36,936 bases of DNA from Opitutus sp. GAS368. GTDB lineage: Bacteria > Verrucomicrobiota > Verrucomicrobiia > Opitutales > UBA953. The first letter of the stretch is position 1, and the number at the start of each line of letters is the position of its first letter. The position numbers were made by a program, and so were the translations under genes. The notes beneath the pieces are model-generated. The model worked only from the letters and a program-made list of their open reading frames with translations. It was not told the origin of the DNA and did not search any database. Where the stretch lies: assembly GCA_945882655.1 (NCBI GenBank), contig CAMCWL010000005.1:1-36936 (forward strand). Direction: 5' to 3'. Below are positions 1 to 36,936 of this stretch, one piece after another.

Positions 1-4
1 AAAC

Positions 5-92
5 TGGCGGAGAGGGAGGGATTCGAACCCCCGGAGCCTTGCGGCTCGGCTGATTTCAAGTCAGCTGCAATCGACCACTCTGCCACCTCTCC
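5..92 (-). tRNA. tRNA-Ser (anticodon UGA)
   Basis: Reading the minus strand from 92 gives a full class II tRNA. The acceptor GGAGAGG pairs with CCTCTCC, followed by discriminator G and an encoded CCA (plus-strand 5-7). The anticodon loop is CTTGAAA with anticodon TGA (plus-strand 56-58). There is a long variable arm with stem GAGCC/GGCTC, and a T-loop TTCGAAT. The UGA anticodon plus the long variable arm make this a serine tRNA. The interval 93-196 between it and the next gene holds no ORF or structure that I can support. Confidence 0.97.
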
Positions 93-202
93 GTAAGCGG
101 GATTCAACGGCGGCTGGGGTCTTCCCTCAAGCCGATTCGGTGCGTTACCCTTGGGCTTTCTCCTGATTTCCCTCGCGAAAGGGATTCGCCCTTGATGTGC
201 GC

Positions 203-1339
203 ATGAGCACCTGCGCCCGCGTCGAAGAGATCGACGGCCCTTACGGCCCCTTCGCTATCGGCGAACGCGCCATCCAACGTCTCTGGGCCTCGGGCGAAGT
301 CCGCGGGCCCATGGCCGCCACCTCCGGCGCGAAGATCGAGATCGTCCACCCAGGCGATTGGAACCGCGGCGCGGGTCCCGACTTCCTGGGCGCCGAAATC
401 CTGGTCGACGGTAAACGCCTCCGCGGCGACATCGAGATCCATCTACGCTGCGCCGACTGGAACGCGCACGGGCACGACCGCGATCCGCACTTCGGTGGCG
501 TCATCCTCCACGCGGTCCTACTCCCGGGCACGAAGGACGTCGCGACGCTCGCTGGCCATCGCCCGGAGACAGTAGTGCTCCTGCCCTACCTCCCACGCGA
601 CCTCGAAGACCTGGCCGAAGAGGACGCGCTCCTCGAACTCCGCGGCCGCTCGGGCGAAGTCGCGAAACGCGTCCTCGCGGCGGAACCGAATCTTTCACTG
701 GGGCTAAAGCGACGCGCACTGGAACGCTTTCGCAATAAGACCAAGCACGCTCGCGCCCGCATCAAAGAAGTCGGCTGGGATGCCGCCTGCCACGAACTCT
801 TTGTGGAATCGCTCGGCCTCGGGGGCAACCGCGCCCCGATGTCCGAACTGGCCCGTAGCCACTCGCCGGAACAGATGCTCATCCTCGGACTCGACGCTCT
901 CTACATGGAAAAATGCGGGCGTTGGCGCCTGCGCGGATTACGTCCTGCCGGCCACCCTCATCGCCGGCTCGGCCAGTACCTCGAACTCTATCGCCGCCGC
1001 CCCGAGTGGCGCGCCCACCTCCGCGATTGGGCCCTCGCCCTGCCCTCCTCGCCGCTGGTATCCGCCCGCCGCCGACTCATCGACGAAGTCTTCGCCTGCC
1101 TCCTCTCCGACGGACGCGCCGACACCTTGTGCGTCAACGCGCTGCTGCCCCTACTCCAGGATCCACGACACACGCTCGACCGTAGCTGGCTTGACTGGCC
1201 GCCCGGCCATCATCCCGACGACATCCACGAGGCCCGGTCCCTCATTGGCCTGTCCGGGACTGCCCGGAACTGGGAAGTCCAAGGCATCCTCGATATCCTC
1301 CGCCGTTCGATGGCTTCCGCCGAACCGAAGCCAGTTTAG
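203..1339 (+). CDS. DUF2851 family protein
   Basis: A protein of about 378 residues of the DUF2851 family, whose function is unknown. The family signature is in the N-terminal third: HPGDWNRGAGPDFL, then GDIEIHLR, then DWNAHGHDRDP and a VILHAVL strand (about residues 50-108). I chose the ATG at 203; an in-frame GTG at 197 would add two residues, and neither has a Shine-Dalgarno sequence. The gene converges on sufS, and the two stop regions overlap by 4 bases (1336-1339), leaving no room for a terminator. No signal peptide or membrane segment is visible, so it is probably cytoplasmic. The family call is from remembered motifs and is fairly firm; no function can be given. Confidence 0.85.
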   Translation: MSTCARVEEIDGPYGPFAIGERAIQRLWASGEVRGPMAATSGAKIEIVHPGDWNRGAGPDFLGAEILVDGKRLRGDIEIHLRCADWNAHGHDRDPHFGGVILHAVLLPGTKDVATLAGHRPETVVLLPYLPRDLEDLAEEDALLELRGRSGEVAKRVLAAEPNLSLGLKRRALERFRNKTKHARARIKEVGWDAACHELFVESLGLGGNRAPMSELARSHSPEQMLILGLDALYMEKCGRWRLRGLRPAGHPHRRLGQYLELYRRRPEWRAHLRDWALALPSSPLVSARRRLIDEVFACLLSDGRADTLCVNALLPLLQDPRHTLDRSWLDWPPGHHPDDIHEARSLIGLSGTARNWEVQGILDILRRSMASAEPKPV

Positions 1340-2556
1340 GCCATCATCTTCCGCGCCTTCTCAAGCGAGACGGCCAAGCGGTCGACTTCCTCGAGCGTAT
1401 TGTAGAACGCGAACGAGGCGCGGGCGGTGCCACTGAGCCCGTAATGCTTCATGAGCGGCATGCAGCAATGGTGACCAGTACGAATGGCGATACCGTCCGC
1501 ATCCAGCAACGTGCCGATGTCATGCGGATGGCCGCCTTCGATATTGAAAGAGATGACGGCGACCTTCTCGGGCGCTTCGCCCACGATAGTAAGTCCTTTG
1601 ATGGCCTTGAGGCGTTCGGTCGCGGCCGCGAGCAACACCTGCTCATGTGCATGGGCGGCGGCCTGGATGGGCATGAAGTATTCCAGGGCGACGCCGAGTC
1701 CGATGGCTCCCGAGATATCCGGGGTGCCGGCTTCGAAACGCTCCGGGGCTTCGCGGAAAGTGGTACCAGCGAAGTCGACCTTGCGGATCATGTCCCCGCC
1801 GAACTGATAAGGCGGCATGGCGTCGAGCAGCTCCGGGCGACCCCAGAGCACGCCGATACCGGTCGGGCCGAAGGTCTTGTGCCCGGAGAAGGCGTAGAAG
1901 TCGCAACCCAGCGCGGGGACGTCGACCTTGAAGTGCGCGGCGGACTGGCAGCCATCGATCAGCACCACGGCACCGGCCGCCTTGGCAAGGCGCGTCATCT
2001 CGGCCGCAGGATTGACGGTACCGAGGGCGTTGGAGACGTGGGCGAAGGCGACGAGCTTGGTGCGGGCGGAAAGCAGGCCCTTGAAGGCCACGAGGTCCAC
2101 TTCGCCGCGCGGCGTGACGGGTGTGACGAGGACCTTGGCGCCCGTGCGCTCAGCGATGACCTGCCAAGGCACGATATTCGCGTGGTGCTCGAGGTGCGTG
2201 AGGAGGATTTCATCCCCGGCCTTCAGGTGGGTGCGCCCCCAGCATTCGGCGACGAGGTTGATCCCTTCAGTGGCGCCGCGCACGAAGACGCAGCCGCTCG
2301 TATCCTTGAGCCCGAGGAACTTCGCGACGGAGCCGCGGGCGGCCTCGTAGGCCGTGGTGGCCTCCTCGCTCAGGAGGTGGACGCCGCGATGCACGTTCGC
2401 ATTCTGTTCGGAGTAATAGCGCTCGAGGGCCTTGATGACTGCCAGCGGCTTCTGGGAAGTCGCCGCGTTATCGAGGTATGTCAGCGGGTGCCCGCGCACG
2501 GATCGCCCGAGAATCGGGAAATCCTTACGAACAGTGGCGACGTCGAACACGGGCAT
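1336..2556 (-). CDS. sufS: SufS-type cysteine desulfurase
   Basis: A PLP-dependent class V aminotransferase-fold enzyme that takes sulfur from cysteine for Fe-S cluster assembly. It has 406 residues, normal for SufS. The PLP lysine is K227 in FSGHKTFGPTGIG, and the catalytic cysteine is C364 in RTGHHCCMPLM, the group II (SufS/CsdA) form; NifS/IscS has a longer loop here. The N-terminal YLDNAATSQKP motif is typical. It lies 48 bases downstream of ftsZ on the same strand with no visible terminator between them, so read-through from the dcw operon is possible. No sufBCDU genes are nearby, so the partner machinery is elsewhere. A CsdA role cannot be excluded. Confidence 0.93.
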   Translation of the reverse strand: MPVFDVATVRKDFPILGRSVRGHPLTYLDNAATSQKPLAVIKALERYYSEQNANVHRGVHLLSEEATTAYEAARGSVAKFLGLKDTSGCVFVRGATEGINLVAECWGRTHLKAGDEILLTHLEHHANIVPWQVIAERTGAKVLVTPVTPRGEVDLVAFKGLLSARTKLVAFAHVSNALGTVNPAAEMTRLAKAAGAVVLIDGCQSAAHFKVDVPALGCDFYAFSGHKTFGPTGIGVLWGRPELLDAMPPYQFGGDMIRKVDFAGTTFREAPERFEAGTPDISGAIGLGVALEYFMPIQAAAHAHEQVLLAAATERLKAIKGLTIVGEAPEKVAVISFNIEGGHPHDIGTLLDADGIAIRTGHHCCMPLMKHYGLSGTARASFAFYNTLEEVDRLAVSLEKARKMMA

Positions 2557-2604
2557 GGGCCGAACGTAAGCGGACCTGGGCGGGGCGCAACCGGGAAGCG
2601 AAAA

Positions 2605-3732
2605 TCAGGGTGCCGGCGGCAGGCGCACGGCCTTTCGAATATAAGCCGGTACATCCACATCCTGCCCGTCGATGAAGGTCATGGGCGTGCCACCGAACAG
2701 ACCACGGCGCATCGATTCCTCCGTCGCGAATTCGAAGATTGGCTGGGCGGGGTCCTCGGCCTTGGCGCCCTTCTTAGGCTTGGCCGGCGCCTTCGGTGCG
2801 GGCAGCGAAGCGCCGAGCACCGAGACTTCGATCCGATTGCCGAGCGTGGGCTCGATGCGTGCACAGAGGACCGTGGAGGTTTCGCCACCGAAACGCGCAC
2901 GGATGGCGGCGACGGCCTCAAAGGCTTCCGTGGAGGTCATCGCCGAGCCGCCGGCGACGGTGACAAAGAGCGAGGCGACCTTGGCGACGGCGCCAGGCGC
3001 ATGCGCGAGCGGGCAATCGCAGGCCGCGCGGGCGGCCTTCATCGCGGCGCCATCGCCCTGACCGACGCCAAAAGCGAAAAGCGTAGGCGAACCGGGCGTA
3101 GAAAGGAGCGAACGTAACGCAGCCGGATCGACCGCGATGAGCGCACCCGGCGCGAAGGCCGAAGCGAGACCGCGGAGCGCACCGCCCACCCAGTTATCCG
3201 CCGCGGCGAACGATTCGGACAGAGGCGCGTCAGGCGAGACCTGCTGAAGCAGAAGATCGTTGTGCACCACGACGAGTCCATGGCACTTCTGCCCCAGCTT
3301 GACCGTGGCGTCATTAGCCTGGCGCATACGACGTTCGCCTTCATGCGAAAACGGCATCGTCGCGAAAGAGAGGACCGTCGCACCACACTCGGCCGCAAGG
3401 CCGGCGACCACAGACGCAGCCCCGCTGCCGGTACCGCCACCAAGGCCAGTGACGAGCACGACAACCGGGATGCCGGCGAACAGGCGACGGAGCGCGGCTT
3501 CTTCAGATTCTGCGGAAGCGAGGCCTAGCGCAGCTTCGCCACCGGTACCCATCCCACGCGTCTGCGCCCGGCCGAGCTGCAACGTGGTAGCCGTACCGGC
3601 AGGCAAGGAACGCGCATCGGTATCGAGTAACGCGACGGCGACTTCAGGCGGTAACTGCGCCGATAGGCGCGTGACCATCGAGCACCCTGCCCCACCGAGG
3701 CCAATCAAGAGGATGGAAGCGGGCGTGGACAT
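2605..3732 (-). CDS. ftsZ: Divergent cell division protein FtsZ
   Basis: The tubulin-like GTPase of the division ring, 375 residues. I start at the ATG at 3732, one base after the ftsA stop and directly before the GLGGAGCSMV nucleotide-binding loop; a longer reading frame exists but would run into ftsA. Conserved pieces are LDTDARSL, TRGMGTG, the GGGTGSG signature (98-104), PFSHEGERRMRQ, and a C-terminal DVPAYIRK peptide (360-367) resembling the FtsA/ZipA-binding tail. The T7 loop reads AVDPAAL: the positions of E. coli N207 and D212 are both alanine (A200, A205), while D209 is kept as D202. A linker rich in Ala, Lys and Pro (311-328) separates core and tail. Being last in the dcw cluster after ftsA supports FtsZ identity rather than TubZ or bacterial tubulin. 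Confidence 0.93.
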   Translation of the reverse strand: MSTPASILLIGLGGAGCSMVTRLSAQLPPEVAVALLDTDARSLPAGTATTLQLGRAQTRGMGTGGEAALGLASAESEEAALRRLFAGIPVVVLVTGLGGGTGSGAASVVAGLAAECGATVLSFATMPFSHEGERRMRQANDATVKLGQKCHGLVVVHNDLLLQQVSPDAPLSESFAAADNWVGGALRGLASAFAPGALIAVDPAALRSLLSTPGSPTLFAFGVGQGDGAAMKAARAACDCPLAHAPGAVAKVASLFVTVAGGSAMTSTEAFEAVAAIRARFGGETSTVLCARIEPTLGNRIEVSVLGASLPAPKAPAKPKKGAKAEDPAQPIFEFATEESMRRGLFGGTPMTFIDGQDVDVPAYIRKAVRLPPAP

Positions 3733-3733
3733 C

Positions 3734-4966
3734 TTAGAGACGGAAGAGCTCCTTGATCTGGGCAAGGAAGCCGCGCGGACGACGTACCGGGGGCGGTGCA
3801 TCGGTGATCGCAGCGGTCATGAGGCCCACCACGCCCGCATACTCGGGCTTGCGCAGGGATTCGTTCTCGAAGTTCGGGATACCCACGCGGGCGGAAAGAC
3901 CCATGACGAGCTGTACCGCCTCGGCCGCGTCAGCCAAGCTGGCGGAACCGCCGGTGAGGATGACACCGGAAGGAATCATGTTCTGGTCGAGCTTCACGGC
4001 ATGGCCGGGGAAAATTGCCTCGAGGCGACGCAGGACGTCCTTACGGACAAACTCGATGGTCTCCTGGTAGCGGAGCGATAGCACTTGGGTGATCGTGCCG
4101 CGGTTGAACTGCTGGTCGCCCACGCCCTTGTCGCCATCCTTCCAGATGGTCTGATTGACGTCGTTCTCGCGGTGCATCGCAGAACCGAAGCGTAGCTTCA
4201 GGTCCTCAGCCGTCTCGCGGCTGATACGCAGAGCCACACTGAGGTCATTGGTCAGGTGCTCACCGCCCACGGGGATTGAGCCCGCGCAGAGGATGTGCTC
4301 CTTGTAATAAAGGATCCAGTCCGTCGTACCGGCGCCGATATCGATGACCAGTACGCCCTGCTTGTCGGCGTCGCTCGCGGTCGCGCAGGCCGCGGCATGT
4401 GAGGCGAGGATGAAGTCGCGGACCTTAATGCTCATGCCGTTCACCATACCGACGCGCATGCGCATGTTACCTTCCTCCATCGTCACGCGCCAGAAATTCA
4501 CTTCAAGTCGCTTGCCCGCCATGCCCACCGGATTAGTCACCGGGCGATTATCCAGCATCGTCGGCTGGCGCATGTAGAGAATGGTCGCGCGGCCCTCCGG
4601 CGGCTCCAGGCGCTTGGCGGACTGGATGGCGTCGCTCACGTCTTTAGCGGTGATCTTACCGTCATGCGCGGGCACGGCGACGAAGCCTTTCACGCGTTCA
4701 CCTTCGGCCGCTGGACCAGACAGCGAAAGGTAGACCTGCTCAACGGCGCGGCCGGAACCACGCTCGATATCGTTGACGACCTCATGGACGCACTGCGTGA
4801 GTTTTTCGAGGTCGGTGACAGTGCCCTTCACGACGCCATCGGTGCGGCGTTCGCTGAAGCTGAGCATGCGGGCCTTGCCGTCGATAATCTGGCCGAGGAG
4901 GCTGGCGGTCTTATGTGTGCCGACATCGATGACGGCGATGAGGGAAGGAAGGGGCTTGGAAGTCAT
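3734..4966 (-). CDS. ftsA: Cell division protein FtsA
   Basis: An actin-like ATPase that tethers FtsZ to the membrane and recruits later divisome proteins; 410 residues, the usual length. The phosphate-1 loop is AVIDVGTHKTASLLG (about 11-25), phosphate-2 is VLVIDIGAGTTDW (about 205-217), and the adenosine motif is GVILTGGSASLADAAEA near the C-terminus. The last 13 residues, RGFLAQIKELFRL, form an amphipathic helix, the expected membrane-targeting sequence. The start overlaps the ftsQ stop in an ATGA junction, and one base separates its stop from the ftsZ ATG. No Shine-Dalgarno precedes it, so translation probably depends on coupling to ftsQ. Confidence 0.96.
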   Translation of the reverse strand: MTSKPLPSLIAVIDVGTHKTASLLGQIIDGKARMLSFSERRTDGVVKGTVTDLEKLTQCVHEVVNDIERGSGRAVEQVYLSLSGPAAEGERVKGFVAVPAHDGKITAKDVSDAIQSAKRLEPPEGRATILYMRQPTMLDNRPVTNPVGMAGKRLEVNFWRVTMEEGNMRMRVGMVNGMSIKVRDFILASHAAACATASDADKQGVLVIDIGAGTTDWILYYKEHILCAGSIPVGGEHLTNDLSVALRISRETAEDLKLRFGSAMHRENDVNQTIWKDGDKGVGDQQFNRGTITQVLSLRYQETIEFVRKDVLRRLEAIFPGHAVKLDQNMIPSGVILTGGSASLADAAEAVQLVMGLSARVGIPNFENESLRKPEYAGVVGLMTAAITDAPPPVRRPRGFLAQIKELFRL

Positions 4967-5940
4967 CGGGGAGTAAGGGGTACGAGGCGGGGTTCAGGAA
5001 TCGGCGAAGCACCGTTGGTGCGATTCTGGATCGACATCTTCAGCACGTAGGCCTGCGCGGTCGTGCCGGGTCGACGCAGCATCTCGTCGACGTTGATGCG
5101 CGAGAGCAATGCGAGCTCGTTACGCCAGTTGGCGGTAGAGAAGAGGATTTCGACCAGCGCGGGGCGATCCATCGGCTGCGTACCGGGGCGCACGGCGACG
5201 CGCAGATTCGAGCCAGGCGAATCCTCCTGCGCACCAAAGCAATCACGGAGCGAGACCGCGGACCATTGTTTGTAGAGATTCGGGTAGGTGGTGCGCACGG
5301 TGAGCAGGAACGGGGCGGCAATCTCAATGCCGTCGATGACCATCTTGTCATCGCTGCCAGTGGAACGGTAATCCGCAATCTCCGGGAGATTACGAATGGC
5401 CTGCTCAGGGTAGCCGGAGCCAGCGAAGGTCTGGCCATCGGAAGCCACGATACGCACCTGCATCGGCGTGAGCTTACCCGGCGACGCGATGACGACCTTG
5501 GCGACCGCGAGGCGTTCACGTAGAGCGATATCAAGCGTGCCGTCGCCCCGGCGACGGACGTCGGCGGTGACCACCTGGTTATCCGACTCAAGTTCGGCCT
5601 TAATCGAACGGACGTCGCGGGCAAACCCCTCCGGACCGTTGGCGATAGTCTTCTTCACGAAATCGACGGAAAGGAACCCGTCGGTTTTGTAACGGAGTGA
5701 GCCTGCGGTCGGCGAAGCGGTCACAGATTCGTCGACGGCCCACCAAAGCAGGCCCACCAGGACGACGAAGAAACCCACGGCGAGGAAGGTGGGGAGCTTG
5801 GAGCGGACGGCGCGCTTGCGGCCGATCTCGCCTTCGGGGACGCGGTTGACGTCCTGCGGTACGAGCGCACGCCAGTCGCGATCAGCCTGGCCCAGAAAGG
5901 CGTCACGGCGTTTGCGGAAGAGATTATCGAAGAGGCCCAT
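4963..5940 (-). CDS. ftsQ: Cell division protein FtsQ/DivIB-like
   Basis: A bitopic divisome protein of 325 residues, assigned mainly by position between ddl and ftsA plus architecture. It has a basic cytoplasmic N-terminus, one membrane span (about 49-68, FLAVGFFVVLVGLLWWAV) and a periplasmic domain beginning with a POTRA-like stretch (LRYKTDGFLSVDFVKKTI). The usual beta-domain follows with little recognisable identity. The C-terminus continues well past the POTRA region with LVEILFSTANWRNELALLSRI, similar in layout to the FtsQ beta domain. It starts 2 bases after the ddl stop and overlaps ftsA by 4. The fold assignment is inference; sequence identity to E. coli FtsQ looks low. Confidence 0.85.
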   Translation of the reverse strand: MGLFDNLFRKRRDAFLGQADRDWRALVPQDVNRVPEGEIGRKRAVRSKLPTFLAVGFFVVLVGLLWWAVDESVTASPTAGSLRYKTDGFLSVDFVKKTIANGPEGFARDVRSIKAELESDNQVVTADVRRRGDGTLDIALRERLAVAKVVIASPGKLTPMQVRIVASDGQTFAGSGYPEQAIRNLPEIADYRSTGSDDKMVIDGIEIAAPFLLTVRTTYPNLYKQWSAVSLRDCFGAQEDSPGSNLRVAVRPGTQPMDRPALVEILFSTANWRNELALLSRINVDEMLRRPGTTAQAYVLKMSIQNRTNGASPIPEPRLVPLTPR

Positions 5941-5942
5941 GT

Positions 5943-6866
5943 TTAGCGTTGGTCGGGTTGGGCGGCGCGCGCGAGGGCCGGAGCGGCCATACGACGGACG
6001 AGCAAGGGGAAGTCGAGGCCGACGCAGGAAGCGCTCTTAGGCATCAGGCTGGTTTCGGTCATGCCGGGCATCGTGTTGATCTCGAGGAAATAGAACTGGC
6101 CGTCGGGCTCAAGGAAGACATCCGCGCGGGCGAAGTCCCGGCAACCGCAGGCGGCGAAGAGCCGCGCGGCGGCGGCACCGATGGCGGCGGTCAGTTCCGG
6201 GCCCACGGCGGCGGGAAAGCGGTACTCGGAGGCACCTTTAGTGTATTTGGTCTTATAATCGTAGACGCCGGTGAGCGGGACGATTTCGACGATGCCCATG
6301 GGCTGACCGTCCAGGAGGCCGATGGACATTTCGCGGCCGCGTAGGCGGCGCTCGGCCATCCACTGGCCGGAAGCGGGGATCTCCGCCAAGGCCTTGGCCA
6401 CGGCGGCCTCCCCTTCCAACATGTAAAGGCCGACACTGCTGCCTTGGTCGGACGGCTTAATGACAATGTGTTCACCCAAGGCGGCAACGAGCGCGGCGGC
6501 TGTCGGCTTAGCAGCGCCCGCGAAGGCGACCTCTGGGATAGCCGGGACGCCGGCGGCACGCATCGCGTGCTTGGTAGCGACCTTGTCCATGCAGAGACGG
6601 TTGGCGGCGGACGAACAACCACCGAAGGCGATACCTCGAGCTTCCATCTCAGCCTGAGCGCGACCGTCCTCGCCCCAACCGCCGTGCAGGACAGGCAGGA
6701 CCACGTGCTTGGCGCCATCCAGCCACTCGGGCAAGGCATCAGCCTCGAGTGCAATGAGCCGGGAACCCGGCAGCACGGAAGCGACAGCCTGACCAGAACG
6801 CAGGGAGACTTCGCGTTCGGAGGAGAGGCCACCGCAGAGAACGATAATTTCGGGAGACAAAGTCAT
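5943..6866 (-). CDS. ddl: D-alanine--D-alanine ligase
   Basis: An ATP-grasp ligase that makes D-Ala-D-Ala for the UDP-MurNAc-pentapeptide; 307 residues. Motifs: GGLSSEREVSLRSG at the N-terminus, HGGWGEDGRAQAEME, IKPSDQGSSVGLY, YDYKTKYTKGASEY (omega loop) and FLEINTMPGMT (metal and ATP site). I chose the ATG at 6866, which overlaps the murC-murB stop as ATGA and has a GGAAGGA Shine-Dalgarno at good spacing. The longer reading from 6881 would add five residues. This is one of the few genes here with a clear Shine-Dalgarno sequence. Confidence 0.96.
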   Translation of the reverse strand: MTLSPEIIVLCGGLSSEREVSLRSGQAVASVLPGSRLIALEADALPEWLDGAKHVVLPVLHGGWGEDGRAQAEMEARGIAFGGCSSAANRLCMDKVATKHAMRAAGVPAIPEVAFAGAAKPTAAALVAALGEHIVIKPSDQGSSVGLYMLEGEAAVAKALAEIPASGQWMAERRLRGREMSIGLLDGQPMGIVEIVPLTGVYDYKTKYTKGASEYRFPAAVGPELTAAIGAAAARLFAACGCRDFARADVFLEPDGQFYFLEINTMPGMTETSLMPKSASCVGLDFPLLVRRMAAPALARAAQPDQR

Positions 6867-9139
6867 AGGAGGTCCTTCCATTCTCGTCCGAGGGCGACGA
6901 TCTCGGGCTGAAGTTCGACACCCTGGCGGGATTTCACTTCGGCGCGGACAGTGCGCATGAGCTCGATGAAATCCGCAGCCTTGGCGTCTCCCGCGTTGAC
7001 GAGGAAATTAGCGTGGGTGGGCGAGACGCAGACTGGTCCAACGGCTCGGCCTTTGAGTCCGCTGAGGTCGATGAGGCGTCCGGCCTTGTCCCCTTCGGGA
7101 TTCTTAAACACGCACCCGGCACTGGCCTCGCGGGGCTGAGAGGCACGGCGCTGTGCTGCGAGCTCGTCCATGCGTGCGCGGATGGCGGTAGGTTCGTCGC
7201 GACCGGCGGAGCGCAGCACGGCGGAGAGCACCACCGAGCCGTGCAGTTGCGGGCAGTCGCGATAAAGGGCATCAAAGCTATCGCGGCGCGCGGCGCGCAC
7301 CTGACCCTGCGGCGAAAGCCATTCAATCGACTCCACGACGTCGAAGATCCAGCCACCCATTGCGCCAGCGTTCATCCGCAAGGAGCCACCAATTGTGCCG
7401 GGAATACCTTCGAGGAACTCGAAGCCCTTCCATCCTTCACGTGCGGCGAAACCACAGAGTTCCTTGAGGCGGGTGCCACCGCCGACGCGGAAGCGGCCCT
7501 CGCCGAGATCAGTCACGGCACCCCAATGGGCCGCGTCGAGATGCAAGATGAGTCCGTCGTAGCCTTCGTCGGGCACGAGTAGATTGGAACCACGACCAAC
7601 CGCAAACCAGCGCAGGTCAAGCTCCGCAGCGGCGCGCAGGAGCGCCACGATGTCATCCACGTTCGCCGGTTCAGCGTACCAGCGGGCGGCGCCGCCGAGA
7701 CCGAGCGTCGTGCGGCGGGCGAGCGGCTCATTGGCACGCAGGGCACAATCCGCGGAGAGGCGGCCGGAGACGAGATCGGGCAGATCGAGCGAAAGAATAT
7801 CAGCGCCGCGGCGGCGGAGCACCTTGGCGCAGGCTTCGGCGTCGCGCTCGATGTCGCCCGCGCCCACGAACGCTACGACCGTGTCGGCGCCGGCGGAAAG
7901 TTCGTCCAAGATACGCGGCAAGGTCCGGCGATCCTCGACGAGGCGATGGGCAGAGCCATTGACGATGGCGTCGGAACCGCCACCTTCGACCGCCGCTTCG
8001 CCGGCGGAATAGACCGGCAGGACGAGGGCATGGTCGGCGACGGCGAGCGCATCGCGGAATTCGCGGACATACTGGCGCGTGCGCGTGTGACGGTGCGGCT
8101 GGAAGACGACGACGAGGCGGCCGGTGTGCGTCTCCCGCACCCATTTCAATAGCGCCGCAATCTCCGTCGGGTGATGCGCGTAGTCAGCGAGTACACGGAG
8201 TCCCGTGCGTTCGAAGAGCACATCCTGACGGCGGCGGATGCCGCGCCAGCGGGCGAGCGGCTCGGCCACGAGGCTACCGGTGATGAAGTGCGTGACCGCA
8301 AGGGCCAGCGAAGCGTTCGATCGGTTAAAGGTGCCGGCGACCGGTAGATTGAACTGTCCGGCGGGAAAACGCCCTTCGAGCGCGACGACCGAGGAGGAGT
8401 GACCACCTTGGACGAGACGGAAGGAATAGTCGCCGCCCTCGCCAACTCGGATGACCGGAACCTTGAGGCCTGCGGTGAGGCGTTCGAGGCGTTCATTACC
8501 AACCGGGATAATGACCGCGGTGCGGGTGCGTTCAAAGAGCGCACGGAAGACGCCCTCCAGCGCAGCTTCGTCGCGATAATAGTCAGGGTGATCCCAATCA
8601 AGGTTCACGGCGACGGTGACGTCAGGCGAGAACGCACCGATGGTGCCATCACTCTCATCGACCTCGGCCACGACCCAGGGCGAAGAAGCGGAAGCGCGCG
8701 CCGGCGGGAAGGCCGGATCGCGGAAGAGCCCGCCCAGTACATAACCGAAATCCGCTTCGGCGCTCGCGAGGGCGGCGACGAGCAGGCCGCAGGTGGTCGT
8801 CTTGCCGTGGCTACCGCAGATGGCGACGAAGCGACGTTCGGCGACGGCCTCGGCGAGGAGTTCACCGCGGCGGAGCGTACGCACCTCATGGCGTTCCGCG
8901 AGAGCGAGCGCAGCGTGGCCGGGTTTCACCGCACTGGAGCGGCCCACGACCGAAGGGTGACGGCCAGCGGCCCAAGGATCACGGAGCAACGGGATGTCGG
9001 CGTTAGCGAGCTGGAGCTCCATCGGACTACCCGTCGAATCATCCCAACCCGAGACGTCCCAGCCCTCCCCTTTCAGGTAGATAGCGAGCGGACCGACGCC
9101 CATGCCGCAGGCCCCGAGCATCCAGGCGGAGGCGCTCAT
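6863..9139 (-). CDS. murC-murB: MurC-MurB fusion protein
   Basis: A single 758-residue protein joining UDP-MurNAc--L-alanine ligase (about 1-445) and UDP-N-acetylenolpyruvoylglucosamine reductase (about 455-758). The MurC part has CGMGVGPLAIYL, the P-loop GSHGKTTT (109-116), AEVDESDG, NLDWDHPDYY and DYAHHPTEI. The MurB part has an FAD site VGRGSNLLVPDEGYDG and GIPGTIGGSLRMNAGAMGG (579-597), then AGCVFKNP (674-681) and QPEIVALG. It matches type II MurB layout. The catalytic Ser of the GSxFKNP motif is Cys676 here. MurB acts before MurC in the pathway, so the fusion links two consecutive steps. The frame is continuous, with no stop or slip at the junction. ATGA overlaps join it to murG and ddl. 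Confidence 0.96.
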   Translation of the reverse strand: MSASAWMLGACGMGVGPLAIYLKGEGWDVSGWDDSTGSPMELQLANADIPLLRDPWAAGRHPSVVGRSSAVKPGHAALALAERHEVRTLRRGELLAEAVAERRFVAICGSHGKTTTCGLLVAALASAEADFGYVLGGLFRDPAFPPARASASSPWVVAEVDESDGTIGAFSPDVTVAVNLDWDHPDYYRDEAALEGVFRALFERTRTAVIIPVGNERLERLTAGLKVPVIRVGEGGDYSFRLVQGGHSSSVVALEGRFPAGQFNLPVAGTFNRSNASLALAVTHFITGSLVAEPLARWRGIRRRQDVLFERTGLRVLADYAHHPTEIAALLKWVRETHTGRLVVVFQPHRHTRTRQYVREFRDALAVADHALVLPVYSAGEAAVEGGGSDAIVNGSAHRLVEDRRTLPRILDELSAGADTVVAFVGAGDIERDAEACAKVLRRRGADILSLDLPDLVSGRLSADCALRANEPLARRTTLGLGGAARWYAEPANVDDIVALLRAAAELDLRWFAVGRGSNLLVPDEGYDGLILHLDAAHWGAVTDLGEGRFRVGGGTRLKELCGFAAREGWKGFEFLEGIPGTIGGSLRMNAGAMGGWIFDVVESIEWLSPQGQVRAARRDSFDALYRDCPQLHGSVVLSAVLRSAGRDEPTAIRARMDELAAQRRASQPREASAGCVFKNPEGDKAGRLIDLSGLKGRAVGPVCVSPTHANFLVNAGDAKAADFIELMRTVRAEVKSRQGVELQPEIVALGREWKDLL

Positions 9140-10224
9140 GCGGCGGCGAGCCGGCGGCGGCCGGCGAGCGCGATGGTTTCATGGGCAAGTTCTTCCCAAC
9201 GATTACCGGCATCAGCTAAGGCGAGCGCGTCGCGCATCACCGCGAGCGCGGCGGTATCGGCGAGGCGGTCGAAGACGATGCGCAGAAGCCGCGGGAGTTC
9301 CGACTCCGGCAGTAGGATTGCCGCACCGGACAGTTCGCTCTGACGCGCATTAGCCGTCTGATGGTCGTCCGCCGAACGCGGATAAGGGACGAGTACCGCT
9401 GGCGTGCGACACGTGGCCAGCTCGGCGAGCGTACCCGCGCCAGCGCGGGTGACGGCGAGGTCGGCCGCGGAATAGGCCGTCGCCATCTGGTGGCAGAACG
9501 GGACGAACTTCACCAGCGAGTCGGGCGAGCGGACTTCGTCCTCGCGGCCACCCGGGCCCGTCAGGCAAAGCACATGAATGCCGCGAATGGCGAACTCCTC
9601 GAGATTGTCCTCCACCCAGCGGTTAAGGGAGTGGGCGCCTTGACTCCCACCGGTGACGAGCACCACGCGACCCGTCGGCGGCAAGCCGAGCGCCCGGCGG
9701 GCGGCGTCGCGCGCCTGCGGACGGATCTCGGCGCGGACAGGATAACCAGAATCATGCTGACGCTCCGCGGCGAGACCGGGAATACGTACCCCGGCGGGCA
9801 GGTGCACCGCATCGGCAAAGCGTGCGATCAGACGCACAGCCTTACCAGGCTTGCGATTGGCTTCATGGACCAGCACCGGGATTCCGCATAGGCGGCAGGC
9901 CAGTGAAGGACCGAGACTCATGAAGCCGCCGAAGCAGACAAGCGCGTCGGGGCGAAAACGACGGAGCAAGCGCCAAGAAGACCAGACGGCGCCGAGCAAT
10001 GCCGGGAAGAAGAGCAGCTTTGCACCGAGACCGGGTCCGAAGCCACGGCCCTTACCCGGGACGAAGTTTAGGCGCGGGTAGTTCGAGGTCATGCGCGCGT
10101 CGACGACCTTGCTGCTGACAATCAGGAGGCACTCGTGTCCATCCTCTGTGAGCCGCTGGGCGAGGGCGATACCCGGGGCGAGGTGGCCACCGGTCCCGCC
10201 GCAAGCGAGCAGCACGCGGCTCAT
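9136..10224 (-). CDS. murG: MurG N-acetylglucosaminyltransferase
   Basis: The GT28 enzyme that adds GlcNAc to lipid I to make lipid II at the inner membrane face; 362 residues. The N-terminal glycine-rich loop is GGTGGHLAPG (about 9-18), the second is GGSQGAHSLN, and the UDP-GlcNAc donor site is TRAGAGTLAEL. YPVRAEI and VPYPRSADDHQTANA are also typical. The start overlaps the ftsW stop as ATGA and is preceded by a near-perfect Shine-Dalgarno AAGGAGG, the best in the window. It overlaps the murC-murB start by 4 bases. Confidence 0.97.
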   Translation of the reverse strand: MSRVLLACGGTGGHLAPGIALAQRLTEDGHECLLIVSSKVVDARMTSNYPRLNFVPGKGRGFGPGLGAKLLFFPALLGAVWSSWRLLRRFRPDALVCFGGFMSLGPSLACRLCGIPVLVHEANRKPGKAVRLIARFADAVHLPAGVRIPGLAAERQHDSGYPVRAEIRPQARDAARRALGLPPTGRVVLVTGGSQGAHSLNRWVEDNLEEFAIRGIHVLCLTGPGGREDEVRSPDSLVKFVPFCHQMATAYSAADLAVTRAGAGTLAELATCRTPAVLVPYPRSADDHQTANARQSELSGAAILLPESELPRLLRIVFDRLADTAALAVMRDALALADAGNRWEELAHETIALAGRRRLAAA

Positions 10225-11435
10225 GCGCGCGCCTCCTTAGCCACGAAAGCCGGCTGAGCCGATTCGCGGATACAGTTCAGGACGAGACCAACCATACAAC
10301 CCATGATGACAAGATTGGTGCCGCCGTAGCTGATGAACGGGAGCGAGATACCCTTGGTCGGGAGCAAGCCGGTAACGACGCCCATATTAATGAGCGCCTG
10401 CATGACGAGGAAGAGCGTCGCGCCGAGGCAGATATTGAAGCGATACAGATCCGACGAGCACCGCATCGCACGATAGGCGCACCAGAAGATGCCGAAGTAG
10501 ACCAGCGCGACGAGCGAGGTCGCGACGAGCCCGTATTCCTCGCCGATGACGGAGAATACGAAGTCCGTGTGGGCTTCGGGCAAGTAGGCGCGACCTTGGA
10601 TACCATTCGCGGCGCCCTTACCCGTCAGACCGCCGACGCCAAAAGCGACCATGCCCTCGAAGAGCTGGTAGGCCTCGTCGCCGCGTTTCTCCCACGGCTC
10701 GAGGAACGAGGTGAAGCGGCGCATGCGGTTCGGCCAGTTGAGGATGAGGGCGGTGAAGCCACCCAGTCCGATCAGGAAACTCGGGATCACGTAGGCCCAG
10801 CGTACGCCCGAGACGAGCATCATCGTGCCGCCCACCGCGCAGCAGAGGAGGATCGTACCGAGGTCCGGCCCGAAAGCGATGAAACCAGCGATGACCAGGA
10901 GGATGGCGACGGGCTTCGCGAAGCCTTCGCGGCAATCAATCCATCCGCGGCGCGTGAAGAGGAAAGGCTTACTTGAACTCAGCTGATAGATCGTGAACTT
11001 ATTCGGTAAGGTATGCCGCTGCATGCGCGCCAAGAAATCGGAAAGCACGAGCACCATGGCGAGCTTACCGAGGTCCGAGGCCTGCAGGCGGAAGAAGCCG
11101 AAATCAACCCAGCGCCAGGAGCCGTTGACCGAGACGCCGATACCGGGGATACGCGCGAGGAACATCGCGAGGCAGGCGCCGCCCAGAATCCACCAGCGCC
11201 ACTCGCGGACTTTATCGAGATTGAGACGGAAGAACGCGTACCCGGCGACGAAGGCAATCGGCACGTAAGCCAGCTGGCGGTAAAACGCCCCGGTGCGGTT
11301 GCTCGACGAAAGCGAGATCCCTGCGCTGTACTGCACGACTAGACCGAACACCGCGAGGGACATCGCGAGCAGCAGGATGCCCAAGGAGTACCCACCCAGG
11401 GCTCCTGGACCTTCCTGCTTCTCCTTGATGACCAT
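10221..11435 (-). CDS. ftsW: FtsW septal peptidoglycan polymerase (SEDS)
   Basis: A polytopic SEDS-family glycosyltransferase that polymerises lipid II with FtsI at the septum; 404 residues with about ten hydrophobic segments. NGSWRWVDFGFFRLQASDLGKLAMVL matches the conserved NGxxRW...QPSExxK region, FGPDLGT carries the catalytic Asp (D191), and LPFISYGGTNLVIMGCMVGLVLN is the family C-terminal motif. The stretch 138-172 between helices looks longer than in the E. coli protein. Position next to murG favours FtsW over RodA. The gene starts 20 bases after the LysM gene stop and overlaps murG by 4 bases. Confidence 0.95.
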   Translation of the reverse strand: MVIKEKQEGPGALGGYSLGILLLAMSLAVFGLVVQYSAGISLSSSNRTGAFYRQLAYVPIAFVAGYAFFRLNLDKVREWRWWILGGACLAMFLARIPGIGVSVNGSWRWVDFGFFRLQASDLGKLAMVLVLSDFLARMQRHTLPNKFTIYQLSSSKPFLFTRRGWIDCREGFAKPVAILLVIAGFIAFGPDLGTILLCCAVGGTMMLVSGVRWAYVIPSFLIGLGGFTALILNWPNRMRRFTSFLEPWEKRGDEAYQLFEGMVAFGVGGLTGKGAANGIQGRAYLPEAHTDFVFSVIGEEYGLVATSLVALVYFGIFWCAYRAMRCSSDLYRFNICLGATLFLVMQALINMGVVTGLLPTKGISLPFISYGGTNLVIMGCMVGLVLNCIRESAQPAFVAKEARA

Positions 11436-11455
11436 GACGCGGCGCGGGTGTCAGA

Positions 11456-12004
11456 TTACTTCTTGTCCGCGGGAGCCGGTGCGGTGGCGGCGGCCTTACC
11501 GATGGGGATGAGTTTGAGCGGAGTGAAGCTCGGAGCAGGCGCAGCCGGCGCGGCGGCCTTGGGCGCGGCCTTCGGGGCGGCCTTAGGCGCAGCCTTCACA
11601 GGAGCTTTGGAGGCGGCGGGGATGGTCAGCACCTGGCCGGTCTTGAGGTCAGCGTTAAGGCTGAGACCGTTAGCCTTCGCGAGATCGGCACGAGTGACCT
11701 TCTCGCTGGCGGCAACGGTCATAAGGGTCTCGCCTTTGACTACCGTGCGCTTGCCACCGTTACCGACGGGGCCCACGGGCGTGAGCTTGGTCGGGACGGG
11801 AGTCGGGATGCGGTTGGAGATCGCGGTGGCGGAGCCGGGCGCGACCGCCGGGCTGCCGGCGGGACGAGCACCGCCGGAGTAAGCGGCGAGGTCGCCGGGC
11901 TGCTCGAAGCCGCTGGTGCTTCGGCAGCCGTTGACGCCGACAAGGACGGCGATGACGCAGAGGTGCAGGAGCACGACGGCAGTGACGGTGATGAGGGGAC
12001 GCAT
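11456..12004 (-). CDS. LysM-domain envelope protein in the dcw cluster
   Basis: A 182-residue exported protein not normally part of dcw clusters. Residues 1-26 are a hydrophobic export signal ending in VGVNGC, which could be a lipobox with the lipid-modified Cys at 27. A low-complexity Gly/Pro/Ala linker follows, then one LysM motif (about 86-130: TVVKGETLMTVAASEKVTRADLAKANGL...LKTGQVLTIP), which generally binds GlcNAc-containing glycan. The C-terminus contains tandem KAAP repeats (about 135-150) and a Pro/Ala-rich tail. It lies between murD (42-base gap) and ftsW (20-base gap). A role in binding septal peptidoglycan is inference. The mRNA upstream of the start is almost entirely C and A, with no Shine-Dalgarno. 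Confidence 0.85.
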   Translation of the reverse strand: MRPLITVTAVVLLHLCVIAVLVGVNGCRSTSGFEQPGDLAAYSGGARPAGSPAVAPGSATAISNRIPTPVPTKLTPVGPVGNGGKRTVVKGETLMTVAASEKVTRADLAKANGLSLNADLKTGQVLTIPAASKAPVKAAPKAAPKAAPKAAAPAAPAPSFTPLKLIPIGKAAATAPAPADKK

Positions 12005-12010
12005 GGTGGT

Positions 12011-12030
12011 GGGTCTGGTGGGTGGGTGGG
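12011..12030 (+). other. G-quadruplex motif in the murD-LysM spacer
   Basis: Four runs of three G (12011-13, 12020-22, 12024-26, 12028-30) separated by 6, 1 and 1 bases fit the canonical G3N1-7 rule on the plus strand. This is the template strand for the dcw operon, so the mRNA itself is C-rich. The motif sits only seven bases from the LysM start codon, in the 42-base spacer after murD. Formation in vivo is not shown. Confidence 0.6.
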
Positions 12031-12046
12031 TGGTTTGGTTGGAAAA

Positions 12047-13321
12047 TTAGACGCGGTTCGCGAGGGCGCTCGCGGCGCGTTCAAAGACGAGGCCGCGCTC
12101 GGCGTAGCCGCGGAACTGATCGAAACTGGAGAAGCCAGGACTGAGCAGGATGGCCGAAGGTCCGTGCGCATCCTTAGCGGCCGCGACGACGGCGTCCTGC
12201 AGGGACGGGTAGCAACGGGCGACCTTGCCGAGCTCGTCAAAGTGACGCTTCAATTCTTCGGCCGTCTCGCCGATGAGATATGCGGTATCGATCAGCGGTG
12301 CGATGTTGCGGACGAAGCGAGCGAGGTCGCCACCCTTCCACTTCCCTCCGCCAATCCAGCGGACGGGGATACTGAACTCCGAGAGTGCGGCCTGAACCGC
12401 GTGGAAGTTAGTGCCTTTCGAGTCGTTCCAGAATTCGACGCCTTGGCGCTCCGCGACCTTGCGGAGGCGATGGGGCGGAACGCGGAAAAGCCGGGCGGCC
12501 TCCTCAAGGTGGCGCATCGGGATACCGCGGGCCTGCCAGTACTTGCAGAGGATGGCCCAGTTCTCACGCTGCGGCCAAGAATCAAAGACCGAACCCGCCG
12601 GCACGGTATCAGCGACGTCTGCGCGTGTGGCGACGATGGCCTCGGCGGGTAGTTCGATGCCGAATTCACGGGCGGACGAGACAACCGATTCGCCGACGAC
12701 CAGGATTCCGCCGGGCATCATGCGTTCGATGAGGCGGAACTTCGCGCGGAAATAACTCTCGAGGTCGCCGTGCCGGTCAAGGTGATCTTCGTCGAAGTTC
12801 GTCCAAAGCACCGCCTCGGGCGTGAAGTGGCGAAGGTCCTCGGCCTGGAAGGAGCTGACTTCAACGATCGCGACGAACGAACCGTTGGAGACCGTGCGGT
12901 GCAGCGACGTCAGTGGCAGGCCCACGTTACCGCAGGCGATGGCATCGAGCCCGGAACGTTTGAAGGCGAACGAGAGGAACTCCGTGATGGTCGTCTTACC
13001 GTTGGTGCCGGTGATGGCGATGGCGGGGCCGGTCCAGAGCAACGCACCGAAATCAAGCTCACTCAGGCAGTGCAGGCCGGCCCGGCGCGCGGCGAGGATC
13101 CACGGATGCGACTGCGGGAAGCCGGGGCTATAAACCAGGAGGTCGTGGCGGGCGGCTTCCTCGGGACCGAACTGCCGGTTCTCCCCACGTTCGTCATAGA
13201 TGACCGAGGCGAAGCCAGCCGAAGCGAGGGATTCCGCGACCGAACGACCGCTCACGCCCTCGCCGAAGATGGCGGCGGGCCGAGTGAGGCGGCGGCGGAG
13301 AGATTCGGGGAACTCGCTCAT
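12047..13321 (-). CDS. murD: UDP-MurNAc-L-Ala--D-Glu ligase MurD
   Basis: Adds D-glutamate to UDP-MurNAc-L-Ala; 424 residues from the ATG at 13321. The longer open frame to 13561 lies inside mraY and is rejected. Motifs: FGEGVSGRSVAESL at the N-terminal Rossmann domain, the P-loop ITGTNGKTTITEF, VEVSSFQAEDL, WTNFDEDHLDRHGD, NDSKGTNFHAV and LSPGFSSFDQFRGYAERG, all standard for MurD. It joins mraY through an ATGA overlap. The order mraY-murD is the usual dcw order; the next usual gene, ftsW, is separated from it here by the LysM gene. Confidence 0.96.
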   Translation of the reverse strand: MSEFPESLRRRLTRPAAIFGEGVSGRSVAESLASAGFASVIYDERGENRQFGPEEAARHDLLVYSPGFPQSHPWILAARRAGLHCLSELDFGALLWTGPAIAITGTNGKTTITEFLSFAFKRSGLDAIACGNVGLPLTSLHRTVSNGSFVAIVEVSSFQAEDLRHFTPEAVLWTNFDEDHLDRHGDLESYFRAKFRLIERMMPGGILVVGESVVSSAREFGIELPAEAIVATRADVADTVPAGSVFDSWPQRENWAILCKYWQARGIPMRHLEEAARLFRVPPHRLRKVAERQGVEFWNDSKGTNFHAVQAALSEFSIPVRWIGGGKWKGGDLARFVRNIAPLIDTAYLIGETAEELKRHFDELGKVARCYPSLQDAVVAAAKDAHGPSAILLSPGFSSFDQFRGYAERGLVFERAASALANRV

Positions 13322-14430
13322 CGGAGCTTGAGGGAGAGCAGGCCGAGGAGGCCGCACAGCAGGGAGAGAATCCAGAAGCGCGCCACGACCTTGGTCGCGG
13401 GCCAGCCCTTCTTCTGGAAGTGGTGGTGGATGGGCGTCATCAGGAACAGGCGTTGGCCGCCCGTCCGTTTGAAGTAGGCCACCTGCAGGATGACGGAGAT
13501 TGCCTCGACGACGAACACGCCACCGGCAATCGCGAGGAGGAAGGGCTGATGCATCAGGCACGCCACCGCGCCGAGGCCGCCGCCGAGACCGAGCGCGCCG
13601 ACGTCGCCCATATAAATCTCAGCCGGGGCCGCGTTGTGCCAAAGAAAGACGAGGCTGCCGCCGACGAGGGCCGAGCAGAAGACCGCGAGCTCGCCCGCGC
13701 CCGGCACGTAACTGATACGGAGGTACGTCGCGAACTCATGGTGACCAGCGAGGTAGGCGACCGCGCCGAAAATCATCGTGGTAATGATGACGCAGCCGAT
13801 AGCCAAGCCGTCGAGGCCGTCAGTGAGATTGACCGCATTGGAACTGCCTACGCAGACGAGCACGAAGAACCCGGCGGCGACGCCGAGGCAGACCAGGAAG
13901 GGCAAGCCAAGGGATTTCGCAGACCAAAGCGGACCGGTGAGAATCGGTAGCCAGATTTCGCAGAGGCTTTCGCGATAGGCCGGGTCAAGGAGTACAATGC
14001 CGAAACCGATGAGCGCGACGAGCCCCTGCCCCGCCAACTTCATGCGCGCGGAAATACCGTCGGAACTACCATGACGGACCTTCAGCCAGTCGTCATACAG
14101 TCCCACGAGGCCCATGCCGATGAGGCACCAGAGCGCGGCGATCACGAGGACGTTGAGGCGCGCCCAGAGGAGCACCGAAGGGATCATCGCCACGGCGATG
14201 ATCAGGCCACCCATGGTCGGCACCTTGCCGCCCTCCTTGGCAAGCTCACCCATCAGCTTGGCCGAACGCTCGGGCTGGCGCAGACGCGCGAGCAGGGCGA
14301 TAAGCCGGCCGGAGAAAAGCATCCCCAGCAGCAACGCCGTCACGCCTGCCAAAATCGCGCGGACGGAGATATACTCGAAGAGACGGAAAGGCCCCCAGGT
14401 GTGGACGAGTTCGCTGAGACGGTAAAGCAT
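13318..14430 (-). CDS. mraY: MraY phospho-MurNAc-pentapeptide transferase
   Basis: An integral membrane enzyme that transfers phospho-MurNAc-pentapeptide to undecaprenyl phosphate, giving lipid I; 370 residues, about ten membrane segments. The aspartate motifs are clear: DDWLKVRHGSSDGIS, then NAVNLTDGLDGLAIG, and MGDVGALGLGGGLG. The histidine loop MTPIHHHFQKKGWPATKVV near the C-terminus is characteristic. The start is one base after the murF stop with no Shine-Dalgarno; the end overlaps murD by 4 bases. Confidence 0.97.
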   Translation of the reverse strand: MLYRLSELVHTWGPFRLFEYISVRAILAGVTALLLGMLFSGRLIALLARLRQPERSAKLMGELAKEGGKVPTMGGLIIAVAMIPSVLLWARLNVLVIAALWCLIGMGLVGLYDDWLKVRHGSSDGISARMKLAGQGLVALIGFGIVLLDPAYRESLCEIWLPILTGPLWSAKSLGLPFLVCLGVAAGFFVLVCVGSSNAVNLTDGLDGLAIGCVIITTMIFGAVAYLAGHHEFATYLRISYVPGAGELAVFCSALVGGSLVFLWHNAAPAEIYMGDVGALGLGGGLGAVACLMHQPFLLAIAGGVFVVEAISVILQVAYFKRTGGQRLFLMTPIHHHFQKKGWPATKVVARFWILSLLCGLLGLLSLKLR

Positions 14431-14431
14431 C

Positions 14432-15805
14432 CTAGTGGAAAGAAAGCGCGGAGCGGAGGGAATCAGGTAGGCAACGCTCGAGAGCGAAGGAACGGCTACC
14501 CTTTAGAAAGACGAAGCCACGGTGCGCGGCGACGCGGGCGGCGGCATCCTCAACGGAAGCCGCGACAGAAAGTTCCACCCCAGGGAGCGCAACTCCCTGC
14601 AGCAACGCAGCCGAATCGCCGCCGAAGACGACCACATGGTCGCCGGAGCGGAGAGGTAGCTGCGCGCCGCAGTCGCGGTGGAGTTGCGCAGAGGTCGGAC
14701 CGAGCTCGGCCATACCGCCGAGCAGGAAAAGACGAGGTGCCGCGGAGCCGCGGCTGACACGGTCGAAGGCGCGGGCCGAATCGAGGAGCGACGCAGGACT
14801 GGAATTATAACAATCGACGTAGTAGGTGCGTTCGCCTTCGACGTGCACGCTACCGCGACCGGCGGGTGGCATCCATTGCGCCGTGACCGCGGCGAGTTCG
14901 CCTGACGGACGGCCGAGCTCGAGGGCGGCGACAAGCGCCAGCGCCGTATTACGGGCGAGGCCGTCGGAAATCGGAGCGAGCGGGAAGACCTCGTCGTCGA
15001 GCACAAGCGAGCGCTGGCCGCGGGCGTCGGTGAGGAAAGAGGCCCGAACAAGACGGGCCGGCGCGACGGCCGGGGCGGCTTCGCCCTCGAACTGAACGGC
15101 GATGCAACGGGACGCATGAGCCGCGAACTCCGGCCAATCGAGCAACGCCGCTGGGATGATCGCGCGTCCGCCAGGGGCGAGTTCGGCGACGAGCGTAGCC
15201 TTCTCGCGAGCGATGCCGGCGAGCGAGCCGACCCCTTCGAGATGCACCGCTGCGACGTTGGTGACGATGGCGAGGTCGGGGCGAATGACGGCGGCGGAGA
15301 GTCCGAGCTCGCCGGGCACACTCATGCCCGCCTCGATGACGGCAAAACGATGGAGCCCCGGTTCGACGCGGAGGAGCATCAGCGGGACACCGATAAGGTT
15401 GTTAAGATTGGCTTCCGTAACGAAGGCCTCCCTGCCGAGGAGCGCGGCGAGCATCTCCTTCGTCGAGGTCTTACCCACGCTACCCGTCACGCCGATGACG
15501 CGACCCGGGAAGTCCGTGCGCCAGCGGGCGGCGAGGCGACGGAGTGCGGCGAGCGAATCGTCGACGACGAGCTGCGGCAGATCATCCGCCACCGGACGCT
15601 CGACCAAGGCACAGGCGGCACCCTGCGAGCGGGCGGCACCGAGGAAGTCATGGCCATCACGGCGTTCAGTGCGTACGGCCACGAAGACTTCGCCCGCACG
15701 GAGGGCACGGGTGTCCGTGCCGAAACCCGTGACGGCGGCGCGGGGAGTGGCGGTCCAGCGGCCTCCGGCCCAGGCGGCAAGATCGGCTGAGGAGAAAGTC
15801 GGCAT
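14432..15805 (-). CDS. murF: UDP-MurNAc-tripeptide--D-Ala-D-Ala ligase MurF
   Basis: Adds the D-Ala-D-Ala dipeptide made by Ddl to the UDP-MurNAc-tripeptide; 457 residues. The P-loop is GVTGSVGKTSTKEM, followed by EANLNNLIGVPLMLL, EAGMSVPGELG and NVAAVHLEGVGS, with YVDCYNSSPASLLDSARAF in the third domain. The start is either ATG at 15805, sharing one base with the murE stop (TGATG), or GTG at 15808 directly before it. I prefer the ATG. Confidence 0.96.
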   Translation of the reverse strand: MPTFSSADLAAWAGGRWTATPRAAVTGFGTDTRALRAGEVFVAVRTERRDGHDFLGAARSQGAACALVERPVADDLPQLVVDDSLAALRRLAARWRTDFPGRVIGVTGSVGKTSTKEMLAALLGREAFVTEANLNNLIGVPLMLLRVEPGLHRFAVIEAGMSVPGELGLSAAVIRPDLAIVTNVAAVHLEGVGSLAGIAREKATLVAELAPGGRAIIPAALLDWPEFAAHASRCIAVQFEGEAAPAVAPARLVRASFLTDARGQRSLVLDDEVFPLAPISDGLARNTALALVAALELGRPSGELAAVTAQWMPPAGRGSVHVEGERTYYVDCYNSSPASLLDSARAFDRVSRGSAAPRLFLLGGMAELGPTSAQLHRDCGAQLPLRSGDHVVVFGGDSAALLQGVALPGVELSVAASVEDAAARVAAHRGFVFLKGSRSFALERCLPDSLRSALSFH

Positions 15806-17325
15806 CACGGCTGCGCGCCCCTCCGCAGCTCAAGGATTTCTCGGACGACTTGACGGTCGTCGAAAGGCACCACCGTGTCGGCGAATTCCTGGGTTGTCTC
15901 GTGACCCTTACCAGCGATGACGACGCAGTCACCGGCTTTCGCGGCGGCGAGGGCGCGGCCGATGGCGTCGCGTCGGCCGGTCACGAATTCCACGGTCGGC
16001 AACGCACCGAGGCCTTCCCGCATATCGGCGAAGATCCGGTCGAGGCTTTCCTTACGCGGATTATCGGCGGTGGCCCAGGCGAGGTGGGCGAGATCGGCGA
16101 CGGCCTTGGTCATCGCGGGACGCTTGCCGCGGTCGCGGTCACCGCCGCAGCCGTACACGCAGAGGACCCGCCCCGGGGTGATGTCGCGGAGCATGCGCAA
16201 GGCATTGCGCAGGGCGTCATCGGTGTGGGCGTAATCGATGAAGATCGGGAAGGCCTGACCAGCCTCGACGCGTTCCATGCGACCTGGAACACCGGGAAAG
16301 GAAGTGAGCGCCGGCGCGAGAGCCAGTGGATCGCGGCCGAGGGCAGCGGCCATCGCTAGGGCGCAGAGGACGTTCGAGACGTTGTAATCTCCCGGCAGTA
16401 TCGACTTGAAGACCGCGGAGCGTCCTTCGAAACGGACGGTGAAGACTGCGCCGCCGGTATCGAGGGCGAGATCGGTCGCGCGGAGTTCCGCGTCGGCCGC
16501 GAGACCGAAGGTAATCACCTTGCCCCGACGGCGACAGGCCTCGGCGAGCACGCGCCCAGCTGGATCGTCGATATTAATGACGCAGACGTCGGGCACCGAG
16601 CCGTTACGTCCGTCAAAGAGAGCCGTCTTGGCGTCGAGGTACGACACCAAGTCGCCGTGATAGTCGACGTGATCGCGGGTTAAGTTGGTGAAGGCTGCGA
16701 CCTGGAAGTGGAAGCCATGCACGCGGTCCTGATGGAGCGCATGGGAACTCACCTCGAGGCAGGCACCGACGCAGCCGGCGTCGACCATTTGGCGGAAGAA
16801 GCCGGAGAGGTCGGCCGATTCCGGCGTCGTCTTATAAGAGGGAATCGAACGTCGCCCGAGGTGATAGCGCACCGTACCCACCAAGCCCCACTGTGAACCA
16901 TCGGACTGCAACAGGTGACGGAGGAGCGTCGAGATTGTCGTCTTACCGTTGGTGCCCGTCACGCCGACCAGCTGCAGGGCGGCTTCCGGGTGGCCGAAGA
17001 AACGGCGGGCAAGCTCGGCAAGGGCGCGCCGCGGATCCGCGACTTGGGCGGCGGCGACGGCGGGTAGGCCAGCGACAGGTTCGCCCGAGATGATGGCGGC
17101 GGCGCCGCGGGCGATGGCATCATCGAGGAACGCGTGACCATTAGAGCGCAGGCCAGGTAGCGCGAAGAAGAGCGAGCCGGGGATGATGCGGCGGCTATCG
17201 GTGACGAGGGAGGAGATGCGGACGGAGCCATCGCCGGCGCGGCCGAGGACGGGGAGGCCTTGCAGCAGCGAATTGAAAGTGGGGCGCTCCATGGCGGCGG
17301 GCATCATCGCGAGAGGAGGCGTCAT
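15805..17325 (-). CDS. murE: UDP-MurNAc-L-Ala-D-Glu--meso-DAP ligase MurE
   Basis: Adds the third stem-peptide residue; 506 residues from the ATG at 17325, which overlaps the ftsI stop as ATGA. A longer frame to 17394 is rejected because it runs into ftsI. Motifs: VTDSRRIIPGSLFFALPG, the P-loop GVTGTNGKTTISTLL, FTNLTRDHVDYHGD, DYAHTDDALRNAL and TADNPRKES. The DNPR sequence is the signature of enzymes that accept meso-diaminopimelate rather than lysine, so the cell wall is predicted to be DAP type. A KGHET motif near the C-terminus is also conserved. Confidence 0.97.
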   Translation of the reverse strand: MTPPLAMMPAAMERPTFNSLLQGLPVLGRAGDGSVRISSLVTDSRRIIPGSLFFALPGLRSNGHAFLDDAIARGAAAIISGEPVAGLPAVAAAQVADPRRALAELARRFFGHPEAALQLVGVTGTNGKTTISTLLRHLLQSDGSQWGLVGTVRYHLGRRSIPSYKTTPESADLSGFFRQMVDAGCVGACLEVSSHALHQDRVHGFHFQVAAFTNLTRDHVDYHGDLVSYLDAKTALFDGRNGSVPDVCVINIDDPAGRVLAEACRRRGKVITFGLAADAELRATDLALDTGGAVFTVRFEGRSAVFKSILPGDYNVSNVLCALAMAAALGRDPLALAPALTSFPGVPGRMERVEAGQAFPIFIDYAHTDDALRNALRMLRDITPGRVLCVYGCGGDRDRGKRPAMTKAVADLAHLAWATADNPRKESLDRIFADMREGLGALPTVEFVTGRRDAIGRALAAAKAGDCVVIAGKGHETTQEFADTVVPFDDRQVVREILELRRGAQP

Positions 17326-19118
17326 CGGCCGAGGTCGGCGACGTGGGCACGCGGCACGGTGGAGACCGGAGGAATGTCGAGCCAGCGAATGCACTTCTCC
17401 GCGACGTCGCGGAAAATGGGAGCGGAAACCTTGCCGCCGTAGCCGACGCCCTCCCCTTGCGGCTCATCGATGATTACCGTGATCGCGAGCTTCGGGTCGT
17501 TGACCGGGAAGAAGCCCGCGAAGGAAGCGACGTGGTGTGCGTTGGAATAACGGCCGTTGACGATCTTCTGCGTCGTGCCGGTCTTACCCGCGACCTCGTA
17601 GCCCGGGATATCGGCGATCGGCGCCGTGCCGCCCTTACCGCAGACTGCCCGCAAGAGCGTAGCCATCTGCGCAGCCGTGGCGGCGCTGACGGCCCGGCCG
17701 CGCGAGCGCGGTCCGTAGCTAAGGATGGTCGCCTTCGTCTTCGGGTCCTCGACGCGGAGAACGAGCTGCGGCTGCATGAGTAGGCCTTCCGCTGCGACGA
17801 CCGACATCGCGAAGTGCATCTGCATGGCAGTGACGCTGACCGAGTGGCCCATCGGTACGCGCGAGATTGTCAGCCCGTCCCATTCCTTCGGCGAGATGAG
17901 TAGGCCCGGGATTTCAGCACCGGTGATCAGGCCCGTCCTGGCACCGAAGCCGAAAGACTTAATGAGCGCGAAGAACTTATCTTCGCCGAGGCGTTCCGCG
18001 TACTGCATCCCGACCTGGACCGTGCCGCGGTTGGAGGATTCGCGGACGATCTGCCGGATGTCGGCGGAGCCCATGGCGTGCGAGTCGGCCGGCATGGAGA
18101 CCATGCGGCCGCGATACGGGACGGTCATGGCACCACAGTCGAAGACCGAGTTCGGCGTGATGAGGCGTTCCTCGAGCGCACCGGAGACCGAGACAATTTT
18201 GAAGACGGAGCCGGGCTCGTAGACGTCGGACACGGCGCGGTTACGCTGACTATCCATCGGCGCGGCCTTCGGGTCGAAGAAACGGTTGAGGTCGTAGGTC
18301 GGCCAGTTGGCGAGGCCGAGGATGCGGCCCGTGCGCGGCTCGCTCACAATGATGATTCCGCCTTTCGGATTGTAGCGGGCGGCCGCGGCGGCGAGAGCGT
18401 CCTCGCAGGTCTTCTGGATGAGGCTATTGATCGTCAGCACGATGGTGCTGCCGTCGACCGGCGCGACTTCGCGGAGGCGATTACTGGTGATCTCGCGGCG
18501 GCGTCCATCGCGTTCAGATTCAATCCAACCCTTTTGGCCGAGGAGGAGCGGGTTCATCACGCTCTCAATGCCGGAAGCGGGGATACCCTCCTTATTCACG
18601 AAGCCGAGTACATGCGCGGCGAGCTGACCCTTGGGATAGTTGCGCCGGTACTTCAGTTCGGCACGGAGCGCCTTGATGCCCAGCGCCTTGATCCGCTTCA
18701 TCGTGGCCTCGTTTACCTCATGGGCGAGAACGGCCCAGCGGATTGTCTTTTCTTCGCCGGCCTCGTTCAGGCGCGTGGTCGTCTGGAAAGCCTCGCGGAC
18801 CTTGGAGAGCGGCAGGCCAAGGATGGTCGCAACTTCAAGGGCGCGGTCCGGCTCGCCCTTGACGAGCGAGTCCGGGTCCACGCCGATATCCCAAACGTCA
18901 TCGGACACCGCCAGAAGGTTTTCCTGCGAGTCACGGATCTCTCCGCGGCGGCATGGGATCTCCTGCAGCACGCGGCGAGCCTGCAGGGCTTCCGCTCGTA
19001 GACGAGGGGCGTCGACCCAATGCAACCACACCAGCCGTGTGATCACGGCCAGGAAGCAGAGGGAAACGGCCCAAGCCAGGAAACGGTAGCGCGTTCGCCT
19101 GGCGTGGGGGAGGCTCAT
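17322..19118 (-). CDS. ftsI: FtsI/PBP3-like septal transpeptidase
   Basis: A class B penicillin-binding protein that cross-links septal peptidoglycan and partners with FtsW; 598 residues from the ATG at 19118, an ATGA overlap with ftsL. It has one N-terminal membrane anchor (about 13-34), a dimerisation domain beginning RRGEIRDSQENLLA, and a transpeptidase domain with active-site Ser in SVFK (304-307), SSN (361-363) and KTGTT (512-516). There is no PASTA domain. The C-terminus is short after VGYGGKVSAPIFRDVAEK. All catalytic residues are present. Confidence 0.95.
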   Translation of the reverse strand: MSLPHARRTRYRFLAWAVSLCFLAVITRLVWLHWVDAPRLRAEALQARRVLQEIPCRRGEIRDSQENLLAVSDDVWDIGVDPDSLVKGEPDRALEVATILGLPLSKVREAFQTTTRLNEAGEEKTIRWAVLAHEVNEATMKRIKALGIKALRAELKYRRNYPKGQLAAHVLGFVNKEGIPASGIESVMNPLLLGQKGWIESERDGRRREITSNRLREVAPVDGSTIVLTINSLIQKTCEDALAAAAARYNPKGGIIIVSEPRTGRILGLANWPTYDLNRFFDPKAAPMDSQRNRAVSDVYEPGSVFKIVSVSGALEERLITPNSVFDCGAMTVPYRGRMVSMPADSHAMGSADIRQIVRESSNRGTVQVGMQYAERLGEDKFFALIKSFGFGARTGLITGAEIPGLLISPKEWDGLTISRVPMGHSVSVTAMQMHFAMSVVAAEGLLMQPQLVLRVEDPKTKATILSYGPRSRGRAVSAATAAQMATLLRAVCGKGGTAPIADIPGYEVAGKTGTTQKIVNGRYSNAHHVASFAGFFPVNDPKLAITVIIDEPQGEGVGYGGKVSAPIFRDVAEKCIRWLDIPPVSTVPRAHVADLGR

Positions 19119-19495
19119 CGAGAGCGCGGTCCTCCCTGCCCACCCCAAGAGAGGGAGGCGATTTCGCGGGCCGTCATCCGGGGGCTCGCGGTAAGCATGG
19201 GCGTCGGGGATGAGACCGCCGGGAAATAACGGACCCAGACCACCTGTTCCGGGAGAGGGGGCTTCATCGTATCGCCGATGCGCTGCTGAAGCTCGAGGGT
19301 GTTGAGGAACTGGTCGCGCTGGCGGCGGACCGCTTCGAGCTCCTTCTTAGAGAGGGAGATGTCGCGTTCGATACGCTGAATACGGCTACCGATGGCATCA
19401 GCTTCGACGCGTAGACGCATGATGTTGATCGTCCCAAGGGCGAAGGCACCGACGGAGGCGAACACGAAAACCCAGGTGAAGATGCGCGGGCTCAT
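19115..19495 (-). CDS. ftsL: FtsL-like bitopic division protein
   Basis: A 126-residue protein with a membrane segment at about 5-24 and a predicted coiled coil (about 30-72) carrying leucine and charged heptads: the architecture of FtsL. The fold, the position between rsmH and ftsI and the ATGA overlaps on both sides support the call; FtsL sequences are poorly conserved, so direct identity is weak. The part after the coiled coil (about 75-126) is Pro-, Ser- and Gly-rich and longer than in many FtsL proteins. FtsL normally forms a complex with FtsB and FtsQ; no ftsB lies in this window. Confidence 0.8.
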   Translation of the reverse strand: MSPRIFTWVFVFASVGAFALGTINIMRLRVEADAIGSRIQRIERDISLSKKELEAVRRQRDQFLNTLELQQRIGDTMKPPLPEQVVWVRYFPAVSSPTPMLTASPRMTAREIASLSWGGQGGPRSR

Positions 19496-20409
19496 GCGGC
19501 GAGGCGGCGCACGGCGCGGAGGCGGGCCGAGCGGCTGCGAGGGTTACGGGCCTGTTCGGCGTCCGAGGGCTGGACGGCCTTGCGGGTGAGGAGGTCGGCC
19601 TGCTTCACGCGGTCGTCTTGGTTGCGCGCGTCATCGCGATCGACCGGGCGACCAGCGACCTCATTCATATAGCGCTTAACCATCCGATCCTCGAGGGAGT
19701 GGAAGGAGATGACCGCGAGCACGCCGCCGGCGGTGAGTTTTCCGAAGGCAAGCGGAAGGGCGTCGGCCAGGGCGCCGAGCTCGTCGTTAACCGCGATGCG
19801 GACGCCTTGGAAAGTGCGGGTGGCCGGGTGGGGACCGCGGGGACCGGGAGCGGGGGGCGCGGCTTCAGCGACCAATTCGGCGAAGGTGGAGGTGCGGGCG
19901 AGGCGGCCGGTGCCGCGGGCGGCGATGATGGCGTTGACCACGCGGAACCAGCGAGGCTCCTCGCCGTAGTCGCGGACAGCACGTTCGATCTCGGTGCGGT
20001 CGCCGCGCTCGAGGAACTCAGCGGCGCTGCGGCCGACGCGCGTATCCATGCGCATGTCGTTCGGCGCGTCGAAGCGGAAGGAGAAACCGCGTTCCGGGAC
20101 ATCCAACTGGTATGAGGACACCCCAATGTCCATCAGAACACCGTCGAACAGCCCCGGAACGCGGTCAAGGTGGCGGAAATTTTCAGAGTGGAAACGCAGG
20201 CGGCCCGGATGAGCGGCGAGCAGATCAGCGGAGCGTTCGCCTGCCGCCGGATCGCGGTCCATCGCGTCGATGGTGCAATGCGGAGCGCGGGCGAGAATCG
20301 CCGCCGTGTGGCCACCGCCGCCGAAGGTGCAATCCAGATAGGCACGGCCATCCTGCGGAGCGAGGAGCGTCAGGCACTCCTCAAGCAGAACTGGAACGTG
20401 GCTAGTCAT
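19492..20409 (-). CDS. rsmH: 16S rRNA m4C1402 methyltransferase RsmH
   Basis: SAM-dependent methyltransferase (formerly MraW) that N4-methylates C1402 of 16S rRNA; 305 residues from the ATG at 20409, where the conserved HVPVLLEECL begins. A longer open frame adds 23 unlikely residues. Motifs: YLDCTFGGGGHTAAIL (SAM binding), DGVLMDIGVSSYQLD, ERGFSFRFDAPNDMRMD, ATRTFQGVRIAVNDEL and VISFHSLEDRMVKRY. The GPHPATRTF segment is typical. There is no Shine-Dalgarno. A 52-base spacer separates it from mraZ, and the end overlaps ftsL by 4 bases. Confidence 0.96.
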   Translation of the reverse strand: MTSHVPVLLEECLTLLAPQDGRAYLDCTFGGGGHTAAILARAPHCTIDAMDRDPAAGERSADLLAAHPGRLRFHSENFRHLDRVPGLFDGVLMDIGVSSYQLDVPERGFSFRFDAPNDMRMDTRVGRSAAEFLERGDRTEIERAVRDYGEEPRWFRVVNAIIAARGTGRLARTSTFAELVAEAAPPAPGPRGPHPATRTFQGVRIAVNDELGALADALPLAFGKLTAGGVLAVISFHSLEDRMVKRYMNEVAGRPVDRDDARNQDDRVKQADLLTRKAVQPSDAEQARNPRSRSARLRAVRRLAA

Positions 20410-20461
20410 TCGGCGGGCTGTGAATAAGGTGTGAGTAGTGTAAGTAACTTTTGGATACGCC

Positions 20462-20914
20462 TCACAAGCCAAGCTCACGCAAGGCGCGCAGGATGGTGAG
20501 GGCGGACTCCGATTCGCGATCGGCCTTGGGCGGCGTCGGCGAAGAAATATGGAAAGTGGTGAAGCCTCCGCGGAAGATCACCTCGTGCTCGAGCTTGGCT
20601 TCCTTGACGATGTGATCGTTGAGCGTGATACGACCGGCCTTATCGCACGTGACCTGAATACTATTCGTACCGAGCAAGCTCAGCGCATCCATCTTCACCG
20701 GATCACTGACGGTCACCTGCGATGCGGCGACGCGGATGCGTTCAGCCATCGACGGAGGGAACACCACGACCGAGGCCAGCGCCGGGTGATACATCGCGAG
20801 AAATGTCGCTTCCGCATCGAAACGCCAGGCCGCTGGGATGGTGACACGATTCTTCTCATCCAACTTTCCGTTGTGGATGCCGGTGAAGAGACCGTTGTTG
20901 GCGCCAATAGACAT
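20462..20914 (-). CDS. mraZ: MraZ transcriptional regulator
   Basis: The AbrB-like DNA-binding protein that heads dcw operons and, in E. coli, represses them by binding GTGG repeats; 150 residues from the ATG at 20914. Two SpoVT/AbrB-type repeats are visible: FTGIHNGKLDEKNRVTIPAAWR (about 10-31) and a second around IQVTCDKAGRITLNDHIVKEA (about 86-106). A longer frame to 20956 would place its start inside the operator repeats, which argues for the shorter form. The protein has a C-terminal tail of about 30 residues beyond the second repeat. It is the first gene of the operon and probably autoregulates it. Confidence 0.94.
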   Translation of the reverse strand: MSIGANNGLFTGIHNGKLDEKNRVTIPAAWRFDAEATFLAMYHPALASVVVFPPSMAERIRVAASQVTVSDPVKMDALSLLGTNSIQVTCDKAGRITLNDHIVKEAKLEHEVIFRGGFTTFHISSPTPPKADRESESALTILRALRELGL

Positions 20915-20932
20915 TGCGTATGGGGAGTTGCC

Positions 20933-20966
20933 CCCAGATGACCCACTTTTCCCCACACCCCTCCAC
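20933..20966 (-). promoter_or_regulatory. MraZ operator (10-bp-spaced GTGG repeats)
   Basis: On the minus strand, upstream of mraZ, GTGGA (plus-strand 20962-66), GTGGG (20952-56) and GTGGG (20942-46) recur exactly every 10 bases. A fourth, imperfect CTGGG (20933-37) follows after 9 bases. This is the arrangement known for MraZ sites in E. coli and Mycoplasma (GTGG repeats with 5-base spacers). The last repeat is about 18 bases before the mraZ start codon, so bound MraZ would block transcription of the whole dcw operon. Confidence 0.85.
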
Positions 20967-20974
20967 CCGTCAAG

Positions 20975-20980
20975 ATTTTA
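20975..20980 (-). promoter_or_regulatory. Possible -10 box for mraZ
   Basis: A TAAAAT hexamer on the minus strand lies eight bases upstream of the operator repeats, so transcription would begin within or just before them. I see no good -35 at 16-18 bases; a TTGACG lies downstream of it instead. Weak. Confidence 0.3.
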
Positions 20981-21022
20981 GCCCCAGATCTGCCCAATTT
21001 CTTGTTAACAGCGCGGCCAGGG

Positions 21023-21065
21023 GCATTTTAATGACTGTTTTCAGTCCTTATATGATGTAAAATGC
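21023..21065. repeat. Nested palindrome
   Basis: A perfect 8-base inverted repeat (GCATTTTA at 21023-30, TAAAATGC at 21058-65) encloses a second perfect hairpin (GACTG at 21033-37, TTTT loop, CAGTC at 21042-46). It is AT-rich, lies in the region between divergent genes and could be a regulator site or a structured RNA element. Neither is established. Confidence 0.55.
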
Positions 21066-21087
21066 TGTTTGTTAGGTGTTTATGTTA

Positions 21088-21111
21088 AAAAAAGGGCCGG
21101 ATGGCCTTTTT
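21088..21111. terminator. Bidirectional terminator-like hairpin, no obvious client gene
   Basis: An A tract (21087-21093), GGCC (21095-98), the loop GGAT, GGCC (21103-06) and then TTTTT (21107-11) make a short hairpin with T tracts in both directions. A bulged G disturbs the left arm. On the plus strand no gene ends before it, and on the minus strand none ends to its right, so it is either a relic or ends an unannotated short transcript. Confidence 0.5.
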
Positions 21112-21135
21112 CGCTACCCTACCCCCTCCAGGACG

Positions 21136-21173
21136 CCCCCGGGGGATCCGGCCGGCGTCGGGCGCGGCCGGCC
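21136..21173. repeat. GC-rich palindromes
   Basis: A 10-base perfect palindrome CCCCCGGGGG (21136-45) is followed by an inverted repeat GGCCGGC (21150-56) and GCCGGCC (21167-73) with a 10-base loop. There is no T tract, so they are not obvious terminators. They lie between the terminator-like hairpin and the lipoprotein gene. Confidence 0.5.
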
Positions 21174-21294
21174 ATTGTAGTTATTTTCCCATTACAAAAA
21201 GAGCTCTTTCGCGGGCGCGGGGCGAGGGCGAAACTGTTTGCCAACGGACCCCGGCTGTGCTTTGACTCCAAGCACTCAACCACGACTCTTGCAC

Positions 21295-21711
21295 ATGAAA
21301 ACCGCCATCGCCCTCCTCGCCGTCCTCGTCCTCTCCGGATGCTCCACCCAGCTCGGCGTGGACAACTCCCAGAACAACGAGGCCTCCTACTCCAACGTCA
21401 CCGGCATCCTGACCTCCCGCTACACCGCTGACACGACCGCGGTGTTCAACGCCGTCAAGCGCACCATCGACTCGATGCCCGGCACCCTTCGCACCGGCGA
21501 GACCGACGAAGTCGGCGCCAACAAGGAGCTGATCAGCGTCGTGGCCTACGCCCGCACCATCGGTGACCTTGAAATCAAAATCACCATCGAGAAGGCCGAA
21601 GACGAAGTCACCAAGGCCGTCTTCACTCAGGTGAAGGTCAAGTACGGCTTCTTCGGTAACCTGCCGGAGAGCCAGAAAATCGTCTCCAAGATCACTTCTA
21701 ACCTGCGCTAA
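21295..21711 (+). CDS. Small lipoprotein, DUF3568-like
   Basis: A 138-residue predicted lipoprotein. The signal [16 protein letters not shown] ends in a strong lipobox (LSGC, Cys16), and +2 is Ser, which in E. coli permits sorting to the outer membrane. The mature part is one alpha/beta domain (about 30-138) with the DUF3568-like pattern: a beta strand, a helix with [12 protein letters not shown], then paired strands ([24 protein letters not shown]) and a final helix. Function unknown. The longer frame from 21238 is rejected because the lipobox signal starts at 21295. No Shine-Dalgarno is seen. A strong terminator follows, so it is monocistronic. Confidence 0.85.
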
Positions 21712-21736
21712 GCGCCGGGGCGGAACCGCCAAACGG

Positions 21737-21774
21737 ACGCCGCCCAGCCACCTGGCTAGGCGGCGTTCTTTTTT
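21737..21774 (+). terminator. Rho-independent terminator after the lipoprotein gene
   Basis: An 8-base stem ACGCCGCC/GGCGGCGT (21737-44 with 21759-66) with an inner AGCCA/TGGCT stem (21746-50, 21753-57) is followed directly by TCTTTTTT. It lies 26 bases after the lipoprotein stop and ends 13 bases before the aroC start. Confidence 0.93.
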
Positions 21775-21787
21775 AACCACTTTACCA

Positions 21788-22897
21788 ATGGGCAACACAC
21801 ACGGACACAGTTTCCGCATCACCACCTTCGGCGAAAGCCACGGGCCCGCACTCGGCGTCATCATTGATGGCTGCCCGCCCCGCGTACCGTTTGACGCCGC
21901 TTTCCTGCGCAGCGAACTCGACCGCCGCCGCCCGGGCCAGAGCGCCCTGACCACGCAGCGCAAAGAAGCCGACGCACCGGAAATCCTCTCGGGCGTCTCG
22001 CATGACGGCCTCACCCTCGGCTCGCCCATCGCCATCGTCATCCGCAACGGCGACCAGCGCCCACAGGCCTACGCCGAGATGAAAGCGGCCTATCGTCCGT
22101 CGCACGCCGACTTTACCTACGACGCCAAGTACGGCATCCGCGCCGTTGAAGGTGGCGGCCGTTCCTCCGCCCGCGAGACCGCCGCGCGTGTCGCCGCCGG
22201 CGCCGTCGCGAAGACCGTACTCAAACACGCCTGCGGCGCCCGTATCATCGCCTGGGTTGAAAGCGTCGGCGACGTGCGCATGCCCGCCGCGGCCAAGGCA
22301 CCGTCCTTAAAACAAGTCGAGGCCACGCCGACGCGCTGCCCACATCCCGCCACCGCCGCCAAGATCGATGCGCTCATCCGCGCAGCTCGCGCCGACGGCG
22401 ATTCCGTCGGAGGCGTGATCTGTTGCGTCATCGAGAACCTTCCCGCCGGACTCGGCTCACCGGTCTTCGATCGTTTCGAAGCCGACCTTGCCAAGGCCAT
22501 GCTCTCGCTGCCCGCGACCAAGGGCTTCGAGATTGGTAGTGGCTTCGCGGGTACCGTGCTCCGCGGCAGCGCCCACAACGATGAGTTCGTCCGCAAGGGC
22601 GGCCGGATCCGCACCGCGACCAACCGTTCTGGTGGTACGCAGGGCGGCATCACCAACGGCGAAGACGTTGTCTTCCGCATCGCCTTCAAGCCTACCGCCA
22701 CCGTGCTCAAGCCTCAGAAGACGGTTCGTCCCGACGGCAAGGCCACTGAGCTCAGCGCCAAGGGCCGCCACGACCCGTGCGTGCTCCCGCGCGCCGTGCC
22801 CATCGTCGAAGCCATGGCTGCCTTGGTGGCCGTGGATCACTGGATCCGCGACCGCGGACAGAACGCCCCCTTCGGCCGCTGCGGACGTAAGGCATGA
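21788..22897 (+). CDS. aroC: Chorismate synthase
   Basis: Catalyses the last shikimate-pathway step, EPSP to chorismate, using reduced FMN; 369 residues, the family norm. Motifs: [30 protein letters not shown] at the N-terminus, [14 protein letters not shown] then [20 protein letters not shown], and [25 protein letters not shown], followed by [18 protein letters not shown]. All three PROSITE-type signatures are recognisable. The start has no Shine-Dalgarno. Its stop overlaps the start of the next gene as ATGA. Confidence 0.97.
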
Positions 22898-23625
22898 CCC
22901 CGATTATCATCATCCTCGGTCCCACTGGCGCCGGCCGGGCCGACACGGTGCGCGAGCTGGCTGAGAACGCCTGGCCCGAAGGCCGCAAGATCCGCGTCCT
23001 CCGCGAAGCGCGCGAAGGCGGCATCGCTCCCGACCAATGGGAATTCAAAGGCGGACAGGCCATCCTGCCCGCACCGGGCGACGAAGACGCCACGATTCTG
23101 GTGACCAATGGCTCCTTGCACATGATCGATCAGATGGAGGCGCTCCACCGCACCATCCGGCCGATGATGCCTGACGCCGTTTGGCGCGTCGCGCGGATCA
23201 TCACCGTCGTCGACTGCCCCCTCACGATGAAGCACAAGGCCATCGAAGAATGGTACCGCACGTGCGTCCACTTCTCCGACGCGGTCATCATCAATCGTCG
23301 CTGGGAAGTCCCCGGACAGTGGGTCACCAAGTTTCTCGAGCCGTACGAGAAGGAATTCTACCCCTGCCTTTTCTTCAACCTCACCAAGATTGGCGCGATC
23401 GCTAACCCGCCCGCCGTCATCGACGGCGAGCCGCTGCGCCTGTCGCATATCTTCGACGACATTGATGCCGTCGACGAGATGGAGTTCGACGAAGATAATC
23501 TCCCCGACGAACCGTTCGACCTCGTCCGCCAAGTGGACAAGTATTTCGCTCGCGACGAACTCGGTCGCCGCAACATCCTCGTCCCCGAGATCGGCGACCT
23601 GCTCAAGCAGGAGGGCCGCTGCTGA
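22894..23625 (+). CDS. Uncharacterised protein resembling a degraded G3E (CobW-like) GTPase
   Basis: A 243-residue protein I cannot name. The N-terminus [19 protein letters not shown] (4-22) looks like a Walker A loop in which the essential Lys is Arg and the Ser/Thr is Ala. Later [23 protein letters not shown]...[12 protein letters not shown] (about 98-136) resembles the VVD...ADxIxxNKxD part of CobW/UreG/HypB G3E GTPases, but NKxD has become NRRW. The C-terminal third is acidic ([15 protein letters not shown]) and would be outside the GTPase core. It overlaps aroC by 4 bases and precedes the acyltransferase by 11 bases, so the three are one operon. Binding of nucleotide seems doubtful. Confidence 0.7.
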
Positions 23626-23636
23626 AGGCTTTCCCG

Positions 23637-24509
23637 ATGCGGCCGCTGATCGTCACCTACGCTTGGCTGCTCACCCGCCTTCCCGAAGCATTCGCCCGTC
23701 TCAACGCCGTGCTGCTCGGCGAAGTCCTCTGGCTCCTGCGCGGTAAGGTCATCCGCCGTAATCTCGCCAAGGCCTTCCCCGAGAAGGACGCTACCTGGGT
23801 CCGCCGGATTGGCCGCGTTTCATGCCGCCGCACGGCCGAGATGGGACTCTTCTCCATCGCCTCGCCCTTGATGCCAGATGCCGAGATTCGCGACCGGATC
23901 ATCGTGGATGAAAGCATGCTGGGCTCCGAGCATGGGATGCCGCCCAAGGGTACCGGGGCGGTACTCTTCGTGCCGCACTTCGCTCTCATGGAGATGATGA
24001 CCGCCGCTCCGTACCTCAGCCCCGAACTAGCGAAGCGCGAATGGGTCGTCGTCTACCGACCGCTTGACCAACCCGCGGCCGAACGCTGGGTTAAGGAAGC
24101 CCGCGAGCGTTTCGGCATGAAGCTCGCCTCACGTCGCGAAGGCTTCGCACGCTCGATGAAGGCCGTCCGGGAAGGTCATGTCGCGGCCATCCTCTTTGAC
24201 CAGACGACGCAGAGCGGCTCCATCTGGCAGTTTCTCGGTACGCCCTGCGCGGTCACCGAGCTTCCGGGCATCATTGCGCAGCGCTTCAAGTGCCCGAGCC
24301 GCATCTTCTGGGCGGACCGCACTGGCTTCTGGCGCTGCCGGCTGCACACGGAGGCCCTGCACGCGACGGACTCCATCGGGCTGACGATTGAATCCAACGC
24401 TTGGCTCGAGCGGAAACTACGCGCCAGTGACGACGCTTGCGCGAACTGGCTTTGGGCGCACGACCGCTGGAAGCACGGTCAGCTCCCCTTCAAGAAGCTC
24501 GGCGAGTAG
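23637..24509 (+). CDS. LpxL/HtrB-like lipid A acyltransferase
   Basis: A 290-residue late acyltransferase of the LpxL/LpxM family, which transfers secondary acyl chains onto lipid A or related glycolipids at the inner membrane. The HxxxxE catalytic pair is in VPHFALME (H114, E119), the same position as HFGNWE in LpxL. FDQTTQSGSIWQFLGTPCAVTELPGIIAQR matches the conserved DQ...FxGxPAxxxxGxxxLA region. A hydrophobic N-terminal segment (about 5-34) could anchor it. The exact acyl donor and acceptor cannot be told. It ends 2 bases before the converging Spy-like gene. Confidence 0.85.
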   Translation: MRPLIVTYAWLLTRLPEAFARLNAVLLGEVLWLLRGKVIRRNLAKAFPEKDATWVRRIGRVSCRRTAEMGLFSIASPLMPDAEIRDRIIVDESMLGSEHGMPPKGTGAVLFVPHFALMEMMTAAPYLSPELAKREWVVVYRPLDQPAAERWVKEARERFGMKLASRREGFARSMKAVREGHVAAILFDQTTQSGSIWQFLGTPCAVTELPGIIAQRFKCPSRIFWADRTGFWRCRLHTEALHATDSIGLTIESNAWLERKLRASDDACANWLWAHDRWKHGQLPFKKLGE

Positions 24510-24511
24510 CC

Positions 24512-25045
24512 TTATTTCTTGGGCCCAGCGGGGGCATCGCCTTCAGGCAGCTTGCGGCGCTTCTTCTCGCCTTCCTTGGCTTCGCCCGACTTGCCTCTTT
24601 CCTTGTCGATCTCTGGTCCATATTTCTCGGCAAGCTTACGCAGGAATTCCATCCGCTGTTCCGTCGTGAGGGCCTGGATGCGCGTGCGTTCGGCCTTGGC
24701 CTCCGCCGGCGTTAGCGTCTTGAAGTGATGCTCGAGCACGCGGGAACCGTAGCCGCCGCGTTCGCGCATGTCCTTCATGATCTTCTTGCGCTCCTCCGGG
24801 GTGGCAGCCTCGTACTTGGCCAGGTGGGTCGCAAATTCGCGGCGAGACTCGGGCGACATGCGCTCCATCTTCTCGATGGCTGAACGCATGCGCGTGAGAC
24901 GTTCGGGCGGCAGCTCGAGAATCTTGCGGATAGTCTGGATCTCCTCGGCGGTCGGCTCGGATTCAGGCGAACGGCCAGAATCCTGCTGAGCAAAGGAAGC
25001 GGCAGCCGCCAGGACGACCGCTGAAAGAAGAAAAAGCTTCTTCAT
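24512..25045 (-). CDS. Secreted Spy/CpxP/DUF3106-like protein
   Basis: A 177-residue exported, charged, helical protein. The signal peptide is MKKLFLLSAVVLAAAASFAQ (1-20), cleaved after Ala-Gln or just before. The body has repeated helical segments with LPPERLTRMRSAIEKME, MSPESRREFATHLAKYEAATPEERKKIM, and LTTEQRMEFLRKL, the last an LTxxQ motif typical of Spy/CpxP periplasmic chaperones and the CnrX/ZraP type of metal sensors. The C-terminus is Lys/Glu-rich and ends in KK. The longer frame from 25132 is rejected because it has no signal peptide. It follows the anti-sigma candidate by four bases. Confidence 0.75.
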   Translation of the reverse strand: MKKLFLLSAVVLAAAASFAQQDSGRSPESEPTAEEIQTIRKILELPPERLTRMRSAIEKMERMSPESRREFATHLAKYEAATPEERKKIMKDMRERGGYGSRVLEHHFKTLTPAEAKAERTRIQALTTEQRMEFLRKLAEKYGPEIDKERGKSGEAKEGEKKRRKLPEGDAPAGPKK

Positions 25046-25049
25046 GGGG

Positions 25050-25412
25050 TCAGGAGCCAGGGGCGTTGAGCACCTCGGCCACGCTGGACTTCTCCACGGC
25101 GGGCGAAAGGAGCGAAAGGTCGGCCGAGGCACCGAGTAGGTCGGCGAACTGGGCGGACTCGTCGTGGGCGACGAGGGCGAACGTCTGACGATTGAGTGCT
25201 TCCTCGGAAGGAGCGGACAAAGTCAGCACGGCAACGAGGCAGGCAGCGGCTGCCGTAGCCACGGAGCTCCAGCGGATCACGACGCGACGACGACGGTCGG
25301 CGCGGACCGCCCCGACGAGGCGGTCGGCGAAGCCGGGGACGGCGACAGAACGGCCACGGCTGAGCGAAGCGGCGAGTTCCTGTTCGAAGTTCTTGTGGTT
25401 AGGATTGTCCAT
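25050..25412 (-). CDS. Candidate anti-sigma factor, single-pass
   Basis: A 120-residue protein with a short charged N-terminal part (about 1-44), one membrane span (about 47-66, RWSSVATAAAACLVAVLTL) and a short periplasmic tail. The layout and the position directly after an ECF sigma gene fit an anti-sigma factor. The Zn-binding HxxxCxxC of ZAS-type anti-sigmas is absent, so if it is one it binds sigma by another fold. It lies between the sigma factor gene (49-base gap) and the Spy-like gene (4-base gap). Position and topology carry the assignment; there is no sequence motif. Confidence 0.6.
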   Translation of the reverse strand: MDNPNHKNFEQELAASLSRGRSVAVPGFADRLVGAVRADRRRRVVIRWSSVATAAAACLVAVLTLSAPSEEALNRQTFALVAHDESAQFADLLGASADLSLLSPAVEKSSVAEVLNAPGS

Positions 25413-25461
25413 GGCTCAGTTCATAGGGTTAAACACCACCGAAGGCGGTAAGTTGCAGGGT

Positions 25462-26034
25462 TCATTCGTTTCCATAGAAGTCTTTCAGGAGCTCGCGTAG
25501 GCGACTCCGGGCGCGGTGAATCCAGGTCTTCACCGAGGAGACCGGTACGCCCATAATCTCGGCGATCTCCTCATAAGGTAACTCCTGCTGGACGACCAGG
25601 AGGATGGCGGTGCGTTGCTCGGGGGGCAGCTGGGCAATCGCCCGCTGGAAGGCTTCGTCGAGTTCGGCCACACGTCGCGCGGACTGCTGCGACGAATCGC
25701 CCGGCTCAGCCGCAAACTCTAAGGCCGTCGTGGGCTTGCGGCCGCGACGACGCCATTCGTTGAGCACGAGATTGTGGGCGATATGGATCAGGTAGGTGCT
25801 CAGCTTAGCCTCTGGCCGCCAACGGGAAGCCGCCCGGTGTAGGCGGATGAAGACCTCCATCGCCAGCTCTTCAGCGGTAGCCAGAGAGCCAACCTCGCCG
25901 CGCAGGTAGCCGACCAGCCGCGCGTGGTGGCGATGAACGAGCAGACGAAGCGCGTCGTCGTCGCCTTCGGCGACTAACGCCATCAGTCGCTTGTCGTCCT
26001 CGTCGTCGGGGAGCGTGGGCTCTTCCTGGGACAT
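25462..26034 (-). CDS. ECF-type RNA polymerase sigma factor
   Basis: A 190-residue group 4 (ECF) sigma factor. Region 2 (about 17-95) is visible as RLMALVAEGDDDALRLLVHRHHARLVGYL...SLATAEELAMEVFIRLHRAASRWRPEAKLSTYLIHIAHNLVLNEWRRRGRKP, and region 4 (about 125-180) as LPPEQRTAILLVVQQELPYEEIAEIMGVPVSSVKTWIHRARSRLREL. The start is ATG at 26034, or GTG at 26037. It follows holB by 32 bases on the same strand and is likely part of the tmk-holB transcript or has its own promoter in the TTATATTAAA stretch upstream. The ECF subgroup is not assigned. Confidence 0.92.
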   Translation of the reverse strand: MSQEEPTLPDDEDDKRLMALVAEGDDDALRLLVHRHHARLVGYLRGEVGSLATAEELAMEVFIRLHRAASRWRPEAKLSTYLIHIAHNLVLNEWRRRGRKPTTALEFAAEPGDSSQQSARRVAELDEAFQRAIAQLPPEQRTAILLVVQQELPYEEIAEIMGVPVSSVKTWIHRARSRLRELLKDFYGNE

Positions 26035-26066
26035 CACTTTAATATAACTCCGGGGAAGAGGTAAAG

Positions 26067-27002
26067 TTACGCCTCGCGGGGGCGAACGGCAAAAGTGCGC
26101 AGGGTCCGCAGCAGGAACTGCTCGAACGCGGCCACGACCTGGTAGTTGAGCTCCATCCGATGACGGGCGTCCTCGAGGTAACCGACCGAGAGCGCGACCT
26201 GCTCGGCGCAGCCGGGGTGGGTCCGTCCGATCAGCCGAAGCTTTTCCTCGACCGAGACGAGCATCCGCGCGCGGACGCCGCGGCGAACGGACTCCTCATA
26301 GGCGAGTTCGGCGTCATCCTCGTCCTCATCGGTGGGCGGAGGCGGCGGCGCGGCCTTCAAGGCTTCGTCGACGAAGAGTTCTAGCAATACCTCAAGTCGG
26401 GCGCACAGAGCGTAGAGCGGGATGAAAACCTCGGAGACACGGGCCGTGGGGGAAGCCGGCCCCTTGACCATGCGGGCGAGCAGCTTCTCCATCTCCCGCA
26501 GCCAGTCGGACCAGGAAGGGTCGGCCAGCACGGGAGCGTCACCCGCGACATGGAAACGCAGGCAGCGGCTGAGGATCGTCGGGAGGACGCGGTAATAATT
26601 GGTTGTCTGGAGAATGATGAGCGTACCGGGCGGAGGCTCCTCGAGCGTCTTCAGGAAAGCGTTGGCGGAATCGGGCTGGAAACGATCGGGCTCGTTGACA
26701 ATCACGACCCGGTGCGGTGACAGCGAACTCAGACGGAGCGCCGCGACGACCTCGAGGGTGTTGTCGATGGTGATGCGGCGCGACTTCTTCGCCGGGCGCA
26801 GCACGCGGCAATCCGAGTGGCTGAGCGGGTCGGCCTCGCCGAGATGGAGCGCGGCGAGCTGTTCCGCGGCGCGGGCCAGCACGGTACCGTCGGCGCCGGT
26901 GAGCAAAACGGCGTGCGGCATGCGGCCCTCGGCACGGGCGCGGGCCAGCACCTTGAGGACCGGGAGATCCGAGAGATTAGCGGAAGCGGCGGGCGATTTC
27001 AT
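26067..27002 (-). CDS. holB: DNA polymerase III delta prime subunit
   Basis: Clamp-loader subunit of 311 residues with AAA+ fold. HAVLLTGADGTVLARAAEQLA (30-50) is where Walker A should be but lacks the GKT, as is normal for delta prime, which does not bind ATP. ITIDNTLEVV, HRVVIVNEPDRFQPDSANAFLKTLEEPPPGTLIILQTTNYYRVLPTILSRCLRFHV is the conserved core, and SRC is the arginine-finger-bearing motif contacting the neighbour. The helical C-terminus is less typical, with an acidic loop (about 228-240). It overlaps the 3' end of tmk by 26 bases, the usual tmk-holB arrangement. Confidence 0.9.
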   Translation of the reverse strand: MKSPAASANLSDLPVLKVLARARAEGRMPHAVLLTGADGTVLARAAEQLAALHLGEADPLSHSDCRVLRPAKKSRRITIDNTLEVVAALRLSSLSPHRVVIVNEPDRFQPDSANAFLKTLEEPPPGTLIILQTTNYYRVLPTILSRCLRFHVAGDAPVLADPSWSDWLREMEKLLARMVKGPASPTARVSEVFIPLYALCARLEVLLELFVDEALKAAPPPPPTDEDEDDAELAYEESVRRGVRARMLVSVEEKLRLIGRTHPGCAEQVALSVGYLEDARHRMELNYQVVAAFEQFLLRTLRTFAVRPREA

Positions 27003-27606
27003 GCCAGATCTCCTCTTCGATGGCTTCGGGCGGGCGGGCGGCGTCGACCACGAAAAATCGGCCGGGCTCCTCCTTCACGAGCGTGTGGTAAAGATCGCGC
27101 ACCTGGCGGTGGAAGGCGGGGCCCAGCACCTCGAAACGGTCGGCTTGGCCTTGGTCGCGGACGGACGCACGGCCGAGACCGCGAGAAGGATCAAGGTCGA
27201 GCAGAATGGTCAGGTCTGGGCGGACGGGACCGCAGGCGAGGCGATTAGCGGATTCGATCAGCGCGCGGTCGAGGCCGCGGCCACCCGACTGATAGGCCAC
27301 CGTGGAGTCGATAAAGCGATCGCAGAGTACCACCTGGCCGGAAGCCAAGGCCGGCGCGATGACCTCGGCGACGAGCTGCGCCCGACAGGCGGCAAACAAG
27401 AGGGCCTCGGCGGCTGGCTGGATGACGGAGCCAGGATGTTTGAGGACATCCCGCATCTTCTCGCCGAAGGGCGTACCGCCGGGTTCACGCAGGCTCAGCA
27501 CGCCCGCGCCAGTCGCGCGGAGACGGTCCGCCAGACGGGTCAGCTGCGTGGATTTTCCCGCGCCTTCCCCTCCTTCGAACGTGATAAATTTACCGGCGAT
27601 CGGCAT
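26977..27606 (-). CDS. tmk: Thymidylate kinase
   Basis: Phosphorylates dTMP to dTDP; 209 residues, standard length. P-loop GGEGAGKS (13-20), REPGGTPFGEKMR, the CDRFIDSTVAYQSGGRGL substrate site and the lid region LDPSRGLGRASVRDQGQADRFE. The lid contains several Arg/Gln residues, as in type II enzymes. A GAGGG five bases before the ATG is a weak Shine-Dalgarno. The gene is first in the tmk-holB-sigma-anti-sigma run. Between it and the FecR gene lies a strong terminator. Confidence 0.96.
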   Translation of the reverse strand: MPIAGKFITFEGGEGAGKSTQLTRLADRLRATGAGVLSLREPGGTPFGEKMRDVLKHPGSVIQPAAEALLFAACRAQLVAEVIAPALASGQVVLCDRFIDSTVAYQSGGRGLDRALIESANRLACGPVRPDLTILLDLDPSRGLGRASVRDQGQADRFEVLGPAFHRQVRDLYHTLVKEEPGRFFVVDAARPPEAIEEEIWHEIARRFR

Positions 27607-27663
27607 GCGCCCTCAAGATGCCCGCCGAAAGGCTCAAAGCGAGCGGAGAAACCCTCTGCGAAT

Positions 27664-27693
27664 AAAAAGGCCCGGCATGAGCCGGGCCTTTTT
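27664..27693 (-). terminator. Terminator after the FecR-domain gene
   Basis: A perfect 13-base inverted repeat (27664-76 and 27681-93) with loop ATGA has a GC-rich core flanked by five A and five T, so it can work in both directions. It lies 20 bases after the FecR gene stop and 57 bases upstream of tmk. Confidence 0.95.
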
Positions 27694-27712
27694 AAGCGAA
27701 TCGAGCAGGGTC

Positions 27713-28786
27713 TCAGATTCCGGTCGGCGTCGGATTGATCTGCTTCTGCTCGACCGTGCGGTCGACGTTATCGGAAATCTTCTTCAGGGTGTCGTCGAGG
27801 GACGAGCTGCCACCGCTGGTAGTGCTCATCGGGCCGTTCGGGCCGTTCTGTCCGACGCGAGTGACGACCACATCGGCCGGCAGGGGATCAGTGATTACGG
27901 CAGCGAAGGCCTTGTTGGGGGCACCGCCGGGGCCATTCGGGAAGATTTGCGCACGGGTCGGCATGGTCTGGGCCATCGCGTTAATGGTCGTGGCGACTTC
28001 AACGTTCAGAGTGGAGTTCGCACTCAAAAGGGCGCCGATTGCTGCCATGTCTTCAGCCGGGATCGGGTGGAGCATAATCTGCACCGGCTGGGAAAGCGCG
28101 GCGAGCGTGGCGACAGACGGTGCGGGGCCCTTGGGCGCACCGGTCGCGTTGGCGAGGCTGTTGATCAGCGCGGCAGAAGCAACGGAGCTGGAGGCCTGCA
28201 TGCCGGGCTCGACGTTGATCGGGCCGGCGTTGGAGCTGTAGACGGTGGTCTCGACCGAACCACGGACGCAATCGACGACGACACGACCCATGCCGTCGGC
28301 GCTGACGCGATACTCGATGGCGAAGACCGTACCGCGGATGCGGACAAGGCCAGCCGGAGTCTTGACGGTGAAAGTGGAAAGGGAGTTCAGCTTACGGACT
28401 TCGCCGATGATCTTACCGCGGGGCACTTCGAGTTCGGTGACGGACGGGCTCGGGTCTTTCTCAATCTGGCGATAAGGGTCGATGATGCCAGCAGAGGGCA
28501 CCTGACGGAAAGTGCGCAGCTGGAGGAGGGTGTTCGGCGTAAGCACGACGGAAGCACCATTAGAGAACACGAGTTCGGCAGTAGAATTGAGGCCGGTCTC
28601 GACGAGTGAGCCTTCCTGGAAGGTCGCGCCATTGGCGAGAGGCTTACGCTGGGACTTGGCGTCGATGATGGTGACGGTGCCGCTGACCTTGCCGACCTGA
28701 ACCTTGCCGGTCTGGAGGGCGGCAGAAGAGAGGATAGGTAGGAGCGCAAAGGCAACCATTCCCAGGTGCTTAAAAAAGGAACTCAT
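27713..28786 (-). CDS. Secreted FecR-domain protein
   Basis: A 357-residue exported protein with a FecR-type beta domain. The signal peptide is at about 1-22 (MSSFFKHLGMVAFALLPILSSAA). The FecR region (about 28-190) includes GSLVETGLNSTAELVFSNGASVVLTPNTLLQLRTF, then PRGKIIGEVRKLNSLSTFTVKTPAGLVRIRGTVFAIEY and VDCVRGSVETTV. The rest is Ala/Pro/Gly-rich and predicted unstructured, with QNGPNGPMSTTSGGSSSLDD. It lacks the N-terminal cytoplasmic anti-sigma segment and a second membrane span, so it is not a classical FecR; it resembles the secreted FecR-only proteins seen in Verrucomicrobia and Planctomycetes. Monocistronic, flanked by terminators. Role unknown. Confidence 0.85.
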   Translation of the reverse strand: MSSFFKHLGMVAFALLPILSSAALQTGKVQVGKVSGTVTIIDAKSQRKPLANGATFQEGSLVETGLNSTAELVFSNGASVVLTPNTLLQLRTFRQVPSAGIIDPYRQIEKDPSPSVTELEVPRGKIIGEVRKLNSLSTFTVKTPAGLVRIRGTVFAIEYRVSADGMGRVVVDCVRGSVETTVYSSNAGPINVEPGMQASSSVASAALINSLANATGAPKGPAPSVATLAALSQPVQIMLHPIPAEDMAAIGALLSANSTLNVEVATTINAMAQTMPTRAQIFPNGPGGAPNKAFAAVITDPLPADVVVTRVGQNGPNGPMSTTSGGSSSLDDTLKKISDNVDRTVEQKQINPTPTGI

Positions 28787-28848
28787 AGAAACTGTGGGGA
28801 GAAGAAAATCTAACCCAGCCAGGAAGCGAGGCAACCCCTTTAAAACAA

Positions 28849-28874
28849 AAAGACCCCCAGAAACGGGGGTCTTT
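28849..28874 (-). terminator. Terminator after the phosphofructokinase gene
   Basis: AAAGACCCCC (28849-58), a six-base loop, then GGGGGTCTTT (28865-74): a perfect 10-base stem with A and T tracts on both sides. It is 24 bases after the gene stop on the minus strand and can also stop transcription going the other way. Confidence 0.93.
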
Positions 28875-28897
28875 ATTCACAATCGGAACGGTCAGAT

Positions 28898-30199
28898 TCA
28901 GGCCGTGACGTACTTCTCGAGGCGGCGCTGGACGGCGATCGCAGAGAGCTGGGCGTACTTCGGAAGTCCCTGATCGTAAGGAAGTTGCATTTCGCCCTGA
29001 ATCAGGGGGAGCGCATAGCGCACGAAGTCCGGGTGGATGGACATCTTATCTTCGCCAATCCACTTTTCCGGGAAGACCTTCACGCCGTTGGCGATCTGGT
29101 CGAGAGGGGCGAGCATGGTCTGGACGGCGTAGTTCTCCTTTTCGGAGCGGGTCAGGATGACCATCTTGCCGGACTCGCCTTCGAGGGCGGCCTTGACGGC
29201 GGCGCCACCGCAGAGTTCGGCTTCATCGACGTCGGTCTTCGAAGCGTTGTGCGAAGCAGCGCGCTGGGTGATGCCGAGCTTGGAGGAGCGAGCCTTCACG
29301 CCATCAAAGCGGGACTCGACGAGTGTACGGAGGTATTCGCCGGCTCCGCCGAGGACGGCGTGACCGAAAGCGTCGGTGCTGGCAGTGTCGGCACCGAGGT
29401 AGTTGCCCGTGGCGTCCTGGACACCTTCGGAGACCACGACGAAGCAGTGATCGTTAGCCTTGAGGACTTCTTCGACGCGGCGGATGAAGTTGTCAGCGTT
29501 GAAAGCAACTTCCGGGAGCAGCACGATGTGCGGGGCGGTGTTGTTGTAGTGGGTATTCTTGACGGCCTTGTCTTCGCCCTTATCGCGACGCTGCGCGAGG
29601 ACGGACGAGGCGGCGAGCCAGCCAGCGTTGCGGCCCATGACTTCGAGAATCGAGACGAAGTCGTTCTGGCCCATGGCGGCGTTGTCGAGAGCGGTCTCAC
29701 GGATGGTCACGCCGATGTGCTTGGCGACGGAGCCGAAGCCAGGGCAGTGGTCGGTGAGAGGAAGGTCGTTATCGATGGTCTTCGGCACGCCGACGACGCG
29801 GAGTTCGTAGCCGCGCTCTTTAGCGAGGGCGTCGATCTTGGCGGCGGTGTCCTGAGAGTCGTTGCCACCGATGTAGTGGAAGTAGCGGATGTTGTGCGCT
29901 TCGAAGACCTGGAGGATGCGGTCGAAGTCTTCGGCCTTCTTCACCTTATAGCGGCAGGTACCGAGGGCGGCGCCGGGGGTGTGGCGGAGGGCGCGAAGGG
30001 TCTGCTGAGACTCGGCGGCGAGGTCGACGAGCTCTTCGTTCAGAATGCCCTGGATGCCATTGAGGCCACCATAGATTTCGACGATTTCGTCCTCATGCTT
30101 GAGGGCTTCCGAGATCACCCCGGCGAGGCTGGCGTTGATGACGGGGGTCGGACCGCCGCTCTGCGCGACGAGAAGGTTGCCAATGAGGGGAGAAGACAT
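28898..30199 (-). CDS. pfp: Pyrophosphate-dependent 6-phosphofructokinase
   Basis: Phosphorylates fructose 6-phosphate using PPi rather than ATP, reversibly; 433 residues. The PKTIDND motif carries Lys where ATP-PFKs have Gly (PGTIDND), the classical PPi discriminator. The companion motif is IGGNDSQDTA, with Asp at the position of Gly104 in E. coli PfkA (GGDGS). VAQSGGPTPVINASLAGV is the N-terminal donor loop, and EVMGRNAGWLAA is the substrate region. The gene has no Shine-Dalgarno. It is monocistronic by its terminator, with a 93-base spacer from purB upstream. PPi use is inferred from the two residues. Confidence 0.92.
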   Translation of the reverse strand: MSSPLIGNLLVAQSGGPTPVINASLAGVISEALKHEDEIVEIYGGLNGIQGILNEELVDLAAESQQTLRALRHTPGAALGTCRYKVKKAEDFDRILQVFEAHNIRYFHYIGGNDSQDTAAKIDALAKERGYELRVVGVPKTIDNDLPLTDHCPGFGSVAKHIGVTIRETALDNAAMGQNDFVSILEVMGRNAGWLAASSVLAQRRDKGEDKAVKNTHYNNTAPHIVLLPEVAFNADNFIRRVEEVLKANDHCFVVVSEGVQDATGNYLGADTASTDAFGHAVLGGAGEYLRTLVESRFDGVKARSSKLGITQRAASHNASKTDVDEAELCGGAAVKAALEGESGKMVILTRSEKENYAVQTMLAPLDQIANGVKVFPEKWIGEDKMSIHPDFVRYALPLIQGEMQLPYDQGLPKYAQLSAIAVQRRLEKYVTA

Positions 30200-30261
30200 G
30201 GGAGTGAACGAGTTGAAAAGTGGGTTGTGGGAAGCCCCACCCCCCTTGGCAACACGGAAAA

Positions 30262-30283
30262 CCCTCCCCTGCCCGCACCCCCC
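30262..30283 (-). other. G-quadruplex motif in the pfp leader
   Basis: The minus strand has G runs of 6, 3, 4 and 3 separated by 3, 2 and 1 bases, 63-84 bases upstream of the pfp start and on its coding strand. The motif would therefore be present in the pfp mRNA leader if transcription starts upstream. It directly follows the purB stop. A second G-rich block lies at 30235-30245. Confidence 0.55.
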
Positions 30284-30292
30284 TATTAAGGG

Positions 30293-31723
30293 CTACAAAA
30301 TGCGTCCGGCTTTGACCTGGGCCGACTCGGGCACCTTCTGGGTCCAGGCCGCGGCCTGCTTCACGAAAGCGTCCACCTGGGCACCCGCGGAACCGGTCAG
30401 TTCTCCCGCCTTGGTCACGGCGTCCAGAAGGACAGACTTCGGGAGGCGGAGGCGGCTGTCGGAGGCGAGGCGGTCAACGAGGTCATTACGCTCGGTCTTA
30501 CCCGAACGGAGGTCCTTGGCGACGGCGACAGCGTGCTCCTTGATGGCCTCGTGGGCCTCTTCGCGGCCGGCGCCAGCCTTGACGGCTTCCATGAGGAAAG
30601 TCGTCGTGAGGAGGAACGGAAGGTAGTGGCGCGACTCGCGCTCGATGACGGGGCGGTTGACCTCCATCTGGCCGAGTACGGTGAGGAAGGCTTCGAAAAG
30701 ACCGTCGATGGCCAGGAAGGCGTCGGGCAGGAGCACGCGACGCACGACGGAGCAGGAGACGTCGCCTTCGTTCCACTGTTCGCCGGAAAGCGAGGCGGCC
30801 ATGGCGAGGTGACCGCGCAGGATCACGTGGAAGCCGTTGATGCGCTCGCAGGTGCGGGCGTTCATCTTGTGCGGCATGGCGGACGAGCCGACCTGGCCAG
30901 GCAGGAAGCCTTCACTGGCTAGCTCATGGCCGGCCATCAGGCGGAGGGTCTTCGCAAAAGACGACGGACCAGAGGCGGCGGAGAGCAGCGCCGCGACGAC
31001 TTCCATATCCATCGAACGCGGATAGACTTGGCCGACGGCGCCGAGCGAATGCGGGATGCCGAGGTGCGCGAGCACGCGGCCTTCGAGCTGCGAGACCTTA
31101 GCGATGTCGCCGGAGAAAAGCGTGAGCTGGTCGAGCTGCGTGCCGACAGCGCCCTTGAGCCCGCGAGCGGCGAAAGCCTCCAGTGCGGCGTCGACCTGCG
31201 CGATACCGCGGAGGCATTCCTCGCCGAACATCGCCCAGCGCTTGCCGACGGTGGTGGGCTGAGCGGCGACATTGTGCGTGCGGGCGGCGATGAGGACATC
31301 GCGGTCGAGCTGCGCGCGACGGGCGAGCGCGGCGAGTGCGGCCACGCCCTTGGCGCGGACGAGCTGGAGCGAGCGGAAGACCTGGAGCTGTTCGACGGAT
31401 TCGGTGAGGTCGCGACTGGTCAGTCCTTTGTGGACATGCTGATGACCGGCGAGGGCGCAGAACTCGTCGATGCGCGCCTTGACGTCGTGACGGGTCTCTT
31501 CCTCGCGCTTACGGATGGATTCAAAATCGACCTGCTCCTTGACCTTCTCGTAGGCGGCGAGCGCCGCGGCGGGGATATCGAGGCCGAGGTCGCGCTGGGC
31601 CTTCATGACGGCGATCCAATATTCGCGCTCAAGGACCACGCGGCCGCGGGTGGACCAGACGGCCTTCATCGCCGGGGAGGCGTAGCGATCGGCGAGGACA
31701 TTAGGGACGTTGTCGGATTCCAT
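30293..31723 (-). CDS. purB: Adenylosuccinate lyase
   Basis: Fumarase/aspartase superfamily enzyme for two steps of purine synthesis, cleaving SAICAR and adenylosuccinate; 476 residues. Signature GSSAMPHKMNARTCERI is complete. ETRHDVKARIDEFC contributes the T/S-H-D motif, and HKGLTSRDLTES and RTHNVAAQPTTVGKRWAMF are typical. No Shine-Dalgarno is seen. The gene follows holA by 20 bases and is likely cotranscribed with it; the next gene pfp is 93 bases further. Confidence 0.96.
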   Translation of the reverse strand: MESDNVPNVLADRYASPAMKAVWSTRGRVVLEREYWIAVMKAQRDLGLDIPAAALAAYEKVKEQVDFESIRKREEETRHDVKARIDEFCALAGHQHVHKGLTSRDLTESVEQLQVFRSLQLVRAKGVAALAALARRAQLDRDVLIAARTHNVAAQPTTVGKRWAMFGEECLRGIAQVDAALEAFAARGLKGAVGTQLDQLTLFSGDIAKVSQLEGRVLAHLGIPHSLGAVGQVYPRSMDMEVVAALLSAASGPSSFAKTLRLMAGHELASEGFLPGQVGSSAMPHKMNARTCERINGFHVILRGHLAMAASLSGEQWNEGDVSCSVVRRVLLPDAFLAIDGLFEAFLTVLGQMEVNRPVIERESRHYLPFLLTTTFLMEAVKAGAGREEAHEAIKEHAVAVAKDLRSGKTERNDLVDRLASDSRLRLPKSVLLDAVTKAGELTGSAGAQVDAFVKQAAAWTQKVPESAQVKAGRIL

Positions 31724-31743
31724 CGGTTTGAAAGGGATTTATA

Positions 31744-32868
31744 TCAGGCGGAACGCTTCACGGCAAGCGCTCGGAGGAACATCGCACGGACGGAGGACTC
31801 GTCCTCACCGCGATTGGAGGCGTCGAAACAGTCGGCACAGGCGAGCTGGAGGTCGACGAGTTCGGCCAGGGTGAAGCGGGCAGCGGCCGGGGCGACCTTG
31901 TTGCTCACGTACCAGGCGTTCTGGGAGAAGAGGTTGGCGGAGGACTTCGCGGCGGACCCGAAGGTCGGTCCATGGCGGCCGCTGGCGGCCTCGAACTGGC
32001 CCTTAGGCAGGCCCGCGTCGCTGACACGGAAATCGCCAGAGTCGGCGAGGCAGCGAATCTGAATGAGGAGTCGCAGGCGGTTCTGCAGAACGATGAGGAG
32101 CGGACGGCTGGAATCCTCGTTGAAGAAATATCGGTCGAGCGACTCCATGCCCCACTTTAAGTCACGGGCGGCAAGCGCCTCAATGGGCTCGAAGAATTCG
32201 CCTTCGCCGAAAGTCGGTACAATCAGGTGGACGTCGGCTTCCTTGATGGTGCCGCCGGCCCCGACGTACGTCGCGAGCTTCTCGCATTCACCGAGCACAA
32301 GGCGAGTCGACTGCCCAACGCGTCCGACGAGAACCTCGGGGACGCCGCGTTCGAACTTCACACCGAGGGTCTTGAAACGCTCGACCGCCAGCGCGACCTG
32401 GGCGTCGGCCTGCGCATCGCCCTTGTCGAATGGGCTCTTGGACGGTGAAGCATGCAGAATGAAATCGGTCGCCTCTGATTTGAGGTTAGCCAGGTCCTTG
32501 CGACGGCCGTCGTAAGGCGTAGCGGAGATGATGATCGAGACGGCGGGATCGGACTCCACGACGACCTTCAGCATGTTCGCGAGGCTCTCCTTCACTTCGT
32601 CGGACTTGGCCTGGACGGAATCGGAGACGAGGTTGAGGTTGCGCAGCCAGATGACGCGCTTGCTGCCGAACATCGAGAGGGTCTTCACCGATTCGGTGAA
32701 CTGCACCTCGAGCACCCGGGCGTCGTCGACGCGGATGATCTGCCCCGTGATGATTTCGGCCTCGGCGTCCGCGCCAGCGGCCTTCTTGGCCTTCTCGAAA
32801 CAGGCGCGCCCGTCCTGATCGACGAGGAATTCGTCCTTACCTGCGATGATGGCGAGATAGCCGGGCAC
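31744..32868 (-). CDS. holA: DNA polymerase III delta subunit
   Basis: Clamp-opening subunit of the clamp loader; 374 residues from a GTG at 32868 that begins PGYLAIIAGKDEFLVDQ, the conserved start of the HolA fold. A longer frame from another GTG at 32931 would run through a hairpin and is rejected. GGAAGA lies eight bases upstream. Typical pieces are KRVIWLRNLNLV, IIISATPYDGRRKDLANLK, and LGECEKLATYVGAGGTIKEADVHLIV, followed by the C-terminal helical domain FNEDSSRPLLIVLQNRLRLLIQIRCL. HolA proteins diverge strongly; the fold pattern is clear. Confidence 0.88.
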   Translation of the reverse strand: MPGYLAIIAGKDEFLVDQDGRACFEKAKKAAGADAEAEIITGQIIRVDDARVLEVQFTESVKTLSMFGSKRVIWLRNLNLVSDSVQAKSDEVKESLANMLKVVVESDPAVSIIISATPYDGRRKDLANLKSEATDFILHASPSKSPFDKGDAQADAQVALAVERFKTLGVKFERGVPEVLVGRVGQSTRLVLGECEKLATYVGAGGTIKEADVHLIVPTFGEGEFFEPIEALAARDLKWGMESLDRYFFNEDSSRPLLIVLQNRLRLLIQIRCLADSGDFRVSDAGLPKGQFEAASGRHGPTFGSAAKSSANLFSQNAWYVSNKVAPAAARFTLAELVDLQLACADCFDASNRGEDESSVRAMFLRALAVKRSA

Positions 32869-32910
32869 GCGCCTAATCTTCCGCCCTGCCCCCTCGTGGC
32901 AATCCTTTGT

Positions 32911-32933
32911 GCGTGCGGCGTGGAGCCGCACGC
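32911..32933. repeat. GC-rich hairpin upstream of holA
   Basis: A perfect 9-base stem GCGTGCGGC (32911-19)/GCCGCACGC (32925-33) with a 5-base loop, about 43 bases upstream of the holA start. There is no T tract. It is the first of three palindromes between holA and cinA. Confidence 0.6.
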
Positions 32934-32940
32934 AGGGATA

Positions 32941-33043
32941 GAGACTGGGCTAGGGCCAGGGACAGGTCTGAGAATGGACGCGGGCTGGCTCTCATCTATT
33001 CAGCACTCCCGTCCTCAACTGGCCCTGACCCTAGCCCCGTCTC
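32941..33043. repeat. 103-bp element with 21-bp inverted repeats
   Basis: The left arm 32941-32961 and right arm 33023-33043 match as inverted repeats at 19 of 21 positions, with a shared core GGGCTAGGG. The 61 bases between carry no ORF. The short size, long terminal repeats and intergenic location downstream of cinA fit a MITE- or REPIN-like repeat. CCCTAGCCC words recur at 36098-36121, in the other large intergenic region. Only one full copy is in this window, so being dispersed is not shown. Confidence 0.6.
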
Positions 33044-33050
33044 GGGCCCT

Positions 33051-33070
33051 CGGCGGCCGGCAGGCCGCCG
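33051..33070 (-). repeat. GC hairpin just after the cinA stop
   Basis: CGGCGGCC (33051-58) and GGCCGCCG (33063-70) form a perfect 8-base stem with a 4-base loop, touching the cinA stop codon. It has no T tract. It could slow or end cinA transcription or protect the mRNA 3' end. Confidence 0.5.
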
Positions 33071-34351
33071 TCAGGCTCCGTGGATCAGGTCTTCGACGCG
33101 GTACTTGTTCAGCTTACGGCGCATGAAGTCCAACGCCGTATTCACGGCACGCTGCTTCACCTGAAGGCGGTCACCGGGGAGGGCAACGCGACGGGACCAG
33201 ACTCCGGTCGGAGAGGCGTAGCCAAGGTAGACGGTGCCGACCGGGTCGGCGTCGGTACCGCCACCGGGTCCGGCGTAGCCGGTCACGGAGATGGCGTAAT
33301 CGGAACCGAACTTCTCGATGGCACAGGTGGCCATGGCGGCCGCGCATTCCGCGGAGACGGCGCCGTGCTGGGCGATCAGGCACTCGGGGATGCCGAGCAG
33401 GTTGACCTTGGCGTCGTTGGCGTAACAGACCGCCGAACCGGCGAAGACCTTGGAGGCGCCGGGTACGTCAGTAAAGGAATTGGCGAGCAGACCGCCGGTG
33501 CAAGATTCGGCGAGGGCCACGGTACGCTCCATGCTGCGTAGCTGCTCGACGACGAGCGAGGCGAGGCAGGCGTGGCCAGTGCAGACGAAGTCATGGCCGA
33601 CGGCGTCGCGTACCTGGCGGGCGACCTCGCAAAGGTCTTCGGCGCTGAAACCGCTGCCGGCGGAAGAGATGCGCGCGTCAACGACGCCGGTGTGCGTGCC
33701 GAACGAAAGCACCATGCCCGGCTTGAGGAAAGGACGGACGATCGATTCAAGCGGCACGGCGCCAATACCGAAGGTGCGGACCTGCACGTAGGCTTCGCCC
33801 TGACAGGCGCAACCAACCTCACGGAGACGAGGCACGACTTCCTCTTCGAACATCGGCCGGAGTTCGAGCGTCGGACCAGGCAGCATCACGAGTGCCTTGC
33901 CGTCGCGATGATAGAAGACGCCGGGGGCGGTGCCGCGCGGATTGGGCAAGGCTTCGGCGCCGGCCGGGACGAAGCACTGGCTGAGATCCGCTTCAGAAAG
34001 TTTACGGCCAATCAGCTTAAAGCGCTCACGCAAAGCCTTCTCGGCGGACGGAGCATGCTCGAGCTTGAGCCCGAGCGCGGAGGCGATGGCGGCGCGGGTA
34101 TAGTCGTCGGAGGTCGGACCAATACCGCCGGTGGTGATAATGAGATCATAGGCACCCCAGGCTTCGCCGACCTCGCGGGCGATCTCCTTGGCATTATCGC
34201 GGACGACGATCGAGCGAGTAATGGGCAGACCGCGGCGGGCCAGATGCTCGCCCAGCCAGAGGAGGTGGCCATTCTCGCGGATGCCATCCAACAGCTCGTC
34301 GCCCACGTTGATGACGAGGACCTGACGGGGTTTACTGTTGCAGGAAAGCAT
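33071..34351 (-). CDS. cinA: CinA-family protein
   Basis: A 426-residue CinA with an N-terminal MoCF-biosynthesis-like domain (about 10-180, with ITTGGIGPTSDDYTRAAI and LPGPTLELRPMF) and a C-terminal nicotinamide-nucleotide amidase (PncC-like) domain (about 265-426). The latter has ALAESCTGGLLANSFTDVPGAS, the active serine region, and SVTGYAGPGGGTDADPVGTVYLGY. The family converts NMN to nicotinate mononucleotide and/or hydrolyses ADP-ribose; a link to competence is known only in some bacteria. It is divergent from uvrC with 46 bases between start codons. Confidence 0.94.
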   Translation of the reverse strand: MLSCNSKPRQVLVINVGDELLDGIRENGHLLWLGEHLARRGLPITRSIVVRDNAKEIAREVGEAWGAYDLIITTGGIGPTSDDYTRAAIASALGLKLEHAPSAEKALRERFKLIGRKLSEADLSQCFVPAGAEALPNPRGTAPGVFYHRDGKALVMLPGPTLELRPMFEEEVVPRLREVGCACQGEAYVQVRTFGIGAVPLESIVRPFLKPGMVLSFGTHTGVVDARISSAGSGFSAEDLCEVARQVRDAVGHDFVCTGHACLASLVVEQLRSMERTVALAESCTGGLLANSFTDVPGASKVFAGSAVCYANDAKVNLLGIPECLIAQHGAVSAECAAAMATCAIEKFGSDYAISVTGYAGPGGGTDADPVGTVYLGYASPTGVWSRRVALPGDRLQVKQRAVNTALDFMRRKLNKYRVEDLIHGA

Positions 34352-34397
34352 TTGCGGAAACGGGGGGTCTGAGCAGGATTAACGAACCAGGCCCAAA

Positions 34398-35867
34398 ATG
34401 CAAACCGACCGGGAAGAACTTTCGCCCAAGGCCAAGGCCAGGCGTGCCCCCCATACCCCGGGCGTCTATCTGATGAAGGACGCCGCGGGGCTGGTCGTCT
34501 ATGTCGGCAAGGCCAAGGACCTGAAGAAGCGCCTGGCCTCCTATTTCGTGCCCCGCCAGCGGATGACCCCGAAAGTGGCCGCAATGATGGATACGGTGGC
34601 CGATATGGAGTGGCACGAGGTCCGGTCTGAGACCGAGGCCCTCCTTCTAGAAGGGAAGCTGATCAAACGCTGGCGCCCCCGCTGGAACATCCTCTTCCGC
34701 GACGACAAGCAGTTCCCCCAGGTCCGGGTCGACCTCGCGGACGCCCTCCCGAAGTTCCGCATCGTCCGCGCCCGCACGACCGACGCCTGCCGCTACTTCG
34801 GCCCCTTTCCTCACCAACAGGCCGTCCGCCGCACGCTTAACGAGATGCGCAAGAAGTTCGGCATCCTCCTCGCCGACAGCACGCCGACCGCGCTGCCCGA
34901 CGGGACGTGGAAACTCTACGACGACGCCCGCTCCGAGATCCAGAAGCACGCCAACGTGGTGACGGCCGAGGAATACGCCGCCCGCGTGACTGAGGCCTGC
35001 GCCTTCCTCGAAGGCAAGGTCGAGAGCTGGGGCGAACAGGTCGAGGCCGACATGCGCAAGGCCGCCGCCGACCGTGACTACGAAAAAGCCGCGAGCCTGC
35101 GCGACCTGCTCGACGCGTTGAAGCGCACGACGGAGAAATCCCGCCGCTTCCTCCGCGAGAACCCCCTACCCCGTCGCGACGAAGCCGGCGCCCTCACCTC
35201 ACTCGCCGCCGCGCTCGGCCTCGAACGCCCGCCCGCCACGGCGGAGTGCTTTGATATCTCGCACATCTCCGGCACGCTCGCCGTGGCGTCGATGGTCCGC
35301 TTCGTCGACGGCCAGGCAGACAAGTCCGGCTACCGCCGCTTCAAGATCAAGTCCTTCGAAGGCAATGACGACTTCCGCTCCATGCAGGAGGTGGTCGGCC
35401 GCCGCTACACCCGCTTGCACGAAGAACACCGCGCCTTCCCCGAGCTCGTCATCATCGACGGCGGCCTCGGCCAGGTCGGCGCCGCGCTCGCGGCCTTTAA
35501 GGAACACGACCTCGTCCCGCCTCCGCTGATCGGCCTCGCCAAGCGCGAGGAGACGATCGTCTTCCCCGACGGCCGCGAACTGAAGCTCCCGCGGCATGAT
35601 GTCGGGCTCGCACTGCTCATGCGCATCCGCGATGAGGCGCACCGCTTCGCCAACGACTTCAACGCCGAACTCCGTAGCCGCAAACTGCGCGAGTCGCTGC
35701 TCGACGAGATGCCCGGCCTCGGGCCGAAGCGCAAAGACGCCCTGCTCGCACACTTCGGGAGTATCCAGAAACTGCGCAAGGCCACCGCCACGGAAATCGC
35801 GGAGGTCGCCGGCCTCAGCGACAAACTCGCCGGCGAAGTGAAGGCGTATTTAGAGGCCAGAGGCTAA
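34398..35867 (+). CDS. uvrC: Shortened excinuclease ABC subunit C (UvrC)
   Basis: Makes both incisions in nucleotide excision repair. At 489 residues it is about 120 shorter than typical. N-terminal GIY-YIG nuclease: TPGVYLMKD, VVYVGKAKDLKKRL (R45) and EALLLEGKLIK (E85). UVR (UvrB-binding) motif at about 213-245. RNase H-like nuclease: Asp286 in ECFDISH, Asp354 in VIIDGG and His415 in DEAHRFA, all three catalytic residues present. Two helix-hairpin-helix motifs follow (MPGLGPKRKDALL, VAGLSDKLAGEV). The four Cys normally between GIY-YIG and UVR (CxxC-like pairs, [4Fe-4S] ligands in E. coli) are all replaced in 156-188. The usual roughly 100-130 residues between UVR and ECFDISH shrink to about 40. 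Confidence 0.94.
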   Translation: MQTDREELSPKAKARRAPHTPGVYLMKDAAGLVVYVGKAKDLKKRLASYFVPRQRMTPKVAAMMDTVADMEWHEVRSETEALLLEGKLIKRWRPRWNILFRDDKQFPQVRVDLADALPKFRIVRARTTDACRYFGPFPHQQAVRRTLNEMRKKFGILLADSTPTALPDGTWKLYDDARSEIQKHANVVTAEEYAARVTEACAFLEGKVESWGEQVEADMRKAAADRDYEKAASLRDLLDALKRTTEKSRRFLRENPLPRRDEAGALTSLAAALGLERPPATAECFDISHISGTLAVASMVRFVDGQADKSGYRRFKIKSFEGNDDFRSMQEVVGRRYTRLHEEHRAFPELVIIDGGLGQVGAALAAFKEHDLVPPPLIGLAKREETIVFPDGRELKLPRHDVGLALLMRIRDEAHRFANDFNAELRSRKLRESLLDEMPGLGPKRKDALLAHFGSIQKLRKATATEIAEVAGLSDKLAGEVKAYLEARG

Positions 35868-35929
35868 GGGTTAAATACCCCCGCACATCATCCGGTCTCC
35901 GGCTTCCCTTTGAGTTGTGCATCTCTGCC

Positions 35930-36054
35930 TTGGGTAGGGCGGCCATTGCCATGGCCGCCGTTCGCAGAGGCATGTACGTCGAGCCGGGCAAGGTCACCAA
36001 CCATTCCAAGATCCGTCCGCCCACGGACGTGATGGCAATCACGTCCCTACCCAA
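35930..36054. repeat. REPIN-like element: two inverted GTAG hairpins
   Basis: Left unit: TTGGGTAG followed by stem GGCGGCCAT (35938-46), loop TGCC, stem ATGGCCGCC (35951-59). Right unit on the minus strand: TTGGGTAG, stem GGACGTGAT, loop TGCC, stem ATCACGTCC (plus-strand 36025-36046). The outer ten bases are identical in inverted orientation (35930-39 and 36045-54). The stems differ at four positions, each compensated. GTAG at the foot of a hairpin and pairing of two such units head to head are the hallmarks of REP/REPIN elements mobilised by RAYT transposases. No RAYT gene is in the window. Confidence 0.75.
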
Positions 36055-36070
36055 TCTAGCTAGGTCAGCA

Positions 36071-36121
36071 CGCGGTGCCGCCCCTACCTTAGTGGCCTAG
36101 CCCAAGCCCTAGCCCTGGCCC
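36071..36121 (-). repeat. Third degenerate REP copy and CCCTAGCCC repeats
   Basis: On the minus strand GTAG (plus-strand 36084-87) is followed by GGGCGGCACCGCG, a short GCGG/CCGC palindrome resembling the left REP unit. Towards the glycosyltransferase gene, CCTAGCCC and CCCTAGCCC (36098-36115) repeat in tandem and match the arm core of the inverted-repeat element at 32941-33043. It is a weak, decayed-looking copy. Confidence 0.4.
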
Positions 36122-36134
36122 ATTGTTGTGCTAC

Positions 36135-36936
36135 CTACCTCTTCACCGCCATCTCGCGCTCCACCAAATCCGCCACGCGGTCGGCACCACCAGCATCGCC
36201 GAGTCCGTCGACGGAGGCTTTCCACTTCTTCCAAACGGCCCAGTCACCACTGAAGGCTTCGGCGATGATGGCGCGCGCGGAGGCCGCCGTCAGGCCATAG
36301 GCGCCAGCGCCATGCTCGGCGATGAGACGTCCGTTACCGGCTTCCTGGCCAGGGATGACCTGCGTGATGATCATCGGCACGCCGGCCGCGACGCACTCGT
36401 GCGTGGTCGCTCCGCCAGCCTTGCTGACGACGAGATGGCTCGAAAGCATCAGCGAGGGGATACGATCGGTCCAGCCGAGCACTTCAGCACGGCCGTCGAC
36501 CGCGCGTTCAACGGCTTCCTTGAAGGAGGCGTCCTTGCCCACGGTGATAGTCAACTCGAGGCCGAGCGTGGATAGCGCGCTGGCAAGCTCGACGGCGTCA
36601 CGCTTGCCGGGATTGAGCATCACGAGTACCCGCGGGCGTTCACCGGCCTTGGCCGAGGAACGCGGGGCGAGGCGCGAAGAGACTGGGAAGCCGTATGGCA
36701 GGACCTTCGCGGCGGGCACGCCCTGGCGGATCATGACGTCAGCGGTGGCCTGGTTCGGGGTGACGTACCAATCGGAGTGGGCGCGGTGCCAGGCCCGATT
36801 CACCGAAATGGAATCAGTGACCACAGTGATTAGGCGCGGGCGGGCGGGGTCGTCGCGATGCCAGCGACGGGCCATCATGTAGTTATAGAGCGGATAGGCT
36901 GAGACCACGACGGGCGGGCGGGTCGCGTCGAGCATC
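36135..36936 (-). CDS. GT28-family glycosyltransferase, MGDG-synthase-like (partial)
   Basis: The C-terminal part (at least 266 residues) of a GT-B glycosyltransferase; the gene runs off the right edge and the Met at 36935 is probably internal. VVVSAYPLYNYMMAR resembles the end of the MGDG-synthase N-terminal domain, RVLVMLNPGKRDAVELASAL begins the donor domain, and SKAGGATTHECVAAGVPMIITQVIPGQEAGNGRLIAEHGAG is the UDP-sugar binding region, as in MGD1, UgtP and MurG. The likely product is a glycosylated diacylglycerol, but a different lipid acceptor is possible. It converges on uvrC across the REPIN-containing spacer. Confidence 0.8.
   Translation of the reverse strand, partial: MLDATRPPVVVSAYPLYNYMMARRWHRDDPARPRLITVVTDSISVNRAWHRAHSDWYVTPNQATADVMIRQGVPAAKVLPYGFPVSSRLAPRSSAKAGERPRVLVMLNPGKRDAVELASALSTLGLELTITVGKDASFKEAVERAVDGRAEVLGWTDRIPSLMLSSHLVVSKAGGATTHECVAAGVPMIITQVIPGQEAGNGRLIAEHGAGAYGLTAASARAIIAEAFSGDWAVWKKWKASVDGLGDAGGADRVADLVEREMAVKR

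Follow-up and report, generated by a model that had tools for sequence, protein, structure and literature searches.

Filament structures of S. aureus FtsZ have shown that Sa D210 (E. coli D209) swings and places the catalytic water, and that Sa D213 (E. coli D212) provides the environment of this water and is linked to R143 (E. coli R142) (PMC8936486). In the same protein, K+ is held by N208 (E. coli N207) together with Q48 (E. coli Q47), and each of the substitutions N208L, D210N and D213N abolishes assembly (PMC8936486, from which residue conservation outside the phylum studied here was also taken). E. coli FtsZ D212A retains about 7% of the GTPase activity (PMC8142252), D212G does not complement unless suppressors are present (PMC5405962), and D212A FtsZ plus FtsA gives rise to extra septa that are able to close (PMC4383033). 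The FtsZ of Verrucomicrobiota has been described as divergent (PMC1845146) and, for Methylacidiphilum and Prosthecobacter, as evolving fast (PMC2474590); V. spinosum undergoes binary fission, and its ftsZ is essential (PMC12283558), and reviews of the superphylum treat gene loss and altered function with these residues unnamed (PMC5147048). The fast evolution of FtsZ in this phylum is thus already published in general terms. The residue-level account given here is apparently new: we found no report in the literature consulted of an order-wide loss of D212 or of an either-or pattern at 209 and 212, though two directly relevant older works were outside our reach and an earlier notice is possible.

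The window, by which we mean the whole analysed stretch of 36,936 nucleotides (Opitutus sp. GAS368, contig CAMCWL010000005.1), carries ftsZ in the order shown in Table 1. The encoded protein passes the cut-offs of PF00091 (Tubulin; 97.4 bits vs 33) and PF12327 (FtsZ_C; 32.5 bits vs 27), and it scores 184 bits with the NCBI ftsZ equivalog TIGR00065, under a cut-off of 295.2 that is a naming threshold and is reached by only 101 of the 284 genomes sampled in Opitutales. An AlphaFold monomer showed the full FtsZ fold with a disordered linker (mean pLDDT 83.6); the best Foldseek PDB matches listed for it are all FtsZ, headed by S. aureus FtsZ 7ohk (E 2.7e-33, TM 0.89 by target), as are the best PDB sequence matches listed. 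The choice of start codon is uncertain, and the open frame extends upstream to 3801. In agreement with the preliminary description, this is the only FtsZ of the cluster and lies in the normal dcw position, with ftsA adjoining upstream and the rest of the cluster in place; the frame in the ftsQ position matched none of the Pfam or NCBIfam profiles. A conserved linker motif, FxFxxxExRGxFEKTxxNxxxGxDLDVPTYLRRGIKI, leads into the FtsA-binding peptide in many Opitutales FtsZs and occupies 2620-2730 (- strand) in the window. We regard the gene as a true ftsZ ortholog whose product has a reduced catalytic loop, one instance of an erosion of the FtsZ active site that runs through the phylum.

Table 1. 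Features of the ftsZ locus and its surroundings, in window coordinates.
Feature	Position	Strand	Basis
ftsZ, 375 aa (MSTPASILLIGLGGAG...)	2605..3732	-	ORF; Pfam; TIGR00065; predicted fold
C-terminal FtsA-binding peptide DVDVPAYIRKAVRL, intact	2620..2661	-	sequence
T7 (synergy) loop GALIAVDPAALRSLL, residues 196-210	3103..3147	-	ungapped alignment to E. coli GLMNVDFADVRTVM
A205 codon = E. coli D212, lost	3118..3120	-	alignment
P203 codon = E. coli F210, lost	3124..3126	-	alignment
D202 codon = E. coli D209, kept; invariant in genus	3127..3129	-	alignment
A200 codon = E. coli N207, lost	3133..3135	-	alignment
SHEGERRM, E138 and R142 equivalents kept	3325..3348	-	alignment
Tubulin signature GLGGGTGSG, intact	3421..3447	-	matches GGGTG[ST]G
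T2/H2 motif DTDARS, D45 kept, Q47 to R	3607..3624	-	alignment
T1 loop/H1 IGLGGAGCSM, N24 equivalent to S	3676..3705	-	alignment
ftsA, directly upstream of ftsZ	3734..4966	-	TIGR01174 241 bits, cut-off 175.85
ORF in ftsQ position	4963..5940	-	ORF list
Remaining dcw cluster: ddl, murC-murB fusion, murG, ftsW, murD, mraY, murF, murE, ftsI-like PBP	5943..19148	-	
murC-murB fusion	6863-9139	-	same fusion described for V. spinosum

Alignment to E. coli FtsZ (a reference checked, T7 loop included, against the E. coli/Klebsiella FtsZ entries of the PDB) reduces the T7 triad N207/D209/D212 of the window protein to D209 only, E. coli numbering being used throughout, and M. tuberculosis FtsZ, taken from the PDB matches as a second reference, gave the identical T7 register. 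The preliminary description had reported a loop left with D209 and lacking the N207 and D212 equivalents, which both references confirm; beyond these losses, the conserved Phe of the loop (F210) is replaced by Pro. A misalignment masking an acid at 212 was rejected, as the register is ungapped against both references and holds no Asp or Glu at 210-212. Neither alignment places an Asp or Glu of this protein at 212, which the preliminary description had named as a ground for refutation. The FtsA-binding C-terminal peptide is intact, as had been claimed. The GTP-binding half, described in the same terms, is so only in part: the tubulin signature, D45, E138 and R142 are retained, but N24, the guanine-contact Asn of helix H1, has become Ser and Q47 Arg.

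Equivalent losses are found throughout the genus. In all 40 distinct sequences, drawn from independent assemblies, N207, F210 and D212 are gone: position 212 is Ala in 38, Ser in one and Val in one, 207 is always Ala, Pro or Ser (40/40), and 210 is always Pro (40/40). Over the same sequences D45, R142 and D209 are invariant (40/40), N24 is Ser or Ala, and Q47 is mostly Arg. The occurrence of the losses in 40 distinct sequences rules out a sequencing slip, which the continuous single frame had already been taken to argue against. Comparison of 16 ftsZ sequences of the genus gave a median dN/dS of 0.17 (range 0.04-0.35 over 63 usable pairs), so that the gene is under purifying selection and is maintained.

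The loss of D212 extends far beyond the genus. In representatives of almost all Opitutales families with a detectable FtsZ, D212 is gone, with Thr in most and Ser, Ala, His or Gly in the others, and N207 and D209 are usually kept. The largest family (f14) retains N24, N207, D209 and F210 in 40 of 40 sequences and has lost D212 in every one (Thr 33, Ala 5, Ser 1, Gly 1). Exceptional are one family (f9, sequence L010, loop N-V-E-F-N-D), where D212 is present and Glu stands at 209, and a few outlying members with Glu or Asp at 212 in poorly alignable loops. Opitutales form a single clade on the FtsZ tree (SH-aLRT 100). In a scan of 307 positions, D212 was the only one that is a single residue in at least 85% of the FtsZs having both acids and yet survives in at most 20% of the order; since the comparison set was itself selected on D209 and D212, what is informative here is that this behaviour is shared by no other conserved position. 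Opitutales-specific changes occur elsewhere in the protein, W188, Q170, F286 and G312 among them. D212 was lost early in Opitutales, mostly to Thr and much before the origin of the genus, and N207 and F210 followed later, within the family of the window. A loss peculiar to the source genome was thereby rejected. The loss singled out in the preliminary description is real, but it is not special to that genome, as D212 is missing nearly order-wide and most of the phylum's sampled families have an incomplete triad.

Across the phylum, the full N207-D209-D212 triad is kept in only 12 of the 77 sampled families. Acids are present at both 209 and 212 in 20 families, only at 209 in 29, only at 212 in 27, and at neither in one. 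The minimum number of changes on the tree is at least 13-17 for position 212, 14 for 209 and 19 for 207, approximate counts, since they come from a quickly built gene tree in which many branches are weak. Outside Opitutales many lineages show the reverse arrangement, with N207 and D209 lost and D212 kept, often with an extra Asp at 211 (f30, f36, f48, f51, f61, f63). Too few supported pairs were available for an independent-pairs comparison of 209 with 212, so Pagel's test was used; it revealed that the presence of an acid at 209 and the presence of one at 212 are not independent (LR 20.2, p 4.5e-4; 127 FtsZs, divergent families added). The dependence persisted without Opitutales (p 0.014) and was weaker when only Asp was counted and Glu was not (p 0.067), and the control pairs 212/N24 and 209/N24 showed none. 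In 119 simulations under independence, an LR as high as the observed one never arose. FtsZs with neither acid numbered 5, where the simulations gave a mean of 12; the count was as low in 40 of the 119 simulations and so is not extreme alone. Some of the FtsZs that diverge most within the phylum (f4, f26, f35, f50, f62) are among those with neither. As one acid goes but rarely both, this pattern suggests that either acid is dispensable and that one may be enough in this phylum. For the pair N207/Q47, a joint loss as a K+ site is suggestive only (p 0.056; 2.2 agreeing vs 0.6 opposing pairs, not significant).

FtsZ is further eroded, or goes undetected, elsewhere in the order and the phylum. Eleven small Opitutales genomes (G042 and G106 of f7; G061 and G079 of f25; G065, G105, G116 and G125 of f27; G070 of f28; G080 of f26; G108 of f11), of 0.8-1.3 Mb and 90-98% complete, have a good MraY and no FtsZ/tubulin match, and the FtsA model found in them only MreB-like or weaker partial matches; FtsZ and FtsA have apparently been lost there and peptidoglycan synthesis kept. 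One genome on a single contig (G110, f17; 2.3 Mb, 95% complete) gave no FtsZ, FtsA or MraY match, and for a relative (G072) the MraY search gave nothing, the FtsZ search nothing convincing and the FtsA model only weak partial hits; among the other members of their genus, FtsZ ranges from recognisable to barely detectable. In family f4, three FtsZ-like proteins (L048, L204, L207) carry a damaged tubulin signature (GGGFSGG, GGGFASG, AGGFAGG), and the FtsZ-like genes of two genomes (G039, G066) adjoin a good ftsA. Four FtsZs of family f35 (L209-L212), from genomes of 2.3-2.5 Mb, are extremely divergent (TIGR00065 E 1e-6 to 1e-18), with an unalignable T7 loop.

Taken together, the window gene probably encodes the one genuine FtsZ with which an uncultured freshwater Opitutales bacterium divides, and this FtsZ would operate with a stripped-down active site (D209, R142 and D45) and slow GTP hydrolysis and turnover. 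The preliminary description regarded D212 as the catalytic Asp; loss of D212 alone does not mean that catalysis is lost, because the D209 kept here is the swinging catalytic Asp in S. aureus. Speaking against this reading, such a set of residues could not work in a canonical FtsZ, since N208L, D210N and D213N each block assembly in S. aureus and D212G fails in E. coli unless suppressors are present. Monomers of the window protein would retain GTP binding and head-to-tail polymerisation, and the single T7 acid, with R142 of the neighbouring subunit, may still position the water for slow hydrolysis. We infer slow hydrolysis and turnover because the invariant D209, R142 and D45 are what a minimal hydrolysing site needs, and the little GTP turnover put forward in the preliminary description remains the most likely reading. 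Filaments that hydrolyse slowly would turn over slowly, and the Z-ring may serve chiefly as a scaffold, tethered by FtsA, on which the septal wall is made, and may treadmill less. The K+ site would seem to have gone with N207 and Q47, and the Arg at 47 might hypothetically take its place.

A different possibility, less probable than slow hydrolysis but worth serious consideration, is that this FtsZ binds GTP and forms filaments and barely hydrolyses, its turnover being left to FtsA or to unknown disassembly proteins. The loss of N207, F210 and D212 in the genus, with the K+-site partner Q47 mostly Arg, and the small residual activity of E. coli D212A are consistent with it. The FtsZ loops described here resemble the T7 loop of beta-tubulin, which is non-catalytic and carries Lys where FtsZ has D212. 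Had catalysis been abandoned, the invariance of D209, R142 and D45 in all 40 genus sequences would be hard to explain, though structural roles could also keep these residues. It is rather unlikely that another residue, either a shifted acid or a Thr/Ser site in the wider order, replaces D212 and restores near-normal hydrolysis. In its favour, an additional acid frequently stands at 211 (GLDD, GFDD) in other lineages without D209, and Opitutales have changes of their own such as W188, Q170, F286 and G312; but the genus sequences have no Asp or Glu at 210-212, and the Opitutales-specific changes are confined to one clade, so that they cannot be tied statistically to D212.

Decay of ftsZ in a lineage that FtsZ is leaving, with division carried out by other machinery, is very improbable for the window gene: several small-genome families of the order do lack detectable FtsZ and FtsA with MraY present, and FtsZ is highly eroded in f4, f17 and f26, but the dN/dS values of 0.04-0.35, the open frame, the kept C-terminal peptide and the intact neighbours of ftsZ all speak against it. 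Assistance by a second FtsZ contributing the catalytic Asp, which the preliminary description had raised, can be given hardly any weight. The source genome (1.84 Mb) has a single tubulin/FtsZ match at E up to 10, and its completeness of 86% leaves room for a missed copy. Among genus genomes at least 90% complete, FtsZ is matched in 20 of 22, as a rule once; second matches are few and either weak (E > 0.3) or from fragmented bins, and well-assembled members hold intact single copies. The search for a second, canonical FtsZ thus yielded none in the 86%-complete source genome, and no intact second copy in well-assembled members of the genus. One genome of another family (G168, 4% contamination) does hold a second, canonical FtsZ (L050, on G168:C107; NVDYAD, 400 bits), which is probably a contaminant.

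More tentatively, slow hydrolysis by a reduced site may be a habit of the whole phylum, which would repeatedly dismantle the catalytic loop while still dividing with FtsZ: either T7 acid would suffice, hydrolysis would be slow, fast treadmilling would be dispensable, and some Opitutales would end in loss of FtsZ with peptidoglycan synthesis kept. Arguments over whether division requires FtsZ GTPase activity and treadmilling have drawn chiefly on point mutants. Opitutales, with hundreds of genomes and cultured Opitutaceae among them, appear to divide with an FtsZ devoid of D212, and sister lineages with one devoid of the other T7 acid; such natural, viable catalytic variants offer direct test material for the purpose of hydrolysis. 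They may also represent an intermediate state toward the FtsZ-less division of Planctomycetes and Chlamydiae.

Compared with canonical FtsZ (E. coli, S. aureus, M. tuberculosis), the window protein is alike in fold, tubulin signature, E138, R142, D45 and D209, its position after ftsA and its C-terminal peptide, and it differs by N207A, F210P, D212A, N24S and Q47R and by its TIGR00065 score of 184 bits vs 295.2. The E. coli mutants D212A and D212G have lost the same position, and D212A filaments, with about 7% GTPase, assemble at division sites; the loss in the window, however, is natural, order-wide and combined with those of N207 and F210, whereas E. coli D212G needs suppressors to divide. 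The longitudinal interface is presumably shared with alpha/beta-tubulin, of which the alpha subunit has an acid at the D212 position and the beta subunit none, but the window cell has a single FtsZ and no heterodimer. The FtsZ of V. spinosum and Prosthecobacter is also divergent, its gene lies in a dcw cluster that includes a murC-murB fusion, and it is essential by TraDIS in V. spinosum (PMC12283558). Family f51, which we infer to be Prosthecobacter-like given its extra tubulin-like matches, has D212 but neither N207 nor D209, a loop reduced the opposite way from that of the window FtsZ.
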